Shown here one piece after another: positions 1 to 64,000 of a DNA stretch of 64,000 nucleotides. The notes below the pieces were generated by a model. The model had not been told where the DNA came from. It saw only the letters and a program-made list of their open reading frames with translations, and did not search any database. Source of the DNA: Sulfurimonas sp. HSL3-7 (GTDB lineage: Bacteria > Campylobacterota > Campylobacteria > Campylobacterales > Sulfurimonadaceae); NCBI RefSeq assembly GCF_039645985.1, contig NZ_CP147919.1:1178001-1242000 (forward strand), read 5' to 3'. Made by a program: the position numbers and the translations under genes. Within the stretch, counting starts at the first letter, position 1. Each line of letters starts with the position of its first letter.

Positions 1-1464
1 CTTGTCGACAAAGAGCTGCTGACCAATGAGCAGTTTGCCGACAGCAACTACTACCTAGGCTTTTTATTTACATTGATCTCTCTGGCGAGTTCTCTTTACC
101 TGCTCTCTTCCGATCTGTTGGCAGGGGGGCTGCTGACACGCCTGATCGGTCAGTTCGGTATTTCGATCTCGACAACGATTGTGGGCCTTTCCATGCGTAT
201 CTATCTTTTGAGCTTCAGTCCCAACATCAGCTCAAACATCGAGAGTTTCAACCTCATGATCATGGAGAAACTGCAGCTGCTTAATGACCATATCGGCCAC
301 AGTATCGATCAGACAAAGACCTTTTCGCGGGTTATTGACGAAAAGCTGGAGATCTTTACGGACCAGACGCTTAAGTCGGTAGAGCGTTACAATCAGCGCC
401 TTGTTGAAAGTCTGGAACAGACAAGCATAAACAATATTTTCACCAAGATCTATGATGACATGGACAAGATTCATCAGCAAGAAGAGAGCAGGGTGAGTGA
501 GATCTATGAGAATATCACGGCCTTGCATAAAAGTTATGAAGAGCAGAATCTTGCCTCTGCCCAATCTTTCCAAAAGACGATGAAAGAGAGCGAGAAGTGG
601 ATCGAAGAGTTCAACTCCACCATGGGCTCTTCGGCGGGAAGCATCGCCAACTCCAATGCGGAGATGCGTAAAGTCATCAGCTCTTTCAACGAGTTTGTAC
701 GCGATCTTCCGATGTTGTTTCGTCAGGTCAATGACATGTTCGCCGAAAGTTCGAAGACTCTCACCGATGACCTCTCAGAGAAAAACAGAGCGTTGATAGA
801 AGCCTATGCTCAGCAGAAAGACAGGCAGAACAAGATCCTGATCGAACGTCTTTTAGGGGAAAATCAAAAAGTGATCGACAGCTTTATCGCCAACGGCGTC
901 AACAGTAACCAAGAGATATTGGAAAAGCTCAACAGCTTTAACAGGCAGATGATGGAAAGCTTTGTGCAAAACAGAGAAGCGGGCAACGAGAAGATCATTA
1001 ACGATATCACCGTCTTAAACAATAAAGTCATCCAGTCCATCGGTTCTAAAACAGAACGTCTTCATAACCAGGTCGTTGACGCTATTATGACCTCGAGCAC
1101 AAAAGTCCTCGGCAACTTTATCAGCTCACAGGCACAGAAGAATGAAACGATGATCGATGGAATAGTCGAGGAGAACAGACGAATGCTTGACGCATTGAGC
1201 GAAAAACTTCTGCTCCAGCAGGCGGCTATTAAAGATAATGTGCTTTCGCAAAGTCCAAAAGAGGAAACGCCGGCAGTGAATATAAAGCTGGTCGAAACGA
1301 TGCTTCAGGAGAACAGGCGGATGCTTGAAGCTTTGAACAACAAGTTTATGGTGCAAGAGGAGACGGATAAAGAGAAAGTGCTTTTTCGAAGACAAAGAGA
1401 AGAGACACCTGCTGTGAACGAGAAGATGCGTTCCCATGGGAACGTCAAGCTACCCAAACAGTAA
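1..1464 (+). CDS. MotA/ExbB/ZorA-like channel subunit with long coiled-coil tail (5' end cut by window)
   Basis: The frame is open from base 1, so the N terminus lies outside the window; the TTG at 73 is internal. The first 70 visible residues hold two hydrophobic stretches. The second (about residues 50-70, with GISISTTIVGLSMRIYLL) resembles the last-helix motif of MotA/TolQ/ExbB proton-channel subunits. Then come about 400 residues of predicted coiled coil, rich in E, K, N, Q and S, with a repeated ENRRMLEALN-type element (two copies, about residues 375-450). A short membrane channel plus a very long cytoplasmic tail is the architecture of ZorA of the Zorya anti-phage system. The next gene, 15 bp downstream, has the matching MotB/ExbD-like layout. 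Membrane location and pairing are inferred; the function is not known. A stand-alone motor or transporter is equally possible, because no Zorya effector is visible here. Confidence 0.6.
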   Translation, partial: LVDKELLTNEQFADSNYYLGFLFTLISLASSLYLLSSDLLAGGLLTRLIGQFGISISTTIVGLSMRIYLLSFSPNISSNIESFNLMIMEKLQLLNDHIGHSIDQTKTFSRVIDEKLEIFTDQTLKSVERYNQRLVESLEQTSINNIFTKIYDDMDKIHQQEESRVSEIYENITALHKSYEEQNLASAQSFQKTMKESEKWIEEFNSTMGSSAGSIANSNAEMRKVISSFNEFVRDLPMLFRQVNDMFAESSKTLTDDLSEKNRALIEAYAQQKDRQNKILIERLLGENQKVIDSFIANGVNSNQEILEKLNSFNRQMMESFVQNREAGNEKIINDITVLNNKVIQSIGSKTERLHNQVVDAIMTSSTKVLGNFISSQAQKNETMIDGIVEENRRMLDALSEKLLLQQAAIKDNVLSQSPKEETPAVNIKLVETMLQENRRMLEALNNKFMVQEETDKEKVLFRRQREETPAVNEKMRSHGNVKLPKQ

Positions 1465-1479
1465 GCGGATATCATTTCC

Positions 1480-2526
1480 ATGAAATACAGCGGCAATAAC
1501 AACGGCGATTTCTTATTCGGTATCACCCTTACCGAGCTGATATTGATGCTCTTTTTCATTCTTCTCCTCAGTTCGGCGTTTATCTCTGTTGAAAAATCGA
1601 GTGAGATCATACAGCTCCATAAAGAGAAGGAACGTATTGCCGAAGAGAACCGGCATCTTCAGATAAAGAACCGTATGAACCAAAAGCTTTCAGAAGAGAT
1701 GGTCAACAGCGCCCTGCGTTTCAAACTCAAAGATTATGAAGAGAAAGATCTGAAAAAAGAGGTTAAATCGATCTTTAAAGAGTTGAGTAACCAGACTGTT
1801 CTGATCGCTGAAAACAAAGCGCTGAAAGCCGAGATAGAGCGTTATGAAAACAGCGCAGAACTCATCGAGGTCAATGCGGATATCAATGCGGAGATAGCCA
1901 GAAAAGCGGCACTGCTGCAGGAGCTGAAAGAGCTGAACTCCACAAAAGAGCTGCACACGCTTGTCTCCGATCTGGACATTGCGCAGAAAAAGAACCTGGA
2001 GTTTGAAACGGCGCTTGCAGCAGCCGTTGAAAAAGAGAAGGAACTTCTGAAAGAAAATGCATTTTTGGAAAAATCACTCAAAGAGCACTTCTCTATGACC
2101 AAAGAGCAGCTGGCATATGAACAGGATATACTGAAAGGGCAGATCGTCTATCTTACCCGTAAGCTCAATATGGGCGGCGGCAATGAACTGCCGCCGTGCT
2201 GGGCCAATAAAAAAAGCGGGAAAGCGGAATATATCTTTTCTGTCACCATCGGTGAAGAGAGCATCAAAGTTGCGCCGAAATGGCCAAAATACCGTGAGAA
2301 AGAGCTGAAAAAATACAAAGGGCTGAACAAACTCTTTGGCCGCGATATGAGTGTTGACGAATTTCTAAAGATCACCCGTCCGATCTACAGCGATGCGGAT
2401 AAAAAAGAGTGCAAGCACTACCTTTACCTTTATGATGATGCGATCACAAAAGACGGTTACAAGATGAAACGCCTGCGTCTCGAAAACCACTTCTATAAAT
2501 ATGAGGATGGATCAAAACTGTATTGA
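1480..2526 (+). CDS. Single-span coiled-coil membrane protein, putative partner of the upstream channel subunit
   Basis: A 348-residue protein with a short cytoplasmic N terminus and one membrane span at about residues 13-35. It has acidic residues D10 just before the span and E19 inside it. A coiled coil follows at about 38-225, then a compact C-terminal domain (about 240-348) rich in aromatic and charged residues (for example PKWPKYREKELKKYKG). One N-terminal span with an acidic residue is typical of MotB/ExbD/ZorB-type partners of MotA-like channels. I do not see an OmpA-type peptidoglycan-binding motif, so it is not a standard MotB or ZorB. It starts 15 bp after the upstream gene and is almost certainly co-transcribed. 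The C-terminal domain is unrecognised; this is a candidate for structure prediction. Confidence 0.6.
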   Translation: MKYSGNNNGDFLFGITLTELILMLFFILLLSSAFISVEKSSEIIQLHKEKERIAEENRHLQIKNRMNQKLSEEMVNSALRFKLKDYEEKDLKKEVKSIFKELSNQTVLIAENKALKAEIERYENSAELIEVNADINAEIARKAALLQELKELNSTKELHTLVSDLDIAQKKNLEFETALAAAVEKEKELLKENAFLEKSLKEHFSMTKEQLAYEQDILKGQIVYLTRKLNMGGGNELPPCWANKKSGKAEYIFSVTIGEESIKVAPKWPKYREKELKKYKGLNKLFGRDMSVDEFLKITRPIYSDADKKECKHYLYLYDDAITKDGYKMKRLRLENHFYKYEDGSKLY

Positions 2527-2533
2527 GCTGTTT

Positions 2534-3025
2534 TTAATAAACAGACCGAATATACGCCAGGGCCTCTTTTGCATCATCGGCAATAACCACATCGAGCATC
2601 ATCAGGTTGTGCGACAGACCGAAATCTTCGATACTCATGCCGTCTCTGCAGACGGTGGCATCGGCTGCAAGCTTTTGCGCGTCGCGAACGCGCTCTATCA
2701 TGGGGCGGCGATCCGCAGCGTAACCGTAGACCTTTTTGCCAAGTGCGGCACCGTAACCGACCTCATACACGGTGCCAGAGTCGGGTTCGATCCCGCGAAA
2801 GGGATTGAGGTTCGCCAGCACGATGTCGCAGGATGCAAGCAGGGCGATGTTGGCCTCTCTGATCGCTTTGGCGATGTTGGATGGTGTGCCATCGAACACC
2901 ACTGTATTATCGAGAGGAAAGCAGCCTTCAAAACCGTATTGTCGGCAGAGCTCTTTTAAAGCAGCCCCTCTTTCGATCGCATTGTGTTCAAAGACATCTG
3001 GCCCGGCAAGGTAGATCTTCAGCAT
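2534..3025 (-). CDS. Nucleoside 2-deoxyribosyltransferase family protein
   Basis: A 163-residue protein beginning MLKIYLAGPDVF, the typical N-terminal strand and substrate loop of nucleoside 2-deoxyribosyltransferases. It also has DIVLANLNPFRG and the family motif EPDSGTVYEVGYGAALGKKVYGY, in which the Glu of the YEVGYG segment is the expected nucleophile. Enzymes of this family cleave or exchange the base of 2'-deoxynucleosides in salvage, or act on nucleotides as hydrolases. The start at 3025 is preferred over the ATG at 3034, because the GAGGA element lies 8 nt before it and directly abuts the upstream ATG. It is convergent with the preceding gene, with 7 bp between stop codons. Family confidence is high; the exact substrate is unknown. 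Confidence 0.85.
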   Translation of the reverse strand: MLKIYLAGPDVFEHNAIERGAALKELCRQYGFEGCFPLDNTVVFDGTPSNIAKAIREANIALLASCDIVLANLNPFRGIEPDSGTVYEVGYGAALGKKVYGYAADRRPMIERVRDAQKLAADATVCRDGMSIEDFGLSHNLMMLDVVIADDAKEALAYIRSVY

Positions 3026-3128
3026 CAATTTCATCCTCGGATTTTTTTAATTATAACGTAGACGGGAAGCTTTGGCGGGAATTCCGCTGTTTCACGCTCC
3101 CGACAGTGAAATAACGAGAAGAATTGTA

Positions 3129-3134
3129 TATAAT
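3129..3134 (+). promoter_or_regulatory. -10 promoter element for the gtrA cassette
   Basis: TGTATATAATTC contains a TATAAT box about 30 bp before the AGGA ribosome-binding site at 3154-3157. No clear -35 box is seen, as is common in this phylum. Confidence 0.5.
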
Positions 3135-3202
3135 TCAGGTAATAAACGTAGTTAGGATCTCCCATAGTAAGAAAAATCGTTAAATTCGGCTCAGTCGGTG
3201 CC

Positions 3203-3562
3203 TTGGGTACACTGACAAATATCACTGTATTCAGTGCCTTGACCTTTTTGAATGTCCATTACAATATCTCTTCCATTGCCGCTTTTCTGGTGGCGGTGAC
3301 ACAGAATTATCAGCTCAACAAAAAATGGACATTCCGCGATCACAAGACAAGGACAAGAAAGAAATTTCCCAAATATTTGGCTTTGAATTTCTTAAGCTTT
3401 TTGCTGAACCTGCTGGTGCTTAACATCGTGGTCCTGAATTTCGGCGAAGAGAAGTTGATACAGATCGCCGGGCAGATTGCCGGTATCGCCGTCGCGATGG
3501 GTTTTAATTTTTTAGGAAGCTATCTGATTATTTTTGCACACCATAAGGAGGAAGAGATATGA
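3203..3562 (+). CDS. GtrA family membrane protein
   Basis: A small four-helix membrane protein of the GtrA family, which moves undecaprenyl- or polyprenyl-phosphate-linked sugars across the cytoplasmic membrane or helps the partner glycosyltransferase. Visible landmarks are the N-terminal GTLTNITVF helix, QNYQLNKKWTF after helix 2, and the C-terminal AMGFNFLGSYLIIF. The coordinates use the TTG at 3203, the only standard start codon available. Conserved family sequence (RKIVKFGSVGA) continues upstream in frame to 3164, where an ATA codon sits 6 nt after AGGA. The protein is therefore probably 13 residues longer than this start allows. The stop overlaps the next gene by 4 bp. Confidence 0.85.
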   Translation: MGTLTNITVFSALTFLNVHYNISSIAAFLVAVTQNYQLNKKWTFRDHKTRTRKKFPKYLALNFLSFLLNLLVLNIVVLNFGEEKLIQIAGQIAGIAVAMGFNFLGSYLIIFAHHKEEEI

Positions 3563-4290
3563 GTCGAGGCATTGTTGTTATCCCAACCTATAACGAGATC
3601 GATAATATAGAAGTAATCTTAAAAAAGGTCTTTGATCTTCAACTGGAGCTGGATATCCTGATCGTGGATGACAACTCACCCGATAAGACCTACGCCAAAG
3701 TACAGGAACTTATCGATACCAAACTCTACGGCGAAAAACTCCATCTCATTATCAGACAAAAGAAAGAGGGGCTGGGCAAAGCCTATATTGAGGGTTTCAA
3801 GTGGTGTCTGGCCAGAGAGTACGCTTTTGTGATCGAAATGGATGCGGACCTTTCTCATGACCCGAAATACCTCCCCGCGTTTATTGAGAAGATTAAAGAG
3901 TACGACCTGGTGATCGGCAGCCGTTACGTCAAGGGCGGCGGTGTTGTCAACTGGTCGCTGCTGCGAAAATTCATCAGTTTCGGCGGCAGTACCTATGCCC
4001 GTACGATCCTCGGCATTTCCATTAAAGATGTCACAGGCGGCTTCAAATGCTTCCGACGCGAAGTCCTGGAAGCCATTGACCTCGACAACATCATGAGTGC
4101 CGGATACGCTTTTCAGATTGAGATGAACTACAGGACAATCCTTAAAGGGTTCAAAGTCAAAGAGGTACCGATTGTTTTTGAAGACAGGGTCGCAGGCAAG
4201 TCTAAGATGTCCAAAAAGATATTTATAGAAGCGCTCCTGAACGTAGTGACGCTGCGCCTGCATAAACAAGATATCCTTGAGGGTAAATGA
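3559..4290 (+). CDS. Polyprenyl-phosphate glycosyltransferase (dolichol-phosphate mannosyltransferase-like, GT2)
   Basis: A 243-residue GT2 enzyme of the DPM1/GtrB type. It has the N-terminal VIPTYNEIDNIE strand, the nucleotide-binding LIVDDNSPDKT, and the metal-binding EMDADLSHDP segment near residue 93. GSRYVKGGGVVNW and DVTGGFKCFRREVL follow, both diagnostic of polyprenol-phosphate sugar transferases. It would transfer a hexose from a nucleotide sugar to a lipid phosphate on the cytoplasmic face. It lies between gtrA (4-bp overlap) and a GT39 enzyme (4-bp overlap), so the three should work in sequence: charge the lipid, flip it, then transfer the sugar at the outer face. There are no C-terminal membrane helices, so it is the short soluble form. 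Confidence 0.9.
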   Translation: MSRGIVVIPTYNEIDNIEVILKKVFDLQLELDILIVDDNSPDKTYAKVQELIDTKLYGEKLHLIIRQKKEGLGKAYIEGFKWCLAREYAFVIEMDADLSHDPKYLPAFIEKIKEYDLVIGSRYVKGGGVVNWSLLRKFISFGGSTYARTILGISIKDVTGGFKCFRREVLEAIDLDNIMSAGYAFQIEMNYRTILKGFKVKEVPIVFEDRVAGKSKMSKKIFIEALLNVVTLRLHKQDILEGK

Positions 4291-5705
4291 TGGGCTATAG
4301 AGAAAAAATCGTCCTCTTCTTCTACACGCTCTTTAACGCGATAGCCAACCAGTTCATAAACTTTTACTCCGATGAGACCTACTACTGGCTCTGGTCCAAA
4401 AAACTGGGGTTATCTTACTTTGACCATCCGCCGATGGTCGCCTACTTTATAAAGATGACCACGCTTTTTAGCGATGAAGCGATGTTCGTACGTCTCTCTG
4501 CTGCCCTTCTGGTCTCGGCAACGGCCTATTTTCTCTATATGCTGGCGAAAAAGATCTTTGACGAGAAAGCGGCGGTCTATACCTTCTATATCTTTTTAAG
4601 CTCCATACTGGTGCTGGCGGCATCGACGGTGATCGCGCCGGACACGCCTTTGATGTTCTTTTGGGCATTGACGCTCTACAGCGCCTATATCTATCTTGAA
4701 GAGGACAATAAAAAATACGCACTGCTGACGGGTCTCTCGGCCGGCGCACTGCTGCTGTCAAAATATACCGGGATCTTGCCGCTCTTTACTATTTTTGTCT
4801 ATATACTGCTTTACAAAAGAGCTGTTTTTAAAGACAAGTATTTTTACGGGGCCATAGCCTTGGCGGTGATCGTCTTTTCGCCGGTGCTCTACTGGAACTA
4901 TCTGCATGAGTTTATCTCTTTCACTTTTCAGCTGCATCACGGTGTGGCCGAGGAAAAAGTGTTTCATCCCAAAGCGTTTTTCACGTTTGTCGGGCTGCAG
5001 TTCGCTCTTTTTCATCCGCTCTATCTTCTGCCGCTGCTCTACTTTATTCTCCGGGACAAAGAGCGTTTTAGCCGGCAAAAAGTCTATCTGCTTCTGCCGT
5101 TTTTGTTTGTACTGCTGTTTTTCAGCTATAACGCCGCATTCAAAGAGGCCAATGCGCAGTGGGCGGCCGGCGCCTATCTGAGCGCTGCTGTTTTATTGGG
5201 GCACTATCTTGCCAAATACAACTATCGAAAGCTTTTGATCGCAGGGGTCTCTTTCAGTACGTTTCTGCTGATCATACTCAAAACGCCGATCGGAGACTAT
5301 ATACCGCCGATAGAGAGACTCCATCTGCGTCTGGGTCATATTGACAAGTTCAAGGAGGAGATCGAAGCGATGCACCTCGATCTCGACCGGTATGACTACC
5401 TCCTTATCGATGATTACCACGGCTCCGAAGTGGCTTACTTCTTTAGACGCTACAACAATGTACTGGTGCTTAATACTGCACGTTTTTCACAGTTTAACAT
5501 CTGGCGTCATGACGATCAGGGGATTGCCATGGAGTCCCCTTTGTCTTCGATTCCGAAACTGGGACGCTGTCTCTATATCGGTAGAAGCAAGCGACATGTA
5601 GATGAGATCGGAAAACTGTTCGGTAACCAGAAACAGCTTGCATACGAAGCGAAACGTGTCGGCTTATGGGATCTCAAATATTATTTTGTCGAGTATGTGA
5701 ATTAG
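4287..5705 (+). CDS. GT39 / ArnT-like membrane glycosyltransferase
   Basis: A 472-residue polytopic membrane protein of the ArnT/PMT_2 superfamily. The first periplasmic loop has the expected acidic motif (SDETYYWLW, near residue 30) and YFDHPPMVAYF, both found in lipid-phosphate-sugar dependent transferases. About ten further hydrophobic helices follow, then a soluble C-terminal domain of about 120 residues. It probably takes the sugar from the lipid carrier made by the upstream GT2 enzyme and adds it to a periplasmic acceptor such as lipid A, glycan or protein. The acceptor is not predictable. It overlaps the preceding stop (ATGATG start), which indicates translational coupling. Confidence 0.88.
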   Translation: MMGYREKIVLFFYTLFNAIANQFINFYSDETYYWLWSKKLGLSYFDHPPMVAYFIKMTTLFSDEAMFVRLSAALLVSATAYFLYMLAKKIFDEKAAVYTFYIFLSSILVLAASTVIAPDTPLMFFWALTLYSAYIYLEEDNKKYALLTGLSAGALLLSKYTGILPLFTIFVYILLYKRAVFKDKYFYGAIALAVIVFSPVLYWNYLHEFISFTFQLHHGVAEEKVFHPKAFFTFVGLQFALFHPLYLLPLLYFILRDKERFSRQKVYLLLPFLFVLLFFSYNAAFKEANAQWAAGAYLSAAVLLGHYLAKYNYRKLLIAGVSFSTFLLIILKTPIGDYIPPIERLHLRLGHIDKFKEEIEAMHLDLDRYDYLLIDDYHGSEVAYFFRRYNNVLVLNTARFSQFNIWRHDDQGIAMESPLSSIPKLGRCLYIGRSKRHVDEIGKLFGNQKQLAYEAKRVGLWDLKYYFVEYVN

Positions 5706-5751
5706 AGCGTAGTCGAGAACCCTACCGTACCTTCACCGTTCGGATCACACT

Positions 5752-6369
5752 CTAAAGACCTTCAAGTAGAACCAGCCACAGCCTTTCCACCTCTTTATCA
5801 CTTAAAAAGAGGCTGGAGTGATTTTCAAACAACTCCATCAACCCCTTTTGGTCAATACTGAGCGTATGGGCGCAGTTGGGATGTGCGGGCAGGTAGGAAC
5901 GGATCAGCGAGACCTCTTTGGTGATGGGTGCATCACAGAAAAAACAGTTTAACTCGCTGTGCAGACGACCTTCATGTTCAAGAAGCCGAACATAGGACTC
6001 GACGGCAACACGTTTCGGGTTCTGTTTTCCCCAGGACGAGGCCGCTTGATCCAAGAGCTCAAAATAGAATGACCCGGTATCTTCCGACTCGCGCAGATGG
6101 GGGTAGAAAAGGGCGGTGAACTGCTGCCATGTACGCAGCTGATGGTGATCGGTAAGCCATGGATAACCGATGTGGAGCACATCGCGCAGTTGGCCGATAT
6201 TGGATTTTACATTGGTGATGATCTCAAAATCGATTTTAAAACCGAGGTTGATCACGCCGTGACGCGCTCCATAGAAACGATAAAGCGTATCTAAGCGATT
6301 CTGAGATAGAATAGTAACAACAAGATCTTCGTCTCGTGCGCGATTGAGACTGATGATAAAGCCCTGCAT
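5752..6369 (-). CDS. recO: Recombination protein RecO (short epsilonproteobacterial form)
   Basis: A 205-residue protein with an N-terminal OB-fold-like segment (MQGFIISLNRARDEDLVVTIL), a basic central part and a zinc-like Cys/His set (CFFCDAPI, then HPNCAH) near residues 145-170. This matches the short RecO of Campylobacterota. RecO helps load RecA on SSB-coated single-stranded DNA in the RecFOR pathway. It is transcribed against the GT39 gene and divergently from gltB. The length is shorter than the roughly 240 residues of E. coli RecO but normal for this phylum. Confidence 0.8.
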   Translation of the reverse strand: MQGFIISLNRARDEDLVVTILSQNRLDTLYRFYGARHGVINLGFKIDFEIITNVKSNIGQLRDVLHIGYPWLTDHHQLRTWQQFTALFYPHLRESEDTGSFYFELLDQAASSWGKQNPKRVAVESYVRLLEHEGRLHSELNCFFCDAPITKEVSLIRSYLPAHPNCAHTLSIDQKGLMELFENHSSLFLSDKEVERLWLVLLEGL

Positions 6370-6449
6370 CTCTGTTTCTTACCTACACGTTTTAATTTTT
6401 TTTCTTTTGCAATTATAACTCTTAAATAGAAGTTTAACCTGACAGCCAG

Positions 6450-6455
6450 TATAAT
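6450..6455 (+). promoter_or_regulatory. Candidate -10 element for gltB
   Basis: TATAAT in the AT-rich gap between recO and gltB, about 97 bp before the gltB start. A second AT-rich TATAAA lies closer to the gene, so the true start site is uncertain. Confidence 0.35.
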
Positions 6456-6551
6456 ATTAGCAAATGTACGATTTCTAAATATGTTAAATAAGCTTTAAAA
6501 ATGCTTAAAGTTTAGAGATTTCAACGAAATTTTATATAAAAGGTATCTTAT

Positions 6552-9500
6552 ATGATGGAACATCACGATTTATTGCGATCATTTAAAGATAATTGCGGTT
6601 TCGGGCTTGTAGCTAACATCAAAAACCGCGCTTCACACGAAACGCTCGAAAATGCGATCACAGCACTTGAACGTATGATGCACCGCGGTGCGGTTGCTGC
6701 GGACGGCAAGACAGGCGACGGTAGCGGTCTGCTGCTGTCCATGCCGACAGAGTTTATGCGCCACGTCTCCAAAGAGGCGGGTGTCGAACTGCCGGATCAA
6801 TTTGCTGTCGCGACTGTTTTTACAAAAGACAAAAAACATTTGGAGACGCTGGAGGAAGTTTGTAACAACAACGACCTTAAAATAGTATACCGTCGTGATG
6901 TTCCGGTAGATACAAATGCACTGGGTGATCAGGCCCTTGCCTCACTGCCAAATATTGTACAGGTCTTTGTCACCGCTAATTCGATCATGGCGAATCAGCG
7001 TTTTGACGCGCTGCTTTACCTTTCGCGTAAAGAGACTGAACATAAACTGGTCTCTGTGAGAGATTTCTATATCGCTTCGATGTCATCACGTGTCATATCT
7101 TACAAAGGGCTCGTGATGCCGACGCACATCAAAGAGTTCTATAAAGATCTTCAGGACGAGCGTTTCAAGATCTCTTTTTCTCTTTTTCACCAGCGTTTTT
7201 CTACCAATACGCTACCTGAGTGGCGTTTGGCGCAGCCTTTCCGTGCTGTTGCGCATAACGGTGAGATCAACTCGGTCGAAGCCAACCGTTTCAACGTCGA
7301 GGTGAAATCGGAGTCGATCAAGAGTGAAGTCTTTACAGAGGAAGAGATCGCACGTATTCTACCTATCCTTCAGCCGGGTTCATCAGACAGTGCTTCGGGT
7401 GACAACTTCTTTGAGTTCCTGATCGTCAACGGTATGGATTTCTTCAAGGCCGCACGTGCGGTCATCCCCGCTCCATGGCAGAATGCACCGCACATGGACC
7501 CGGAACTCCGTGCTTTCTACGAGTACCAGTCAACAGTCTTTGAAGCCTGGGACGGTCCGGCTGCATTCTCATTGACAGACGGCCGCTATATCGGTTGTGT
7601 TCTGGACCGTAACGGTCTTCGTCCGTCAAAATACATTATCACACATGATGATAATCTTCTGATCGCTTCCGAGTACGGTGTTGTTGACATTCCCGATGAT
7701 CAGATCAAAGAGCGCGGACGACTGCAGTCAGGCCAGATGATCGGACTTGACCTCAAGTTTGGAAAAGTGCTTAAAGACGATGAGATCAATAACTACCTAA
7801 AATCATCCAACCCGTATATGGAGTGGTTGAATGAGCACATGGTCTATCTTCAGGAGCATGTCGATGACCAGTATACGACAAACTGCAGTATTGAAGAGAG
7901 TGAACTGATCAATCGTCAGCGCTACTTCAATGTCACGCAGGAGGTCGTCGAGCAGGTTCTTGAGCCGATGATTACGGACGGCAAGGAAGCAGTTGGCTCT
8001 ATGGGTGACGATACGCCGCTTGCAGCGTTCAGTACAAAACAGCGCTCGTTCTCCGACTATTTCAAACAGAAGTTCGCACAGGTAACCAACCCGCCGATCG
8101 ACCCGATCCGTGAAAAAGTGGTGATGAGTCTTAACACCGGTTTCGGCGAGACACACAACATCCTGAATGAGATCCCGTCACATGCACACCGTCTGAAAGC
8201 GATATCTCCGATCATCACCTATGAGAAGCTTGAAGTGCTTAAATCGTTCGGTGACAGCAACTCGCCGCGTTATCAGGACTTTTACAAAAACAAGACCTTC
8301 TCGGTAGCCTATAAGAATGATCTGAAAGCCGCGATAGAAGCGCTTGTAGCAGAAGTTGTTACGGCGGTCAAAGAAGAGGGCGTCCGTATTGTCGTCCTGA
8401 GTGACAGCGAACTCTCAAAAGAGAAACGCACGATTCCGATGCTGTTGGCAGTGGGACGTCTGAGCCGTGAACTTCTTGACGCAAAAGTGCGTCACCTTGT
8501 CTCGATCATCGCTGACACCAGCGAGGTGATGGATTCGCACAGTGCCGCGACACTTTTGGCCTATGGGGCAAGCGCTGTTTTCCCAAGACTGCTCTTCGCT
8601 TCGGTCATTCACCGTGTTAATCAGAAGAACAACTTTGATATCAGCTGCGCCGAAGCGCAGAAGAATGCCCACTCTGCGATCAATGCCGGACTTTTGAAAA
8701 TTATGTCGAAGATGGGTATCTCGACGATCGCTTCGTATCGTAACTCCGGTCTTTTTGATGTTATGGGGCTTAGCCGGGAGATCGTTGATGACTGTTTCGG
8801 TGATTCACACTGTCTTATTCCGGGTCTGGGGTACGAAGATATCGATGCCCGTATGAAAAGCGTTCACGATGAGGCATTTGAGGAGAAAGGGTTCAGTACG
8901 ATATTCCCTCTCAAAATCGGCGGGTTCTACAAGTTCTACAACGGTCAGGAGTATCATGACTTCGGTCCGGACACCATTCATGCGATCCATGCGATCAGCA
9001 AATCGGGTGATCCGAAAGATTACGCCAAGCTGCGCAATATCATCAACAGCCGTGGTCTGCGTTTTATCCGTGACTTCCTGGAGTTCAAGTCCGACCGCAA
9101 ACCGATCGATATCTCCGAAGTCGAGCCGAAAGAGGCGATCTTCAAACGTTTCGCATCAGCAGCGATGAGCCTCGGTTCTATCTCGCCTGAGGCGCACGAA
9201 GCGATCGCCGTGGCGATGAACACCATCGGCGCCCAGTCAAACTCGGGTGAGGGTGGCGAGGACGTCGCACGTTACAACACCAACCGGGTTTCGAAGATCA
9301 AGCAGGTCGCTTCGGGTCGTTTCGGGGTAACACCTGCCTACCTGCGTTCAGCCGAAGAGATCCAGATCAAGGTCGCCCAGGGTGCCAAGCCGGGTGAAGG
9401 CGGGCAGCTTCCGGGCGATAAGGTCACCGGTCTGATCGCACGTCTGCGCCATACGGTTCCGGGTGTGACTTTGATCTCGCCGCCGCCGCACCATGATATC

Positions 9501-10991
9501 TATTCGATCGAAGATCTTGCCCAGCTTATCTTTGACTTGAAACAGGTCAATCCGAAGGCCAAAATCGCGGTCAAGCTGGTCTCAACGGCCGGTGTCGGTA
9601 CGATCGCAGCGGGTGTAGCCAAAGCCTATGCCGACAAGATCATCATCTCCGGCGGTGACGGCGGTACCGGTGCAGCACCGCTGACATCGATCAAGTTTGC
9701 CGGTAACCCGTGGGAACTCGGTCTTTCTGAGGCGCACAACGCGCTTAAAGCGAACAACCTGCGCGGCCTGGTAGAAGTGCAGACCGACGGCGGGCTCAAA
9801 ACGGGTCTGGATGTCGTCAAAGCTGCTCTCCTCGGTGCCGAGTCCTACGGGTTCGGTACAGGCGTTCTGACGATCGTCGGATGTAAGATGCTGCGCATCT
9901 GCCATGTCAACCGCTGTTCGGTGGGTATTGCAACGCAGAACGAAAGACTGCGTAAAGAGCACTTCAACGGTACGGTTGAGCAGATCATCAACTTCTTCAC
10001 CTTCCTGGCAGAAGATGTGCGCATGATCATGGCCGAGCTTGGTTTCAAAACGATGGAAGAGATGATCGGTCGTTCCGATATCCTGAAAGTCGTTGACGAC
10101 GACTTCGCGAAGAAGTTCGACTTCTCGTCGGTGCTCCACCTTGAAGAGGGCGTCAACACCTGCCAGGTGCCGTTTAACGAGCCGTTCGATGACAATGCCT
10201 TTGAAAAAAGTGTCCTTGAAGAGGCCTACGAAGCGATCAAACATCCGGAACATCCGGTGCGCATTGAGCGCACGATCAAAAACGTGCACCGAAGTTTCGG
10301 TGCGCTGGTATCGGGTGAAATAGCGCAGTATTACGGTGATCAGGGACTCAAAGAAGATACGATCCGGGTCAAGCTTAACGGTATCGCCGGTCAAGCCCTC
10401 GGTGCTTTCCTGATCAAGGGAGTCTCTATCGAGCTCGACGGTGTCGCCAATGACTATATCGGTAAAGGTATGAGCGGCGGTAAGATCATTATCAACCCTA
10501 TCCACCAGGGTGAAGCGTTCTCTGCCGGCGGTAACACCTGTCTTTACGGTGCGACAGGCGGTAAACTCTTTATCTCCGGCTCCGTAGGCGAACGTTTTGC
10601 TGTACGTAACTCGGGTGCCTTGGCGATTGTCGAAGGTACCGGTGATAACGCCTGTGAATATATGACAGGCGGTATTGTTGCGATCCTGGGTAAAACAGGC
10701 GGTAACTTTGGTGCAGGTATGACGGGCGGTATCGCTTTTGTCTATGACAAAGATCATGATTTTATCGAGAACGTGAACCGTGAACTGGTTGAGGCGATCC
10801 GTATCGATACCGACGAAGGGGACGAGGCAAGACATTACCTGAAACGTCTTCTTAAAGAGTATGTGAGTGCGACAGGCAGTCTGAAAGCAAAAGAGATTCT
10901 GGACACGTTCCGTATCGAGATCCGTAATTTCTGGCTTGTACGTCCTAAAAACCTTAAAAAACTACCATTAAATCAAGAGAAAGGGGATTAA
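6552..10991 (+). CDS. gltB: Glutamate synthase large (alpha) subunit
   Basis: A 1479-residue GltB, the usual length for bacterial NADPH-dependent glutamate synthase. A 14-residue propeptide precedes Cys15 (DNCGFGL), the N-terminal nucleophile of the class II glutamine amidotransferase domain. The central and FMN-binding synthase domain carries SNSGEGGED, GAKPGEGGQLPG and SGGDGGTGAAPL. The 3Fe-4S cluster cysteines are in GCKMLRICHVNRCSVG. The C-terminal beta-helix has repeated GGxxxxxG turns. It makes two glutamates from glutamine and 2-oxoglutarate using electrons from GltD. gltD begins 2 bp after the stop, so the two subunits are co-expressed. Confidence 0.97.
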   Translation: MMEHHDLLRSFKDNCGFGLVANIKNRASHETLENAITALERMMHRGAVAADGKTGDGSGLLLSMPTEFMRHVSKEAGVELPDQFAVATVFTKDKKHLETLEEVCNNNDLKIVYRRDVPVDTNALGDQALASLPNIVQVFVTANSIMANQRFDALLYLSRKETEHKLVSVRDFYIASMSSRVISYKGLVMPTHIKEFYKDLQDERFKISFSLFHQRFSTNTLPEWRLAQPFRAVAHNGEINSVEANRFNVEVKSESIKSEVFTEEEIARILPILQPGSSDSASGDNFFEFLIVNGMDFFKAARAVIPAPWQNAPHMDPELRAFYEYQSTVFEAWDGPAAFSLTDGRYIGCVLDRNGLRPSKYIITHDDNLLIASEYGVVDIPDDQIKERGRLQSGQMIGLDLKFGKVLKDDEINNYLKSSNPYMEWLNEHMVYLQEHVDDQYTTNCSIEESELINRQRYFNVTQEVVEQVLEPMITDGKEAVGSMGDDTPLAAFSTKQRSFSDYFKQKFAQVTNPPIDPIREKVVMSLNTGFGETHNILNEIPSHAHRLKAISPIITYEKLEVLKSFGDSNSPRYQDFYKNKTFSVAYKNDLKAAIEALVAEVVTAVKEEGVRIVVLSDSELSKEKRTIPMLLAVGRLSRELLDAKVRHLVSIIADTSEVMDSHSAATLLAYGASAVFPRLLFASVIHRVNQKNNFDISCAEAQKNAHSAINAGLLKIMSKMGISTIASYRNSGLFDVMGLSREIVDDCFGDSHCLIPGLGYEDIDARMKSVHDEAFEEKGFSTIFPLKIGGFYKFYNGQEYHDFGPDTIHAIHAISKSGDPKDYAKLRNIINSRGLRFIRDFLEFKSDRKPIDISEVEPKEAIFKRFASAAMSLGSISPEAHEAIAVAMNTIGAQSNSGEGGEDVARYNTNRVSKIKQVASGRFGVTPAYLRSAEEIQIKVAQGAKPGEGGQLPGDKVTGLIARLRHTVPGVTLISPPPHHDIYSIEDLAQLIFDLKQVNPKAKIAVKLVSTAGVGTIAAGVAKAYADKIIISGGDGGTGAAPLTSIKFAGNPWELGLSEAHNALKANNLRGLVEVQTDGGLKTGLDVVKAALLGAESYGFGTGVLTIVGCKMLRICHVNRCSVGIATQNERLRKEHFNGTVEQIINFFTFLAEDVRMIMAELGFKTMEEMIGRSDILKVVDDDFAKKFDFSSVLHLEEGVNTCQVPFNEPFDDNAFEKSVLEEAYEAIKHPEHPVRIERTIKNVHRSFGALVSGEIAQYYGDQGLKEDTIRVKLNGIAGQALGAFLIKGVSIELDGVANDYIGKGMSGGKIIINPIHQGEAFSAGGNTCLYGATGGKLFISGSVGERFAVRNSGALAIVEGTGDNACEYMTGGIVAILGKTGGNFGAGMTGGIAFVYDKDHDFIENVNRELVEAIRIDTDEGDEARHYLKRLLKEYVSATGSLKAKEILDTFRIEIRNFWLVRPKNLKKLPLNQEKGD

Positions 10992-10992
10992 T

Positions 10993-12375
10993 ATGAGAAA
11001 CTTTCTAACTACAGGTCGTATTGACCCGTCAAAACGTTTAGTTGTCGAACGCACTAAGGATTTCAAAGAGATCTATGAAAAGTTTGACAAAGCAGAGGCC
11101 TCTTCTCAAAGTGATCGTTGTATTCAGTGCGGCGATCCCTTTTGTCTAAACAAATGTCCCCTTCATAACTATATTCCGCAGTGGCTGAAGGCTGTTGCTG
11201 AAAAAGATCTGGAGTTTGCGTTCAACCTCTCGAATGAGCCGTCGCCGTTCCCGGAAGTTATGGGGCGTGTCTGTCCCCACGACCGCCTCTGCGAAGGTGA
11301 CTGTACCCTTAACGACGGCCACGGTGCCATCACCATCGGGTCGGTTGAGACCTTTATCAACGAAGAGGGATTCAAAGCGGGACTGGCACCTAAATTCCCG
11401 GGTATCACCACCGATAAGAAAGTCGCGATCATCGGTTCAGGTCCTGCCGGCCTTTCCGCTGCGACCTATCTTCTTCGTGCAGGGATAGCCGTGACGGTTT
11501 ATGAGCGCAGTGATCGTGCGGGCGGCCTGTTGACATACGGGATCCCTAACTTCAAACTTGACAAGAAAGTGATCGAGCGCCGTCTCTCTATTTTGAAAGA
11601 TGCGGGCATGGAACTTGTCGTGAATACCGAAGTGGGCAAAGATATCAGCTTTGACGAGATCGCCGACAAACATGACGCCATCTTTTTAGGCCTTGGTGCG
11701 ACTAAAGCCAAAGGCGCCAGACTCGCAGGCGAGAATGCCGATAACGTCTATATGTCGATGCAGTATCTTACGGCGATTCAGCGTAAAAACTTTGGCCTGA
11801 GCTATGACAAAGCCTTCGATTTTAAAGACAAGGTTGTTGTCGTGATCGGTGGCGGTGACACGGCGATGGACTGTGTGCGTACTTCCAAACGTGAAGGGGC
11901 AAGATCGGTTACCTGTCTTTACCGCCGTGATGCCCACAATATGCCGGGATCGCAAAAAGAGTACAAAAATGCGGTGGAAGAGGGTGTTGATTTTACCTTT
12001 TACGCCGCACCGAAAGAGATCATTCTTGATGAAAACGGCAAAGCAGTCAGTGTCGAGATGATCAAAACGGTACTTGGTGCCAAAGACGAGAGCGGCCGTC
12101 AACGGATGGAAGAGGTACAAGGCAGTGAGTTCAAAGTCAAAGCTGATATCGTTATTTTAGCCTTGGGCTTTGATCCTGAAGTCCCTTCTTTCCTCGCTGA
12201 AAACGGTATTGAGACGAATGCTTGGGGCGGTGTTGTGATCAATGATAACTACGAGACGACGACTGCCGGTGTTTATGCCGGCGGGGATTGTTATCGCGGT
12301 GCGGACCTGGTTGTTACAGCGGCTCTTGATGGACGTGAAGCTGCCCGTAAGATGATCAAGTCACTTCTCGGATAG
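10993..12375 (+). CDS. gltD: Glutamate synthase small (beta) subunit
   Basis: A 460-residue FAD/NADPH subunit that passes electrons to GltB. The N-terminal domain has the cluster-binding cysteines CIQCGDPFCLNKCP and CPHDRLCEGDC. The FAD dinucleotide fold is at about residue 147 (IIGSGPAGLSAATYL), and the NADPH fold is near 285 (VIGGGDTAMDCVRTSKREGA). A C-terminal GVYAGGDC motif closes the FAD site. The start has an AAGGGGA element just upstream, and the gene follows gltB directly. Confidence 0.97.
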   Translation: MRNFLTTGRIDPSKRLVVERTKDFKEIYEKFDKAEASSQSDRCIQCGDPFCLNKCPLHNYIPQWLKAVAEKDLEFAFNLSNEPSPFPEVMGRVCPHDRLCEGDCTLNDGHGAITIGSVETFINEEGFKAGLAPKFPGITTDKKVAIIGSGPAGLSAATYLLRAGIAVTVYERSDRAGGLLTYGIPNFKLDKKVIERRLSILKDAGMELVVNTEVGKDISFDEIADKHDAIFLGLGATKAKGARLAGENADNVYMSMQYLTAIQRKNFGLSYDKAFDFKDKVVVVIGGGDTAMDCVRTSKREGARSVTCLYRRDAHNMPGSQKEYKNAVEEGVDFTFYAAPKEIILDENGKAVSVEMIKTVLGAKDESGRQRMEEVQGSEFKVKADIVILALGFDPEVPSFLAENGIETNAWGGVVINDNYETTTAGVYAGGDCYRGADLVVTAALDGREAARKMIKSLLG

Positions 12376-12377
12376 TT

Positions 12378-13112
12378 ATGGACGCTTTTATTGAAGCGTG
12401 TTTCAAAGCGGCTATCGAAGTGGAAGCGTTTATCCGCTCGACCGAACATCATTACGGTTGTGAACCGCAAACTGAAGGTGCCGGGGGTGACCTTAGCATC
12501 AATTACGATCTTCTGGCAGAAGAAATTTTTGTCAAACATCTCTCCTCTTTCGGTAAGATCCTCTCGGAAGAGAGCGGCAGTATCGGTGAGGGGAAGGATC
12601 TGATCATCATCGATCCCGTCGATGGCAGTGATAACCTGATGTCCGAATTTCCCTATTATGGCACCTCCATCGCACTCAAACGTGATAACAGGACAGTGGC
12701 AGGTATTGTCTGTAATTTCGCCAACGGTGACTGTTTTGTGCGCACGGAGAATGAACACTACCGCCGCTCTCTTTTCAGAGAAGATGAGCGTGAAGATGTG
12801 CATGCCAACATTCATGCGAAAGTCGGTCTTTTTGAGAAGCCGGGGCTTCATCCTGATGCAGCACGCACCTTGATGGATACGGGGTTTAAATTCCGTTCTC
12901 CGGGGGCTGTAGCCCTTTCTCTGGCGTATGCCCACTCTGCACTGTATATGGTGTTTGTAGGTCCTATGCGTCTTTATGATGTCGAGGCAGGGCTCTATTT
13001 GTGCGAAGATCTGTACACCTATAGAAGCAAAGATATCCTAATCGTATCGCATAATAAGGATGTCTTTGCTAAAATACTGACAATTTTTAATTTATCTGAG
13101 GCAAGTGAATGA
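12378..13112 (+). CDS. Inositol monophosphatase family phosphatase
   Basis: A 244-residue member of the lithium-sensitive phosphatase superfamily (IMPase/CysQ/FBPase). The metal-binding residues are visible as LSEESGS (Glu, about residue 65) and [14 protein letters not shown] (about residues 75-88), matching the DPxDGT signature. The C-terminal metal Asp motif is less typical ([12 protein letters not shown]). It may act on 3'-phosphoadenosine 5'-phosphate, inositol phosphate or a sugar bisphosphate. It starts 2 bp after gltD and overlaps accD by 4 bp, so it is part of the same transcript. Confidence 0.85.
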
Positions 13113-13957
13113 ATCTTTTTGACCTTTTTAGCAGTTCAAACTCAACGAAACAACAAGCATCAAAAAGCGAAGCACCGGCTCACTGGATCAAATGCCCGTC
13201 CTGCCAGTCTTTGATGTACTACAAAGAGGTTGAGAACCAGAACTATGTCTGTCCAAAATGCGGTTATCACCTGCGTCTTGGTGTTGATGCACGTATTAAA
13301 CTGCTTGCCGATGCAGATACTTTTGTCGAATACGATGCGAACCTCAAACCCGTCGATCCGCTGAAGTTTGTCGACAAAAAGTCTTACGTCAAACGTGTGG
13401 AAGAGGGGGTCAAAAAGACGGGACGCCACTCTTCTGTGATCAGCGGCGAGTGTGACATCAACGGAATCGGGACACAACTGGTCGTTTTCGATTTCAGTTT
13501 CATGGGCGGTTCACTCGGTTCTGTCGAGGGCGAAAAGATCGTTCGCGCTATCAACCGAGCCATTGACAAACGTCAGGGGCTTATTATTGTCTCTGCTTCA
13601 GGCGGTGCGCGTATGCAGGAGTCGACCTTCTCGCTGCTTCAGATGTCAAAGACGTCGGCAGCACTTGGCAGACTCGCTGCAGCGAAACTTCCGTATATCT
13701 CACTCTTGACCGATCCGACGATGGGCGGCGTTAGTGCCTCTTTTGCGACACTGGGCGATATCATTATCGCCGAGCCAGGTTCATTGATCGGTTTTGCCGG
13801 TCAGCGTGTTATCAAGCAGACTATCGGTTCAGACCTGCCTGAGGGGTTCCAGAGAGCAGAATTCCTGCTTGAAAAGGGTTCTATCGATATGGTTGTAAAC
13901 CGTAACGAGATGAAAGATACTCTGAGCAATCTCCTTAAGATGATGTTGGGCAAATAG
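13109..13957 (+). CDS. accD: Acetyl-CoA carboxylase carboxyltransferase subunit beta
   Basis: A 282-residue AccD. The N-terminal four-cysteine zinc finger is present ([10 protein letters not shown] then YVCPKCGYH, about residues 29-51). The crotonase-fold core has [22 protein letters not shown] and GFAGQRVI. With AccA it transfers CO2 from biotin carboxyl carrier protein to acetyl-CoA, the committed step of fatty acid synthesis. Its ATG overlaps the preceding stop (ATGA). The stop codon lies in the loop of a strong hairpin. Confidence 0.96.
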
Positions 13958-13965
13958 GCCCAACA
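13944..13965 (+). repeat. Perfect 8-bp hairpin across the accD stop codon
   Basis: TGTTGGGC (13944-13951) and GCCCAACA (13958-13965) pair perfectly around a 6-nt loop that contains the TAG stop of accD. No T-run follows, so it is not a classic intrinsic terminator. It could stabilise mRNA ends or slow downstream transcription into thiE. Confidence 0.6.
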
Positions 13966-13981
13966 CACTGATTTAATATTT

Positions 13982-14548
13982 ATGCAACTTTACGCCCTCT
14001 GCGATCAATCCACACTCGATAAAAAGAATTACACCTTGGAGGCATTTGTAGCGCTCTGCAACAGACATGATGCCCAGATCATTCAATACCGCAATAAAAG
14101 CGGAGACCTTGACGTTATCACCCAACAGCTTAAGACGTTACGGGCATTATGGTCCAAGACACTGATCATAAACGATACTTTTTTACTGCACCCTTTCTGC
14201 GATGGTGTTCATTTGGGGCAAGAGGACCTTTATAAAGTCGATCGTGATCCCGTGACCGCGCTCAAGAAGATCCGTAGCGCTATCGGAAAAGAGAAGCTGA
14301 TCGGGCTTTCGACGCATAACAAAGAAGAGATCGACCAGGCAAACCGGCTGGACCTTGATTATATCGGTTTAGGCGCCTTCAGAGCCACCCGTACAAAGGA
14401 GGATGCCGCACCGCTTAAAGAGCGGTTGGATGCGCTAGCCGCAGGCTCAAAACACCCTGTGGCCGCTATCGGCGGTGTCCGTTTCGAAGATGTGTTCGAG
14501 AATGTCAAGTACCGGGTGATAAGCAGTGCACTGTATGGAGAGGATTAA
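13982..14548 (+). CDS. thiE: Thiamine-phosphate synthase (ThiE/TenI family)
   Basis: A 188-residue TIM-barrel protein. It has the order of ThiE motifs: IIQYRNKSGD (substrate lysine/arginine loop), LIINDTFLLHPFCDGVHLGQEDL, LIGLSTHNKEEIDQA, DYIGLGAF and PVAAIGGV. The enzyme joins HMP-pyrophosphate and thiazole phosphate to make thiamine monophosphate. It is shorter than E. coli ThiE (211 residues) and could be a TenI-like relative, but the diphosphate-binding ND and G-rich loops are kept. No TPP riboswitch is apparent in the 24 bp before it. It abuts rlmH. Confidence 0.82.
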   Translation: MQLYALCDQSTLDKKNYTLEAFVALCNRHDAQIIQYRNKSGDLDVITQQLKTLRALWSKTLIINDTFLLHPFCDGVHLGQEDLYKVDRDPVTALKKIRSAIGKEKLIGLSTHNKEEIDQANRLDLDYIGLGAFRATRTKEDAAPLKERLDALAAGSKHPVAAIGGVRFEDVFENVKYRVISSALYGED

Positions 14549-15007
14549 ATGAACGTAGATGTCATATCTATCGCCAAAAAAGAGCGATCTTTATACGATC
14601 CGCTTAATAAAGAGCTCATAAAGATGTCATCACGCTTCGCAAAAATTAACGATATCGAACTTTTCAACAAAGATGTTACGAAAGCACACACCCTCTCTAC
14701 GGAGGCCGCACAGAAGGCTTATACAAAACTTTTAGAACCATATTTGCAGGGTGCTTACACGGTTGCATTGCACCCTGATGGAAAAATAATCAGTTCTACT
14801 GACTTTAGTAAGCTTTTAGAAGATAAAATGTCAGTTAAATTTTTTATTGGTGGTGCCTACGGTTTTGAAGATCCGTTTTTAAAACAGTGCGATAAGGTGA
14901 TCTCTCTCGGGAAGATCACGATGAGCCACAAGATCGCCAAAGTGGTCTTGCTGGAACAGATCTATCGCGGATTTTCTATCTTAAGCAACCATCCATATCA
15001 CAAATAG
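14549..15007 (+). CDS. rlmH: 23S rRNA (pseudouridine1915-N3)-methyltransferase RlmH
   Basis: A 152-residue SPOUT-class methyltransferase with [21 protein letters not shown] and the knot end [35 protein letters not shown], which is diagnostic of RlmH. It methylates pseudouridine 1915 in helix 69 of 23S rRNA using SAM. Its ATG directly follows the thiE stop, with the Shine-Dalgarno sequence inside the thiE end. Confidence 0.95.
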
Positions 15008-15015
15008 GACATTAA

Positions 15016-15369
15016 ATGCGCAACAGTGAACTAGAATTTTTCGTTGACTTACTAAAGTCACGCAAAGCACAGATCGAAAAGAACATCGCCGGTGTTCAAA
15101 AAGAGCTCGGCGAATTACATACGTTAGAGCTTAATGATGAAGGCGATTATGCTTCTGTCAGTAACGAAAATATGCGCGAGATGGCGATTGGGATGCAGCA
15201 GGAATTGGAATTGATAGAGATTGAAGTTGCTTTGGGTAAAATTAAAGACAAGAAATACGGTATTTGTGAGATGTGTGAAGAAAACATCTCCATTCAGCGT
15301 CTTAAAGTGAAGCCGCATGCAAAGTACTGCATTGATTGTCGGGGGATCGTAGAAAAACAACACCAATAA
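15016..15369 (+). CDS. DksA/TraR family C4 zinc-finger regulator
   Basis: A 117-residue protein with an N-terminal coiled-coil hairpin (about residues 1-75) and a C-terminal four-cysteine finger, CEMCEENISIQRLKVKPHAKYCIDC. This is the DksA/TraR layout, whose members bind the secondary channel of RNA polymerase and modulate transcription together with ppGpp. The coiled-coil tip has acidic residues (LNDEGDYASVSNE), fitting a DksA-like role. It is cotranscribed with rlmH (8-bp gap). Confidence 0.87.
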   Translation: MRNSELEFFVDLLKSRKAQIEKNIAGVQKELGELHTLELNDEGDYASVSNENMREMAIGMQQELELIEIEVALGKIKDKKYGICEMCEENISIQRLKVKPHAKYCIDCRGIVEKQHQ

Positions 15370-15378
15370 GGATATACG

Positions 15379-16407
15379 ATGTATATTAAACGCTACACTA
15401 TAGCTGCATTTATCTTGATGGCCTTAGTCGGCTCATATTTTTATATCTCATTTCCTAGTGAGAAACTCGCTGTAGTGGTGTTGGGAATAAACCTTCCGGT
15501 TCTTCCTTTGGCCTTTTGGGTCGTTCTCTCCATGTTCGCCCTTTACCTGGCTTCTGTCGGGCATATGCTTTACTATTCGATCATCGGTTCATTCAAATTG
15601 CGTAAATACCGTAAAGATTCAGAGACATTTGCCGACTCGATAAAAGATGCACTCCTCGGAAGACTGGAACGCAATCACCAATATAAAACAGACCGTTATG
15701 CTCTTTTTGGAAACGTTCTTGACAACTCACGTCTTGAGATGATCAATGCCATCCGTGTTACCGGTGACGAGAAACTCGACCATGTGATCGAACTGGTGAC
15801 GAAGATTAAAAACGGTGAAAACGTAGATCTGAAAAAATACCGCCTTTCACTTGAAAACCCTTTAGTGCAGCAAAATGACATGAATGCTTATAAAAACAGC
15901 GAGCTTTCTGAAGAACAGGTCCTGAATAATGCCGACAAATATTCAGACGAACTTGTCTCGCTGGCATTTACCAACTATGCAAAAACTGCACCGCTTCACC
16001 TGATTGAGAAATATAAAGCATTTTTGAACAAAGAGGTTCTCTTCAAGATCGTGGCACGGGTGAATGCCGATGAAAATATTCTTGATATCTCGACAGACTC
16101 TCTGATCGCGATGTTCAGCGAAGTCGAGTTGAACGAAGAGGATCTTGTCAACCTCTCGGCAACACTTTCTGAACATATGCTGCCTGATGAACGTATCAAG
16201 CTTTTCCAAAAGCTCTCTGAAAACAGCGAAGTTGCTACGCCGGCATACCTCTACACGCTTTTTGACCTGGAGATGCTGGCACCTGCGGAAGATATTCTTG
16301 AGAACTCGCAGCCTGATGAGTTCATCTACTTTAAGGCCTACAAGGCGCTTAAAGACTGTAACCAGAACTTCAGTATCGACCTCTTCATCCCTCACAAAGT
16401 CTACTAG
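15379..16407 (+). CDS. Conserved two-span membrane protein of unknown function
   Basis: A 342-residue protein with two N-terminal membrane spans (about residues 8-24 and 37-70), then a soluble, helix-rich, acidic domain of about 270 residues containing LSEEQVLNNADKYSDEL and repeats of 10-20-residue amphipathic helices. I do not recognise a functional domain. It is the last gene of the run from gltB, 9 bp after the DksA-like gene, and looks like a lineage-conserved protein of Campylobacterota. The soluble part may form alpha-solenoid-like repeats. Confidence 0.65.
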   Translation: MYIKRYTIAAFILMALVGSYFYISFPSEKLAVVVLGINLPVLPLAFWVVLSMFALYLASVGHMLYYSIIGSFKLRKYRKDSETFADSIKDALLGRLERNHQYKTDRYALFGNVLDNSRLEMINAIRVTGDEKLDHVIELVTKIKNGENVDLKKYRLSLENPLVQQNDMNAYKNSELSEEQVLNNADKYSDELVSLAFTNYAKTAPLHLIEKYKAFLNKEVLFKIVARVNADENILDISTDSLIAMFSEVELNEEDLVNLSATLSEHMLPDERIKLFQKLSENSEVATPAYLYTLFDLEMLAPAEDILENSQPDEFIYFKAYKALKDCNQNFSIDLFIPHKVY

Positions 16408-16436
16408 TAAAAGTTCCAGCTTTGGCACACCTTGCA

Positions 16437-16486
16437 CCGAAGTTCACCACTCGACGTACCGATGTACGCCTTCGGGTTCACTTCGG
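16437..16486. repeat. Compound inverted repeat (outer 12-bp arms, inner 5-bp hairpin)
   Basis: The arms CCGAAGTTCACC (16437-16448) and GGTTCACTTCGG (16475-16486) pair at 10 of 12 positions. They enclose a second perfect hairpin, CGTAC-CGAT-GTACG (16455-16468). It lies 30 bp after the preceding stop and could act as a terminator-like structure or be a copy of a dispersed intergenic element. The reverse-strand frame across it (16404-16601) is not convincing as a gene. Confidence 0.5.
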
Positions 16487-16597
16487 CACAATCTGCACCA
16501 AAACAAGGGTACCGCTCGCGTAGCGATGTTTCCTTGAAATCTGAAACTTTTTCAAGTTCAGTTTGTTTGAAGATGAGCTTCGCCATCTTTCTATAAT

Positions 16598-16910
16598 CCA
16601 TTCACCATTCACCATTCACCATTCACCATTCACCATTCACCATTCACCATTCACCATTCACCATTCACCATTCACCATTCACCATTCACCATTCACCATT
16701 CACCATTCACCATTCACCATTCACCATTCACCATTCACCATTCACCATTCACCATTCACCATTCACCATTCACCATTCACCATTCACCATTCACCATTCA
16801 CCATTCACCATTCACCATTCACCATTCACCATTCACCATTCACCATTCACCATTCACCATTCACCATTCACCATTCACCATTCACCATTCACCATTCACC
16901 ATTCACCATT
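16598..16910 (+). repeat. Perfect heptanucleotide tandem array, CCATTCA x 44.7
   Basis: An uninterrupted run of the 7-bp unit CCATTCA: 44 full copies (16598-16905) plus CCATT (16906-16910), with no substitution at any position. Because 7 is not a multiple of 3 and the unit contains no stop on this strand, every plus-strand frame stays open. This creates a spurious SPFTIHH-repeat frame. On the minus strand TGA occurs in each frame. Perfect identity implies recent slippage or expansion. The array ends 17 bp before the -10 box of the next gene. Confidence 0.98.
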
Positions 16911-16927
16911 GCGTAGCAATATTCTGC

Positions 16928-16933
16928 TATAAT
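16928..16933 (+). promoter_or_regulatory. -10 element for the dus gene, abutting the heptamer array
   Basis: TATAAT 26 bp before the ATG at 16960. At standard spacing the -35 position falls on the last repeat unit (16905-16910). A short hairpin, ATTGC-GTA-GCAAT, lies at 16908-16920 between the array and the box. Confidence 0.6.
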
Positions 16934-16959
16934 TCCACATCTAATTTCCTAGGCAGAAC

Positions 16960-17910
16960 ATGACAGATAAGATCTCATTTGACAAACCGCTTTATGTATT
17001 GGCTCCGCTTGCCGGCTTTACCGACCTGCCGTTTCGCAGTGTCGTAAAGAAGTTCGGTGCCGATCTTACCGTCAGTGAGATGATCAGTTCCAACGCGCTC
17101 TCCCACGGTTCCCAAAAAACCTTTAAGATGCTCGAAAAATCGGTACTTGAAGATCCTTATTCCGTGCAGATCTCAGCTTCTGATGCCGATGTGGCACGCC
17201 AGGCTGTCGAGGTGCTCAACGGTGAAGAGGGTATCGATGTTATTGATCTCAACTGCGGGTGTCCTGTCCCTAAGGTTTTCGGTCACGGTTCCGGTTCAGC
17301 ACTGCTTGACGATTTGCCACGTCTGACCTCGATATTGCGTGCCATCAAAGAGACATCCAACAAGTCGACGTTGACAGCAAAGATCCGCTTGGGCGTCAAC
17401 GAAAAGAATCATGTTCAGATCGCACAGGAGATTGAAGCAACGGGTGTCGACTTTATTGCGGTCCATGGACGCACCCGTGCCGGAAAATTTAAAGCACCGG
17501 TTGACTATGACGCTATTGCCGAGATCAAGGCGGCTGTCAATATCCCTGTTATCGCCAACGGCGATATCGACAGTTTTGAAAAAGCGCAATGGGTGCTTGA
17601 ACACACCAAAGCGGACGGTGTGATGATCGGCCGCGGCGCAGTCGGCGCACCGTGGATCTTTCATCAGCTTAAGAGCGGTTCTGCCGAAATATCGCTCGAC
17701 CTTAAACATGAGATCATCATGGAACATTACGACAAGATGATCGAGTTTTACGGCCCCCGCGGCGTGGCGATGTTCAGAAAGCACACGCATACCTACTCAA
17801 AAGGCTACCTTGGTGCCTCTGCGATGCGTGACCGTGTGAACCGCATCGACGATATGGATGAGTACCGAAAAATTCTGAACGACTTTTTCGGCAACGGGGC
17901 CCTGGCTTAA
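16960..17910 (+). CDS. dus: tRNA-dihydrouridine synthase
   Basis: A 316-residue FMN-dependent Dus enzyme that reduces uridines in the tRNA D-loop. Landmarks are LAPLAGFTDLPFR at the N terminus, EMISSNAL, and DLNCGCPVPKVFGHGSGSALL with the catalytic Cys near residue 98. KIRLGVNEKN, AVHGRTRAGKFKAPVDYDAI, VIANGDIDS and GVMIGRGAVGAPWIF follow. The closest known type is DusB-like, but the subfamily cannot be fixed by eye. It has its own promoter downstream of the heptamer repeat. Confidence 0.93.
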   Translation: MTDKISFDKPLYVLAPLAGFTDLPFRSVVKKFGADLTVSEMISSNALSHGSQKTFKMLEKSVLEDPYSVQISASDADVARQAVEVLNGEEGIDVIDLNCGCPVPKVFGHGSGSALLDDLPRLTSILRAIKETSNKSTLTAKIRLGVNEKNHVQIAQEIEATGVDFIAVHGRTRAGKFKAPVDYDAIAEIKAAVNIPVIANGDIDSFEKAQWVLEHTKADGVMIGRGAVGAPWIFHQLKSGSAEISLDLKHEIIMEHYDKMIEFYGPRGVAMFRKHTHTYSKGYLGASAMRDRVNRIDDMDEYRKILNDFFGNGALA

Positions 17911-17938
17911 TATCAGGCGGTGCCGCTCACCGTTTGAC

Positions 17939-18019
17939 TATAATCTGCAGAAAACTGGATCACAGCTACATTTACACCTCAAAACTCAAAAACCGGTTCT
18001 CCCCCGGGTCCGTCAACTT
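17939..18019 (+). ncRNA. Speculative small transcript: orphan -10 box followed by a T8 tract
   Basis: TATAAT at 17939-17944, preceded by TTTGAC, opens a 200-bp gene-free gap. About 70 bp further on, a short imperfect stem around CCGG-TTCTCCC-CCGG is followed shortly by an uninterrupted T8. The stem is weak and no known RNA family is recognised. It could be a small RNA or just chance. The 65-codon frame over the same place has no credible protein features. Confidence 0.2.
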
Positions 18020-18146
18020 TTTTTTGTTTCCGGCATCTATTCCGTTTTCCAGGCAGAATCTTGGAAATCGTCGTTCATTGGCTCAGCCTCCGAATGCCGA
18101 CACTCCGCCGTGCAAGAGTGTTAAAGAGTAATAACGGTATGTTTAT

Positions 18147-18485
18147 CTATTCGCAGGCCAGGATATTGCCGCTGTCTTTGGCGTATTCGGTAAGAAAATC
18201 TTTGAGGTGTCTGGACTTTTTAATATAGATCGGGCTTTCGAAGTACGCCCATGACTTTATAGAATCTTTTGACAAAAGATGGCGTTTTGCCAACCCGTTG
18301 CCCTGATCCCGCATGAGTGTCTGCCATTCGCTTTTTGTCCTGGATGACAAGAGCTCGTCACCTCTCTGGTGACAGGACTGGCAATCCTCAACATAGGCTA
18401 TACGCCCTTTGTAGATGGCAGCATCGCTGCTTGGCACAAATATTATACTACTGATAGATAGTATAAATAGAATGGAAAGACGCAT
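18147..18485 (-). CDS. Small periplasmic monoheme c-type cytochrome
   Basis: A 112-residue protein with a signal peptide (MRLSILFILSISSIIF, cleavage near residue 22) and one heme c motif CQSCH at about residues 34-38. The distal part is short and has no obvious CcmF/NrfE-type lengthening. It probably carries electrons in the periplasm or serves a nearby redox enzyme. A methionine ligand is not obvious in the usual place (MRDQGNG is the only candidate). It is a stand-alone gene, convergent with the dus side and upstream of nothing obviously linked. Confidence 0.8.
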   Translation of the reverse strand: MRLSILFILSISSIIFVPSSDAAIYKGRIAYVEDCQSCHQRGDELLSSRTKSEWQTLMRDQGNGLAKRHLLSKDSIKSWAYFESPIYIKKSRHLKDFLTEYAKDSGNILACE

Positions 18486-18641
18486 AGGATACCCCGCTTT
18501 TAGATGTAATAAGTCGGGTATGATACATCAATAAAGCGTTATAAGACAGGTATTCGTAAAATATATTACATAGCGTGATAATCATGTGATTTCAGTCACT
18601 TCGGAAGCTTCCGCTCTTTTAGAAAAGAGTGGAGACTACGC

Positions 18642-19250
18642 TTACGGGTAATGCGAGTTGATAAGCTCGGCGAGTTCGTCTTTTTTGACAAAATCCGCGC
18701 CCATGCTGATGATAAAGGACGATGCCTCTTCAAGACTCAGCGATGTCGAGACCACTAACGCCTCTTTTACGATCACCGTATAGCCGCTGGTCGGGTTCGG
18801 CGAGGTCGGTACAAAGAGGACGCAGACCCCTTTGTGCCTGTTGAGCACGTAGGCCGGGACCCAGACATCCGGTTTTGGATACTCCACCAGCACCACCTCT
18901 TTTTTGCCGCCTTCTTCATTCCCTGAAAGCATATTGGCCACTTTCTTCGAAACGGAGTAGATGGTCCTGATAGCAGGGACGTAGTCAAAGAGACGGTCGA
19001 TCGTCGAGATGATGATGGATCGGCCGTACTTCTCTATGGTATAGCCGAGCATGGCGAAGAGAAGGACTACCGTGATCATCAGCCCAACGGTGATGCCGAA
19101 AGAGTCGGTGTACTGGTGGAGGCTGAAATAGGCGCTGATACCGATGTCTTTGAGGAAGTTGACAACGATGAGAACCAATACGAGAGGAAAGAGCGAGAGT
19201 GCCCCGACAAAGATATAGCGTATAAGTTGTTTGAACCAGTGGCCGAGCAT
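18642..19250 (-). CDS. DUF502 family membrane protein
   Basis: A 202-residue protein with two N-terminal membrane spans (about residues 10-33 and 52-75). The DUF502 core follows: FDYVPAIRTIYSVSKKVANML, then VVLVEYPKPDVWVPAYVL, VCVLFVPTSPNPTSGYTVIV, and a C-terminal SFIISMGAD helix. Members are widespread and of unknown function. It is a single gene with a start 9 bp downstream of a weak purine-rich element. Confidence 0.85.
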   Translation of the reverse strand: MLGHWFKQLIRYIFVGALSLFPLVLVLIVVNFLKDIGISAYFSLHQYTDSFGITVGLMITVVLLFAMLGYTIEKYGRSIIISTIDRLFDYVPAIRTIYSVSKKVANMLSGNEEGGKKEVVLVEYPKPDVWVPAYVLNRHKGVCVLFVPTSPNPTSGYTVIVKEALVVSTSLSLEEASSFIISMGADFVKKDELAELINSHYP

Positions 19251-19511
19251 AGTGTCTCCGGAATTTAGATTTTTTCCATTATAGCCTGTGCCGCGTTACA
19301 GTGCACTATAGTCGGAACGCATGTTCGCAGCGTTGTTTTTGTACCGGTTTTCTCTTTTTAAATCTTTTACCAACATTAATGTCGCATTAACTCGGGCACA
19401 CTATATGCATTGATATAAGTATTCTTTTAAGCGCAACAGCATGCATACACCATTTTCTTACGGTGCTCGAACATAACTTGAACGGAAATATTGCTACACC
19501 AAGGACCTCCT

Positions 19512-20051
19512 ATGGGAACACCGATCGATTATATCTATGAGAACAAGCTGCAGTGGCAGCCATCATTTAACGGCGCATTAGAAGTACCCGGCCGCTTCGG
19601 CTATCGCGGCGCACTTGTCGTCACACCGGGCAAGTTTATCTCACCCGAGAAACAGATGCCGCCCAAGGTGATGCTTAAGCATGCCATCGCCATTACGGAT
19701 GATGCGGCGATGCTGATGCTTGCCGCCGAGCTGGAGAGCTTTGATGATTTCGCCGCGGCTTTTGAAGGCTATAAGAGTCTTTTGACTGCCGATACCCTGG
19801 TAACACTGTTTGTCAATGACCTGCTCAGCGACGCTCTTTTTGATTACGAGGGGATTCCTGTCTACGCCTTCTCTCTAGACGAGAGTTCGGTCTGGAACGA
19901 ACTTATCGATCACGCCGACCTGGAGAAGCGCGAACTCAAGCGCATGGGTGCCGAAGAGAAACTGGACACGCTCTACGACGGTCTGAAAGCCTCAACACTG
20001 CGCGCACCGAAACTGACATACGATGAGGCCTGCGCACTGAAAATGTCCTAA
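19512..20051 (+). CDS. Unrecognised 179-residue cytosolic protein
   Basis: No signal peptide or membrane span is present. The ATG at 19512 is preferred over an upstream TTG (19491), because AAGGA lies 6 nt before it. Landmarks are GRFGYRGALVVTPGKFISPEKQMPPKVMLKHAIAI, then an acidic helical region and a C-terminal KLTYDEACALKMS. Codon use matches the neighbouring genes, so it is probably real. I cannot assign a family. It is a single gene between a divergent DUF502 gene and a TauE-type gene. Confidence 0.7.
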   Translation: MGTPIDYIYENKLQWQPSFNGALEVPGRFGYRGALVVTPGKFISPEKQMPPKVMLKHAIAITDDAAMLMLAAELESFDDFAAAFEGYKSLLTADTLVTLFVNDLLSDALFDYEGIPVYAFSLDESSVWNELIDHADLEKRELKRMGAEEKLDTLYDGLKASTLRAPKLTYDEACALKMS

Positions 20052-20175
20052 ACGCGTCGGACCGCCTGGAGCGCTGCCTGCGTCTTCCGGTCTGCTGCCG
20101 CGCTTCATGTGCGTTCTATCCTTAATCCCAAAACCCACCTTACAAACAATAACCCCCTCCAAAGCCGTTATCCGT

Positions 20176-20181
20176 TATAAT
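20176..20181 (+). promoter_or_regulatory. -10 element for the tauE-uvrA-helicase operon
   Basis: TATAAT 35 bp before the ATG at 20216, followed by AAGGA (20199-20203). Confidence 0.5.
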
Positions 20182-20215
20182 CGCGCGAAATGGTTACTAA
20201 GGACTTATATAGATT

Positions 20216-20965
20216 ATGCTAGAGATTATTGAACTTCTTTTTCTGGGTGCTGCCGTCGGTGTGCTTTCGGGCTTTTTCGGTATAGGCGGGGGGACGATAC
20301 TTGTGCCGGCACTGCTCTTCATGGGCTATGACATCAAGACGGCTATCGGTATCTCGGTGGTGCAGATGGTCTTCAGTTCGATTTACGGCTCCTACCTGAA
20401 CCTTCGCAAAGGGACGCTTGACATCAAGATGGTCATGATGATCGGATTCGGCGGGTTCGCGGGAGCGCTTTTGAGCCCTTACATCATCATGACACTCTCC
20501 TCGAAGACCCTTGAAGCGATCTTCCTCGGCTTTGTCCTTTTTGCGCTGGGACGAATGTTCTTCAAGACGACCGAGCACCAAGATGAACGCAGCGCGCATC
20601 CGGTCATTCTCTTTTTGATCGGTGCGATGCTGGGTGCTTTTTCCATCTCCATCGGGGTCGGCGGTTCGATCCTGCTGGTACCTCTGCTGGTCGGTTTTCT
20701 GCATGTGCCGCTTAAAAAGGCGGTCTCGGCCGGGCTCTTTTTTGTCGTCTTCTCCTCGCTGTCTGGCCTTATCGGACTCTCTGCGGTAGGGCAGATCGAC
20801 TACTACAGCGGTACCGTCATCGGGCTGGCCTCTCTGGCGGGTGTGGCCGGCGGTATCTGGTTGAAGCACCAGGTGGTAGACAAACAGCACAGGATCGCAC
20901 TGATGGTCTTCTACATCGGTGTCTCAGCATATTTATTTTACAGATTGGTAGGTCAAAATGGATAA
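20216..20965 (+). CDS. TauE/SafE-type (TSUP) sulfite or sulfonate-related transporter
   Basis: A 249-residue membrane protein with about eight spans in two related halves. Each half starts with a glycine-rich loop: GFFGIGGGTILVPALLF (residues 19-36) and SISIGVGGSILLVPLL (about 142-158), the duplicated TSUP signature. Family members export or import sulfite, sulfoacetate or thiosulfate-derived anions. The substrate here is unknown, though sulfur anion transport would suit a sulfur-oxidising lineage. Its stop overlaps the uvrA start by 8 bp. Confidence 0.88.
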   Translation: MLEIIELLFLGAAVGVLSGFFGIGGGTILVPALLFMGYDIKTAIGISVVQMVFSSIYGSYLNLRKGTLDIKMVMMIGFGGFAGALLSPYIIMTLSSKTLEAIFLGFVLFALGRMFFKTTEHQDERSAHPVILFLIGAMLGAFSISIGVGGSILLVPLLVGFLHVPLKKAVSAGLFFVVFSSLSGLIGLSAVGQIDYYSGTVIGLASLAGVAGGIWLKHQVVDKQHRIALMVFYIGVSAYLFYRLVGQNG

Positions 20966-23777
20966 GATCAAAATTACAGGCGCGCGTGAAAATAATCTTA
21001 AAAATATCTCGCTTGAGGTGCCCAAAAATCAGCTTGTCGTCTGTACCGGGCTGAGCGGCAGTGGCAAGTCGACGTTTGCTTTCGGTACACTTTACGCCGA
21101 GGGTCAGCGCCGCTACCTGGAGAGCCTCTCAAGCTATGCCCGCCAGTTCCTTGACCGTATCGGACAGCCCGACGTCGACAAGATCGAAGGGCTGACGCCG
21201 GCGATCGCAATCGACCAGAAGACCACCTCTAAAAACCCGCGCTCGACCGTCGGGACCATCACCGAGATCTACGACTACCTCCGTCTGCTCTACGCGCGCA
21301 TCGGGGTGCAGCACTGCCATCTCTGCGGCAAAGAGATCTCCCAGATGTCTGCGTCGGACATTATCGACCAGGTCAAAAAACTGCCGGTGGGTGCAAAGAT
21401 CGTCATTCTGGCACCGCTGATCCGTGAGAAGAAGGGGACTTTTCAGGATCTTTTTGAATCTTTGCGCCACAAAGGGTATGTCCGTGCGATGATCAACGGG
21501 GTAATGACCCGTCTGGACGAGGAGATCGAACTCTCCAAGACCAAGAAACATACCATCAAAGTGGTCATCGACCGTATCGTCATCAAAGAGGACAACCAGG
21601 ACCGTATCGCCCAGGACGTCGAAAAAGCGCTCAAAGAGAGCTACGGCGAGGTGGAACTGGAGTTTCTGAACCATGCCGAGATGGGTTATAAAGAGAACAT
21701 CATCCACTACTCGGAACACAATGCCTGTTTCGACTGTAAAGTGAGTTTCGAGCCGCTTGAGCCGCTCACCTTTTCGTTCAACTCGCCCAAGGGCGCCTGC
21801 CCCGAATGCGACGGTCTCGGCGTGCGTTATGCGCTTGACCAGGAGAAGATCATCGACGTCGACCTGCCGATTGAGAAGGGGGCCGTCAAGATCATCTACG
21901 GTTTCAACAAGGGCTACTATTTCACCTTTCTGAAAGGGATGTGTGCCCATAACAATATAGATATCACCGTGCCGTTCGGCGAGTTGAAGCCGCACGAGCA
22001 GAAAGCGGTCATCCACGGCGGTATCGACGAGATCGAGTTCGAATGGAAAGGGCACCCCATCAAGCGGGTATGGCCGGGAATCACCCGTATCGCCTACGAT
22101 ATGTTCAAAGACGACAAAGAGCTGCAGGACTATATGAGCGAGAAGAAATGTAATGTCTGTAACGGCAACCGTCTTCGCCGGGAATCGCTTGCCGTCGATG
22201 TGGCAGGCAAGAAGATCTTTGAAGTGATCAACCTGCCGATTGATAAGAGCTACAAATGGTTTGCCGATGAAAAGACCTTTGATTTTCTGAATGACCAGAA
22301 CAGCATGATCGCACTGCCTATCCTCAATGAGATCAAAGAGCGTCTCTTCTTCCTTTACGACGTCGGACTGGGCTACATCACCCTTGATCGCGATGCCCGT
22401 TCTATCAGCGGCGGCGAGGCGCAGCGCATCCGTATCGCTTCGCAGATCGGTTCGGGTCTGACCGGGGTGATGTATGTGCTGGACGAACCGAGTATCGGTC
22501 TGCATGAACGCGATACCCTGAAACTGATCCGTACCCTACGCTCTCTGCAGGAGAAGGGCAACTCCGTCATCGTCGTCGAACATGACAAAGAGACCATCGA
22601 CAATGCCGACTACATCATTGACATCGGCCCGGGTGCCGGTAAATTCGGCGGCGAGGTGGTCTTTGCCGGGACGCGTAAACAGCTTGAGAAGGCGAAGACG
22701 GTCACAGCGGACTACCTTTCCGGCCGCAAGATGGTCGAGTACTTCCACCGTCGTCGGCAGGAGAACTGGCTGGAGATCAAGAATGTCAGTATCAATAATA
22801 TTGAGGACCTCTCTACCCGTATTCCGTTGGAAAATTTCGTCTGTGTCACCGGTGTGAGCGGCAGCGGCAAGAGCTCGCTGATCCTGCAGACACTGCTGCC
22901 GACGGCTCGCGAGCTGCTCAACCATGCACGCAAGGTCAACAAGGTCGCCGGCGTCGAGATCAACGGTCTGGAGCAGCTTGACAAGGTAATCTACCTCGAC
23001 CAGAGCCCGATCGGCCGTACGCCGCGCTCCAATCCGGCGACCTATACGGGTGTGATGGATGAGATCCGTAATCTCTTTGCCAAGACCAAAGAGTCCAACA
23101 TCCGCGGCTATACAGCATCACGATACAGCTTTAACGTCAAGGGCGGCCGCTGTGAGAAGTGTCAGGGCGAGGGCGAGATCAAGATCGAGATGCACTTCCT
23201 TCCCGATATCATGGTCAAGTGTGATGCCTGTCACGGCACGCGCTACAATGCCCAGACGCTGGAAATTCTCTACAAAGGCAAGAGTATAGCTGATGTCCTG
23301 GCAATGAGCGTCGAGGAGGCTTTTACCTTTTTCGAACCGATCCCGAAGATCCATATCAAGCTCAAGACGCTGGTCGATGTTGGTCTCGGCTACATCACGC
23401 TCGGCCAGAATGCCGTCACTCTTTCCGGCGGTGAGGCGCAGCGTATCAAACTTGCCAAAGAGCTGAGCCGTAAAGATACGGGACGTACCCTCTATATCCT
23501 TGATGAGCCGACGACGGGACTTCACTTTGCCGATGTGGACCGCTTGACAGGGGTTCTGCACCACTTTGTCGAGCTGGGCAACTCGGTACTGGTCATCGAG
23601 CACAATCTCGATATGATCAAAAATGCCGACTACATCATCGATATGGGACCCGAAGGGGGCTCCGGCGGCGGACGGATCATGGACGAAGGTTCGCCGGAAT
23701 CCATGGCAATAAGCTATAAAGAGAGCGGCTCATACACGGGAGAGTACCTCGCCAAAGAGCTGGCTCTGCACAAATAG
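20958..23777 (+). CDS. uvrA: Excinuclease ABC subunit A
   Basis: A 939-residue UvrA, the full length, with two ABC ATPase modules. Walker A motifs are GLSGSGKST (about residue 31) and GVSGSGKSS (about 634). Signature/Walker B segments are SISGGEAQRIRIA..YVLDEPS and TLSGGEAQRIKLA..YILDEPTTGLH. Zinc-finger cysteines include CHLCGKE, CFDCK..CPECDGLG, CNVCNGNR and CEKCQGEGE..CDACHGTRYN. It recognises helix-distorting DNA damage and loads UvrB in nucleotide excision repair. It overlaps the TauE-like gene and precedes the helicase by 8 bp. Confidence 0.98.
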   Translation: MDKIKITGARENNLKNISLEVPKNQLVVCTGLSGSGKSTFAFGTLYAEGQRRYLESLSSYARQFLDRIGQPDVDKIEGLTPAIAIDQKTTSKNPRSTVGTITEIYDYLRLLYARIGVQHCHLCGKEISQMSASDIIDQVKKLPVGAKIVILAPLIREKKGTFQDLFESLRHKGYVRAMINGVMTRLDEEIELSKTKKHTIKVVIDRIVIKEDNQDRIAQDVEKALKESYGEVELEFLNHAEMGYKENIIHYSEHNACFDCKVSFEPLEPLTFSFNSPKGACPECDGLGVRYALDQEKIIDVDLPIEKGAVKIIYGFNKGYYFTFLKGMCAHNNIDITVPFGELKPHEQKAVIHGGIDEIEFEWKGHPIKRVWPGITRIAYDMFKDDKELQDYMSEKKCNVCNGNRLRRESLAVDVAGKKIFEVINLPIDKSYKWFADEKTFDFLNDQNSMIALPILNEIKERLFFLYDVGLGYITLDRDARSISGGEAQRIRIASQIGSGLTGVMYVLDEPSIGLHERDTLKLIRTLRSLQEKGNSVIVVEHDKETIDNADYIIDIGPGAGKFGGEVVFAGTRKQLEKAKTVTADYLSGRKMVEYFHRRRQENWLEIKNVSINNIEDLSTRIPLENFVCVTGVSGSGKSSLILQTLLPTARELLNHARKVNKVAGVEINGLEQLDKVIYLDQSPIGRTPRSNPATYTGVMDEIRNLFAKTKESNIRGYTASRYSFNVKGGRCEKCQGEGEIKIEMHFLPDIMVKCDACHGTRYNAQTLEILYKGKSIADVLAMSVEEAFTFFEPIPKIHIKLKTLVDVGLGYITLGQNAVTLSGGEAQRIKLAKELSRKDTGRTLYILDEPTTGLHFADVDRLTGVLHHFVELGNSVLVIEHNLDMIKNADYIIDMGPEGGSGGGRIMDEGSPESMAISYKESGSYTGEYLAKELALHK

Positions 23778-23785
23778 GAAGCTGC

Positions 23786-26700
23786 TTGATCCTTTTTCGT
23801 ATCTCTGATGTCATGCGCATCGCTTCACAGAGCGACTTTAACGCCGGGATGGAGTACTACCGCCAGGGTCGAAGTGCCGTCAAGTCTTTTGAAATGGTCG
23901 ACGAAGGGCATATGGTCATAACGGCTACGACCAAAGGGAGCCACAACTACGTCCAGTCCATCAGCGTGATGGTCTACGGCAATGAGGTGCGCTTGAACGG
24001 ACGCTGTTCCTGCGGCGGCGATGAGAACTGCAAACATGTCGTCTCGGCGGCGCTTACCTTCATGAACGAAAATACACTTGTCAGAGAAGGAAGGGCGGTG
24101 CAGAAAAGTGAGGGCCAGAAGTGGCTTGAGCGTCTGGAAAAGTCCCTCGAACCCGAACCGGTCAAAAAATCCATCCTGATCTACCGCATTTCGCCGACAC
24201 AGGAGAGGGGAAAGCTGCAGCTGGTCTTCTACCGGGCACGCCTGCTCAAAGAGGGCGGCTACGGCAAACAGAAGCGTATCGAGTTTCATCAGCTGCGTTC
24301 GAGCTTTATGCAGCGCGACTTTCTCACCGACAACGACCGTGAGATCCTTGAACTTTTCGGGGCGCTGGAGTCGAAAGTGAAGCGCAATGCGCAGATCGAG
24401 GGCGAACTCGGCGGTCTGCTGCTGGAGAAGATGGTCAAAAGCGGCAACTGTTACTGGCACGGCAACCGTAACCGTGCCTTGAAGTGGGGTGAGCCGCTCT
24501 CGGCCTCGCTGCTCTACAAAGCGGAGGGCAAAGAGCACTATCGCCTCGCTCTCGATCTTGGGAAACAGTATGAACCTCTTATTACCCTGCCGCTGTCGTA
24601 TGTGGATACCAAAGAGCACATCGCCGGCCGATTGAAACTGGATGGGTTCGATGCCCGACAGCTCGGTCTGCTCCTTCAGGCACCTTTGCTGACAAAAGAG
24701 GAGGTCAACGCCTTTGCACTCAAGGCCATCGAGACGCTGCCATCGTTGCCGCTGCCTGATACCCTGGCGGTTACCGAAATAAAAACAGACCCGAAAGCGA
24801 AACTGACACTCTTCGCCTCTGAAGGGAAACACTGTTTGAAACTGCGTTTTCTCTATGATGCCTATGAACTTGAAGGCGGCCGTGCACAAACGACAAAGGT
24901 ACTGAAAGAGGGTGATACATACCTGAAGATCATCCGCGACAATGCCTTTGAAAAGAGGTGTGAAGACACACTGCAAACGATGGGCTTTGTGGCGGATGAG
25001 AGCGGCGAAAACGACACGTTTATGCCGGAGGGAAACGGACACGATGCTATCGAAATCTGGCGTGCATTCGTTCAGCACTATCTGCCGGATTTGAAAGAGG
25101 ATCGGTACGTAATAGAGGTCGATAACAGCTTCCTTTTCCGATTTGAAAAAGGGGGTGAGGTTAAGCTCGATATCGAACCGAATAAAAACTGGTTCGACGT
25201 GGAGATGTCGGTCGATTTCGAAGGGGAAAAACTGAATCTTCTCTCTGTCGTCAGTGCGCTGCTGGAGCAGCAGACCGACATCGACAGTCTGCCCGAGACC
25301 CTCTCCTTTGAAGTGGCAGAGAACCATTTCATTACCCTCGATTCGGCGCAGTTCAGGCCCGTACTCAAGACCCTTCTGGCCCTCTATAAAGGGGAACGTG
25401 TCGAGCGCCTGGAGATCAGTTCGTGTGATCTCCACCTTCTGCCAAAAGGGCCGTCCGTCAAACTCGGCGGCAGTGCCAAAGAACGGGTGAAAAGGGTCAG
25501 AAAAGAGCTCGAAAGCTTTGACGGCATCGAAAAACTGGAGCACGCCAGTGGGCTGCAGGCGACGCTGCGTGGCTACCAGCAGGAGGGGCTCAACTGGCTC
25601 GGCTTCCTGGAGCGTTTCGGATTCGGCGGCATCCTTGCCGACGATATGGGGCTTGGCAAGACGCTGCAGACACTTGCTTTCCTGCAGCGGCTCAAAGAGC
25701 AGGGAAGACTCGACCTTCCGGTCTTGATCGTCGCGCCGACCTCGCTGCTGGGCAACTGGAAGAACGAGGCGAAGAAGTTCACACCCGACCTGCGTGTGGA
25801 GCTCCACCACGGTCTCAAGCGAAACAAAAATATCCACCTCGACTGTCAAAGCGACATCGTCATCACTACCTATGCGCTGCTGAGCCGCGATTTGGCCCTT
25901 TTCGAGCAGATGCGGTTTGGCTACTTCATCCTCGATGAGGCGCAGAACGTCAAGAACCTCAAATCCAAGGTCCACAGCGCCGCCAGGAAGATAACGGCGA
26001 AGAACTTGCTCGCGCTGACGGGGACCCCGATGGAGAACCACCTCGGCGAACTCTGGTCGATCTTCGACGTGGTGATGCCGGGCTTCCTCGGCGACTACAG
26101 CACTTTCAAACAGTTCTACCAGACACCCATCGAGCAGGAACACTCTCTTGAGCGCCAGGAGATACTGCGCGACAAGACCGCCCCTTTCATGCTGCGTCGT
26201 ACCAAGGAGAAGGTGGCAACAGAGCTGCCGCCCAAAACCGTCATGACGCGCTCCGTCACCTTCGAAGGGCCGCAGGCGAAGCTCTATGAGGGGATACGCA
26301 TTGCGATGGAGAAGAAGGTCAGAGAGGTGATCGCCGAACAGGGGCTGGGAAGAAGCCACATCACGATCCTCGATGCGCTCTTGAAACTGCGGCAGGTCTG
26401 CTGCGATCCGCGTCTGGTGCCGCTGGAGGAGGCGAAGAAGGTTCATGCGTCCGCCAAGCTGGAGATGCTGCTTGAACTGGTCGAGGAGCTCTTGGAAGAG
26501 GGGCGACGTATCCTCATCTTCTCGCAGTTCACCTCGATGCTCTCCATCATCGAAGAGGCGCTCTTGCAGAGATCGGTCCCCCTCGCCAAACTGACGGGCA
26601 GCACGCAGAACCGGGAGAAGGTGATAGAGCATTTCACCGGCGGTGAAGCTGTTGTCTTTCTCATCTCGCTGAAAGCCGGCGGCGTCGGCCTCAACCTCAC

Positions 26701-26953
26701 CGAAGCCGACACCGTCATCCACTACGACCCGTGGTGGAATCCCGCTGCCGAAGAGCAGGCCACCGACCGCGCCTACCGCATTGGGCAGGAGAAACCGGTC
26801 TTTGTCTACAAGCTGATCATCGAAGATTCCGTGGAAGAGAAGATCCTTGCCCTGCAGGAGCAGAAGAAGCAACTTGCCAACTCGCTGTTCAGCGAGAAGA
26901 AAGAGGGTGTTTCTGCGCTGGATGCCGAGAGTCTATTGGAGCTGTTTAGCTAA
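23786..26953 (+). CDS. SWIM zinc finger + SNF2-family DNA translocase
   Basis: A 1055-residue protein. The N-terminal SWIM finger is CSCGGDENCKHVV (residues 72-84), and a long middle region of about 450 residues has no recognised domain. The SNF2 ATPase follows: ADDMGLGKTLQTLAF (Walker A, about residue 620), LIVAPTSLLGNW, LDEAQNVKN (motif II), LTGTPMENHL, then IFSQFTSML, SLKAGGVGLNLT and ATDRAYRIGQEKPVFVY (motif VI). It probably remodels protein-DNA complexes. The TTG start at 23786 has AGGA 6 nt upstream. An ATG at codon 10 is the alternative. The link to uvrA (8-bp gap) suggests a DNA repair role. Pieces of a second gene of this family are found at 29135 and 30080. Confidence 0.93.
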   Translation: MILFRISDVMRIASQSDFNAGMEYYRQGRSAVKSFEMVDEGHMVITATTKGSHNYVQSISVMVYGNEVRLNGRCSCGGDENCKHVVSAALTFMNENTLVREGRAVQKSEGQKWLERLEKSLEPEPVKKSILIYRISPTQERGKLQLVFYRARLLKEGGYGKQKRIEFHQLRSSFMQRDFLTDNDREILELFGALESKVKRNAQIEGELGGLLLEKMVKSGNCYWHGNRNRALKWGEPLSASLLYKAEGKEHYRLALDLGKQYEPLITLPLSYVDTKEHIAGRLKLDGFDARQLGLLLQAPLLTKEEVNAFALKAIETLPSLPLPDTLAVTEIKTDPKAKLTLFASEGKHCLKLRFLYDAYELEGGRAQTTKVLKEGDTYLKIIRDNAFEKRCEDTLQTMGFVADESGENDTFMPEGNGHDAIEIWRAFVQHYLPDLKEDRYVIEVDNSFLFRFEKGGEVKLDIEPNKNWFDVEMSVDFEGEKLNLLSVVSALLEQQTDIDSLPETLSFEVAENHFITLDSAQFRPVLKTLLALYKGERVERLEISSCDLHLLPKGPSVKLGGSAKERVKRVRKELESFDGIEKLEHASGLQATLRGYQQEGLNWLGFLERFGFGGILADDMGLGKTLQTLAFLQRLKEQGRLDLPVLIVAPTSLLGNWKNEAKKFTPDLRVELHHGLKRNKNIHLDCQSDIVITTYALLSRDLALFEQMRFGYFILDEAQNVKNLKSKVHSAARKITAKNLLALTGTPMENHLGELWSIFDVVMPGFLGDYSTFKQFYQTPIEQEHSLERQEILRDKTAPFMLRRTKEKVATELPPKTVMTRSVTFEGPQAKLYEGIRIAMEKKVREVIAEQGLGRSHITILDALLKLRQVCCDPRLVPLEEAKKVHASAKLEMLLELVEELLEEGRRILIFSQFTSMLSIIEEALLQRSVPLAKLTGSTQNREKVIEHFTGGEAVVFLISLKAGGVGLNLTEADTVIHYDPWWNPAAEEQATDRAYRIGQEKPVFVYKLIIEDSVEEKILALQEQKKQLANSLFSEKKEGVSALDAESLLELFS

Positions 26954-27030
26954 TCTGAACCTTTGAAGATATTGCCAAGGGAGATGATGGCAACGGGAAG
27001 CAATCCATTTGCGAAGACGGTTCTTTTACA

Positions 27031-27612
27031 TTATTTTTTATAATGCTTCAGCAGTATCAATAAGTAATCGGCGTGATGTAAAAAAGACGCTTTGGATGAT
27101 AAAGATGGGGGCAATGAGATCTCTCCCCATATGGATGTAATGAAAAACCGTGCGGCAGCTTCAGTGTTGAACGGAGCCAACTCCTGGTCATCGACGGCTT
27201 TTGTCAACAGAGCCGACAGTTTGGAGACAAAGCCTTCAAAGCCTTTTGCAAGCACTGTTTCAAACTCTTTGTCCAAAGGGGCCATCTCCACCAGCAAACG
27301 GTGCATGGGGCATCCGTTGGCAATCAGAACTTCATGCGTGCCCATTTTGGTAAAGATGCGTTCAAGGCTCTGAAAAACGGTTTCATCGGGATATCTTGTA
27401 AAATCAAAAAACGCATCCATTCGGGGAAAGATACGCTCTTTGATAACGGCGAGGATCAGACCTTTTTTTGAATTGAAAAAGTGGTACATACTCCCTTTTG
27501 GAACGCCGGCATTTTTTAGAATGGATGCCGTAGCTGCACCGTGGTAACCATTTTTATAGACTTCAAGAAAAGCCGCATCCAATAGTCTTTCACGACCGTC
27601 ATTATGTTTCAT
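27031..27612 (-). CDS. TetR family transcriptional regulator
   Basis: A 193-residue TetR regulator. Its N-terminal HTH (residues 10-55) has TAASILKNAGVPKGSMYHFFNSKKGLILAVI, the classic TetR recognition helix region. The ligand-binding domain is all-helical, with the second half like the TetR_C_6/AefR-type group. It is transcribed in the same direction as the preceding ketoacyl synthase (89-bp gap). The two share the upstream twin operators, so autoregulation of a fabF-tetR unit is likely. The ligand is unknown. Confidence 0.88.
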   Translation of the reverse strand: MKHNDGRERLLDAAFLEVYKNGYHGAATASILKNAGVPKGSMYHFFNSKKGLILAVIKERIFPRMDAFFDFTRYPDETVFQSLERIFTKMGTHEVLIANGCPMHRLLVEMAPLDKEFETVLAKGFEGFVSKLSALLTKAVDDQELAPFNTEAAARFFITSIWGEISLPPSLSSKASFLHHADYLLILLKHYKK

Positions 27613-27701
27613 GCAAACAGTCCCTTGAACGTATTTTTATGAGATTATAACAAGTTCCTGGTGCTGCAGCCTGCATTACAGAAGTTTAGTCGTCGCCTGC
27701 G

Positions 27702-28910
27702 TTAAACACTCTTTGTAAAAATGATGGCGCCGTTTGTACCGCCAAATCCATAATTCGTGCTCATCACTGTCTGCAGTTGCTTTTTACGCGGCAGATTGGG
27801 AACATAGTCCAAATCACACGCTTCGTCTTTAGTGAGTTGATTGATCGTCGGGGGCATAATATTTTGATCTAATGCCATAATTGAAACAACGGCTTCAATA
27901 ATACCTGTTGCGCCTAAGCAGTGTCCGGTGCTCCCTTTTACAGAGCTGACAGGCGGTACGGTGTCAAACACCTCTTTAAATGCTTTCGTCTCATTCGCAT
28001 CGCCGAGCGGGGTGCTTGTCCCGTGCGCATTGATGTAGTCTATTGTCGGATTGTTTGCCATAGCTAAAGCCGCTTGCATAGCACGTACGGGCCCGTCTGT
28101 GGACGGTGTCGTAATGTGACCGGCATCAGCACTTTCGCCAAAGCCTGAAATTTTGGCATAGATCTTAGCACCCCGCTTTTGCGCATGTTCCAGTGTCTCT
28201 AAGACGAGTGCCCCGGCACCTTCGCCCATGACAAAGCCGTCTCGCTCTTTATCGAAAGGCCTGGAAGCGGTTTCAGGATCGTCATGGCGTGTCGAGAGCG
28301 CTTTCATCACACTGAACCCGCGAATGCCCATGGAGGATATCGTTGCTTCGCTTCCCATGGCGACCATGACATCGGCACCGCCGGTCATAATGGTCTTGGT
28401 AGCCTGTGTTATCGCATGCAGACCTGCTGTACATGCAGTCGTCGATGAGAGGTTGGGGCCTTTCAGGTCGTAGTAGATCGAGGCATAGCCGGCAAGCATA
28501 TTGGTAATGGTGCCCGGTATGAAAAAAGGAGAGATCTTTTGACCCAAGGCATTTTTCTCAATATTGGTCTGGATCATCGGCAACCCGCCGATACCGGTCG
28601 CTGCGCTTACGCCCATACGGGTGCTGTCCAGCGATGCCGGGTCAAGGTTGGCATCGCTGAGCGCCTCTTTGAGCGCATGAAGACCGAGATGGATAAAACG
28701 GTCGCTTTTTTTGATATCTTTGGGATGCATGACGGTTTCAGGATCGAACTCTTTGACCTCGCAGGCAATCTGAACAGCATCATCACTTGCATCAAAATGG
28801 GTAATCTTACTGACACCACTGACCCCGTTTAGCATCGCCTGAAATGATTCGGGAGCACTGTTTCCGACACCATTGATCATACCGATCCCCGTGATAACTA
28901 CTGTTTTCAT
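27702..28910 (-). CDS. fabF: Beta-ketoacyl-ACP synthase II-like enzyme
   Basis: A 402-residue KAS II-type condensing enzyme with the Cys-His-His triad: the nucleophile in SSTTACTAGLHAI (about residue 160), then NAHGTSTPLGDANET and GSTGHCLGATG. It elongates acyl-ACP with malonyl-ACP. It is not in a fatty-acid operon (no acpP or fabG nearby) and is paired with a TetR regulator, so it is probably an accessory or conditional paralogue of the main FabF. A strong AAAGGAG site precedes the ATG. Confidence 0.9.
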   Translation of the reverse strand: MKTVVITGIGMINGVGNSAPESFQAMLNGVSGVSKITHFDASDDAVQIACEVKEFDPETVMHPKDIKKSDRFIHLGLHALKEALSDANLDPASLDSTRMGVSAATGIGGLPMIQTNIEKNALGQKISPFFIPGTITNMLAGYASIYYDLKGPNLSSTTACTAGLHAITQATKTIMTGGADVMVAMGSEATISSMGIRGFSVMKALSTRHDDPETASRPFDKERDGFVMGEGAGALVLETLEHAQKRGAKIYAKISGFGESADAGHITTPSTDGPVRAMQAALAMANNPTIDYINAHGTSTPLGDANETKAFKEVFDTVPPVSSVKGSTGHCLGATGIIEAVVSIMALDQNIMPPTINQLTKDEACDLDYVPNLPRKKQLQTVMSTNYGFGGTNGAIIFTKSV

Positions 28911-29024
28911 TTGAACTCCTTTGTAACTGGATTGGCCTATTGAACAGGAGGTATAGCCCGCATGACATTGGTATCAAGAACGGTCATCTGTTTTGATTAG
29001 ACTAAATTACATTCATCTGAACAT

Positions 29025-29040
29025 TAGACCAATCGGTCTA
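29025..29040. promoter_or_regulatory. Palindromic operator 1 upstream of fabF-tetR
   Basis: TAGACC-AATC-GGTCTA, a 16-bp site with perfect 6-bp arms, about 115 bp before the fabF start. Its size and symmetry fit a TetR dimer site. Confidence 0.6.
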
Positions 29041-29071
29041 GAGTGCAAGTTTACTTTGCTGACCCTTAATA

Positions 29072-29087
29072 TAGACTGAACGGTCTA
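29072..29087. promoter_or_regulatory. Palindromic operator 2 upstream of fabF-tetR
   Basis: TAGACT-GAAC-GGTCTA shares TAGAC and CGGTCTA with operator 1, with one arm mismatch. It starts 47 bp from operator 1. Confidence 0.55.
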
Positions 29088-29134
29088 GCGACGCTTTTTT
29101 ACCGGATAATAACTTTATAATCTGGATGTTCAAC

Positions 29135-29230
29135 ATGCAGCAAAGGAAATTTTCTAATGCGCTTCACGGCAAGAAAAAGGAGGGTGTCACCGCGCTTGAC
29201 GCGGAGAATCTGCTGGAGCTGTTCAGCTAA
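29135..29230 (+). pseudogene. Orphan C-terminal shard of a second SNF2 helicase
   Basis: A 31-codon frame (MQQRKFSNALHG..., ending ALDAENLLELFS, stop TAA 29228-29230). It aligns without gaps to the last 31 residues of the SWIM-SNF2 helicase at 23786-26953, which end ALDAESLLELFS. Nothing recognisable of the helicase precedes it. It is too short to be a functional gene and is best read as the remnant of a deleted paralogue or a displaced 3' end. Confidence 0.8.
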
Positions 29231-29284
29231 GCCAAAAGAATTTGAAGAGCTGAGCTCTGATTCTTAACTCTTACTCCGGAGGGC

Positions 29285-30007
29285 TTATTTTTCCGCTTCC
29301 TCCAGCGCGGCAGACGTATCGCGGGAAAAGTCGCGGGTAAGGTAGTCGTGGGTCATCGGCAGGGAGAGCTCGAGGGCGTGGATGACCTGGATCTCTACGA
29401 TGACCGTTTCCGGGCGGCATGAGAGCAGGTGGCCGCCGCGGCGCCGGTCGGATGTAAGAAAGTGCAGGTGCAGGCCCGGAACGTTGAGCGACGCCATGAA
29501 AGCGGGGGTGAAAAAGCCGGCGAGGCACCCTTCGGCGTCCTCAAAGTCGAAAGTATGCTGTTCGTGCGCCGCTTCGTCGAGCGGGCGGTAGTTGTGCTGT
29601 TTAGCAACGGAGCGCGCCTTGACGTGGCTGAAGCGGCCCGTGACGCGGATGGCGTAGAAAAGGTTGGGCGAAGGGAGCAGGCTTTCGAGGTGCTTGAGGA
29701 AAGTTTCGTACGCCATTGCTTCGTCGAATGCCGTCGAAAAGGTCGGTTCGAAGAAGGTGACGACAGCGAAAGGGGTATGCAGTCCCTCACTGACCTCACT
29801 CGCCTCACCGTCGGCGGTGATCTGGTAGATCCTGCCACCGAGCATCACCATCTCCCCGTCGAGGTCGTCGAAGGTTCCCAGGCCGAAGTCGCCGTGGCGT
29901 TTGACCTCGGTAAAGGGGATGTTCTCTTCGTATAAGCCCTCCACCAGGGCATTGACGGGGGCGCAGAGGTAAAGCGGGTGGGTCGAGGCGGTTCGGTCGG
30001 CGGGCAT
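29285..30007 (-). CDS. budA: Alpha-acetolactate decarboxylase
   Basis: A 240-residue protein that decarboxylates alpha-acetolactate to acetoin. Landmarks are GDFGLGTFDDLDGEMVMLGGRIYQI near residue 40 and FYAIRVTGRFSHVKARSV. EGCLAGFFTPAFM is followed by the zinc ligand segment LHLHFLTSDRRRGGHLL. The start at 30007 has AGGAG 5 nt before it; the upstream GTG (30013) overlaps that element and is less likely. The gene is flanked on both sides by shards of an SNF2 helicase and has no acetolactate synthase or butanediol dehydrogenase partner nearby, suggesting it arrived as a single gene. G+C looks higher than in the AT-rich stretch that follows. Confidence 0.92.
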   Translation of the reverse strand: MPADRTASTHPLYLCAPVNALVEGLYEENIPFTEVKRHGDFGLGTFDDLDGEMVMLGGRIYQITADGEASEVSEGLHTPFAVVTFFEPTFSTAFDEAMAYETFLKHLESLLPSPNLFYAIRVTGRFSHVKARSVAKQHNYRPLDEAAHEQHTFDFEDAEGCLAGFFTPAFMASLNVPGLHLHFLTSDRRRGGHLLSCRPETVIVEIQVIHALELSLPMTHDYLTRDFSRDTSAALEEAEK

Positions 30008-30079
30008 CGTCACTCCTTTTGCGAAGGCTGTTGTCTGTCCTTATCATACCACAGTAGCGGCATGTGTGCCATGAAAATC

Positions 30080-30120
30080 GACCGTGCTTACCGCCATCGG
30101 GCAGGAGAAGCCGATTCTCC
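30080..30120 (+). pseudogene. Frameshifted helicase motif VI shard
   Basis: Codons for DRAYR (30080-30094), one extra C (30095), then IGQEKP (30096-30113) match ATDRAYRIGQEKPVF of the intact SWIM-SNF2 gene. Most base differences are silent. It lies on the plus strand, on the far side of budA from the C-terminal shard. Relative to the intact gene the two pieces are in the wrong order. Confidence 0.65.
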
Positions 30121-30284
30121 CGAAATTCGCGCATTTTCAATGAAATGATGTATATGCGTCACTTTTCAGTCTGTTTTGTATCTAAAACTAACAAATTTAG
30201 TGTTCAAATATTTACCATTTAAGTCGGTATTGCATAGAATGTGTTCTTATAATATACTTAGCTGTAAAATAGAGGTAATAGTAA

Positions 30285-31169
30285 ATGTCTAAAGAGCTTG
30301 TACTATCGAACAATGAAGCAAAGGCTTTCTCCGAAGCATTTGAGTATGCAAAGAAATGGTGCTCAGATAATCAGTGGGCGGTTGGTGTTGCTGAAATGGC
30401 AGTTGGAGCCAGTCTTGTTGCGTGGGGTGTTCATAATGGCGTTATAGAGATGGGTTCCCAATTGGTTGCAACTGAACTTGGTGGTTCAAATATTGAGTCA
30501 ATGGCCGGAGCAGCTGGCGGCTCCGGTATAGGAGCTGTTGCGGGTTCAATAGTGGGCTCTATTGGCGTTGTAGGAATGGGGGGAGCAATTGGGATTCCTG
30601 CAGCCCTTGTGATAGGTGGTGCAGCTGTAGTACTAGGCATGGCAGGCTATACAGCAGGAGATGTAGCACACAATGCAACCAATGCTATAAACACTAATAC
30701 TCTTGCAGCGAACGGTTCAGTTTTGTTGGTAGGAGTCGCCTTAATCATTGATGGAGCACGCAGGTGTATTAAAGACCCTAAGGTCTTGTCTGCATTGTCA
30801 TTATTTAAAGAGAAAGTAGTAATTCTCAACGATTTATCATCGAAGATAATTGCTCAATCAATGGGAGAACTTCAGGGTTTTATTGAAGAGTTGAAAAAAT
30901 TGCCGGAGGACATAATTGAGGCATCTGTCGGTACAGGAAGTGCTGCCCTTGGAGCAGGGCTTGGCGCTTCTGCTGGCGGTGCTGTTGCTGCAGGTTCGGT
31001 TACATTGCTTGGCTCACAGGCCCTCGGCGGAGCAGCCGTTTCTCTTGGTCTTGTCTCTGCGCCAATTTGGCCGATAGTAGCCGGTATTGCTGGTGGAGCG
31101 GGTATTGGCTATGTTGCGTACAAAGCAATAAAATATTGGAAAGAAAAACCTGATTTAGAAAGCAGCTAG
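30285..31169 (+). CDS. Glycine-zipper membrane protein of unknown function
   Basis: A 294-residue protein with a soluble N terminus (SKELVLSNNEAKAFSEAFEYAKKWCSDN). Then come several long hydrophobic segments full of G, A and small residues (about residues 65-130 with GAAGGSGIGAVAGSIVG, and 215-280 with GSAALGAGLGASAGG). A charged helix (about residues 180-210) separates the two halves. Such glycine-zipper hairpins are common in membrane-inserting toxins, colicin-like effectors and stress membrane proteins, but no catalytic motif is seen. The gene is AT-richer than its neighbours and sits in the patchy accessory region, so recent transfer is likely. I cannot assign a family. Confidence 0.65.
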   Translation: MSKELVLSNNEAKAFSEAFEYAKKWCSDNQWAVGVAEMAVGASLVAWGVHNGVIEMGSQLVATELGGSNIESMAGAAGGSGIGAVAGSIVGSIGVVGMGGAIGIPAALVIGGAAVVLGMAGYTAGDVAHNATNAINTNTLAANGSVLLVGVALIIDGARRCIKDPKVLSALSLFKEKVVILNDLSSKIIAQSMGELQGFIEELKKLPEDIIEASVGTGSAALGAGLGASAGGAVAAGSVTLLGSQALGGAAVSLGLVSAPIWPIVAGIAGGAGIGYVAYKAIKYWKEKPDLESS

Positions 31170-31229
31170 CAAGTGTGCTTCGATTGTGCTGCACAGCATG
31201 CTCTCTAAACTTCAAGGACTGAAAATCAA

Positions 31230-31478
31230 ATGATGAAGTTACTTTATTTTAATACAGTGGTAGGAACATTCTATATCGTAAAAGCTTCTGATGGCAGCTA
31301 TCATCCTTATTTTGATGAACACGATTTGGGTCGTTATACAACCATTGTCGATGCGATAGAGGGTATCGCGTACAACACTTCACTGACACTGCTGCACCCG
31401 GAAATGGGTGACCCGCTTGACCCCAGTGACCTAGGTGTTCCTGATGATATCAGTGGTTGGCGTCCCGTTGATGAATAA
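31230..31478 (+). CDS. Small acidic protein of unknown function
   Basis: An 82-residue protein beginning MMKLLYFNTVVGTFYIVKASDGSYHPYFDEHDLG, with a C terminus of DPSDLGVPDDISGWRPVDE. No membrane span or known domain is seen. The N-terminal half resembles short phage or plasmid-type small proteins that begin with a beta-hairpin. AAGGA lies 11 nt before the start. The stop TAA runs into a 16-bp motif also found at 36778-36793. Confidence 0.6.
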   Translation: MMKLLYFNTVVGTFYIVKASDGSYHPYFDEHDLGRYTTIVDAIEGIAYNTSLTLLHPEMGDPLDPSDLGVPDDISGWRPVDE

Positions 31479-31493
31479 AGGGGAACCTCTAAA
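31478..31493. repeat. Copy 1 of a 16-bp repeated motif
   Basis: AAGGGGAACCTCTAAA. It differs at one base from the copy at 36778. In both places it coincides with the end of a small gene. It may be a trace of a mobile-element end. Confidence 0.4.
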
Positions 31494-31639
31494 ATAGCAG
31501 GCTCATTTTCTATACTGTTTTATATAGAACACTTTGCGTACACTGTCATAGACAAAACAGCGAAGTTTCTTTTGAATGATGTTATGAACTCTTCAAAAGC
31601 CTTCAACTCTTTTAAGGCAGCCCGTTCATAGTATGAGAC

Positions 31640-31975
31640 TTAGACTCTTGAGAGTAGTACTATGATAAACGGCACGGGACGTTTCGGTGCGCCTGCTGCG
31701 GCAAAGACGTCACAAAACGTAGTGGCGATTTTCCTGATCATATCTTTAGTGTATTCATGTTCGAACGCTTCATCAAGAATTTCCATCGTTTTGTCAAGAA
31801 CAGTCTCAAATACGTTTGGGTTGTCAGAGTTAACTTCATAAGCGGCAAGATTTTTGTCAAAACTACAGGCATGGTGAAAGATATTGAAGTTTTGTTCAAT
31901 ATCTTCATCGGTTAAGTCGTTGAGTAAATTGTATTCGCGGACGAATTTAATGACCTCGTGTAATTTGCAGACCAT
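31640..31975 (-). CDS. Small helical protein of unknown function
   Basis: A 111-residue protein, probably all-helical (VCKLHEVIKFVREYNLLNDLTDEDIEQNFNIFHHACSFD), with acidic character. No motif is recognised. AT-rich codons resemble the gene at 30285 and suggest the same accessory origin. It stands alone. Confidence 0.55.
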   Translation of the reverse strand: MVCKLHEVIKFVREYNLLNDLTDEDIEQNFNIFHHACSFDKNLAAYEVNSDNPNVFETVLDKTMEILDEAFEHEYTKDMIRKIATTFCDVFAAAGAPKRPVPFIIVLLSRV

Positions 31976-32121
31976 ATTATTCCTTTTGTATTGTTTCTAG
32001 ATGATATGCATAATCTGTGCACATAACGGATATGGCTATGTCACAGTAAGTACACCTACCTAGTTATCCGCCCACTATACTGTTTCTATTTGTCATTCTC
32101 AAGGAGATAGATTTAAGCACA

Positions 32122-32805
32122 TCAGTACTCACCGCGAAGCTGTTTGGTATAGCTGTCCGCCAGACGGGTGGGCATCGGTAGCCGGTACTTTCCGTCAACA
32201 AAGTGCAGGGTGATCCTGAGCGCATCCTCCAGCGTAATAAGGTTGCCCGCTGAGACGAAGACCGGTTTCGTGCCGATCTTTGAACGCAATACGGCCCCGA
32301 TCTTTTCCTCATTGTCATAGACGTAGCGGTAGCTTCCGAGAGTATTTTCCGGCTCTTCATATGTTCCGAAAAAAGGGTTTTTCGCAATCCCGATCGTCGG
32401 TCTGTCGACAAAAAAACCGGCATGGGTCGCCAGCCCCATGCGTCTGGGGTGGATCCGTCCCTGGCCGTCGAAAAAGAGAAGGTCCGTCTCCGTTTCGAGC
32501 TTCTCCCACGCTTTGAGAAAAAGGGGAAGTTCACGAAAGGCCAGGAAACCCGGATGGTAAGGGAGAGTTGCGTCACCGACGGCATAGGCGGTGTCGACGA
32601 CCTCCCTGCTTTTGAAATCGAATGTGATGATGACGGCGACCCCTCTTTTGCGGGAGGTGTCGTAGCCGACATCCACGCCGCTGACGAAACGGGGCTCTTT
32701 TGCGAGCGGGGTGTCGCATATTCGGGTGCGGAGGCTTTTCTGGATTCCGGTCATCTCCTGAAAACTGAGCCCTTCAAGGGGGTGTATCTTCCTGTATGTC
32801 ATCAT
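32122..32805 (-). CDS. nfi: Endonuclease V (deoxyinosine 3' endonuclease)
   Basis: A 227-residue Endo V, which cuts near deaminated adenine (inosine). Family landmarks are VSGVDVGYD (metal-binding Asp near residue 45) and DATLPYHPGFLAFRELPLFL (wedge region). LLFFDGQGRIHPRRMGLATHAG carries the catalytic Asp, and GIAKNPF and KPVFVSAGNLITLEDAL follow. The start is one of several in-frame codons (GTG 32808, ATG 32805 or 32802); none has a strong ribosome site. It is a single gene. Confidence 0.93.
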   Translation of the reverse strand: MMTYRKIHPLEGLSFQEMTGIQKSLRTRICDTPLAKEPRFVSGVDVGYDTSRKRGVAVIITFDFKSREVVDTAYAVGDATLPYHPGFLAFRELPLFLKAWEKLETETDLLFFDGQGRIHPRRMGLATHAGFFVDRPTIGIAKNPFFGTYEEPENTLGSYRYVYDNEEKIGAVLRSKIGTKPVFVSAGNLITLEDALRITLHFVDGKYRLPMPTRLADSYTKQLRGEY

Positions 32806-33048
32806 CACTTCTTGTTACGTTAATGAACTATTATGCCACAGTTACATAATACAAGCTGTCTCATCGTAATGGAAAACAGGCAATGTTAAAAGGAGCGAGC
32901 AGGAGAACAGAGAGGGTTGCTTTGGAAACATGACGGTCGTAATGTGCGCGGAGTCCTTAAATCTGGAACCTGCTGTAAGACCGCGTTTGATTCTTATGGA
33001 TGGTATGGTAAAGTAGTATCAAAACGTGTCTAAAAAGAGGGGGAGATC

Positions 33049-34275
33049 ATGTCCCAACTTATTCAGATCATTTACTGCAGTGCAGCCAAACATCTCTTCA
33101 GCAAGAGCGAGCTGGTGCATCTGCTTGCCAAATCGCGCAGCAACAATCTAAAAAACAGCGTGACCGGCATGCTCCTCTATGCCGAAGGAAGCTTCTTCCA
33201 GGTACTGGAGGGGGAACCTGAGGTCGTAGAGAGGCTGTTCGAGACGATCAGGCACGATCGGCGCCACAGAGATGTCACGCTCATCATACATGAGCCCATT
33301 GCGGAGCGTACGTTCGGTGACTGGACGATGGGGTACGCGGACATCACCTCCAAGGAGGTCGACGAGCTCCTTGGGGCCAACGATTTTTTCGGTACAGAAG
33401 AGTCTTTTACACGTCTGGGACAGGACCGGGCCATGAAACTGCTTGAAGCTTTCAGACATGGCCGCTGGCGGGTAAGGCTGAGTGATAACGCCGAGCTGTC
33501 GGATATCCAAGATTCCACGGGTGCCCCCGATAGCTCTGTACCGTCAGCGGGCACCCCGTCAGGGCTTCCGCCGCATCCGGATTACACTTTCGCTTTCCAG
33601 CCCATCGTCAATGTCAAAAACGGTACCATCTTCTCTTACGAAGCGCTGCTTCGGGGCTTGGACAACGAATCCGCCGAAAGCATCCTGCAACATGTGGAGG
33701 AGAAGGAAATGCACAGGTTCGACGAGAAAAGCAGGATACTGGCCATCGAAATGGCCGCAAAGCTGGGGCTCTCCGCCCGTCTGAACCTCAATTTTCTCCC
33801 CAGGAGCGTGGACTCTTCGCCGACGGCGATCTCCTCGATACTGCAGACGGCAAAGCGGTGCGGTCTGCGAGAGGACCAGATCGTGCTGGAGATCCTGGAG
33901 CGGGAGATCATCGACGATTTCGACTACTTCAATGCGGTCCTTGACGATTATCGCGGTTCGGGGATGCACTTTGCGATCGACGACTTCGGCTCCGGGTACG
34001 CGGGGCTGAACCTCCTGGCAGAGTTCCAGCCCGATCTGATCAAGCTCGATATGGAGCTGGTCCGCGGCATCGACTACAGAGGACCGCGCCAGGCGATAGT
34101 GCGGGGCATCATCCGCACCTGCGAGGATCTTGGGATCGACATCATCGCCGAGGGTGTCGAGACACCGGAGGAGTACAGGTGGCTGCACAACGAAGGGATC
34201 GAGCTCTATCAGGGACGTCTGTTTGCCGGACCGGCCTTTGAAGCACTGCCGGTAACGTATAGGATGCCGGGTTGA
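33049..34275 (+). CDS. BLUF-EAL blue-light-regulated cyclic-di-GMP phosphodiesterase
   Basis: A 408-residue two-domain protein. The BLUF domain (about 1-100) has the flavin-binding Tyr9, Asn33 and Gln51 at exactly the spacing of AppA (24 and 42), and also Trp92 and Met94. The EAL domain (about 170-400) has EALLRG, the metal-site NFLP, AIDDFGSGYAGL, LIKLDME, IIAEGVETPEE and YQGRLFAGP, so catalysis should be intact. Light sensing by the flavin would control c-di-GMP breakdown, as in BlrP1. It has its own promoter region in a 240-bp gap and precedes an unlinked hydrolase. Confidence 0.93.
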   Translation: MSQLIQIIYCSAAKHLFSKSELVHLLAKSRSNNLKNSVTGMLLYAEGSFFQVLEGEPEVVERLFETIRHDRRHRDVTLIIHEPIAERTFGDWTMGYADITSKEVDELLGANDFFGTEESFTRLGQDRAMKLLEAFRHGRWRVRLSDNAELSDIQDSTGAPDSSVPSAGTPSGLPPHPDYTFAFQPIVNVKNGTIFSYEALLRGLDNESAESILQHVEEKEMHRFDEKSRILAIEMAAKLGLSARLNLNFLPRSVDSSPTAISSILQTAKRCGLREDQIVLEILEREIIDDFDYFNAVLDDYRGSGMHFAIDDFGSGYAGLNLLAEFQPDLIKLDMELVRGIDYRGPRQAIVRGIIRTCEDLGIDIIAEGVETPEEYRWLHNEGIELYQGRLFAGPAFEALPVTYRMPG

Positions 34276-34346
34276 CATAAACTCGCCTTTGAGTACCGCG
34301 ATACGTTGCATGTAAGAACGGAAAAATAGTAACAATAAGGACAACA

Positions 34347-34940
34347 TTGAAAGATATTCGCATCTGCTATGTCGGTGACTCGTTTGTCAACGGGACCGGC
34401 GATCCTGACAAACTGGGCTGGGTAGGCCGGCTGAGCCGGAATGCCGAGAGTGACGGTATTGAGATCACGCACTACAACCTTGGTATTAGGCGGGAGACCT
34501 CTAGCGATATAGTGCAAAGGTGGGCGTCGGAGTGCCGTGCGAGGCTGCCCGATGGCAGTGATAACCGGGTGGTCTTCTCCTTCGGGGTCAACGACGCTGT
34601 CGTCGAGAAAGGCAGCCCGAGAGTCGGGGTTGATGTAAGTGTGGTCAATGCAAGAGCGATTCTGACGGAGGCGCTGAGGACTTATGCTGTCATCATGGTC
34701 GGGCCGCCGCCGATCGATGACGATGCGCTCAACGTAAAGATCAGAGAGCTCGATGAGAAGTACGCAGGCCTCTGCCGAGAGCTGAAGGTACCCTACCTCT
34801 CCGTCTTTGACCGGCTGGCCGGTGATGCGGTGTGGAACTGCGAGGTCAAGGGCAATGACGGCGCCCACCCTCGCGCAGAAGGGTACACACGGCTGGCCGA
34901 GTACATCCAAAGTTGGGAAGGGTGGTGGTTCAGGAACTGA
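34347..34940 (+). CDS. SGNH/GDSL-type hydrolase (acyl-ester hydrolase)
   Basis: A 197-residue SGNH-fold protein with the four blocks: CYVGDSFVNG (Ser nucleophile), GIRRETS, FSFGVND (Asn) and GNDGAHPRAEGY (Asp and His of the triad). It has no signal peptide. The start is TTG with AAGGA about 8 nt upstream. Such enzymes deacetylate sugars or cleave esters. It lies 71 bp after the photoreceptor; the link may be accidental. Confidence 0.88.
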   Translation: MKDIRICYVGDSFVNGTGDPDKLGWVGRLSRNAESDGIEITHYNLGIRRETSSDIVQRWASECRARLPDGSDNRVVFSFGVNDAVVEKGSPRVGVDVSVVNARAILTEALRTYAVIMVGPPPIDDDALNVKIRELDEKYAGLCRELKVPYLSVFDRLAGDAVWNCEVKGNDGAHPRAEGYTRLAEYIQSWEGWWFRN

Positions 34941-35050
34941 CAGAATATTGACCATGTTCTGAAGAGATCGTTCGCAAAAGAGCAGGGATTGCATCTATTT
35001 TATACATGCCTGCCTGCAGAAGCCGCCGTTTTATAGCCTATACTTCGTTT

Positions 35051-36655
35051 ATGGAACATCTACTACTCGCCATCTTTTTGACACTGGCCATCGCGGCGGT
35101 GCTGAGCATCGTTTTGAAACGCTTCGGCATCTCGCACATCATCGGCTACATCATGACCGGGACGATCATCAGCTACCTCTTCGGTTTCAACGGACTTCGC
35201 ATCGACACGCTCGACCTTGTCGGGGAATTCGGTATTGTCTTTCTGATGTTCACGATCGGGCTTGAGCTCAGCTTTAACAAGATCAGGAAGATGAAAGAGA
35301 TCCTTCTTGCCAACGGGTTGCTGCAGGTGGTGCTCAGCGTCGCCGTCATCTTTCTCATGGCCTATTCTGTCTTCGGCCTGGACTTCAACACCTCCATCAT
35401 CGTCTCGCTGGCCTTCTCGCTCTCCTCGACGGCGATCGTGCTGACCTACCTGAAACAGTCCAAAGACATCCTCACGCCGTACGGGCAGAAGTCAATGGGG
35501 ATACTGATCTTTCAGGATCTGGCGGTCATCCCCATTTTACTGCTGATCACCTTTTTGTCCAACAACGACCTCTCCATCGGCGAGGTGCTCGTCAAGACGG
35601 TTCTTTCGGCCGTCGTCGTGGTCGCCGTAATGTTTACCGTCGGCGAGAAGACGGTCAATGCGCTGCTGAAGTTCTCAGCCAAGACGGAGCTCGAAGAGCT
35701 CTTTTTGGGCTCGGTCTTTGCCATCGTTATCGGGGCTTCCCTGCTGGCGCACGAGATGGGCTTTACCTATTCGCTGGGGGCTTTTATCGCGGGGATGATC
35801 ATCGCCGACACCGACTACAATGTCAAGGTCGAATCGGACATCGCCAGCTACAAAGACCTGCTGCTTGGCATCTTCTTCTTCAGCGTCGGGACGAAGATCG
35901 ACGTGCTCTATTTTGTGCAGAATATCCATATCATCCTCTTCGTCTTTGTGCTGGTGATGCTTTTCAAGGCCGTTGTCATTTATGCCATCATCAGGCGTAG
36001 TTCCGACAAGAACACCTCGGCCAAGACCGCACTGGCACTGGCCCAGGTGGGAGAGTTCTCGTTTGCGGTCTTTGCACTGGCGGGGTCGCAGGGACTCATC
36101 ACCAAAGAGACGGCCAGTTTCCTCATCCTTGTGAGCGTTATTTCGATGATCCTGACCCCATTCGTCATCAACAACATCTACAAACTCTCCTCCTACTTTG
36201 AAAAAGAGTTTTACGAGGCGGACGTCATCACCCCGATCGGCCTGAGAGAGCATGTCGTCGTTGCCGGATTCTCCATGCTCGGAAAGATCGTCGCAAAAGA
36301 TCTGAAAGAGCGGGGCGTCGCCTTCGTCATCATCTCCGACAACCTCAAGCATGTCCTGCATGCGAGGAAACTGGGCTACATGGCTTACTTCGGCCACCTG
36401 AACAAACTGCCCGTTCTGGAGTCTTTGAAGGTCGACCAGGCGAAAGCTGTCATCCTGACCGTGAACAGCGAACACAACAAACGGCTCATCAGCGAAGCGG
36501 TGCACAGCTTTTCGGACCATGCCAATATCATCATGAAGATCGACAGCGCGGAGGAGCGCAAGCAGATGCGGGATCTGCATGACGTTGAGTTCGTCGATGC
36601 GAGTTTCGAAGTCTCAAACCTGCTGGTCGACCGTGCTATGAGACATAGCGCTTGA
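35051..36655 (+). CDS. KefB-type CPA2 cation:proton antiporter with TrkA-N domain
   Basis: A 534-residue protein with about 12-13 membrane spans. The first motif is FGISHIIGYIMTGT, and MFTIGLELSFNKIRKMK and EMGFTYSLGAFIAGMIIADTDYN follow, the monovalent cation antiporter signature. A C-terminal RCK/TrkA-N nucleotide-binding domain has HVVVAGFSMLGKIVAKDL. It probably exchanges potassium or sodium for protons under NAD(H) or redox control. The start is taken at MEHLLLAIF (35051); an upstream ATG at 35006 encodes an unlikely basic leader. A short zinc-ribbon frame overlaps the stop. Confidence 0.9.
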   Translation: MEHLLLAIFLTLAIAAVLSIVLKRFGISHIIGYIMTGTIISYLFGFNGLRIDTLDLVGEFGIVFLMFTIGLELSFNKIRKMKEILLANGLLQVVLSVAVIFLMAYSVFGLDFNTSIIVSLAFSLSSTAIVLTYLKQSKDILTPYGQKSMGILIFQDLAVIPILLLITFLSNNDLSIGEVLVKTVLSAVVVVAVMFTVGEKTVNALLKFSAKTELEELFLGSVFAIVIGASLLAHEMGFTYSLGAFIAGMIIADTDYNVKVESDIASYKDLLLGIFFFSVGTKIDVLYFVQNIHIILFVFVLVMLFKAVVIYAIIRRSSDKNTSAKTALALAQVGEFSFAVFALAGSQGLITKETASFLILVSVISMILTPFVINNIYKLSSYFEKEFYEADVITPIGLREHVVVAGFSMLGKIVAKDLKERGVAFVIISDNLKHVLHARKLGYMAYFGHLNKLPVLESLKVDQAKAVILTVNSEHNKRLISEAVHSFSDHANIIMKIDSAEERKQMRDLHDVEFVDASFEVSNLLVDRAMRHSA

Positions 36656-36792
36656 ACGTCAGGTGTCCGAAATGCGGAGGTGAACCGCTCGGGCATGTCG
36701 TGAAGCAGGTCGTCAACAGAGACAACACGTTTGAGGATGGCAGCAGCAAAAATGAAGAATGGGGTGTAATTGATTATAAGGGGTACCTCTAA
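36652..36792 (+). CDS. Tiny zinc-ribbon protein, overlapping the antiporter stop
   Basis: A 46-codon frame from a TTG that overlaps the TGA of the antiporter gene (TTGA). It reads MNVRCPKCGGEPLGHVVKQ and continues to YKGYL, with one CPKC knuckle and no second Cys pair. The last codons run into the 16-bp motif at 36778-36793. It may be a real coupled micro-protein or a truncated zinc-ribbon gene; evidence is modest. Confidence 0.4.
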   Translation: MNVRCPKCGGEPLGHVVKQVVNRDNTFEDGSSKNEEWGVIDYKGYL

Positions 36793-36793
36793 A
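36778..36793. repeat. Copy 2 of a 16-bp repeated motif
   Basis: AAGGGGTACCTCTAAA, 15 of 16 bases equal to 31478-31493. It forms the end of the tiny zinc-ribbon frame. Confidence 0.4.
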
Positions 36794-36856
36794 GAGATGT
36801 TATGATTAAATAGGTCATCGCAACAGTACTCGCTATCCGATCATGGCAAAAAAAGT

Positions 36857-36862
36857 TATAAT
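36857..36862 (+). promoter_or_regulatory. -10-like element before ftsH
   Basis: TATAAT 18 bp before the ATG at 36880. The spacing would give a very short leader, so the site may not be used alone. Confidence 0.3.
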
Positions 36863-36879
36863 CAATAAAAGGATCGTGT

Positions 36880-38748
36880 ATGCCTCTTAATAAACCCCCA
36901 TTGCCCGATACGCTGAAAAAAAGTCCGTGGTCCAATCTTTTAATGCTCCTTTTCCTGGTTGCGTCACTTATGGTTCTTTATAACTTTTTTGGCGAGCAAA
37001 AAGAGGTCGAAACACTTTCATACAACAGTTTCAAAACAGAGATCGGACAGGGGACGATCAAAGAGATAATGATAGACAAGGATCAGGTGACTGCCGCTGG
37101 CAGGAGAGTACCGGGGCAGAAGCCCCATTATTACAGGACCGTACTCCCGCCGTTTCAAGATAAAGCATTCTTTGACCTCCTGGAAAAGCATCACGTGGAG
37201 ATACGCGTAAAATCCCAGAAAGAGTCCGCTTTATGGGTTGCCCTCGTCTCAATGCTCCCATGGCTGCTGTTTTTATGGCTCATCTTTTTCTTTGCCTCCA
37301 GAATGAGACAGCATATGGACAATGTGCAGGGTGGACTTTTAAACTTCATTAAATCAACCGCCAAAAAATACGAAAAGAGACGAAGTGCCATCGGATATGA
37401 CGATGTGGCGGGGTTGGAGAATGCGAAAAAAGAGCTGGCCGAAGTCGTGGACTTTCTGAAAAACCCCGTAAGGTACGAACAGATCGGGGCACAGATACCC
37501 AAAGGCATCCTTCTGATGGGTCCTCCGGGTACAGGCAAGACACTTCTGGCCAAGGCGGTCGCCGGGGAGGCGGACGTTCCCTTTTTCAGCATCAGCGGTT
37601 CCGAGTTTGTGGAGGTGTTTGTCGGGGTAGGCGCTTCCAGAGTGCGTGACCTGTTCGAGTCTGCAAAGAAGGAGGCGCCGGCCATCGTTTTTATCGATGA
37701 GATCGACTCCATAGGCAGGGCACGCGGTGCGGGAATCGGCGGCGGCTATGATGAAAAGGAGCAGACCCTCAACCAGATCCTATCGGAGCTCGACGGTTTT
37801 GAACCCAACGAGCAGGTAGTCGTCCTGGCGGCCACCAACCGCCCGGACATACTCGATCCTGCCCTGCTGCGTCCGGGAAGGTTTGACCGCAAGATCATCC
37901 TGGCGATGCCTTCGAAAGAGGCCAGAGAGAAGATTCTGCAGATCCATACGAAAAAGGTCCGAAAAGAGGCCTCCGTCGATCTTGCCAAGCTGGCGAAGCT
38001 GACGGTGGGATTCAACGGAGCCGATCTCAAAAACCTTGTCAATGAAGCGGCCATGTATGCCGCCAGGCAGAAAAAAGAGAAGGTGACGCAAGATGATCTG
38101 CTCTATGCCCGCGACCGCATTCTGATGGGGATCGAACAGGAGTTTGCCATGGACGAAAAAGACAAAAAAAGAGTCGCCATCCATGAGGCTGGGCATGCCC
38201 TGACGGCGCTGCTGCTCAAACATGCCGATCCGCTGGAAAAGGTCAGTATCATCCCCCGTGGCTGGGCACTTGGCGCTACGGAACAACTTCCCAAGAAAGA
38301 CATGAGGAACTTCCCGCAATCGTACCTCTTGGACAAGATCGGTGTTATGCTCGGGGGCAGAGTCTCCGAACAGATCCTGCTCCATGAGCTCTCTTCAGGA
38401 GCGGCGAACGACCTTGAAGAGGCTACCGCACTGGCTGTCCATATGGTATGCCAATGGGGGATGAGCAGCGAGATCGGTCCGGTCCACTACAAACGGGGGG
38501 AGGAGCATGTCTTTCTGGGACGGGAGATGGCCATGCCGAAAAACTTTAGCGAAGCTACGGCCAAGCTGATCGATGACGAAGTGAGAATGCTCATCACCCA
38601 AAAAGAGGAGGAGGTGACCAGGCTGCTGAATGTGCACAAAGAGGAGCTCACCCTTCTCGCTGAAGAGCTGCAGGAACGAGAGACAATGAACAAAGAGGAG
38701 ATCGAAATACTGTTGCAGCACTCCAAAAAGACTTCGTCCGCCGAATAG
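36880..38748 (+). CDS. ftsH: ATP-dependent zinc metalloprotease FtsH
   Basis: A 622-residue membrane-anchored AAA protease. Two spans (about residues 20-37 and 122-140) flank a short periplasmic segment. The AAA domain has GPPGTGKT (Walker A, near 212), the pore loop [23 protein letters not shown] (Walker B), [20 protein letters not shown] (SRH), and the protease site [13 protein letters not shown] with the third ligand in [14 protein letters not shown]. It degrades unneeded membrane and regulatory proteins. It may be a second FtsH copy, as its N terminus is unlike the common one. A 187-residue unknown is convergent on the far side. Confidence 0.96.
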
Positions 38749-38810
38749 AATTGTCTCGCAACTATGGTGAAGAATTACAGACGTTTGTTTTTTGTTGAAA
38801 ATAGAATCTA

Positions 38811-38830
38811 TCCTCCCTATAGGAGGGAGG
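38811..38830. terminator. Possible hairpin between ftsH and a convergent gene
   Basis: CCTCC-CTATA-GGAGG is a stable short stem located between the two convergent stop codons. No long T-tract follows on either strand, so it is only a weak candidate. Confidence 0.3.
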
Positions 38831-38833
38831 CTG

Positions 38834-39391
38834 TCAGTTCGTCGCTATGAAACTCTGTTCTATATTGGAAACAGGGACTTTTTCTTTGGTGATCGGTTCG
38901 ATCAGCTCCGTATGAAACGATTCGCCCAGCAGCATCTTTGTCAATACCCGGCGCCGGGCATTCTCAAACGGGACGCCTCTTCTTTCAATTTCGCAGATGG
39001 TGAGGTCATACCCTTCGGGTACGAAGATATCGCCGAAGTATAGCTTTCCGGTATGCTCTGACGGATCGATCTTTATGTGCCCGGTAATGTCGGTTTCGTA
39101 AAAATGGATCATATAGCCGCTGTGATAGGCCATTTTTGTCGACCATACTGCTTTATCGCCGTTATGGATCGGGTCGTGCCTACTGACGGTGTGGTAGGTC
39201 TTGGCGTTGATTGTCATGGTCGTATCTTCGATAATATACCCCTGTCCTGCCGTCATCGCCTTGACAATAATACTGGCATCCGCGTCGCGAAGGGCGAGTT
39301 TTTCGTCAGATCCGCCGACAACGGTGACCGAGTTGCCAAGTACGGCTATATAATCTTTTATTCTTGCATTATTGGTGATCTTAACTGTCAT
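38834..39391 (-). CDS. Unrecognised protein of 185 residues
   Basis: A soluble protein rich in beta-strand, beginning MTVKITNNARIKDYIAVLGNSVTVVGG, with aromatic residues in the middle (YHSGYMIHFYETDITGHIKIDPSEHTG) and a basic end (ENARRRVLTKMLLGESFHTELIEPI). The ATG at 39391 has AAGAG 5 nt before it. No domain or motif is recognised. It is convergent with ftsH and followed upstream by the SPFH-NfeD pair, transcribed in the same direction after a 133-bp gap. Confidence 0.6.
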   Translation of the reverse strand: MTVKITNNARIKDYIAVLGNSVTVVGGSDEKLALRDADASIIVKAMTAGQGYIIEDTTMTINAKTYHTVSRHDPIHNGDKAVWSTKMAYHSGYMIHFYETDITGHIKIDPSEHTGKLYFGDIFVPEGYDLTICEIERRGVPFENARRRVLTKMLLGESFHTELIEPITKEKVPVSNIEQSFIATN

Positions 39392-39524
39392 TGACACTCT
39401 TCATTAAAATTACCATATTATAATGGAATTATGCAAAAGAGAACATAAGGTTGGATCGTCAGGGCGGTTCACACTGCCAAAAACAGTGCGATCGACAGAC
39501 GGAGTGAGCAGAAGGTGGTGGGTA

Positions 39525-40385
39525 CTACCCTTTGTTGAAAATGGAGCCCATCATCCCTTTGACGGTCGCCTGAAGATCGGCGGGGTAGACGACGAACTTG
39601 CTGTTCTCCGATTTGGAGAGCTGGTTCAATGAATCGATGTAGCGGTCGCCGAGCAGGAACATCGCAGGGAACTCTTTGCCCTCCGTCGCCTGCGTGATGT
39701 CGGCGATGGCAGTGGCGGAGGCTCTGGCCAGCGCTATCTGCGCATCGGCCTCTTTCATGGCCGCTTCAAGTTTGCCCTGGGCCTCAAGGACCATGGCGTT
39801 CTTCGTTCCTTCGGCCCGTGTCTCGACGGCGCGTCTCTCACGCTCTGCCGCGGCCTGCTGCTCCATGGCGTGTTGCATGGACTTGGACGGGGTGATGTCC
39901 TGGATCTCCACGGACTTGACCGTAACACCCCAGTCGGCGAGGTCGTCGATGATCTCGCTTTTCAGACGGGCTTTGATGGATTCGCGGTTGGAGAGGGCTT
40001 CGTCGAGTTTCATCTCCCCGATGATCGAACGCAGCGTCGTCATGATCAGGCTGCGGATCGCCTCCCGGAAATCCTCGACGCCGTAGATGGCGTCCTGTGG
40101 TTTCGTCACGCGGATGAAGGCGATGGCATTGGCCAGGATGACCGCATTATCGCTCGTGATCACCTCCTGCTGCGGGATGTCGAGGATGATGTCGCGCGTC
40201 GAGACCTTCTCGCGTACCGAGTCGATGAAGGGGATGATGAGGTTGAGCCCCGGGTTCAGGTTCCTCGAGTACTTCCCGAGACGTTCGATGACCCACTCTT
40301 CACCCTGGGAGACGATCCTGATCCCCTTGAAGAGAACGACGATGACACCGATGACGATAACCAGCAATACATAGAGACTTTCCAT
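39525..40385 (-). CDS. SPFH/Band 7 (QmcA-like, stomatin family) membrane protein
   Basis: A 286-residue protein with one N-terminal span (about residues 4-22) and an SPFH domain: VSQGEEWVIERLGKYSRNLNPGLNLIIPFID and DIPQQEVITSDNAVILANAIAF. A long charged helix (about residues 180-235, ERERRAVETRAEGTKNAMVLEAQG) drives oligomerisation. Stomatin-like proteins form scaffolds at the membrane that organise proteases and channels. It sits directly after an NfeD gene (1-bp gap), the standard partner, and near ftsH, with which such proteins often interact. Confidence 0.92.
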   Translation of the reverse strand: MESLYVLLVIVIGVIVVLFKGIRIVSQGEEWVIERLGKYSRNLNPGLNLIIPFIDSVREKVSTRDIILDIPQQEVITSDNAVILANAIAFIRVTKPQDAIYGVEDFREAIRSLIMTTLRSIIGEMKLDEALSNRESIKARLKSEIIDDLADWGVTVKSVEIQDITPSKSMQHAMEQQAAAERERRAVETRAEGTKNAMVLEAQGKLEAAMKEADAQIALARASATAIADITQATEGKEFPAMFLLGDRYIDSLNQLSKSENSKFVVYPADLQATVKGMMGSIFNKG

Positions 40386-40386
40386 T

Positions 40387-40845
40387 CTATACCAACCTTT
40401 TCACATACATTAATTGACCGCGGATCTCGATGATCTCGACCCGTGTCTCTTCGTCTAGATCCTCGTCGGCAATAGCGAACCACTGGGTATCGCCCAACAC
40501 CGGCGCATCGAACTTCACCTTCCCTTTTTCGCCTTTTCTGATCGTTTCGACCACGGTTCCGTAGACATCGAACGAGTTGTCGGACTGCCCGGCGCGTGAA
40601 GGGGTTTTAGGCTTGAAGACCTTGAACCAGAGATAGATGAAGAGCACTGAGAGGACGATCCAGACTGCCAGCTCGACGGTAAAAGAGGTCCCGAGGGCAA
40701 GGTCCATAAACCCTACGATGAGGGCAGAAAGACCCAGCCAGACAGTGATAAACGAGGGGATAAAGATCTCCGCGACGACCAGTATGCTGCCGAGGATCAG
40801 CCAATGCCACCAAAGCATATGGGAACTCAAAAATTCGATCATCAA
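40387..40845 (-). CDS. NfeD family membrane protein (partner of the SPFH protein)
   Basis: A 152-residue short-form NfeD with three spans (LSSHMLWWHWLILGSILVVAEIFIPSF, then two more up to about residue 75) and a C-terminal OB-fold domain (GTVVETIRKGEKGKVKFDAPVLGDTQWFA). The protein pairs with stomatin/SPFH proteins in membrane scaffolds; the long-form protease domain is missing. It precedes the SPFH gene in the same operon. Confidence 0.9.
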   Translation of the reverse strand: MMIEFLSSHMLWWHWLILGSILVVAEIFIPSFITVWLGLSALIVGFMDLALGTSFTVELAVWIVLSVLFIYLWFKVFKPKTPSRAGQSDNSFDVYGTVVETIRKGEKGKVKFDAPVLGDTQWFAIADEDLDEETRVEIIEIRGQLMYVKRLV

Positions 40846-40948
40846 AACTCCTTGACAACGATAGTAACCAAAATAAACTTACATAAAAGGCCTGCGCAGC
40901 AGGGCTCTCAGCGTCGCGGAACAGAGGTGATCGCTTATCGAGGGGATG

Positions 40949-41182
40949 TCATAAAAACTTTACACAGTTCCTGCCGCTCTCTTTTGCCATATAGAACGCT
41001 TTGTCAGCACGTTGTATGATACTGGTTATCGTGTCATTGTCGCGATAGGTCGTAACCCCAAGACTTGCTGTCTACGGACTGACACTCGTGAACACATGGC
41101 ACTCTATTTCGTGATGTTCTTTGTCATTGGGATGAATGCCGTGCAACCGGGCTATTAGAGCTTGATCTTTTGCGTGTTCCAT
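40949..41182 (-). pseudogene. Decayed GGDEF (diguanylate cyclase) C terminus
   Basis: On the minus strand, a frame from 41182 reads MEHAKDQALIARLHGIHPNDK and continues to a TAG stop at codon 37. The same frame then carries TASLGVTTYRDNDTITSIIQ and RADKAFYMAKESGRN before a final TGA (40949-40951). This is the end of a GGDEF domain, close to that of the intact gene at 50518-51624 (TASFGVTLYNNGDTIASIIK). The GG(D/E)EF loop and N-terminal part are missing. It accounts for most of the 416-bp gap between nfeD and qhpR. Confidence 0.8.
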
Positions 41183-41261
41183 GCGAACACGTGTACATCG
41201 TCATAAAACACTGTTCTTGTATGTAGCAGACCGACCGATTATGGTGTGATCAAGGTGCGTA

Positions 41262-42074
41262 TCAACAATAGATATTACAGGTGTACTGAAGATAGTCCTG
41301 TGAGTTGAGCAGAAACTCTTTCGGGGTTTTGCCTGAAAAGAATTTAAACTCCTTGATAAAGTGGGATTGGTCAGTAAACTGGTTGGCAAGCGCGATCTGG
41401 CTGAATTTTAGGTTGCACTCATTTTGTTTAATGTATTTAAGTGAGTTGTAGAACCTGTTGATACGGTGGATCGTGTTTGGATTGAGTCCGGTGGACTCTT
41501 TTATCTTCCGTTGGATCTGTCGTGTTGAAAGACTCTGCTGCAGGTAGAAATGGTCGAGATCTCCTTTTCTGACAAGGTCCGATGTGCTCAGAAGCAGGGC
41601 GTCAGGACGGAACCTCTGATAGAAGAGCTTGTAGAGAAAATCGTTCAGACAGTTCAGCGAGAGCTCGACGTTCCCCTTGTAGCGGATCAGTTTTTCGAGT
41701 ATGGATTCGTCAAAATTAAGTGAAAGCTCTTTGACATTGTACATTCTGTGTTCCATCGCAGTGATCGGAATACCGAAGAGGTTGAAAAAGACGCCGGGGT
41801 ACAAGGTCACATCAACCGCATACAACTCATCGTTGAGTGCCGTTGCATACTTTTCCATCGAAGGCGGCGAGATATAGATGCCGTATTCGAGCGTCGATCC
41901 GTAACAAAAAGAGTTTTCGGTGTGATTGGTTAATATAAAGGTAAGACAGACACAACCGTCAGGCATGATGATCTTCTCCTCCATCTTCTCCTTGCCATCT
42001 TGTTCAAGAAACCAGATCACTTTTACCCAGTCTTTTAACTTATCATCCGGTAGATACATACTGTGTTTAAACAA
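41262..42074 (-). CDS. qhpR: AraC-family regulator, likely QhpR of the amine dehydrogenase operon
   Basis: A 270-residue protein. The N-terminal sensor half (about residues 1-150) has no signal peptide. The C-terminal AraC double HTH (about residues 165-260) includes QSLSTRQIQRKIKESTGLNPNTI and FSQIALANQFTDQSHFIKEFK. TTG at 42074 is chosen, since GAGGG lies 6 nt before it. It is divergent from qhpA, with 200 bp between them. In Paracoccus, QhpR is an AraC-type activator induced by n-butylamine. The same position and type here suggest the same role. Confidence 0.85.
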   Translation of the reverse strand: MFKHSMYLPDDKLKDWVKVIWFLEQDGKEKMEEKIIMPDGCVCLTFILTNHTENSFCYGSTLEYGIYISPPSMEKYATALNDELYAVDVTLYPGVFFNLFGIPITAMEHRMYNVKELSLNFDESILEKLIRYKGNVELSLNCLNDFLYKLFYQRFRPDALLLSTSDLVRKGDLDHFYLQQSLSTRQIQRKIKESTGLNPNTIHRINRFYNSLKYIKQNECNLKFSQIALANQFTDQSHFIKEFKFFSGKTPKEFLLNSQDYLQYTCNIYC

Positions 42075-42203
42075 AAGTAACCCTCATCGAGAAATATAAC
42101 TATGTCAATAGTAGCACTTATCAAATTGGGGCAGAATAGGCAGTTGTATAAATATTGAGCATAGATGTCGTATATTTACTATACCTCAGAGAGGCCCAAT
42201 TCC

Positions 42204-42209
42204 TATAAT
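42204..42209 (+). promoter_or_regulatory. -10 element for the qhp operon
   Basis: TATAAT about 66 bp before the qhpA start, in the qhpR-qhpA divergent gap. QhpR sites would be expected just upstream. Confidence 0.45.
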
Positions 42210-42274
42210 TACCGCATCACAAATCTTTACACAAAGACTGAAGAGTGTGAAATATCTATTTTAGGAAGTGAACC

Positions 42275-43876
42275 TTGAATTACAACAGGTTATATAAATT
42301 TGGACTTGGTGCCATATTGTCTTCAGTACCGCTATTTGCAGCAGTAGATGCAAAAATGGGTGCTGAAATAATTAATAGTAAATGTACGGCATGTCACAGC
42401 GGGACCCTTGGGACGGGACTGAGCAGAATCTCAGACCAGAGAAAGTCGCCGGAAGGGTGGTACATGACGATCTCCAGAATGCAGCGTCACGGCCTGGACC
42501 TTACAACAGAAGAACGCATGAGTGCCGTGAAATATCTCTCTGACAACCAGGGGTTGACACCGGATGAACTCATGCCGTATGTCTATGTATTGGACAAGAC
42601 GCCGAACGCTATGGAAGAGGGCAAAGATGAGCTGTTGACTGAGATGTGCGTACGCTGTCACTCGGAAGCACGCATCGGTCTTCAGAGACGAACGGCGGAC
42701 GAATGGAGAGGACTGGTCAATTTCCATGTCGCTCAATTCATCTCGTTCGAAGTACAGGCTCAGGCGCGTGACAGAGACTGGTTCGGTGTCGCCAATAACG
42801 AGATCGTACCTTACCTCGAAGCCAATTTCGGTAAAGATGAAAAGGTGTGGAAAGCGTATCAGGAGTCGATCAAAGGTTTTGAACTTCCTCTAAAATGGAG
42901 TGTCTATGGTCACACGCCTGGCAAGGGTGATTTTAAAGCAGACCTGACTTTTACCAAGAACAGCGACGAAACCTATGCGGTCACGATGCTCTCAGAATAT
43001 GCTGACGGTGAGAAAGTGACAGCCGAAGGTACAGGTATTGCCTACAGCGGTACGGAAGTAAGAGCCTCTTTGGAGCAAAACGGTGTGGCAATGCAGCAGA
43101 TCATGCACGTCAACGCGTCGGACGGCACTTTCACGGGTCGTGTCTACGAAACACTGCACAACGAGAACGGAAGCTATCTGAAAGCGACGGCAGCAGACAA
43201 AAAAGAGACGGAGATCGCCGGTGTTTATCCTAAAGCGCTAAAAGCGGGCGAGAGTACGACACTAACGATCGTCGGTTCAAATCTTGGCGGGACAGTATCA
43301 CTCAACGGTGATGTAAAAGTACTCAAGACACTGAAGCAGAACGAGAACGAGATCGTGCTTGAAGTGCAAGCGGACAAGGCTGCCAAAACCTCACAGAGCA
43401 GTATCACGATCGGCAGTGCTGTGTTTGAAAACAGCTTTGCGGTCTATGAAAAAGTGGACTATGTAAGTGTAACGCCGGACTATGCCGTCTCAAGAACGGG
43501 AAGCGAAGCGAAAAATTCTAAAATTCTTAAACAATATGCGACCTTTGAAGCGATCGGTTTCAGTAACGGTGCTGACGGAGAACAGGGAACTGAGGACGAC
43601 GTAAATCTTGGTGTCTTGCCGGTGACCTGGAATATCGAGCCGTTCGATGAGCAGGCAATCAAAGATAAAGATGTTCTGTATGCCGGAAGTATTAACCGTT
43701 ATACAGGAATGTTCACGCCGAGTGAAGACGGTTTGAACCCTAAACGAACGTATTCGACGAACAATGTCGGGAACCTCTTTATCGTGGCGACTTACCTTCA
43801 GGACGACGGGCAGATCGACGGGAAAGCACACCTTATCGCTACGGTGCCTAAATTCGTTAATCCGCCGATCAATTAA
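42275..43876 (+). CDS. qhpA: Quinohemoprotein amine dehydrogenase alpha subunit (diheme)
   Basis: A 533-residue secreted protein with a signal peptide (about residues 1-26, GAILSSVPLFAAVDA). An N-terminal diheme cytochrome domain has CTACH at residues 37-41 and CVRCH near 125. The rest is beta-rich, as in the alpha subunit whose later domains are Ig-like (GVYPKALKAGESTTLTIVGSN). In the periplasm it receives electrons from the CTQ cofactor of the gamma subunit and passes them to an electron carrier. It starts at TTG with AGGAAGTG just upstream and heads qhpADCBFEG. Length is close to known QhpA. Confidence 0.93.
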   Translation: MNYNRLYKFGLGAILSSVPLFAAVDAKMGAEIINSKCTACHSGTLGTGLSRISDQRKSPEGWYMTISRMQRHGLDLTTEERMSAVKYLSDNQGLTPDELMPYVYVLDKTPNAMEEGKDELLTEMCVRCHSEARIGLQRRTADEWRGLVNFHVAQFISFEVQAQARDRDWFGVANNEIVPYLEANFGKDEKVWKAYQESIKGFELPLKWSVYGHTPGKGDFKADLTFTKNSDETYAVTMLSEYADGEKVTAEGTGIAYSGTEVRASLEQNGVAMQQIMHVNASDGTFTGRVYETLHNENGSYLKATAADKKETEIAGVYPKALKAGESTTLTIVGSNLGGTVSLNGDVKVLKTLKQNENEIVLEVQADKAAKTSQSSITIGSAVFENSFAVYEKVDYVSVTPDYAVSRTGSEAKNSKILKQYATFEAIGFSNGADGEQGTEDDVNLGVLPVTWNIEPFDEQAIKDKDVLYAGSINRYTGMFTPSEDGLNPKRTYSTNNVGNLFIVATYLQDDGQIDGKAHLIATVPKFVNPPIN

Positions 43877-43885
43877 GGGTGTCCT

Positions 43886-45268
43886 ATGAGCATTTTGAAT
43901 GTAAAGAATTACAATCTTATCAGAACGAATTACCATCTCATGAAAGTGGATGAAAAAGAGGTCCTGTTCCATATTCCGAGTTCGTCTGTTTTCGAACTCT
44001 CTGGAGAGAGTTCAAAGGTCTTAAGACAGCTCGAAAATGAGGAAGATATCGACCCGGGACATGTCGAGATACTTGAAGAGTTCAGAGAGTTGGACATTCT
44101 GGGTGCCAAGTTCTTCCTAAAAGAAGAACCGACAAAAATAGAGACGTTCCCGGCAAAAGCGCTGGTGCTGAATGTCACTTCGGGGTGTAACCTGAGTTGT
44201 ACCTACTGTTACAAAGAGGATCTGACCTCGTTGAAGAACAGCGGTGATATGACACTCGAAATAGCCAAAGATGCGATCGACCTCTTTTTTAAAGAGTCCC
44301 CGTATCTACCGGAGTATTCGATCACCTTTTTCGGCGGTGAGCCTATCAGCAATCTGCCGCTGATCAAAGAGATCATCAGTTATGCCAACGACTTCTTTGG
44401 CAGTAAGGGACTCGGGATCGGGTACGGGATGACAACGAACGCCACCTTGCTGACAGATGAGATCATCCATTATCTGCACGACAATAAAGTGGACTTGACG
44501 GTCAGTATTGACGGACCCGAAGCGCTTCACAACAAGACGCGCGTCTATGAGGGCGGAAAAGGAAGTTATGAACGAGTCGTCAAAAACCTCTCATCCCTTC
44601 TTTCGATCTATCAAGACAGAACGGTCGGGGCAAGGGTAACGCTGACGAGAGGCGTGACGGACATCGAGGCCATCTGGAATCACCTCCGCCATGATCTGAA
44701 CTTTAAAGAGGTTGGTTTTGCGCCGGTCACGTCCGGAGAGAGCGATATGTTCAACCTTTCCGATCGCGATCTTTCAAAGGTCTTTGATGGGTTCAGAGTT
44801 TTAGCGGACGATTATATTGCCGAAGCGATCAAAGGAAACTTCAACGGGTTCTCCAACCTGCACAGGACGGTGACCGACATCCATGAAGGCAGAAAGAAAA
44901 AGCTGCCTTGCGGTGCGGGCGTCGGTCTGCTGTCGGTCTCGTATAAAGGCGATATCGATCTCTGCCACCGTTTTACCGGTTCGGAGTATCCTTCTTTCGG
45001 AAGCGTTGCCAAGGGGCTCGATAAAAAAGCACTTTCGACCTTCCTCGAAAAGCGGGCGAACGACAAAGGGACCGACTGCCAGACCTGCCGCATCAGAAAC
45101 CTCTGTGCGGGCGGCTGCTACCACGAGAGCTACATCAAGTACGGGACACCTGAAAAGTCTGTCCTTCATTACTGCGATGAGATGCGTGACTGGATCGATC
45201 TGGCGATCTATGCTTATGTCAAGATCAAGGCCGGAAACCCGGAATTTTTTACAAAATATTTTAAATAA
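43886..45268 (+). CDS. qhpD: Radical SAM/SPASM cross-linking enzyme QhpD
   Basis: A 460-residue radical SAM enzyme with the cluster motif CNLSCTYCYKE near residues 101-111. Barrel motifs ITFFGGEPISN and YGMTTNATLL follow. The C-terminal SPASM part binds two further clusters (LPCGAG, DLCHRF, CQTCRIRNLCAGGCYHESY). QhpD forms the three Cys-to-Asp/Glu thioether links in the gamma subunit in the cytoplasm. It lies directly between qhpA (9-bp gap) and the gamma gene it modifies, which fixes its identity among SPASM proteins. Confidence 0.95.
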   Translation: MSILNVKNYNLIRTNYHLMKVDEKEVLFHIPSSSVFELSGESSKVLRQLENEEDIDPGHVEILEEFRELDILGAKFFLKEEPTKIETFPAKALVLNVTSGCNLSCTYCYKEDLTSLKNSGDMTLEIAKDAIDLFFKESPYLPEYSITFFGGEPISNLPLIKEIISYANDFFGSKGLGIGYGMTTNATLLTDEIIHYLHDNKVDLTVSIDGPEALHNKTRVYEGGKGSYERVVKNLSSLLSIYQDRTVGARVTLTRGVTDIEAIWNHLRHDLNFKEVGFAPVTSGESDMFNLSDRDLSKVFDGFRVLADDYIAEAIKGNFNGFSNLHRTVTDIHEGRKKKLPCGAGVGLLSVSYKGDIDLCHRFTGSEYPSFGSVAKGLDKKALSTFLEKRANDKGTDCQTCRIRNLCAGGCYHESYIKYGTPEKSVLHYCDEMRDWIDLAIYAYVKIKAGNPEFFTKYFK

Positions 45269-45279
45269 GGGAAGAAAAG

Positions 45280-45600
45280 ATGAAACATTTAAAACCAATA
45301 ACACCAAAGGCAGAGCTTTTGGAAGAGGCTGTTGAAAGCGGTACCGCCAAAGAGGTCGTCGCGATGTCGAGTATCGTCGGCTGTGTCACAACGTTCGATC
45401 CGGGCTGGGAAGTCGATGAGGATGGAGGACTTGCGAGTCTCTGCCAGCCTCTGCAGGCAGACTTATACGGTTGTTCCGATCCGTGCTGGTGGCCGACACA
45501 GGTACCGGATACCTCGTCGAGCTACAAAAAGTGGGCTGACAAATCCCCGTCAACGAAAGACGACTGGCGGGAACTTGACAATGTGTATCCAAAAAAATAA
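45280..45600 (+). CDS. qhpC: Quinohemoprotein amine dehydrogenase gamma subunit (CTQ-bearing)
   Basis: A 106-residue precursor. Taking a 28-residue leader (to Ala28), the mature chain has 78 residues. All known cross-link residues match the Pseudomonas/Paracoccus numbering: Cys7, Glu16, Cys27, Asp33, Cys37, Cys41, Trp43 and Asp49 (precursor C35, E44, C55, D61, C65, C69, W71, D77). Cys37 and Trp43 form the cysteine tryptophylquinone cofactor. The other three pairs are thioether bridges. The leader is not a Sec signal peptide, so export needs QhpF and removal needs QhpE. The gene is short but strictly conserved in these positions. Confidence 0.95.
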   Translation: MKHLKPITPKAELLEEAVESGTAKEVVAMSSIVGCVTTFDPGWEVDEDGGLASLCQPLQADLYGCSDPCWWPTQVPDTSSSYKKWADKSPSTKDDWRELDNVYPKK

Positions 45601-45615
45601 GGTGAGGGAAAAGAG

Positions 45616-46743
45616 ATGCTAAACAAAAAAATTACTATAAACATAATAGGTCTTGTAGCTATGTCTATGGCGTTTTCAGGCTGTGCAAAAACGGCCTTGA
45701 CTGAGAAAGCGCCAACGGCAGACTCGGGTCAGGATTATCTGGTCACAATGACGAGACCGAACAACCTTGTCCTGGTCGATCTTGAGACAAATAAAGTGAT
45801 CAACGAGTGTAAAATCGACGAAAGCTTCTCTCCTGGAGGGGTTATACTCGCACCGGATTACAAGACGGCCTACATCATCGGCGGCTTCGGCGAAGAGATT
45901 GCCGGCTATGAGATCGACACCTGTAAAAAGGTCTTTCATACCTCTTTGACGCAGGGTGACATCAAGGGGCAGACTCTTTCAGGTCTTGCCGTCAGTGAAG
46001 ACAGCAAGAAAGTCTATGTCATCTATAATAGAACAAAGATGGGACTGGACCGTTATACGGTTCTAGACCCGATGTTCTCTGTTTATGATGTCAAAGACGG
46101 GCTTGATGCAAAAGAGGTGAAGAGCTTCGTGATACCGAGACAGATGACGGAGATCAGTACAGCCTATGACGGTACGGTTTTCGGGATCGGTTCGGCCCTC
46201 TATGAGATCAACCCGAACACGGGCGATATCAAAGTCGTCAAAAAGATCGTCGGGTGGGACAGAAAAGGTTACAGCGACGCGGACTCTGCCGGGAATTACC
46301 TCATAGGACAGCAGCAGGGTGATTTCTCGACACTGTATGCGACCTTGAAGTATGAAGACCCGGATGTCCCTTCTGAAGATGGGACCTGGTACTGGGGTAT
46401 TACAAGTGTGGACCTGAGAACAAAAGAGGTGACGCAGGTTGAGTTTACGGAGTATGAGACCTTGATGTTTACGGCGATCAGAAGTCCGAACGATTCGAAC
46501 ATTCTTTACGGTTCACTCAATGACTTGAGCAAGTTCGATATTAAAAATCAGAAGGTGCTCAACCGTATCACACTGGATCACACCTATTACAGTGTCGTTC
46601 CTTCGCCGGACGGCAGCAAATTGTATGTGGGCGGTTGTTTGGATGACATTACCGTTTATGACGAAGCAACGTTCGAAAAACTGGGCAAGATCCACCTCTC
46701 CGGCGATATGGGTGCGGCAGCAATGCAGATCTTCCATAAATAA
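45616..46743 (+). CDS. qhpB: Quinohemoprotein amine dehydrogenase beta subunit (seven-bladed propeller, lipoprotein)
   Basis: A 375-residue protein with beta-propeller repeats (for example YLVTMTRPNNLVLVDLETNKVIN, then APDYKTAYIIGGFGEE, and PSPDGSKLYVGGCLDDITVYD near the end). In known enzymes this subunit contributes to the active-site cavity around CTQ. The N terminus has a lipobox, AFSGC, with Cys23, preceded by a hydrophobic stretch, so the mature subunit is probably lipidated, which is unusual. It follows qhpC at a 15-bp gap. Confidence 0.92.
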   Translation: MLNKKITINIIGLVAMSMAFSGCAKTALTEKAPTADSGQDYLVTMTRPNNLVLVDLETNKVINECKIDESFSPGGVILAPDYKTAYIIGGFGEEIAGYEIDTCKKVFHTSLTQGDIKGQTLSGLAVSEDSKKVYVIYNRTKMGLDRYTVLDPMFSVYDVKDGLDAKEVKSFVIPRQMTEISTAYDGTVFGIGSALYEINPNTGDIKVVKKIVGWDRKGYSDADSAGNYLIGQQQGDFSTLYATLKYEDPDVPSEDGTWYWGITSVDLRTKEVTQVEFTEYETLMFTAIRSPNDSNILYGSLNDLSKFDIKNQKVLNRITLDHTYYSVVPSPDGSKLYVGGCLDDITVYDEATFEKLGKIHLSGDMGAAAMQIFHK

Positions 46744-46755
46744 AAAGTAGAAGAG

Positions 46756-48414
46756 ATGTTTTCTGCAATGCCGCCATTGATCAAAAATACGATCCTTCCG
46801 CTTCTGAAAGAGAACAGGAGAGGGTTTTTTGTCATCTTCCTGTTGTCGACGCTCGTCTCTTTGAGCGGCGCATTGCAGCCATTTATCATGCAGCACATCA
46901 TCGACGATGCGCTGCTCTCGGCTAACCTGGATCAGCTCTTTATCCTGGTTGCCGTATCGTTTTTCCTGACCATCTTTGCTATGTTCATCAGCAGTGTCAA
47001 CGAACTTTTTTACACTTCGACATCGATGAATGTGCTGTTTGCGTTCAGAGAGAAGATCTTCGCAAGACTCTTTCTGCACAACAAACAGTTTATGACCCGT
47101 TACCACTCGGCCGATCTTATGTCAAGGGTGCAGGGTGATGTCAGCGAACTGCAGCGTTTCTTTACGGACTCGCTCTTCGCGCTCTTCTCAACTATCATTA
47201 GTCTTGTGTTTATCTCGGTCATCATCTATGCGTATAACATAAAACTAATGATACTGATCATCGTCTTCCTGCCGATCGAGTTCTTCTGTCTAAGGCCGCT
47301 CTACCCGCATATGCATGACAGTACCAAGAATGTACGTGAAAGCACGTCGGACATCAGCAAGTTTTTTATAGAGAGTTTCCGCTACATCCCGGTGCTCAAA
47401 AACCTGGGGGCGAAAGAGGGGACCATCGCTAAACTGGGCACGATCCAAAACGACTATAAAGAGGTCGTTATAAAGAACAAGAAACTCAATCTGCTCTTTA
47501 CGCAGCTGCCTGCTTTCATCTCGTTGCTGGGCAAAACCCTTATTATCTCATACGGCGGCTACCTGACCATCAACGGGGAGCTTAAACTGGGTGAGCTGAT
47601 CGCGTTTTTGACCTATTTCGGCATGATCCTGGCCCCGGTCAATACGATACTGGGGATCATCAACAACCTGCCCAAAGTCAAAGTCAGTCTGAACAGGGTA
47701 ATGGAGATCCTGCCGAACGAGGAGCAGCCCAAAAGATTCCGCGCTGAGCGTTTCGATATTGCCGTAGAGGGACTCTCCTTCGCCTACGGGGACAATGTTA
47801 TCTTCGAGGGTTTGAACCTCTGCATCGCAGAGAAGAGCAAAATAGCGATCATCGGCAGGAACGGCATCGGTAAAAGTACCTTTGGCGACCTGCTGTGCGG
47901 TCTGCAGTCATGTACTCAAGGAACCGTTTCGATCGGCATGCAAGAGATAGGCAAAGAGAACTTTACGAACCTGCACCATTACATCGTCAAACTGGAACAG
48001 ACGCCGGTCATCTTCGACGACACGCTGCGCGGGAACCTGCTGCTGGCCAAACCGGACGCGAGTGACGAAGAGCTGATCGCCTCTCTGGAGCAGACCGGGA
48101 TGCTGGCATGGTTCGAGAGCCTGCAAGAGGGGCTGGAGACCAATATCTACGAAGCAGGGGACAACCTCTCCGGCGGGCAGAAGCAACGGATCGCACTCTC
48201 AAGGATCATCCTGCTTAAACCAAAGATCATTATTCTCGACGAGTTTACCTCCGCGATCGACCGGAAAGATACCGAGTGGTTTTTTGAGAACATCACCGGG
48301 CTCTTTCCGGAGGCTACAATCGTTGCCATAACGCATCATCTCGACATGTTGCGCCATTTCGACACGGTCTATGAACTCGATGAGCAGACCTTCAAGGAGG
48401 TGAAACATGGCTGA
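46756..48414 (+). CDS. qhpF: ABC-type exporter QhpF
   Basis: A 552-residue half-transporter with six spans in the N-terminal half and an ATPase domain in the second. The ATPase has GRNGIGKST (Walker A), VKLEQTP (Q loop), NLSGGQKQRIALSR (signature) and KIIILDEFTS (Walker B). H of the switch is in ITHHLDM. It is probably the transporter that moves the cross-linked gamma subunit to the periplasm. A fused peptidase domain is not present; cleavage is left to QhpE. Confidence 0.92.
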   Translation: MFSAMPPLIKNTILPLLKENRRGFFVIFLLSTLVSLSGALQPFIMQHIIDDALLSANLDQLFILVAVSFFLTIFAMFISSVNELFYTSTSMNVLFAFREKIFARLFLHNKQFMTRYHSADLMSRVQGDVSELQRFFTDSLFALFSTIISLVFISVIIYAYNIKLMILIIVFLPIEFFCLRPLYPHMHDSTKNVRESTSDISKFFIESFRYIPVLKNLGAKEGTIAKLGTIQNDYKEVVIKNKKLNLLFTQLPAFISLLGKTLIISYGGYLTINGELKLGELIAFLTYFGMILAPVNTILGIINNLPKVKVSLNRVMEILPNEEQPKRFRAERFDIAVEGLSFAYGDNVIFEGLNLCIAEKSKIAIIGRNGIGKSTFGDLLCGLQSCTQGTVSIGMQEIGKENFTNLHHYIVKLEQTPVIFDDTLRGNLLLAKPDASDEELIASLEQTGMLAWFESLQEGLETNIYEAGDNLSGGQKQRIALSRIILLKPKIIILDEFTSAIDRKDTEWFFENITGLFPEATIVAITHHLDMLRHFDTVYELDEQTFKEVKHG

Positions 48415-49042
48415 GAGAGAGGTGTTTGTAGCGCTGATCGACAGCGGCTGCAGTTTCGAGACCTACTACAAGGCGGCCATAGAGGTTGAAGCAAAGAGAC
48501 CGAAGGTGGTCGAGCCGAAAGCAGTACGTTTCAAACACGGCGACACGGTCGGCGCGATCATTACGGAGGCAGCCAATGTCGCACTCTATGATATCCAGGT
48601 TTTCGACGAACGTCTGGCAACGACACCGTTACATGTTCTCGGGGCTTTGGAGTACATGATGGAAAAGAAGGTCGACCTTATCCATCTGAGTCTGGGGCTA
48701 AAAACGAACTACAGGGAGATCGAATCGCTTTGCGAAGCATTGATTGAAAAAGGGGTCGCCATCGTCGCCTCTTTTCCGAGAGCGGGGGCGGAGTTTGTCT
48801 ACCCGGCCTCGTATGACGGTGTCATCAGCGTGACCTCGGACGGCATGTGCGCCGAGGGCGAGGTCAGCCTGCTTAACGAGAAGAGACTGATTTTCGGGGC
48901 CAATCCTTTGTCAAATGTTGAGGGTGTGGGCGGTTCCAGTGTTGCCGTCGCAAAATTCACCAGGCTCTTCTGCCGCTATCTCGGGGAAGGCTATAGTCGG
49001 GATGAGAGCCTGGAACTTATAAAGAAAGGGGCTATACGATGA
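48407..49042 (+). CDS. qhpE: Subtilisin-like serine protease QhpE
   Basis: A 211-residue S8-like protein with the catalytic triad Asp12 (ALIDSG), His44 (FKHGDTVGAI) and Ser177 or Ser178 (GVGGSSVAVAKF). No signal peptide is present, so it works in the cytoplasm. In Paracoccus, QhpE removes the 28-residue leader of the gamma subunit after QhpD has made the cross-links. It is much shorter than secreted subtilisins. It overlaps qhpF by 8 bp and qhpG by 4 bp. Confidence 0.93.
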   Translation: MAEREVFVALIDSGCSFETYYKAAIEVEAKRPKVVEPKAVRFKHGDTVGAIITEAANVALYDIQVFDERLATTPLHVLGALEYMMEKKVDLIHLSLGLKTNYREIESLCEALIEKGVAIVASFPRAGAEFVYPASYDGVISVTSDGMCAEGEVSLLNEKRLIFGANPLSNVEGVGGSSVAVAKFTRLFCRYLGEGYSRDESLELIKKGAIR

Positions 49043-50373
49043 GTAGTGAAAAGAGCTGTCTGGTCCTGGGTGCAGGCATCGCCGGTGTTACCACGGCGAT
49101 CGGGCTGAAAAAGCTCGGTTTCGGGGTGACGCTTTTTTATAAAAGACGTCCTTTTACCGCTTATGAAGGTTTTTCGGAAAAGACGAAAGAGGGGCTGCTC
49201 TCAAGCGGCTGCAGCAGGGCTTCACGGCTGCTTGAAATCGAGTCGGTCCGAAATGCCAACTGGGCTGAAGCGTCTGAAAAAGTCAATTACGAATATGTCG
49301 TCTGCCGCGATGATCTCGACCGTGCGCTGCTCGAAGATGCCGGGTCCTCCGGCGTCGTCTGTGTGGAGGCGACGGTGGTCGGCGGCATCGACTGCAGTGA
49401 AGCGCGGCCGAAGGTCGGCTATAAGTACAACGGCCGCCAGTTCGAATCGGCGGCGGATTTTATCGTTGACGCGAGGGGAAGGTTTACCCCTTTCAAAGAG
49501 GCCTATGTCTGTGGACCGAAAAGCTTTTCCATTCTTCAGGAGCTCGAGATAGAAGCGATGAATGAAAAACGGACCTCAATTGACTCAACGCAGGACGGCT
49601 GGGTGTGGCAGGCCTATGTCGGCGGTAAACGGGGGTATGTACAGTTTACCTGCGACGAAAGCACGGCGGCGTCAGTCAACAGTTTTGAGGACCTTTTGGC
49701 ACTGCTGAGCGGACAGAACGCGGAGCTGTGGAGTCTGAAGAGTGCGAAACCGGTGAAACGGATCGTTAAAAGGGATGCCTACAGCAAGCTGCACAGAGAG
49801 ATCATTAATGAGAAGATGATGCTGGTGGGTGATGCGGCGTCCAGCATTGACCCGCTCTCAGGAAACGGTGCCTTTCAGGCGATGAGTATGTCGAGTATCG
49901 CCCCTTTCGTTGTCAACACGATTTTAGAGGGCAGTGCCGATGAAAAGCAGACTGCGATCGATTTTTACAAAGAGCGGGTCCGTTTGATCTTTGACAAGTT
50001 CTCGAAGGTGGGAAGGGATTTTTACAGACTCGAACAACGCTATGAGAGCGGTTTCTGGCAGGAACGTCAGAACTGGCCTTCGGAAGTATCTGCAGGTGTG
50101 CAGACCCTTCCGCGCATTGAAAAAAGAGCCGTTGTGAAAGTACCGAATATCCATGCTCAGGAGGTCGTTATTACGAAAAGCAACCCGATGGGTGTCTGTT
50201 ACTACGGCGATCTCGAAGTGGTAGCTCTCGCAAGGCTGTGTCTTGAAAATACGCCTGAACAGTCGTGGAACTATGTGGATGATTTTTGCAGGGACCGGGC
50301 GCTACCTTCTGCAACAGCCAATTCCCTGAAACATTGGCTTGTATCACAGAACATAGTAAGTATCAGTCATTGA
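49039..50373 (+). CDS. qhpG: FAD-dependent monooxygenase QhpG
   Basis: A 444-residue flavoprotein of the halogenase/hydroxylase type. It has the N-terminal FAD fold LVLGAGIAGVTTAIGLKKLG, and MLVGDAASSIDPLSGNGAFQAM near residue 270. QhpG dihydroxylates the cofactor Trp of the gamma subunit to allow CTQ formation. It is the last gene of the operon (4-bp overlap with qhpE). The next gene is on the other strand. Confidence 0.93.
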   Translation: MSSEKSCLVLGAGIAGVTTAIGLKKLGFGVTLFYKRRPFTAYEGFSEKTKEGLLSSGCSRASRLLEIESVRNANWAEASEKVNYEYVVCRDDLDRALLEDAGSSGVVCVEATVVGGIDCSEARPKVGYKYNGRQFESAADFIVDARGRFTPFKEAYVCGPKSFSILQELEIEAMNEKRTSIDSTQDGWVWQAYVGGKRGYVQFTCDESTAASVNSFEDLLALLSGQNAELWSLKSAKPVKRIVKRDAYSKLHREIINEKMMLVGDAASSIDPLSGNGAFQAMSMSSIAPFVVNTILEGSADEKQTAIDFYKERVRLIFDKFSKVGRDFYRLEQRYESGFWQERQNWPSEVSAGVQTLPRIEKRAVVKVPNIHAQEVVITKSNPMGVCYYGDLEVVALARLCLENTPEQSWNYVDDFCRDRALPSATANSLKHWLVSQNIVSISH

Positions 50374-50517
50374 TATCTTGTTCGCCATGCGCGGATTAAT
50401 AGTGTTATGAAGCTGTATGGTGTGTCCAAAGTGGTCTGTAACCATGAAAGAGCTATCCATCACGGTAAGATTACTATATAAGGTAATCAATTGTTTATAC
50501 TGTCGGCTGCGCAGCAC

Positions 50518-51624
50518 TCATATGAATTCGATGCGGTTTCTGCCCTTTTCTTTTGCTGCGTAGAGCGCACTGTCCGCTCTTTTGATGATCGATGCGATGG
50601 TGTCGCCGTTGTTATAGAGCGTCACACCGAAGCTTGCTGTTACGTCTCCGACCTTTTCAAAAGTATGGTTTTCGATTTTCTGGCGGAGTTCTTCCGCCAA
50701 TGTCAGGAGCTCATCGGTATTCGTTTCCAGGTAGATGATAATAAATTCTTCGCCGCCCCAGCGCACGGCTTTGTCAGTCGAACGAAGATGCTCTTTGATC
50801 AGCTCCGCTATACTCACGAGAACGGCATCGCCCACCTGATGCCCGTAGTTGTCGTTGACGTTCTTGAAGTGGTCTATGTCCAAAACGACTATCCCGAAGG
50901 CATGCCCGAAACGCTGGCTCCGGTCCAGTTCGTTTTGCAGGATCTCGTCGAGCCTGGTGCGGTTGAACAGCTCTGTCAATTTATCGGTCACCGCTAAGCG
51001 TTCGAGCTGATCGTGGTTAAGAAAAACACGTTTATTGGATCTTTCCAGAAGGTAGGCGCCCAAAAGACCGAACGAGAATGCCGAAAACATCCAGAAAAAA
51101 TGCATGATGAAAAGTTCTTGCGGAAGCGGGAAGAGGAAAAAGGTCGTAATAAAGACGACCGTGAATGTTGAGAATGCGCTGAGTGTTGCCTGCATCAGCC
51201 GCAGTCCGGAGACGGTGAATGTCCAGAACAGTATAAGATAGAGCTCAGTCAGGTAGGTGGCAGGATTGTCTACATTCGCAACGATAACCAGGTTCCCGAC
51301 AGACGCACCAATAGGTGCCAGGAGCAGCAAAGTGACCGCTAACTCGGGAAGTTTTTTTGAAAAGGAAAGCAGACTTATTAAAAACAGGACAGGCGCGATA
51401 AGATATAAATGGATCGTTGTCATCATCGGTACCATTTGCGGGGGCGCGACATAATGGTCCAGCAGAGAATATATCACATACAGGGTTCCGGTAAGAAAAC
51501 TTACAGCAGAGATCTGTAGACGGTTTAACGAGGCGAGCCACGTATTGAACTCTTCTTCGACTCTTTTGTTTTGAAAGTGATTGGGATGGAAATGATGATA
51601 TGAGTCTATTTGTTTGTCTGTCAT
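50518..51624 (-). CDS. Membrane-bound diguanylate cyclase (GGDEF)
   Basis: A 368-residue protein with about six to seven spans in the first 200 residues and a C-terminal GGDEF domain: LDIDHFKNVNDNYGHQVGD, then RSTD (I-site) five residues before GGEEF, and ADSALYAAKEKGRN at the end. All catalytic and inhibitory-site residues are present, so it should make c-di-GMP and be subject to product inhibition. The input signal is unknown. It is convergent with the qhp operon and related to the pseudogene at 40949. Confidence 0.93.
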   Translation of the reverse strand: MTDKQIDSYHHFHPNHFQNKRVEEEFNTWLASLNRLQISAVSFLTGTLYVIYSLLDHYVAPPQMVPMMTTIHLYLIAPVLFLISLLSFSKKLPELAVTLLLLAPIGASVGNLVIVANVDNPATYLTELYLILFWTFTVSGLRLMQATLSAFSTFTVVFITTFFLFPLPQELFIMHFFWMFSAFSFGLLGAYLLERSNKRVFLNHDQLERLAVTDKLTELFNRTRLDEILQNELDRSQRFGHAFGIVVLDIDHFKNVNDNYGHQVGDAVLVSIAELIKEHLRSTDKAVRWGGEEFIIIYLETNTDELLTLAEELRQKIENHTFEKVGDVTASFGVTLYNNGDTIASIIKRADSALYAAKEKGRNRIEFI

Positions 51625-51936
51625 AGGGCAAATATCCTCGTTTTAGATAGGTGGTTTTTCTCAGTTATGAATGATCTTATCAAAAAATGATTAGACAGGT
51701 AATAATAGATGTTGGCCATTCCGAGCTTAATTCTAACATACAGTTTAATGCACCTCTGACATTTTTGGTTACAAAACGTTGTATAAGTTTTAATCGAACG
51801 TATCGAATCAGGCCGCTGTGCGAATGTATTCCTCTATTTCGGTGCTTCTGCGCAATACGTTGAGAACGCATTCCGATGATATCACATTGTTTAGGTAAAA
51901 TTAGTCCATACATAAAACGCAAGGACCACTTTACTC
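51625..51936. other. 312-bp gap with a possible IS remnant
   Basis: No confident gene is present. A minus-strand frame (51680-51922, 80 codons) has no recognisable domain. Bases 51868-51885 (GCATTCCGATGATATCAC) resemble the terminal repeat sequence that I recall from some IS21-family elements; no transposase is left. A TAAAAT-type -10 before the next gene is at its right end. Confidence 0.3.
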
Positions 51937-52167
51937 ATGAGCGAAGAACACAAGAACAACCCGTTGCACGGCATCACCCTCAAAGCCATGCTTGAAAGCC
52001 TGGTTGAGCACTACGGATGGAAAGAGCTTTCCAACTATATTGAGATACGCTGTTTCTACAATGATCCTTCCATCAACTCAAGCCTCAAATTTCTGCGAAA
52101 GACACCCTGGGCGAGAAAGAAGGTCGAGGATCTTTACATCGACATGATCAAGAGCCGTTCAAAATAG
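51937..52167 (+). CDS. VF530 family small DNA-binding protein (DUF2132)
   Basis: A 76-residue protein beginning [35 protein letters not shown], then [22 protein letters not shown], which are the landmark positions of the VF530/DUF2132 family. Family members are described as small helical DNA-binding proteins. Function is unknown. It precedes the symporter gene by 21 bp and may share a transcript. Confidence 0.88.
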
Positions 52168-52188
52168 CCATGCAGTAAGGAAAAGCAG

Positions 52189-53409
52189 TTGATAAATAAA
52201 ATCAAGAAATACGCCACCACGAACACTTTGGTCCTCTTCGGTATTCTTTTCGGGGCACTTTTCGGTCTCTTCTTTCCGGAACTCGCCCTGCAGCAGAAGA
52301 TCATCGGTTCGGCCTTTATCGCCTTTTTGAAGATGCTGGTGGTGCCGCTTGTCTTTGCCAGTATCTACGTGGCCATACTGGGGCTGGGTTCGCTCGAACA
52401 CCTTAAAAACATCGGGCTGCGGACGATCTTCTTTTATCTCCTGACAACGGCTCTGGCTGTCTTTCTGGCGATCGCCGCTATGAATATCTTCGCGATCGGC
52501 GAGCCGGTCAGCAGTGCGGGCCTCAGCTTCGAGAAGGCGGCGACGATCGCGCCGTTCTCTTTTCCGGCTATGATACTCAGTTTCATCCCGACCAATATCT
52601 TCGCCTCGCTGAGCAACGGTGCGATGATGCAGATCATCGTCTTCGCCATCCTTTTCGGCGTGGCTTCACTCTATCTTAAGCCTTCCCAGCAGGCGCCGAT
52701 GCTGAACTTCTTTACCTCAGTCAGCGAAGCGATGCTCAAGATGGCGGAGTGGGTCATCCTGATGACCCCGATCGGTGTCTTCAGTCTCATCTCCTATGTC
52801 ATCGCGGATCAGGGGATCGATGTGGTACTTGACCTCTGGCAATATATTTTGGTCGTTGTCGGTGTCCTGCTCGTACACGGCATCATCAGCCTGCCTGCCG
52901 TACTGGCCTATTTCGGCCGCGTCAACCCCTACCGTTACCTCTCCGACGTTCGCGAAGCGCCGGTCATGGCTTTCTCGACCGCTTCATCTGCGGCGACCCT
53001 GCCGGTCTCTTTGCGCGTGGTCGAAGAGATGGGCGATGTCGATGCAAAGACGGCCTCGTTTGTCCTGCCGCTTGGCGCGACCGTCTCCATGGACGGTACG
53101 GCCGCCTACCTGACCGTAGCCGTACTCTACATCGCCAACCTTGCCGGGGTTTCACTCGGTCTGGGCGATCAGCTTCTTCTGGGCATCACGGTCGTGGCGC
53201 TGAGCGTCGGTGTCGCCGCACTGCCGAGTGCCTCGCTGGTGATGATGGTGGTCATCCTGAACCAGATCGGGCTTCCGGTGGAGTACATCGCCCTGATCGT
53301 CGCGGTGGACCGCATTCTGGACATGTGCCGCACCTCGCTGAACGTCACCTCCGACCTTGTCGTTACCAAAGTGGTCGACCAGTATGAAAAACGGGGTCTG
53401 AAAGTCTAA
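52189..53409 (+). CDS. Dicarboxylate/amino acid:cation symporter (DAACS family)
   Basis: A 406-residue membrane protein of the GltP/DctA fold. It has KMLVVPLVFASIYVAILGLGS near residue 44, then the serine-rich FSTASSAATLPVSLR (first re-entrant loop) and GATVSMDGTAAYLTVAV, then DRILDMCRTSLNVTSD (substrate and cation site). The last motif with Arg suits glutamate, aspartate or C4-dicarboxylates. TTG is the start (AAGGA upstream). It overlaps the following gene by 1 bp. Confidence 0.92.
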   Translation: MINKIKKYATTNTLVLFGILFGALFGLFFPELALQQKIIGSAFIAFLKMLVVPLVFASIYVAILGLGSLEHLKNIGLRTIFFYLLTTALAVFLAIAAMNIFAIGEPVSSAGLSFEKAATIAPFSFPAMILSFIPTNIFASLSNGAMMQIIVFAILFGVASLYLKPSQQAPMLNFFTSVSEAMLKMAEWVILMTPIGVFSLISYVIADQGIDVVLDLWQYILVVVGVLLVHGIISLPAVLAYFGRVNPYRYLSDVREAPVMAFSTASSAATLPVSLRVVEEMGDVDAKTASFVLPLGATVSMDGTAAYLTVAVLYIANLAGVSLGLGDQLLLGITVVALSVGVAALPSASLVMMVVILNQIGLPVEYIALIVAVDRILDMCRTSLNVTSDLVVTKVVDQYEKRGLKV

Positions 53410-54101
53410 TGCAAGCCATTAAACTGCTCTATGAAAACGATCTCTTTGCCCTTGTCGACAAACCGGCCGGTATGAACTTTCACAGTGAAGAGGCGGCGGG
53501 GCTGGTGGTGCTGACGAAAAAGATGCTGGGGCTGGAGGAACTCTATCCTGTCCACCGCCTCGACAAGATGACCTCGGGGCTGGTGCTCTTTGCCAAGACA
53601 AAAGAGGCGGCGCAGCGCTTCGGCACGATGTTTGAAGAGCGTCAGGTTGAGAAGTACTATCTGGCGATCTCGCTGCGCAAACCCAAGAAGAAACAGGGGT
53701 GGATCAAGGGGGACATGAAAAGCGCCCGTCGCGGTGACTGGATGCTTCTGAACACAATGCAGAATCCCGCCGTCACACAGTTCCACTCCAAGGCGATGCG
53801 CGAAGGCGAGCGCGGCTTTCTTGTCAAGCCGCATACCGGCAAGACCCACCAGATCAGGGTCGCGCTCAAGAGCCTGGGCTCGCCTATCGCCGGGGACCTC
53901 CGCTACGCCCGGAGCGAAGAGGCCAAAAAAGAGGAGAGGGGCTACCTGCATGCCTACGCACTACGGTTTGTTTTCGACGGCGAAGCCTATGCTTTTGTCT
54001 CCGCACCGAAAGAGGGTGAGCGCTTTTTAAGTGAAGCATTTCGTGATACACTTTCACAAGAGTGGTCCAGACCATGGGACCTTTTTAGGAGCGCAAAATG
54101 A
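53409..54101 (+). CDS. RluA-family pseudouridine synthase
   Basis: A 230-residue protein with YENDLFALVDKPAGMNFHSE, the catalytic VHRLDKMTSGLVLFAK (Asp near residue 55), KYYLAISL, and the substrate motif KPHTGKTHQIRVALKSLGSPIAGD. No S4 domain is present, so it is like the short TIGR01621-type group. The RNA target is unknown. It overlaps the symporter by one base and the next gene by 4 bp. Confidence 0.92.
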   Translation: MQAIKLLYENDLFALVDKPAGMNFHSEEAAGLVVLTKKMLGLEELYPVHRLDKMTSGLVLFAKTKEAAQRFGTMFEERQVEKYYLAISLRKPKKKQGWIKGDMKSARRGDWMLLNTMQNPAVTQFHSKAMREGERGFLVKPHTGKTHQIRVALKSLGSPIAGDLRYARSEEAKKEERGYLHAYALRFVFDGEAYAFVSAPKEGERFLSEAFRDTLSQEWSRPWDLFRSAK

Positions 54102-54607
54102 AGGCGATTGACAAGGTGTTGCACAAGGGCGAATCGGTTCTGGTCGCTGCCGAGATCTCCAAGACATTCTACAACGGCATCGTCTCGCTCTACGCATTGG
54201 GTGCGTTGCTGCTCTTTCTCGGTTACGAGTACGAAATCGGCGTCATCGGGCTGGTCCTGATCCTGCGTACATTCTATATGCACATGTATGAGATCAAGGA
54301 GAAAAAGCACTATCACTGTATTTTGACGGAAGAACGCCTCATCATCATGAAGGGGTACAAAAAGCGCGAGATCATTCCCGTCAGGCTTGAAGAGATCAGG
54401 ACGATCTACATCAAGCCTATCAATGAACGTTTTAAACACATTGTCGATGTGGGGACGCTCGAGGTTCTGACGACCTCTGGCGGGCGCTACGTCATCAGTA
54501 ATATCAAGAAGCCTTACGCCTATCACCGCGCTATCATCGGTGATGTCGTCAGTGCGACCAGCTATGCCAGACGTGAGCCCAAAAAAGGGGTGGTCACTCC
54601 GCGTTAA
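54098..54607 (+). CDS. Bacterial PH-domain membrane protein
   Basis: A 169-residue protein with two spans (about residues 28-60) and a C-terminal bPH-like domain (HYHCILTEERLIIMKGYKKREIIPVRLEEIRTIYIKP, then VGTLEVLTTSGGRYVISNIKKP). The layout is that of YdbT/bPH2 proteins. The function is not known. It overlaps the pseudouridine synthase gene and ends in a 4-bp overlap with a convergent gene. Confidence 0.82.
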   Translation: MKAIDKVLHKGESVLVAAEISKTFYNGIVSLYALGALLLFLGYEYEIGVIGLVLILRTFYMHMYEIKEKKHYHCILTEERLIIMKGYKKREIIPVRLEEIRTIYIKPINERFKHIVDVGTLEVLTTSGGRYVISNIKKPYAYHRAIIGDVVSATSYARREPKKGVVTPR

Positions 54608-55479
54608 CGCCTCTCACGCTGCGAACGGTTGATCAGATAGACGCCCAGGAGCGTGACTGCGCCGCCGACGAGGATGTGCAGCTCGACGCGCTCGCCTAAA
54701 AGAAGATAACTGGTAAGCAAAGCAAAAAGCGGCACTAAAAACATGTAGGAGCTGGCCTGGGCCGAACCGAGTTTACCCGAAGCGATAAAGTAGATGGTGG
54801 TTGCGATGGTCTGTCCGAAGATGGCTAGATAGAGCAGGGCACTCCAAAAACCGATGCCCTGTTCTTTGACCGCCGTTATCTCGTAAGGCAGCGCGATAAA
54901 AAAGAAGATTATTGAGGCAAAGATGGCAATGAAAAAGCTGTAATGGACAGGGTGGATAAGGGCGTGCGAGCGTTGCGATATCAGCGTCAAAACCGCCCAG
55001 TCCAATGCGCAGAGCAAAAAGTAGAATTCGGCACCGTTTAGATTACTTACAAGTGCCGTCACTTTTAACATGATAAGACCGCCGACAAACCCGATAACAA
55101 GACCGGCAATTTGCATTTTGGGCGGATGTTTTTTGAATACCAGTGAGACCAGCAAAAAGGTCAAAACAGGCGAAAGGGTGGTAATGATGACCCCGCCGCT
55201 TCCGGCAAACCCTTTCTGTACACCGATAAAAGCGAAGATCATAAAAAGGACGTTCAAGACGGCACTGGGAATGATGTATTTGAACATCCCGGCCCTAAGG
55301 ACAAGGGGTTTTTTGAGAAAGTAGAGTACAGGAAAAAAAGCAAAGATCATCAAGAAAAAGCGCCAGAAAGAGACCACCTGCCACTCAAGGGAATAGGTAA
55401 GAACCTTCAGTGCCGGCCAGCCCGCTCCCCAGAGCAGCATTGCAAAGATGAGGAGATAGCTAAAGTGTTTCGGTTGCAT
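54604..55479 (-). CDS. EamA (DMT superfamily) transporter
   Basis: A 291-residue protein with ten predicted spans in two EamA repeats (LLWGAGWPALKVLTYSLEWQVVSFWRFFLM, then the second repeat with GQTIATTIYFIASGKLGSAQASSYMFLVPLFALLTSYLLLGE). Such proteins export small metabolites, often amino acids. The substrate is unknown. The stop overlaps that of the opposite gene by 4 bp, a tail-to-tail overlap. Confidence 0.9.
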   Translation of the reverse strand: MQPKHFSYLLIFAMLLWGAGWPALKVLTYSLEWQVVSFWRFFLMIFAFFPVLYFLKKPLVLRAGMFKYIIPSAVLNVLFMIFAFIGVQKGFAGSGGVIITTLSPVLTFLLVSLVFKKHPPKMQIAGLVIGFVGGLIMLKVTALVSNLNGAEFYFLLCALDWAVLTLISQRSHALIHPVHYSFFIAIFASIIFFFIALPYEITAVKEQGIGFWSALLYLAIFGQTIATTIYFIASGKLGSAQASSYMFLVPLFALLTSYLLLGERVELHILVGGAVTLLGVYLINRSQRERR

Positions 55480-55657
55480 TGCGTCTCTTTCGGTGGGCTG
55501 TAAGTGATGATGGAATTATACCTTTTTAGTGATGCGGTGCAGGGTGTAAATTTTAAGGGTTGATTTCTAGAGAAGAGAGCCGCTTAATCACCTCTTTACG
55601 TATCAGCCAGTGCTCTAAAGCAGCAGCTGTATCAATCGCATATGGGGTAAACGTAGA

Positions 55658-56014
55658 TCAATTATCGCTGAGTGTCTCAACTGTGAACAGCACCAGCTGT
55701 TTGACCTGTGCCGGTTCGACGTGGAAAAAGAGGAGGCCATCCTCATACTCGTCGCTCGAAGGTGCAATGACCTCTGTTGAGACCTTGCACTGCAACGATT
55801 TGAGATAGTCGTTGGCCTCTTTGAAGAGCAGCTCTGCCTGCCCTCCATCCTGAAGCGTATCGTTGAAATTGACAAAGTAGAAACTGCTGTTGTTCTTGAC
55901 ATAGAGCTGGCTGAGGGGGAGCTTTTCGCCTTTGCTTTGGTTCTCTCCGGTCAGGACAAAGTTCTTTTGCGTCTGAATAAATCTGATATGGAGTTTTGAA
56001 AGGGGTGCTGTCAT
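55658..56014 (-). CDS. Small soluble protein of unknown function
   Basis: A 118-residue protein with two alternating beta and helix parts (LSKLHIRFIQTQKNFVLTGENQSKGEKLPLSQLYVKNNSSFYFVNF, then AELLFKEANDYLKSLQCKV). No signal, span or known family is seen. It is followed on the same strand by another small unknown, 155 bp away, and codon use is consistent with a real gene. Confidence 0.55.
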   Translation of the reverse strand: MTAPLSKLHIRFIQTQKNFVLTGENQSKGEKLPLSQLYVKNNSSFYFVNFNDTLQDGGQAELLFKEANDYLKSLQCKVSTEVIAPSSDEYEDGLLFFHVEPAQVKQLVLFTVETLSDN

Positions 56015-56168
56015 TATTGATCCGATTAAAAAGTAGTGCGCTAATTATGCTGGTCTGAACCAAACAGTATGATGAAATGAAACGTTGATGATGAAAAGCT
56101 AAGAAAGGGCAAATCCCCCATCTTTTTAAAAGCTTTGCAGTCAAGACACCACAAGGGTGATTGAAGTA

Positions 56169-56519
56169 TCAATCCTCTTCTTGAAAAATATAATCCTCCG
56201 AGATACAGAACTCTTCACACGGTTTGATAATGCCGTAAAGTGTCAACTCGCGACCGCTTATGTGGCTGATCGACTTCCCTTTTTCATCCAGAAAAATAAA
56301 GGTTTCATATTCGTGCTCACATTTTTTGATAAATTTTGAATAGATAACATAAACAGCATCTTTCAATGCCGGAAAACGCTCCAACGCCATTATAAATTTT
56401 TTTGACTGCTTATCGATCTTTTGGATCTCAAGACGATCGGTTTGGACAGATTCCTGCAGTACCGGAAGGAGCTCCGGCAGTATCTCATGCAAATTTGAGT
56501 ATTTAGGTATTTCTTGCAT
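56169..56519 (-). CDS. Small soluble protein of unknown function
   Basis: A 116-residue protein starting MQEIPKYSNLHEILPELLPVLQESVQTDRLEIQKIDKQSKKF. The start at 56519 (or 56522) is chosen since AAGGA lies 7 (or 4) nt before it; a longer form from 56555 has no site. Both halves look helical then beta. No domain is recognised. It is divergent from the muramidase gene. Confidence 0.6.
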   Translation of the reverse strand: MQEIPKYSNLHEILPELLPVLQESVQTDRLEIQKIDKQSKKFIMALERFPALKDAVYVIYSKFIKKCEHEYETFIFLDEKGKSISHISGRELTLYGIIKPCEEFCISEDYIFQEED

Positions 56520-56620
56520 CATACCGTCCTTGTTTTTTTTTATCATAATACACAAACCAATAAAGAGAGTTTAATCGATTAAAGTTCGCTGGAATTTTTA
56601 TCTTACTAAGCATATCTGCC

Positions 56621-56626
56621 TATAAT
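56621..56626 (+). promoter_or_regulatory. -10 element for the muramidase-salvage operon
   Basis: TATAAT about 34 bp before the ATG at 56660. Its position over the upstream ATG at 56627 rules that codon out as the start. Confidence 0.55.
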
Positions 56627-56659
56627 ATGTTATATATTTGCAAGGCGACAAACACTTTT

Positions 56660-57820
56660 ATGAAGATCTGTACACTTATTTTTACTTTATTTATGGCATC
56701 CATGGCTTTGGCAGCCGAGATAGAGGCCGGAGCGCAAAAACTTAATGCCTATCTTCCGCTCATCAAAGATAAAAATATCGCTCTGGTCGTTAACCACGCC
56801 TCCGTCGTCAAGGACGAACACCTTGTGGACCTGCTGTCGGAAAACAATATCAGCATCAAGATGATCTTCGCACCCGAGCACGGGTTTCGTGGTGCAGCAG
56901 ATGCAGGCGAACACCTCAAGAACGGGGTGGACGTCAAAAGCGGCCTGCCTATCGTTTCGCTCTACGGCAGCCATAACAAACCGACGTCCGATGACCTCAA
57001 AGGCATCGACACGCTTCTTTTTGATATTCAGGATGTGGGGGTCCGCTTTTACACCTACCTCTCGACGCTGCACTATGTGATGGAGGCCGCCGCCGAAAAC
57101 AATCTTTCCGTCATTGTGCTGGACAGGCCCAATCCCAACGCTTACCGTATCGACGGGCCTGTTCTTAAAAAAGGGTACCGCTCTTTTGTCGGACTTCACC
57201 CGGTGCCTGTCCTATACGGCATGACGATCGGTGAGTATGCACAGATGATCAACGGCGAAGGGTGGCTGAAGGGCGGCATCAAAGCGAAACTGACGGTCAT
57301 ACCTTTGCACAACTACCGCCACAGTGACTTTTATCATCTGCCAATCAAACCTTCACCCAATCTGCCCAATGACCTCTCTATCGCACTGTACCCCTCATTG
57401 GCCTTTTTTGAAGGGTCCGTCTTTTCGGCAGGGCGCGGCACGCCAAAGCAGTTCCAGCTCTACGGGGCTCCTGACTACGCAAAGCGTGACTTCTCTTTCG
57501 TCCCTGAACCGAGAGAGGGGGCAAAGTACCCCAAACATCAGGGAAAGGTTTGCTACGGGGCAGATCTGAGCGGCACATCACTCGACGCCGCACGCGCATC
57601 TAAAAAGATCGAACTCTCCTATCTGTTCGATGCCTACCGCAACTACCCCGACAAAGAGCGGTTCTTTTTAAAGAATAACTTCTTCGACCGACTTGCCGGA
57701 AGCGATGCACTGCGAAAGCAGATCATCGCCGGCAAAAGCGAAAAAACGATCCGTGCGGGCTGGGAAGAGGATTTGAAACGGTTTAGAGCGGTACGTGGAA
57801 AGTATCTTCTTTATCCGTGA
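56660..57820 (+). CDS. namZ: Exo-beta-N-acetylmuramidase NamZ (DUF1343 family)
   Basis: A 386-residue secreted protein with a signal peptide (MKICTLIFTLFMASMALAAE, cut near residue 19). It has the DUF1343 motifs IALVVNHASVVKDEHLVDLL, FAPEHGFRGAADAGEH, PIVSLYGSHNKPT, LLFDIQDVGVRFYTYLSTL, VLDRPNPN and SVFSAGRGTPKQFQLYGAPD. NamZ in Bacillus cleaves MurNAc from the non-reducing end of peptidoglycan fragments. The start is Met at 56660, downstream of the -10. It heads the cell-wall salvage set with the symporter, AnmK, AmgK and MurU. Confidence 0.9.
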   Translation: MKICTLIFTLFMASMALAAEIEAGAQKLNAYLPLIKDKNIALVVNHASVVKDEHLVDLLSENNISIKMIFAPEHGFRGAADAGEHLKNGVDVKSGLPIVSLYGSHNKPTSDDLKGIDTLLFDIQDVGVRFYTYLSTLHYVMEAAAENNLSVIVLDRPNPNAYRIDGPVLKKGYRSFVGLHPVPVLYGMTIGEYAQMINGEGWLKGGIKAKLTVIPLHNYRHSDFYHLPIKPSPNLPNDLSIALYPSLAFFEGSVFSAGRGTPKQFQLYGAPDYAKRDFSFVPEPREGAKYPKHQGKVCYGADLSGTSLDAARASKKIELSYLFDAYRNYPDKERFFLKNNFFDRLAGSDALRKQIIAGKSEKTIRAGWEEDLKRFRAVRGKYLLYP

Positions 57821-57941
57821 GCTCTTTTTCGTGCAGATCAAAATAACAGCTCCGGCCGGAAGTCCGGCACAGCTCCTGCTACAGTGCACCTATTAAGTAT
57901 GTTGCGCTAAAATAAACAACTTTAAATCCTCAGGGAGAGTG

Positions 57942-59477
57942 ATGAACTCAAGCTTTGCCGCCATCGACTGGATCATTTTCGCTTCGTACTTTATCGTACT
58001 GATCGTCAGTTCGGTTCTATTGAGCCGGACCAGGATAGAGAACTCGCGGGACTACTTCGTAGGCGGCAACAGCATGCCGATGTGGGCCGTGGCGATTTCG
58101 GTGCTGGCGACGACCCAGTCGGCGGCGACCTTCCTGGGCGGGCCGGAGTACGCTTTTCGCAACGATCTGACCTTTTTGGGCTTCTACCTCTCAGCCTTCT
58201 TTGCCGTCATTTTTGTCGCCAGGGTGCTGATTCCCCGTTTTTATGCGATCAAAGCGGTAACGGTCTATGAGCTCCTGGAGACCCGTTACGGCTCCTCGGC
58301 CAAGAAAAATGCGGGAATGATGTTCCTGATCGGGCGGCTTTTTGCCAGCGGGGCAAGGCTTTACATCGGTGCCCTGGCCATTTCGATGATTTTGTTTATG
58401 GACATCGCCGCCTACCATGTCGCACTCTCCATACTCATTCTGGTCATTGGGGCCTTGGCCTATACCTATTTCGGCGGGGTCAAGTCGATCATCTACAGTG
58501 ATGTTATCCAGGCTTTAACCTACATCTCCGCCGCACTGGTGGTGCTCTTTTATCTCTACTACTCCCTGAACAGCGACTTTTCGACCGTGCTCTACACTTT
58601 GGCGGCCGATGACAAACTGCGGCTTCTGGATTTCAAACTCGACTTCTTATCGACAGGCAGTTTCAATGTCTGGGGGCTGATGAGCGGGTGGCTGCTGCTC
58701 AACATCGCGGCGTACGGGATGGACCAGGATATGACGCAGCGGGTGCTCTCATGCAGGGATAAAAAAGAGGGCGAGCGGGCCATCATCATCTCGGTACTGA
58801 TGACCATTCCGGTCGTTCTCCTCTTTATGCTGATCGGGCTGCTGCTCTATCTCTATTATGAACACCCCGAACTCTCCGGTTTTGCCAATGGCGTAGACCA
58901 GCAGTTCGAGGGGCAGAAGATCACGATCCTGATGTACTACATCTTGAACGAGATGCCCGAAGGGGTGCGCGGTTTTGTCACGGTCGGCGCCATCGCCGCG
59001 GCGCTTTCGAGTACCAATTCGGTTCTGGGCGCCATGTCGTCCGTCGCCATAGAGGACCTCTACAAGCCGTGGAAGCTGAAACAAGGCAAGGTCAGCGAGT
59101 TCCATTTTGTCAAAGCGGCGAGAGCCGGGGTCCTACTTTTCGCGCTGCTGCTCTCGATCATGGCGATGATAAGCTATTTCTGGCAGCGCTATACGGACCT
59201 GCCGCTGTTGAATTTTGCACTCGGCGTAATGGCTTTTGCCTATTCCGGCCTGTTGGGGGTCTACTTCTCGGCCATTTTTACATCGCGCGGCAGTTCAAAA
59301 AGCGTACTTTTCGCACTGATCGGCGGTTTTATGACGGTGCTGTTTATGCAGCCCTATATTCTTGGGATGATCACCGATTTTAAAGTGGGGTTTGCCTGGC
59401 AGATCGTCATAGGAACGCTTGTCTCTTTTGCCATCATGCAGTCAAGTTCAGGAGCTGGAGGAGGTGAGAATGTCTGA
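57942..59477 (+). CDS. Sodium:solute symporter (SSS), candidate MurNAc importer
   Basis: A 511-residue membrane protein with about 13 spans of the LeuT-fold SSS family: RDYFVGGNSMPMWAVAISVLATTQSAATFLGGPEYAF, then VTVYELLETRYGSS, GGVKSIIYSDVIQ, MDQDMTQRVLSC and AAALSSTNSVLGAMSSVAIEDLY, which is the sodium-site region. The ATG at 57942 is preferred to GTG 57939, because GGAG is then 4 nt upstream. Its place between namZ and anmK, with an 8-bp overlap with anmK, makes MurNAc or anhydro-MurNAc the best substrate guess. This remains inference; other sugars are possible. Confidence 0.9.
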   Translation: MNSSFAAIDWIIFASYFIVLIVSSVLLSRTRIENSRDYFVGGNSMPMWAVAISVLATTQSAATFLGGPEYAFRNDLTFLGFYLSAFFAVIFVARVLIPRFYAIKAVTVYELLETRYGSSAKKNAGMMFLIGRLFASGARLYIGALAISMILFMDIAAYHVALSILILVIGALAYTYFGGVKSIIYSDVIQALTYISAALVVLFYLYYSLNSDFSTVLYTLAADDKLRLLDFKLDFLSTGSFNVWGLMSGWLLLNIAAYGMDQDMTQRVLSCRDKKEGERAIIISVLMTIPVVLLFMLIGLLLYLYYEHPELSGFANGVDQQFEGQKITILMYYILNEMPEGVRGFVTVGAIAAALSSTNSVLGAMSSVAIEDLYKPWKLKQGKVSEFHFVKAARAGVLLFALLLSIMAMISYFWQRYTDLPLLNFALGVMAFAYSGLLGVYFSAIFTSRGSSKSVLFALIGGFMTVLFMQPYILGMITDFKVGFAWQIVIGTLVSFAIMQSSSGAGGGENV

Positions 59478-60561
59478 GTTATATATCGGCCTGATGTCGG
59501 GCACGAGCATGGACGGCGTGGACGTCGCGCTTTGCGAGGTTGACACGAGCCATTGCCGATTGGTAGCCTCCCTGGAGTATCCGTTTTCGAAAGCGTTAAA
59601 AGAAGCGGTACTGCAGATGATCGGCAGCAGTACCACTCTTCAAACGGTCGGGGAGATGAATCATCGCCTGGGGCTGCTCTTTGGCGAAGCGGTCAATGCC
59701 CTGCTGGCAAAGGAAAAGATCGAAGCGGCACGTATCAGAGCCATCGGCTTGCACGGGCAGACGCTTTGGCACAATCCGCGGGGGGAACACCCTTTCTCGA
59801 TGCAGCTGGGCGATGCCAGTATGGTCGCAGCACAGACAAACATCGACGTGGTGGGCGACTTTAGAAGCAAAGATATCGCCCTTGGTGGCGAAGGGGCGCC
59901 GTTCGCGCCGGCGTTCCATCAGTTTCTGTTCCATCATATGGCCAAGTCGATCGGTGTGCTGAACATCGGCGGCATGGCGAACCTCTCGGTCCTGCAGGAG
60001 CCGCTGATCGGTTTCGATACGGGCCCGGGCAACGTTCTGATGGATCTGTGGGTGCAAAAACAGTGCAACCTCCCTTATGACAACGATGGGCAGTGGGCTC
60101 AAAAAGGAAAGAGCGATCAAGCGCTGCTGGACGACCTGAATAATGAAGCGTACTTTGCAGCGCAGGCGCCGAAAAGTACGGGTCGGGAGCTGTTTAACCT
60201 GACGTGGCTGGCTGGCCACCTGCAAAAGCATCTGAAGATTACAGCCGAAGATGTACAGGCGACCCTGCTGGAATTGACGGTCCTGTCGGTTGTCAACGAA
60301 GTCAGGCGATACAAGATAGAACATCTGCTGGTCTGCGGCGGCGGGGTTAAGAACAGCTTTTTAATGCACCGCCTCGCCGAGGAACTTGACAATATCAGCG
60401 TGACCGCGACCGATGCCTACGGGGTGAGCAGCGAACAGATGGAAGCGATGCTCTTCGCCTGGCTGGCCTATAAACGCATTCACAGGGAGGCGGTGGAACT
60501 CAAAGCGGTGACCGGGGCAAAAACAAACGGTATTTTAGGAGGTGTTTATGCAAAAGATTAA
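59470..60561 (+). CDS. anmK: Anhydro-N-acetylmuramic acid kinase
   Basis: A 363-residue kinase with GLMSGTSMDGVDVALCEV at the start, GLHGQTLWHNP, DFRSKDIALGGEGAPFAPAFH, LNIGGMANLSVL, FDTGPGNVLMD and LLVCGGGVKNSFLM, all diagnostic of AnmK. It opens 1,6-anhydro-MurNAc and phosphorylates it to MurNAc-6-phosphate. The ATG at 59470 has GAGGTGAG upstream and overlaps the symporter stop; the longer frame from 59419 is an overlap artefact. Confidence 0.96.
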   Translation: MSELYIGLMSGTSMDGVDVALCEVDTSHCRLVASLEYPFSKALKEAVLQMIGSSTTLQTVGEMNHRLGLLFGEAVNALLAKEKIEAARIRAIGLHGQTLWHNPRGEHPFSMQLGDASMVAAQTNIDVVGDFRSKDIALGGEGAPFAPAFHQFLFHHMAKSIGVLNIGGMANLSVLQEPLIGFDTGPGNVLMDLWVQKQCNLPYDNDGQWAQKGKSDQALLDDLNNEAYFAAQAPKSTGRELFNLTWLAGHLQKHLKITAEDVQATLLELTVLSVVNEVRRYKIEHLLVCGGGVKNSFLMHRLAEELDNISVTATDAYGVSSEQMEAMLFAWLAYKRIHREAVELKAVTGAKTNGILGGVYAKD

Positions 60562-61492
60562 AGCGTGGCTGGAGAGAACAAACTACCGCCATTTTGATAT
60601 CGAGGTCGCCTCGGCCGATGCGAGTTTTCGCCGCTATTTTCGTCTCAGCGAAGCGGGCGAGAGCTATATTCTGATGGATGCCTCGCTGGAAAAAGCGTCG
60701 CTCTCTCCGTTTGTCGATATCACCAAACGCCTCTTGGATGTCGAGGTCCGCGCACCGAAGATCCTGGCACAGAACCTTGAAGAGGGCTTTCTGGTTCTGG
60801 ATGATTTCGGCAGTACCAACTACCTCGATGTCCTCAACGATCAAAACTTCAAGATACTCTACACCAAAGCGATGGAAGAGATACTCAAGATGCAGAAGGG
60901 AGATACGACAGGGTTACCGCTCTACGACAAAGCTTTTCTGCACTTCGAGATGGACCTGATGAAAACATGGTTTCTGGAGCAGTATGTCAAGCTGCCGCTG
61001 AACCGCGAAGACGAAGAGACCATTGAAAAGGCGCTTGACGCCATCAGCAAGGTGGTGCTGAGTCAGCCTCACGGTGTCTTTGTCCACCGTGACTACCATT
61101 CGCGCAACATTATGCTCACCCCTGAAGACGAGATCGGGGTGATCGATTACCAGGATGCGATGAACGGTGCCATCACCTATGACCTGGTCTCGCTGCTCAA
61201 AGACCTCTACATCGAGTATCCGCCCGAAGAGGTGGAGGCTCTGGCCCTGACATTCAGAGACATGCTGGGTCTCGATGCGGACGATACGACCTTTTTAAAG
61301 TGGTTCGACTTTATGGGACTGCAGCGCCATATCAAGGTGCTGGGTATCTTTGCGCGTCTCTATCTTCGTGACGGCAAAGAGGGTTACCTCAAGGATCTGC
61401 CGCTGACCCTCAAATACACGCTTGAAACGGCGCGAAAGTACAAAGAGACGCAGGCATTGGCCAGACTGCTTGAACGGGTCGTCCTGCCATGA
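60548..61492 (+). CDS. amgK: N-acetylmuramate/N-acetylglucosamine anomeric kinase AmgK-like
   Basis: A 314-residue phosphotransferase of the aminoglycoside-kinase type. It has FRRYFRLSEAGESYILMDAS near the start, then the catalytic loop FVHRDYHSRNIMLTPEDEIGVIDYQDAMNGAITYDL (HxD and the metal DxD). In Pseudomonas AmgK phosphorylates MurNAc at the anomeric position for MurU. The start follows AGGAGG. It overlaps anmK by 14 bp, and its TGA overlaps the ATG of a mini-ORF in the tandem repeat. Family and context both support AmgK. Confidence 0.92.
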   Translation: MQKIKAWLERTNYRHFDIEVASADASFRRYFRLSEAGESYILMDASLEKASLSPFVDITKRLLDVEVRAPKILAQNLEEGFLVLDDFGSTNYLDVLNDQNFKILYTKAMEEILKMQKGDTTGLPLYDKAFLHFEMDLMKTWFLEQYVKLPLNREDEETIEKALDAISKVVLSQPHGVFVHRDYHSRNIMLTPEDEIGVIDYQDAMNGAITYDLVSLLKDLYIEYPPEEVEALALTFRDMLGLDADDTTFLKWFDFMGLQRHIKVLGIFARLYLRDGKEGYLKDLPLTLKYTLETARKYKETQALARLLERVVLP

Positions 61493-61672
61493 AAGAAGGT
61501 ACTGCTTTCATCTCACCGACAGGTGTAGCTTTAGTGAGAGGAATTGGTGACGGGCATTGCCTGGCATCAAGGAGATGATAATGAAAGAAGGTACTCTTTA
61601 CATCTCACCGACAGGTGTAGCTTTAGTGAGAGGAATTGGTGACAGGCATTGCCCGGCATCAAGGAGATCATG
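61489..61672 (+). repeat. 92-bp tandem duplication between amgK and murU, with two mini-ORFs
   Basis: Two adjacent 92-bp units (61489-61580 and 61581-61672) differ at 7 positions. Each starts with ATGAAAGAAGGTACT and contains a purine-rich ribosome site (AAGGAGAT) at its end. Unit 1 encodes a 29-residue frame (stop TGA 61576-61578). Unit 2 encodes a 30-residue frame (stop TGA 61671-61673, overlapping the murU ATGATG). Both contain TCTCAC...GTGAGA and CACC-GACA-GGTG pairings that exclude each other. Unit 2 supplies the ribosome site of murU. Confidence 0.9.
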
Positions 61673-62338
61673 ATGAAAAAAGCGATGATATTGGCCGCCG
61701 GACTGGGCAACCGCATGCGCCCTTTGACCAACCACAGGCCAAAACCCCTGCTCGAGGTGGCGGGCAAACCGCTCATCGTCTACCACATCGAAAAGCTTGT
61801 TGCGGCCGGGTTCGAGGAGGTCATCATCAACATCGCCCATCTGGGCTTCATGATACCCGAAACGCTCGGTAACGGCTCCAGATGGGGCGTCAAGATCACC
61901 TACTCCGACGAGCAGGAGGAGGGGGCGTTGGAGAGCGCCGGCGGCATTGTCAAAGCACTGCCTCTGCTTGGAGATGAACCTTTTCTTGTCGTCAACGGCG
62001 ATGTCTGGTGTGATTATCCATTTGACAGCAGCTTCGATCTCAAAGACGATCTGGCACATCTTATACTGGTCCAAAACCCTGATCATAACCAAAAGGGCGA
62101 TTTCGCATTAAAAGAAGGGCGTGTCAGCAACAGTGGGGTGTCGCTCCATACCTTCTCGGGTATCGGCTACTACAGCCCCCGACTCTTTGACGATCTCCCT
62201 TACGGCAAGTGCCCTTTGGCGCCCTTGTTACGCAAGGCAATAGCAGATGAAAAGGTCAGCGGCGAACTTTATGGGGGAGAATGGCGTGACGTCGGTACGC
62301 CTGAGCGTTTGGCCGAGATCAATGCAACGTTTCGATAG
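61673..62338 (+). CDS. murU: N-acetylmuramate alpha-1-phosphate uridylyltransferase MurU
   Basis: A 221-residue nucleotidyltransferase beginning MKKAMILAAGLGNRMRPLTNHRPKPLLEVAGKPLI, the nucleotide-binding signature. EEGALESAGGIVKALPLL and LVVNGDVWCDYPF follow, and GEWRDVGTPERLAEI closes the chain. It turns MurNAc-1-phosphate and UTP into UDP-MurNAc, bypassing the fosfomycin-sensitive MurA route. The start at 61673 (or 61670) follows AAGGAGAT of the second repeat unit. Confidence 0.93.
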   Translation: MKKAMILAAGLGNRMRPLTNHRPKPLLEVAGKPLIVYHIEKLVAAGFEEVIINIAHLGFMIPETLGNGSRWGVKITYSDEQEEGALESAGGIVKALPLLGDEPFLVVNGDVWCDYPFDSSFDLKDDLAHLILVQNPDHNQKGDFALKEGRVSNSGVSLHTFSGIGYYSPRLFDDLPYGKCPLAPLLRKAIADEKVSGELYGGEWRDVGTPERLAEINATFR

Positions 62339-62409
62339 GGCCTATTTTACTTTTCACGTATAGTTACCTCGGCTGTCTGTTTGACCATTTCAGACTCTCA
62401 GGACGATAG

Positions 62410-62452
62410 GGTCAGAAAAGGGCCTGAAGTGTCAAAAAGTAATAATCTGACC
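62410..62452. repeat. Inverted repeat GGTCAGA/TCTGACC
   Basis: GGTCAGA (62410-62416) and TCTGACC (62446-62452) are perfect 7-bp arms with a 29-base spacer in the murU to DUF3050 gap. This may be a leftover of a dispersed repeat. Confidence 0.4.
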
Positions 62453-62550
62453 TTATTTGCAAGATAACTCTATATAAAGATAGATTATTTGGTGTCAACT
62501 TCAAATCGCTTCGATACAATGGGGACAAAAATTATCAGGAGCGCTCTCTT

Positions 62551-63336
62551 ATGGCAACATTCCCTCTCGAAAAGATCAGGCTTTTGCGCAAAAAACTCTC
62601 TACCCATCCCGTCTATGCGGCTGTCTCGAACATTGACGACCTGACACTCTTTATGCAGCACCACGTCTATTCGGTCTGGGACTTTATGTCCCTTCTCAAA
62701 TATCTTCAGAACGAATTTGCCCCGACCGGGTCACCGTGGCTTCCGCACGGTGACGCTCGGGTCAGACGCTTTATCAACGACATTGTGCTGGAAGAGGAGT
62801 CCGACGAGGGACTGCCGCTGGCGGACGGAACCCCGACTTATGCGAGCCATTTTGAACTTTATGTCGCGGCGATGGAAGAGGTACGCAACGGCAGCAGCAG
62901 CAAGATAGAGGCTTTTGTCGGCGAGGTCGCATCGGGCTCGCTGCAGCGTGCGATGGATAATGTTGTTATTCCCGAACCGTCCCGTGTTTTTATGGGTACG
63001 ACCTTTGACTTCATCGACAGCGGCAAGCCCCATGTCGTTGCGGCGGCTTTCGCTTTGGGGAGAGAGCATATTATTCCGGAGATGTTCCGTGCCCTGCTTG
63101 CGACGATGAACATCACGAAAGAGCAGGCTGAGGTCTTCCACTACTATCTCGAACGCCATATCCACCTCGATTCCGACTTCCACGGGCCGATGTCCCTTCG
63201 AATGTTAGAACTGCTGTGCGGTGACGATGAAGAGAAGATCGCCGAGGCGGAAGCGGCTGCCCTCACTGCCATTGAAGCACGGATCAGCTTCTGGGACGGT
63301 GTATTAAAGGCGATCACGGATTCCCGTAGCTCCTGA
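62551..63336 (+). CDS. DUF3050 (heme-oxygenase-like fold) protein
   Basis: A 261-residue all-helical protein with the DUF3050 landmarks: HPVYAAVSNIDDLTLFMQHHVYSVWDFMSLLKYLQ, then NDIVLEEESDEG, TFDFIDSGKPHVVAAAFALGREHIIPEMF and YLERHIHLDSDFHGPMSLRML. The conserved His and Glu residues on helices suggest a metal-dependent oxygenase-like fold. No function has been proven. It has its own TACAAT box at 62515 and is followed by a convergent gene. Confidence 0.88.
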   Translation: MATFPLEKIRLLRKKLSTHPVYAAVSNIDDLTLFMQHHVYSVWDFMSLLKYLQNEFAPTGSPWLPHGDARVRRFINDIVLEEESDEGLPLADGTPTYASHFELYVAAMEEVRNGSSSKIEAFVGEVASGSLQRAMDNVVIPEPSRVFMGTTFDFIDSGKPHVVAAAFALGREHIIPEMFRALLATMNITKEQAEVFHYYLERHIHLDSDFHGPMSLRMLELLCGDDEEKIAEAEAAALTAIEARISFWDGVLKAITDSRSS

Positions 63337-63448
63337 CCAGGATGCAGCCATAAGCGCAACCATCCAAGCTTAGAACATGACAAAGAGCTAACGCCTTGTC
63401 GTCTTTTTTAGCCGTCTTTAGATGTATTGCGAAGAGAAGTGTTTTCGA

Positions 63449-64000
63449 TCAGTGGCCGTACTCATCGGTAATCTCGTGGCCTACCAGTGCCTCCAAAACA
63501 TCTTCCATCGTAACGATGCCGACCCAGCCTGACTGGTCGGTGACGGCGGCCATATGGACCTTTCCTTTGATCATGCGGTTAAGCATGTCGTCCGCCTTGG
63601 TGTCAGTGCGGATATGGATAAATTTATTGCCCGCGCTGAGCTCTTCGACCGCTCCGGTATCGGGCATAAGACCGACAAGCTCTTTAATATTGAGCACACC
63701 GACGATACGGTCATCACGTAAAACGGGAAAACGGGTGTAACCGCTTGCTTTGAGTTCGGCGATCTTTGTCTCGTTGAGCGCGTCATTGTATCCGACCGTG
63801 TGGACCTCATGGCATGGTGTCATTAGATCTTCGGAACTTTTCTCCTGAAGCGAGAGTGCTCCGATGATGATGTCACGGTCGAGTGCGTCGATATCGCTGT
63901 CTTCCGACTGCTGATGCGTTTCGATGACATGCCGCAGCTCATGGCGGCTTAGCATGGATGGCAACTCTTCGCCCAGGACACGGTCAAGCACCATGGTGAT
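63449..64000 (-). CDS. CNNM/CorC-type CBS-domain protein (5' part outside window)
   Basis: The frame stays open to the window edge (64000), and the Met at 63994 is internal. The visible 184 residues hold the end of the CNNM domain linker (LDRVLGEELPSMLSRHELRHVIETH). A pair of CBS domains follows (DLMTPCHEVHTVGYNDALNETKI to YTRFPVLRDDRIVGVLNIKEL, then HMAAVTDQSGWVGIVTMEDVLEALVGHEI). Such proteins are membrane magnesium/cobalt efflux or hemolysin-like proteins. It lacks the C-terminal CorC_HlyC domain, ending at EYGH, so it is a short form. Confidence 0.85.
   Translation of the reverse strand: MTMVLDRVLGEELPSMLSRHELRHVIETHQQSEDSDIDALDRDIIIGALSLQEKSSEDLMTPCHEVHTVGYNDALNETKIAELKASGYTRFPVLRDDRIVGVLNIKELVGLMPDTGAVEELSAGNKFIHIRTDTKADDMLNRMIKGKVHMAAVTDQSGWVGIVTMEDVLEALVGHEITDEYGH

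Follow-up and report, generated by a model that had tools for sequence, protein, structure and literature searches.

Does the genome of Sulfurimonas sp. HSL3-7 encode a complete quinohemoprotein amine dehydrogenase system, and, if it does, is the enzyme new to the Campylobacterota and where did its genes come from? The window, by which we mean the whole stretch of 64,000 nucleotides that was analyzed, contains at positions 41262–50373 an intact qhp locus, which is composed of a divergent AraC-type regulator gene followed on the plus strand by qhpA-D-C-B-F-E-G. We are highly confident in reading this locus as a complete qhp operon for a cysteine-tryptophylquinone (CTQ) quinohemoprotein amine dehydrogenase, likely acquired from Arcobacteraceae-like relatives or from a common source.

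All eight open reading frames are present at the coordinates in table 1; re-translation of qhpA to qhpG revealed no internal stop codon, and a purine-rich stretch lies upstream of every start. The A, D, C, B, E, and G proteins were named by curated NCBIfam equivalog models scoring above their cut-offs: QH_alpha for QhpA (537.5 bits; cut-off 274.35), QhpD (568.7 bits; cut-off 453), QH_gamma for QhpC (155.5 bits; cut-off 50), QH_beta for QhpB (308.1 bits; cut-off 223.2), QhpE (192.1 bits; cut-off 165), and QhpG (389.8 bits; cut-off 240). QhpF is an ABC exporter (PF00664 and PF00005); no dedicated QhpF model is among the matches listed, and the name rests on position and on an identity of 40–74% to its counterparts in 12 relative loci. 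Matches to solved structures were obtained for A, B, and C (1jmx/1jju) and for G (7ctq). QhpA has the four-domain architecture of the alpha subunit (PF09098, PF14930, PF09099, and PF09100) together with two CxxCH motifs, and QhpB is identified as the beta-propeller subunit by its equivalog model and its match to 1jmx_B. The presence of dedicated QhpD, QhpE, and QhpG proteins and of the exporter QhpF, the last recognized by Pfam domains and position, is that of a qhp operon. Chance is excluded as the source of the locus.

Table 1. Features of the qhp locus and of its edges, with positions in the window.
Feature	Position	Strand	Evidence
AraC-type regulator, qhpR position, divergent from qhpA	41262..42074	-	PF20240 + HTH_18; same-place homologues in relatives, 36–47% identity
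qhpA, alpha subunit, two c-type hemes, TTG start	42275..43876	+	TIGR03908; CxxCH at 37, 125; 1jmx_A
qhpD, radical SAM/SPASM cross-linking enzyme	43886..45268	+	TIGR03906; CNLSCTYC at 101 + seven further Cys
qhpC, gamma subunit, 28-residue leader	45280..45600	+	NF037958; cross-link residues in mature part
qhpB, beta subunit, predicted lipoprotein (FSGC, Cys23)	45616..46743	+	TIGR03907; 1jmx_B; lipobox pattern
qhpF, ABC exporter	46756..48414	+	PF00664, PF00005; Walker A, LSGG, Walker B motifs
qhpE, subtilisin-like leader protease	48407..49042	+	NF049966; D12, H44, S178
qhpG, flavin monooxygenase (peptidyl Trp dihydroxylase)	49039..50373	+	NF049967; 7ctq_A
Shared promoter element TGTCGT-N5-TACTATAC, predicted regulator site	42166..42184	+	R-A intergenic alignment
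TATAATT, likely -10 box	42204..42210	+	19 bases past element
Decayed GGDEF gene 3' end, left edge of locus	40951..41035	-	78% identity over 85 bases to G400 GGDEF 3' end
GGDEF protein, right edge	50518..51624	-	orthologue adjoins kef in G400

The residues required for maturation and catalysis point in the same direction. QhpD has the CX3CX2C motif and seven further cysteines, and all ten cysteines are kept in at least 97% of 31 aligned rows. The mature part of QhpC contains C7, E16, C27, D33, C37, C41, W43, and D49, which would supply the Cys and Trp of CTQ and the residues of the three Cys-Asp/Glu cross-link pairs of a gamma subunit; the assignment of each cysteine to its Asp or Glu partner is our assumption. 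In QhpE, D12, H44, and S178, which we take to be the catalytic triad, are invariant (28 rows). The heme, cross-link, radical-SAM, and protease residues thus appear to be those of a working enzyme, and the locus is real, complete, and probably a working qhp operon, so that the original prediction of a complete quinohemoprotein amine dehydrogenase locus in a Campylobacterota-related genome is upheld by both family models and key residues.

In the scheme that we propose, the genes and residues come from this analysis, the chemistry comes from work on Paracoccus and Pseudomonas, with the maturation mechanism as presented in the relevant part of a published account (PMC7876137), and the substrate and the electron acceptor are deduced. 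QhpC would be made with its 28-residue leader, QhpD would introduce three Cys-to-Asp/Glu thioethers, QhpG would dihydroxylate the CTQ tryptophan, QhpE would cut off the leader, and QhpF would export the product; in the periplasm, QhpC would assemble with diheme QhpA and beta-propeller QhpB. By analogy, the mature enzyme would oxidize a primary amine to an aldehyde and ammonia and pass electrons via its hemes to a c-type cytochrome and then probably to a cbb3 oxidase. We infer this path from amine through the dehydrogenase and cytochrome c to the oxidase from the published model and from the gene content of the genome: ccoN, a gene of the cbb3 oxidase, is present, as are genes for aldehyde dehydrogenases, and a search with the copper-protein model PF00127 returned no match, which speaks against an azurin-type carrier of that family. 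The three full-length matches to the aldehyde dehydrogenase family lie outside the window, two of them stand-alone and one within a 1195-residue frame, and neither stand-alone protein has an NCBIfam model above cut-off among the 25 matches listed for each. No aldehyde dehydrogenase (PF00171) is encoded in the window, unlike the three plasmid records examined, each of which has such a gene near qhp. Likewise, in a search of 13 relative loci for linked catabolic genes, no recognized aldehyde dehydrogenase is found among the neighbor clusters present in at least three loci; these clusters include MutS-like, histidine-biosynthesis-like, and GGDEF genes, names that are our own reading apart from that of the GGDEF gene in L014 (Pfam).

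This scheme leaves the benefit to the cell to be considered. The original prediction saw in the enzyme a new source of carbon, nitrogen, and energy, which is a putative role, and it is possible, if rather unlikely, that the enzyme is made for the removal or sensing of an amine and not for growth. The lack of an aldehyde dehydrogenase in the window fits such a role, as does the statement, in the relevant part of the Arcobacter butzleri RM4018 genome paper (PMC2147049), that this strain failed to grow when n-butylamine, benzylamine, or methylamine was the sole carbon source. However, those reported results concern just three amines and one strain from a different family, the genome does have genes for a cbb3 oxidase and for aldehyde dehydrogenases at other sites, and the known enzyme is described as supplying energy, carbon, and nitrogen (PMC7876137, in the part concerned).

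The original prediction further suggested that the enzyme was new to the phylum, being aware of no earlier description there. Novelty at this level is refuted by the same A. butzleri RM4018 genome paper of 2007, which in the relevant part reports the enzyme (QHAmDH) and terms it novel in the epsilon subdivision (PMC2147049). That part also describes the relevant motifs as conserved in AB0466 and AB0467, the radical SAM and gamma-subunit genes, and the gamma-subunit gene of the amine dehydrogenase is, according to the pertinent text of another paper, the target of an A. butzleri qPCR assay (PMC6403187). The A. butzleri locus, as so described, resembles that of the window in belonging to the same phylum, in having the radical SAM and gamma-subunit genes, and in keeping their motifs; it differs in belonging to another family, and our gene-by-gene comparison was made with genomes of the presumed Arcobacteraceae. 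Judged by titles and abstract openings, the papers listed in literature searches contained no further Campylobacterota description of the enzyme.

A survey of genomes likewise found the locus elsewhere in the phylum. Of 397 genomes sampled throughout the Campylobacterota, 8 have the gamma-subunit family PF08992, namely the window's own and seven of one other family, which we infer to be the Arcobacteraceae. Within that second family, 12 of 104 genomes carry PF08992 (qhpC), a count that becomes 12 of 88 at ≥90% completeness and ≤5% contamination. The window's own family gave 1 of 200 sampled genomes (1 of 137 at the same thresholds), the carrier being the window's genome itself; the locus is therefore sporadic in this family. 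No match was found in any of 14 control genomes. Given the 2007 report and the 12 of 104 carriers, the proposal of a notable expansion to a new phylum fails.

The arrangement of the genes unites these loci. The block with divergent R followed by A-D-C-B-F-E-G is shared by the window and every one of the 12 carriers in the other family. The original prediction had described this order as that of Paracoccus and Pseudomonas, which holds for A-D-C-B and not for E, F, G, and R: in Paracoccus pantotrophus, a divergent G precedes A-D-C-B-E-F and an opposite-strand R, and on a P. nitroreducens plasmid, F and G lie upstream of A-D-C-B-E. Among 82 loci from outside the Campylobacterota (79 genome contigs and 3 plasmids, the relatives being the best 80 of at least 452 confirmed), the commonest orders are F-E-G-A-D-C-B (26) and G-A-D-C-B-F-E (20); A-D-C-B-F-E-G occurs in two, both from Oceanospirillaceae. 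These orders were sorted by the start of open reading frames with hits above 45 bits, many stretches end at contig ends, and the few strings with B/C or C/D swapped reflect over-extended reading frames. The two Oceanospirillaceae loci (Thalassolituus L032 and Oceanobacter L087) resemble the window in that A-D-C-B is followed by F-E-G, all on the same strand, and QhpB has a lipobox; they differ in that the start of F lies over 3 kb past that of qhpB, and their QhpD proteins are 44–45% identical to that of the window. The Paracoccus and Pseudomonas QHNDH systems (1jju, 1jmx, 7ctq) share with the window all subunits, maturation enzymes, and cross-link residues, and differ in the order of E, F, G, and R and in the predicted lipoprotein signal of the window's QhpB. 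The relevant part of the published account places the qhp operon in more than 1300 species, with variable arrangement, order, and strands (PMC7876137).

The regulator also differs from that of P. pantotrophus. As comparator we used the P. pantotrophus AraC gene beside qhpF, taken as QhpR by its position. The window's R protein has an HTH_18 domain and an N-terminal PF20240 domain, in contrast to the N-terminal PF12625 domain of the P. pantotrophus protein, and the two are alike in the DNA-binding part alone (21% identity over 80 residues); we therefore do not assign R as an ortholog of the Paracoccus AraC-type QhpR. Gene order and regulator are not defining for the enzyme family.

Phylogenetic analysis places the window's locus with its Campylobacterota relatives. 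In a QhpD tree of 45 rows, all 16 copies from Campylobacterota fall into a single clade (100/100) composed of two types, A and B, and the window lies inside type A (10 rows, 100/100), nested among relatives to which its QhpD is at most 81% identical. FastTree analysis of concatenated A, D, and B (the 88 rows with all three long enough, of 93 with QhpB) agrees on the Campylobacterota clade and on the nesting of the window but sets it beside other type-A copies, so the phylogeny supports one clade with the window nested within it and leaves its exact place different between trees. For an AU test, five rows that were short or long (L063, L091, L021, L095, and L135) were removed beforehand; L020 was excluded from later counts as a duplicate of L137. 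In the reduced tree, the window remains in type A (9 rows, 100/99) with no firm closer position, and a clade of the 14 other copies that excludes the window is rejected (p 0.0023). We take the nesting among type-A relatives as fair, not final, evidence, because that clade was named post hoc, after the tree had been seen, row composition differs strongly, and long branches meet in the QhpD trees. Direct capture from Paracoccus or Pseudomonas is not supported, as the Campylobacterota copies form one clade in both analyses within the outgroup sample, which, as the best 80 of at least 452 relatives, is incomplete. Two Halieaceae loci (L063 and L091) with 57% QhpD identity were considered as close donors and set aside, their QhpD pieces being just 75 and 71 residues; in the tree they group, not strongly supported, with gamma- and betaproteobacteria.

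The surroundings of the locus bear on how it arrived. In a same-genus genome (G400, 99% complete) that has no PF08992 match, the kef and GGDEF orthologues lie approximately 0.6 kb apart, with kef read as two open reading frames in this draft. The corresponding interval in the window, from kef (35006–36655) to the GGDEF gene at the right edge, spans 13.9 kb and contains genes for an FtsH-type protease, a Pfam-less protein, and SPFH and NfeD-type proteins in addition to the qhp locus. The first four of these genes (36880–40845) are absent from the equivalent place in G400, and matches to the SPFH protein within the genus show just 32–41% identity, one 24-residue match apart. None of the three further genus loci fetched has a kef match beside its GGDEF gene. 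A search for flanking repeats in 36600–51700 yielded short matches, none of them recognizable as terminal repeats among those listed (direct families, 20 of 42; inverted pairs, 25 of 26); a mobile element with flanking repeats is not supported, and the decayed GGDEF end is the sole edge mark. The locus may have been acquired by recombination between GGDEF genes, but the coincidence of GGDEF genes at the two edges is weak because the right-edge protein has 34 matches in the 2.87-Mb genome, a number that seems high. Of 13 relative loci, 7 have a related GGDEF-type gene directly past qhpG and on the strand opposite to it (L014 14979–16838 and its counterparts in six others, approximately 620 residues where complete; Pfam was checked on L014 alone), and in L013 such a gene shares the strand of qhpG at a distance of 2.6 kb. 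A GGDEF gene opposite the end of qhpG may reflect synteny of the site or a linked sensor.

Given the rarity of the locus in the window's family and the adjacency of kef and GGDEF genes without qhp in one same-genus genome, acquisition from Arcobacteraceae-like relatives is the best reading of these data, though an unproven one. G+C content is 44% for R, 48–54% for qhpA to qhpG, and 48–58% for the other genes measured, and third-position G+C of qhpA to qhpG (53–69%) is on the low side of that of the neighbors (58–82%), whereas Arcobacteraceae-like qhp loci have a G+C content of 25–29%, a difference that counts against transfer. The locus most likely came from such relatives, or from a source common to both, early enough for its base composition to have become that of its host. 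That composition would also suit a locus ancestral to both families and lost in nearly all of the window's family, the enzyme being identical in either case, as would the single Campylobacterota clade; moreover, two-copy genomes exist, and an old duplication followed by loss could mimic the nesting. We nevertheless judge ancestry with loss improbable given one carrier among 200 sampled family members, the nesting of the window in one type together with the AU test and its caveats, and the closeness of kef and GGDEF genes in G400. Contamination or assembly error, for which the rarity of the locus in the family might speak, can be dismissed with near certainty: the locus is part of a genome assembled as a single contig of 2.87 Mb, its G+C content resembles that of its neighbors, and the flanking genes match genus mates (kef, 91–92%; sodium:dicarboxylate symporter, 79–85%). 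The transfer from Arcobacteraceae-like relatives or a common source is nonetheless less certain than the identification of the enzyme.

Alignment of 16 R-A intergenic stretches (10 type A, 6 type B) revealed a shared element, TGTCGT-N5-TACTATAC, which we predict to be the site of the R protein. It is present with zero or one mismatch in 9 of the 10 type-A stretches, including that of the window, and is absent from the tenth (the upstream copy in L137); in the same nine stretches, TATAAT follows 18–19 bases after the element. Five of the six type-B stretches have it with one or two mismatches, and the sixth (L015) lacks it. A TGTATA-N6-TATACA-like palindrome precedes the element clearly in many relatives, and the window retains its first half only. 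The core of the element has one exact match in the window's genome; matches with up to two mismatches are meaningless, since the reversed control has more of them (19 versus 13).

The copies also differ at the N-terminus of QhpB. By pattern match, a lipobox is present in the window's QhpB (FSGC, Cys23), in all six type-B copies, and in three of three Oceanospirillaceae copies; among nine type-A Arcobacteraceae-like copies, eight have none and one (L013) is ambiguous. Ten of 16 proteobacterial QhpB rows are unreadable owing to over-extended starts, and the other six comprise three with a lipobox (the Oceanospirillaceae) and three without. The enzymes studied to date are described, in the relevant part of the published account, as periplasmic (PMC7876137), and a complex tethered through a lipoprotein QhpB is plausible from the predicted signal. 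Three genomes (G374, G549, and G554) have two qhp copies. A second R-A-D-C-B set lies just upstream of the full block in G374 and G554, and in G374 both types are arranged in tandem ahead of one F-E-G set; in G549, the second set lies elsewhere (L136), with no qhp-like E, F, or G in the fetched stretch. The qhpD gene of the G549 main block (L135 8483–9895) is interrupted by a change of frame part-way in a one-contig genome, and that of the second copy is full-length. In G370 (L018 5113–14970), type-B A-D-C-B genes (46, 57, 61, and 38% identical to those of the window) are followed by type-A-like F-E-G genes (67, 56, and 59%), and the array looks as if the middle of a tandem had been deleted; this combination suggests that E, F, and G can serve divergent QhpC types. 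That the beta lipoprotein anchors the whole complex, and that soluble and anchored isozymes share one E-F-G set in some relatives, is a proposal to which we assign even chances.

The locus does not open a new phylum to the enzyme. What it adds is a second family to a phylum in which this respiratory amine oxidase had been described before, and one eight-gene block, mostly together with its promoter element, recurs in that phylum. The predicted lipoprotein beta subunit and the maturation genes shared in two-copy genomes are small, testable additions.

Follow-up and report, generated by a model that had tools for sequence, protein, structure and literature searches.

Five open and intact reading frames were found on the + strand of the window (the whole stretch of 64,000 nucleotides analysed), coding in this order for NamZ, a sodium symporter (SSF), AnmK, AmgK and MurU. 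The features are:

56660..57820, + strand, predicted NamZ-type exo-beta-N-acetylmuramidase with an N-terminal signal peptide (Pfam NamZ_N and NamZ_C; PDB 4jja; hydrophobic N-terminus)
57942..59477, + strand, solute:sodium symporter (SSF), proposed MurNAc/anhMurNAc importer (Pfam SSF; SiaT 5nv9; Na+ site residues)
59470..60561, + strand, AnmK, anhydro-N-acetylmuramic acid kinase (PF03702; NF007139; PDB 3cqy)
60548..61492, + strand, AmgK-type MurNAc/GlcNAc anomeric kinase (NF045759 as best NCBIfam match; motifs aligned with 3csv)
61489..61672, + strand, two head-to-tail 92-nt units at the amgK-murU junction (sequence repeat)
61673..62338, + strand, MurU, MurNAc-alpha-1-phosphate uridylyltransferase (NF045761; PDB 8hhd)

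The host is a marine sulfur-cycle bacterium. Gene identities and order had been proposed in an earlier sequence-only reading of this DNA, and both were borne out by the reading frames and the family matches. The NamZ and symporter genes are separated by 118 nt, the symporter and AnmK genes overlap by 8 nt and the AnmK and AmgK genes by 14 nt, and the gap from AmgK to MurU measures 180 nt. No terminator-like match was present inside any intergenic gap of the five-gene cluster, and the Rfam search of the window gave no match. With this tight spacing and gaps free of terminator-like sites, the five genes probably constitute one operon, as that reading had stated, and they would be co-transcribed.

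The NamZ protein matched both Pfam domains over its full length and above the gathering score (NamZ_N, E 2e-79; NamZ_C, E 2e-31). It is also similar to PDB 4jja across the full length (E 4.5e-111) and contains the PEHGFRG motif. The N-terminus is hydrophobic, and a signal peptide, MKICTLIFTLFMASMALA-AE, was predicted from the hydrophobicity of the sequence; the protein is predicted to be an exported exo-muramidase. An in-frame ATG at 56627, upstream of 56660, represents an alternative start.

The symporter matched the Pfam SSF family (E 9e-29). An alternative GTG start exists at 57939, just 5' of the ATG at 57942, and the latter was preferred because the relatives begin with MNS. The closest solved structure is that of the sialic-acid symporter SiaT (5nv9). 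In the alignment, the Na2-site serines S357/S358 and the Na3-site residues D188/S361 were kept in 81/81 symporters, and the same was observed for S61 and T64, the equivalents of the SiaT carboxylate ligands Ser60 and Thr63. Arg135 of SiaT is not conserved: Ala136 stands at the aligned column, with arginines R133 and R140 one turn either side. The cargo of SiaT is an acidic N-acetylated sugar.

As regards the cytoplasmic enzymes, AnmK matched PF03702 with 464 bits (E 3.5e-139) and NF007139 with 475.5 bits (curated NCBIfam cut-off, 367), and it aligned with the AnmK of PDB 3cqy at E 6e-90. For AmgK the best NCBIfam model was that of AmgK, NF045759, with 254 bits, under the cut-off of 550, and 3csv aligns with it at the HRDYHSRN and IDYQD motifs. 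MurU reached 302.8 bits with NF045761 (curated NCBIfam cut-off, 250) and E 2.4e-60 against the MurU of PDB 8hhd. Each of the 92-nt units contains a mini-ORF of 29-30 codons that ends in the ribosome-binding sequence AAGGAGAT. Close relatives lack the units, their amgK and murU genes overlapping by 4 nt, and we read the units as an insertion at this junction. They are not dispersed in the own genome, and their core had no exact match in viral contigs. When folded in silico, neither the gap between NamZ and the symporter nor the 92-nt units were clearly more stable than shuffled sequences (z +0.3, -1.3, +0.6).

Neighbourhood conservation, a check named in the earlier reading, supports the module: of 77 informative loci, 68 have the symporter close to genes of peptidoglycan salvage. 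Among the 80 loci kept, which are named Campylobacterota bar one labelled only 'bacterium', it was linked to AnmK in 56, to the amidase in 48, to AmgK in 46, to MurU in 38, to NagZ in 13 and to NamZ in 5. The order SSF-AnmK-AmgK-MurU recurs in two families of the order and, because of this recurrence, we judge it to be far beyond chance. The usual gene upstream of the symporter in relatives encodes an exported Amidase_2 and/or NagZ, and as a rule the amidase and symporter genes overlap (median gap, -1 nt; 34/41 within 20 nt). The N-termini of the NagZ, NagZ-amidase and amidase proteins of the relatives are hydrophobic. In some genomes NagZ and the amidase are one fused protein. NamZ was present in 3 of 200 genomes. 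It adjoins the symporter in the window clade and, on a branch separate from it, in one Sulfurovum (L133); the pairing has at least two origins. Of the module's parts, NamZ is the lineage-specific one, and the conserved upstream partner is the exported amidase/NagZ.

The rest of the genome was also searched. A single NagZ was found (one GH3 match), answering a search proposed in the earlier reading, together with a single amidase (one Amidase_2 match); both have signal-like N-termini and are encoded away from the operon. The importer search was made with the AmpG model, which had no match in the own genome nor in any genome with MurU above the cut-off, and gave weaker matches in 15 of 200 other genomes, none of them over the cut-off. 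The Pseudomonas-type arrangement, in which AmpG imports and NagZ and AmpD work in the cytoplasm, was thus not found here, NagZ and the amidase having signal-like N-termini. The MurQ etherase was not found in the own genome, where two weak SIS-domain matches gave 28 and 20.7 bits against a cut-off of 302; therefore, this way into GlcNAc-6P catabolism would be closed to MurNAc. The genome has two genes of the EPSP-synthase family, consistent with MurA and AroA. The salvage route to UDP-MurNAc that had been proposed is supported, but not the bypass of MurA, since with these two genes salvage probably supplements MurA and does not replace it. Fosfomycin tolerance may be expected by analogy.

Taken with the gene families and the conserved neighbourhood, which support the proposed role in MurNAc salvage to UDP-MurNAc, we consider it likely that the operon is a peptidoglycan salvage module that cuts outside and imports the bare sugar, with NamZ, NagZ and the amidase outside, the SSF symporter for import, and AnmK, AmgK and MurU inside. 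In the periplasm, exported NamZ would act on the non-reducing ends of wall fragments and free MurNAc, while muropeptides and anhydro-muropeptides would lose GlcNAc and peptide through exported NagZ and Amidase_2. The symporter would bring MurNAc and/or anhMurNAc in with Na+. Free MurNAc would be converted by AmgK to MurNAc-1P and by MurU to UDP-MurNAc; anhMurNAc would be converted by AnmK to MurNAc-6P, which a further phosphatase would have to dephosphorylate before AmgK and MurU could act. The flux is expected to run in this direction.

The cargo of the symporter deserves separate consideration. In Tannerella, MurNAc is imported by MurT, which has been assigned to the sodium symporter superfamily (PMC5790795); ybbC, the NamZ-type gene, directly adjoins the MurT operon (PMC5388701). 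The likeness to MurT observed here is one of SSF superfamily membership and of a NamZ-type neighbour gene. The symporter therefore stands as the candidate MurNAc importer that had been proposed, but not as the first of its kind. Following this precedent, and with NamZ as the adjoining exported enzyme, the symporter might be specific for MurNAc and fed by NamZ, AnmK using a separate anhMurNAc stream through another importer. We regard this as unlikely, given that NamZ is rare, that the symporter is commonly partnered by amidase/NagZ and AnmK, and that AmpG had no match. Since NamZ is lineage-specific, amidase/NagZ is the conserved partner and AnmK is a core partner, the substrate is as likely to be anhMurNAc as MurNAc. 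A close SSF relative had no peptidoglycan gene nearby in 9 of the 77 informative loci, one of them in a MAG that also has a linked copy, and therefore the sequence class alone leaves the substrate unfixed.

Feeding on foreign peptidoglycan, instead of recycling of the own wall, would fit an exported NamZ and the habit of Tannerella, an organism with a comparable pair of NamZ and importer that lives on the MurNAc of other bacteria; nevertheless, the genome has no MurQ for entry to GlcNAc-6P catabolism, and AmgK and MurU lead to a wall precursor, so that we find this rather improbable. Least probable is a symporter merely co-regulated with the salvage enzymes and carrying another periplasmic product (GlcNAc, a small muropeptide or an unrelated acid), as the breadth of the SSF family and the unlinked close relatives near other genes would allow, because the symporter gene overlaps exported amidase genes and, in two families, is linked to those of both muramic-acid kinases.

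The salvage module can be compared with known systems. In the NamZ-MurT-MurK-MurQ system of Tannerella forsythia, the NamZ-type and importer genes are likewise contiguous and form one transcription unit, but the MurK kinase and the MurQ etherase follow, AmpG is present and there is no AnmK (PMC5388701, PMC7670621, PMC5790795); here AnmK, AmgK and MurU follow the importer, MurQ is absent and AmpG has no match. Pseudomonas shares the AnmK, AmgK and MurU chemistry to UDP-MurNAc, but in its AnmK-MupP-AmgK-MurU pathway AmpG imports anhydro-muropeptides that are cut in the cytoplasm (PMC5371407, PMC5371409), whereas here NagZ and the amidase seem to be exported and no MupP can be recognised. The murQRP-amiE-nagZ-ybbC(namZ) cluster of Bacillus subtilis also combines extracellular NagZ and amidase with a NamZ-type gene and import of the bare amino sugar, although by PTS and with MurQ catabolism (PMC5061867) instead of a symporter and UDP-MurNAc synthesis. 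YejBEF-YepA of Agrobacterium is another Gram-negative answer to the lack of AmpG, but there an ABC importer takes up intact muropeptides for cytoplasmic NagZ and AmpD (PMC9790009).

The absence of MupP from the window, pointed out previously, was confirmed, and the search of the genome for it gave no credible candidate among the six scanned of eight HAD_2 matches (best, a Gph-like protein with 100.9 bits; cut-off, 359). Hence the salvage described as complete is so for free MurNAc only: for the MurNAc-6P formed by AnmK there is neither a recognisable phosphatase nor MurQ. Three HAD proteins of the own genome were rejected as stand-ins: L005 scored over the cut-off of its own model and is a phosphoglycolate phosphatase; L004 has relatives in 187 of 200 genomes, many without MurU over the cut-off; and L006 has orthologues in MurU-less genomes and is missing from several MurU genomes. 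In 22 of the 29 loci with room, relatives encode a Cof-type HAD phosphatase close to MurU, and this protein, of the HAD-IIB type (PF08282 / TIGR00099) and represented by L156:9816-10652, is a new candidate for the MurNAc-6P step.

Most work on Gram-negative peptidoglycan recycling has dealt with AmpG, the usual importer, and with NagZ and AmpD acting in the cytoplasm. In the present case the wall fragments appear to be cut in the periplasm, and import would fall to a sodium symporter whose gene shares an operon with those of the kinases for its cargo. The relatives pair the same importer and kinases with other exported wall-cutting enzymes, which suggests recycling without AmpG. Tentatively, and with somewhat less than even confidence, we propose that in Sulfurovum/Sulfurimonas-type Campylobacterota exported NagZ and amidase (sometimes fused) may make periplasmic anhMurNAc, that a dedicated SSF symporter may be the first anhMurNAc importer, feeding AnmK-AmgK-MurU, and that the Cof-type HAD may replace MupP. 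The cluster offers a directly testable importer of MurNAc/anhMurNAc and a named candidate, the Cof-type HAD, for the missing MurNAc-6P phosphatase, and the module would explain the absence of AmpG matches in these bacteria.

The five genes that the sequence-only reading had taken for one operon of complete MurNAc salvage were confirmed at their places, intact and on the same strand:

56660-57820, +, NamZ
57942-59477, +, SSF symporter
59470-60561, +, AnmK
60548-61492, +, AmgK
61673-62338, +, MurU

Domain models from Pfam and NCBIfam recognized NamZ_N and NamZ_C, SSF, AnmK and MurU, and for the fourth gene an APH-fold kinase that matches the AmgK model best. The PDB relatives were consistent with them (NamZ-type protein, 4jja; symporter, 5nv9, the sialic-acid symporter SiaT; AnmK, 3cqy and 3qbw; kinase, 3csv; MurU, 8hhd). 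The symporter and AnmK genes overlap by 8 nt and those of AnmK and AmgK by 14 nt, while gaps of 118 nt (NamZ-symporter) and 180 nt (AmgK-MurU) remain. Terminator-like sites were absent from the gaps, all matches of the consensus scan being inside coding sequence, and because of this and of the spacing the co-transcription of the five genes is likely. A DUF3050 gene (62551-63336) is found 212 nt 3' of murU; in the relatives that were inspected it does not belong to the conserved cluster.

The 180-nt gap is made of a 92-nt unit present twice in head-to-tail arrangement. The copies are 92% alike, and each has a mini-ORF of 29-30 codons with a ribosome-binding sequence at its end:

61489-61672, tandem pair of the 92-nt unit between amgK and murU, mini-ORFs MKEGT..ISPTGVALVRGIGD

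In the close relatives L087, L089 and L090 there is a 4-nt overlap of amgK with murU, and the pair sits exactly at the corresponding point; no further copies were found elsewhere in the own genome. A related stretch (39 nt, 90%) was observed at locus L157, about 600-695, 5' of an unrelated small gene. The pair is probably a recent local insertion and duplication.

The neighbourhood conservation, which the sequence-only reading had named as a check, was evaluated by scanning named genomes with the symporter alignment; 80 loci were kept, nearly all of them from Sulfurovum, Sulfurimonas and related Campylobacterota metagenome assemblies. Genes linked to the symporter were those for AnmK (56 loci), an amidase (48), AmgK (46), MurU (38), NagZ (13), NamZ (5) and an MltB-type transglycosylase (4), and at least one of these salvage genes was beside it in 68 of the 77 loci with enough sequence, window included. 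The amidase and symporter genes usually overlap (median -1 nt), and in several Sulfurimonas-type genomes NagZ and the amidase are fused into one protein. Among 200 genomes of the order, MurU was above the cut-off in 16, from two families, and NamZ was present in 3. Around the other 15 MurU genes, AnmK, AmgK and MurU are grouped in most, and the symporter is near in 12, of which two are truncated where the stretch ends. NamZ (also called YbbC) is linked to the symporter on two separated branches, the window clade (5 of 6 rows) and locus L133 in Sulfurovum; in the sixth row, L088, no NamZ was found within the little upstream sequence. In G141, another genome, a NamZ gene adjoins a GH20 beta-hexosaminidase gene apart from the symporter operon (L019:6882-9816). 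Symporter relatives about 66-68% identical also occur without nearby peptidoglycan genes (L111, L115, L116, L135, L150 and others); L135 and the linked copy L161 belong to the same MAG. Nine loci, including L111, have a divergently oriented cluster of porin-like outer-membrane proteins upstream of the symporter gene.

The residues aligned with the Na2 site of SiaT (S357, S358) and with D188 and S361 of its Na3 site are invariant in 81 sequences, one Na3 position being Asn, and for this reason Na+ coupling of the symporter is supported. Two of the three carboxylate ligands of SiaT are retained (S61, T64); the third, Arg135, is out of register and flanked by R133 (79/81) and R140 (81/81). These ligand residues fit an acidic sugar as cargo, short of proof. 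In the simplest model, wall fragments would be cut in the periplasm to bare amino sugars, which the symporter would import for conversion to UDP-MurNAc. NamZ would be the source of free MurNAc, which AmgK and MurU could process without the Pseudomonas phosphatase MupP. The presence of AnmK implies that anhMurNAc would arrive as well, and its product would then need a phosphatase.

The sequence-only reading had noted that MupP is not in the window and proposed a genome search. The own genome is a single contig of 2.87 Mb, in which a PF13419 search, whose coverage excludes Cof-type HAD-IIB proteins, found 8 HAD places. Six of these HADs and the NagZ-like protein were scanned with NCBIfam; two others were inspected as sequence, L009 and the large protein L007, whose HAD part is N-terminal. 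None of the six came near the MupP cut-off of 359 bits, and we discarded L005 (the best, with 100.9 bits; a phosphoglycolate phosphatase), L004 (95 bits; it does not track MurU across the 200 genomes of the order) and L006 (distribution unlinked to MurU in the same genomes). In the relatives, a Cof-type HAD-IIB protein is encoded near MurU on the opposite strand:

L156:9816-10652, opposite strand, Cof-type HAD-IIB phosphatase
L142:14452-15282, opposite strand, the same
L162:6614-7432, opposite strand, the same; 19 more loci

This corresponds to 22 of 38 MurU loci, or 22 of the 29 with at least 1.5 kb downstream, and the proximity is kept in several rearranged genomes. Scores with the Cof-subfamily model (130.5 and 129.2 bits) are just under the cut-off of 137. 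The gene is absent within the window. This protein is a reasonable candidate for the MurNAc-6P phosphatase.

A search for NagZ, likewise proposed beforehand, yielded one NagZ-like GH3 protein with a hydrophobic, signal-like N-terminus, and the only Amidase_2 protein of the own genome has a similar one. More generally, N-termini were strongly hydrophobic in most NagZ, NagZ-amidase, amidase and MltB ORFs and not so in AnmK and AmgK, by a crude measure whose threshold is also reached by 47% of the MurU controls, cytoplasmic proteins whose first strand is hydrophobic; signal-like sequences were additionally judged by eye. MurQ was not found in the own genome, and the AmpG model had no match there. 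The amidase gene overlaps a DUF819 gene, which in turn overlaps an enolase-superfamily gene whose product resembles L-Ala-D/L-Glu epimerase and carries a fused GIY-YIG domain:

L083:3341-6440 (own-genome contig C1, about 523840-526939), overlapping genes for exported Amidase_2, DUF819 membrane protein and epimerase-like protein

From its gene order, this group appears to be the peptide-handling counterpart within the same salvage scheme, a possible murein-peptide salvage operon, and the same order suggests DUF819 as a candidate murein-peptide importer.

Regarding known systems, the intracellular part would operate as in the Pseudomonas route (PMC5371407), and the part outside the cell as in the Bacillus subtilis cluster, whose NagZ and AmiE are extracellular (PMC5061867). 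Tannerella MurT, a member of the sodium symporter superfamily (PMC5790795), is a MurNAc importer (PMC7670621) and its gene is contiguous with ybbC (PMC5388701). The window symporter resembles it by family and context; it stands as an importer candidate, but with this precedent it is not the first of its kind. In a literature search of partial coverage, we found no account of such a cluster, nor of recycling in Sulfurimonas. The parts are known, and it is the combination of a Pseudomonas-like inside, a B. subtilis-like outside and a MurT-like importer that is new. As for the proposed supply of UDP-MurNAc without MurA, the own genome has two EPSP-synthase-family genes, as expected if both MurA and AroA are present, so that salvage would supplement de novo synthesis and not substitute for it.
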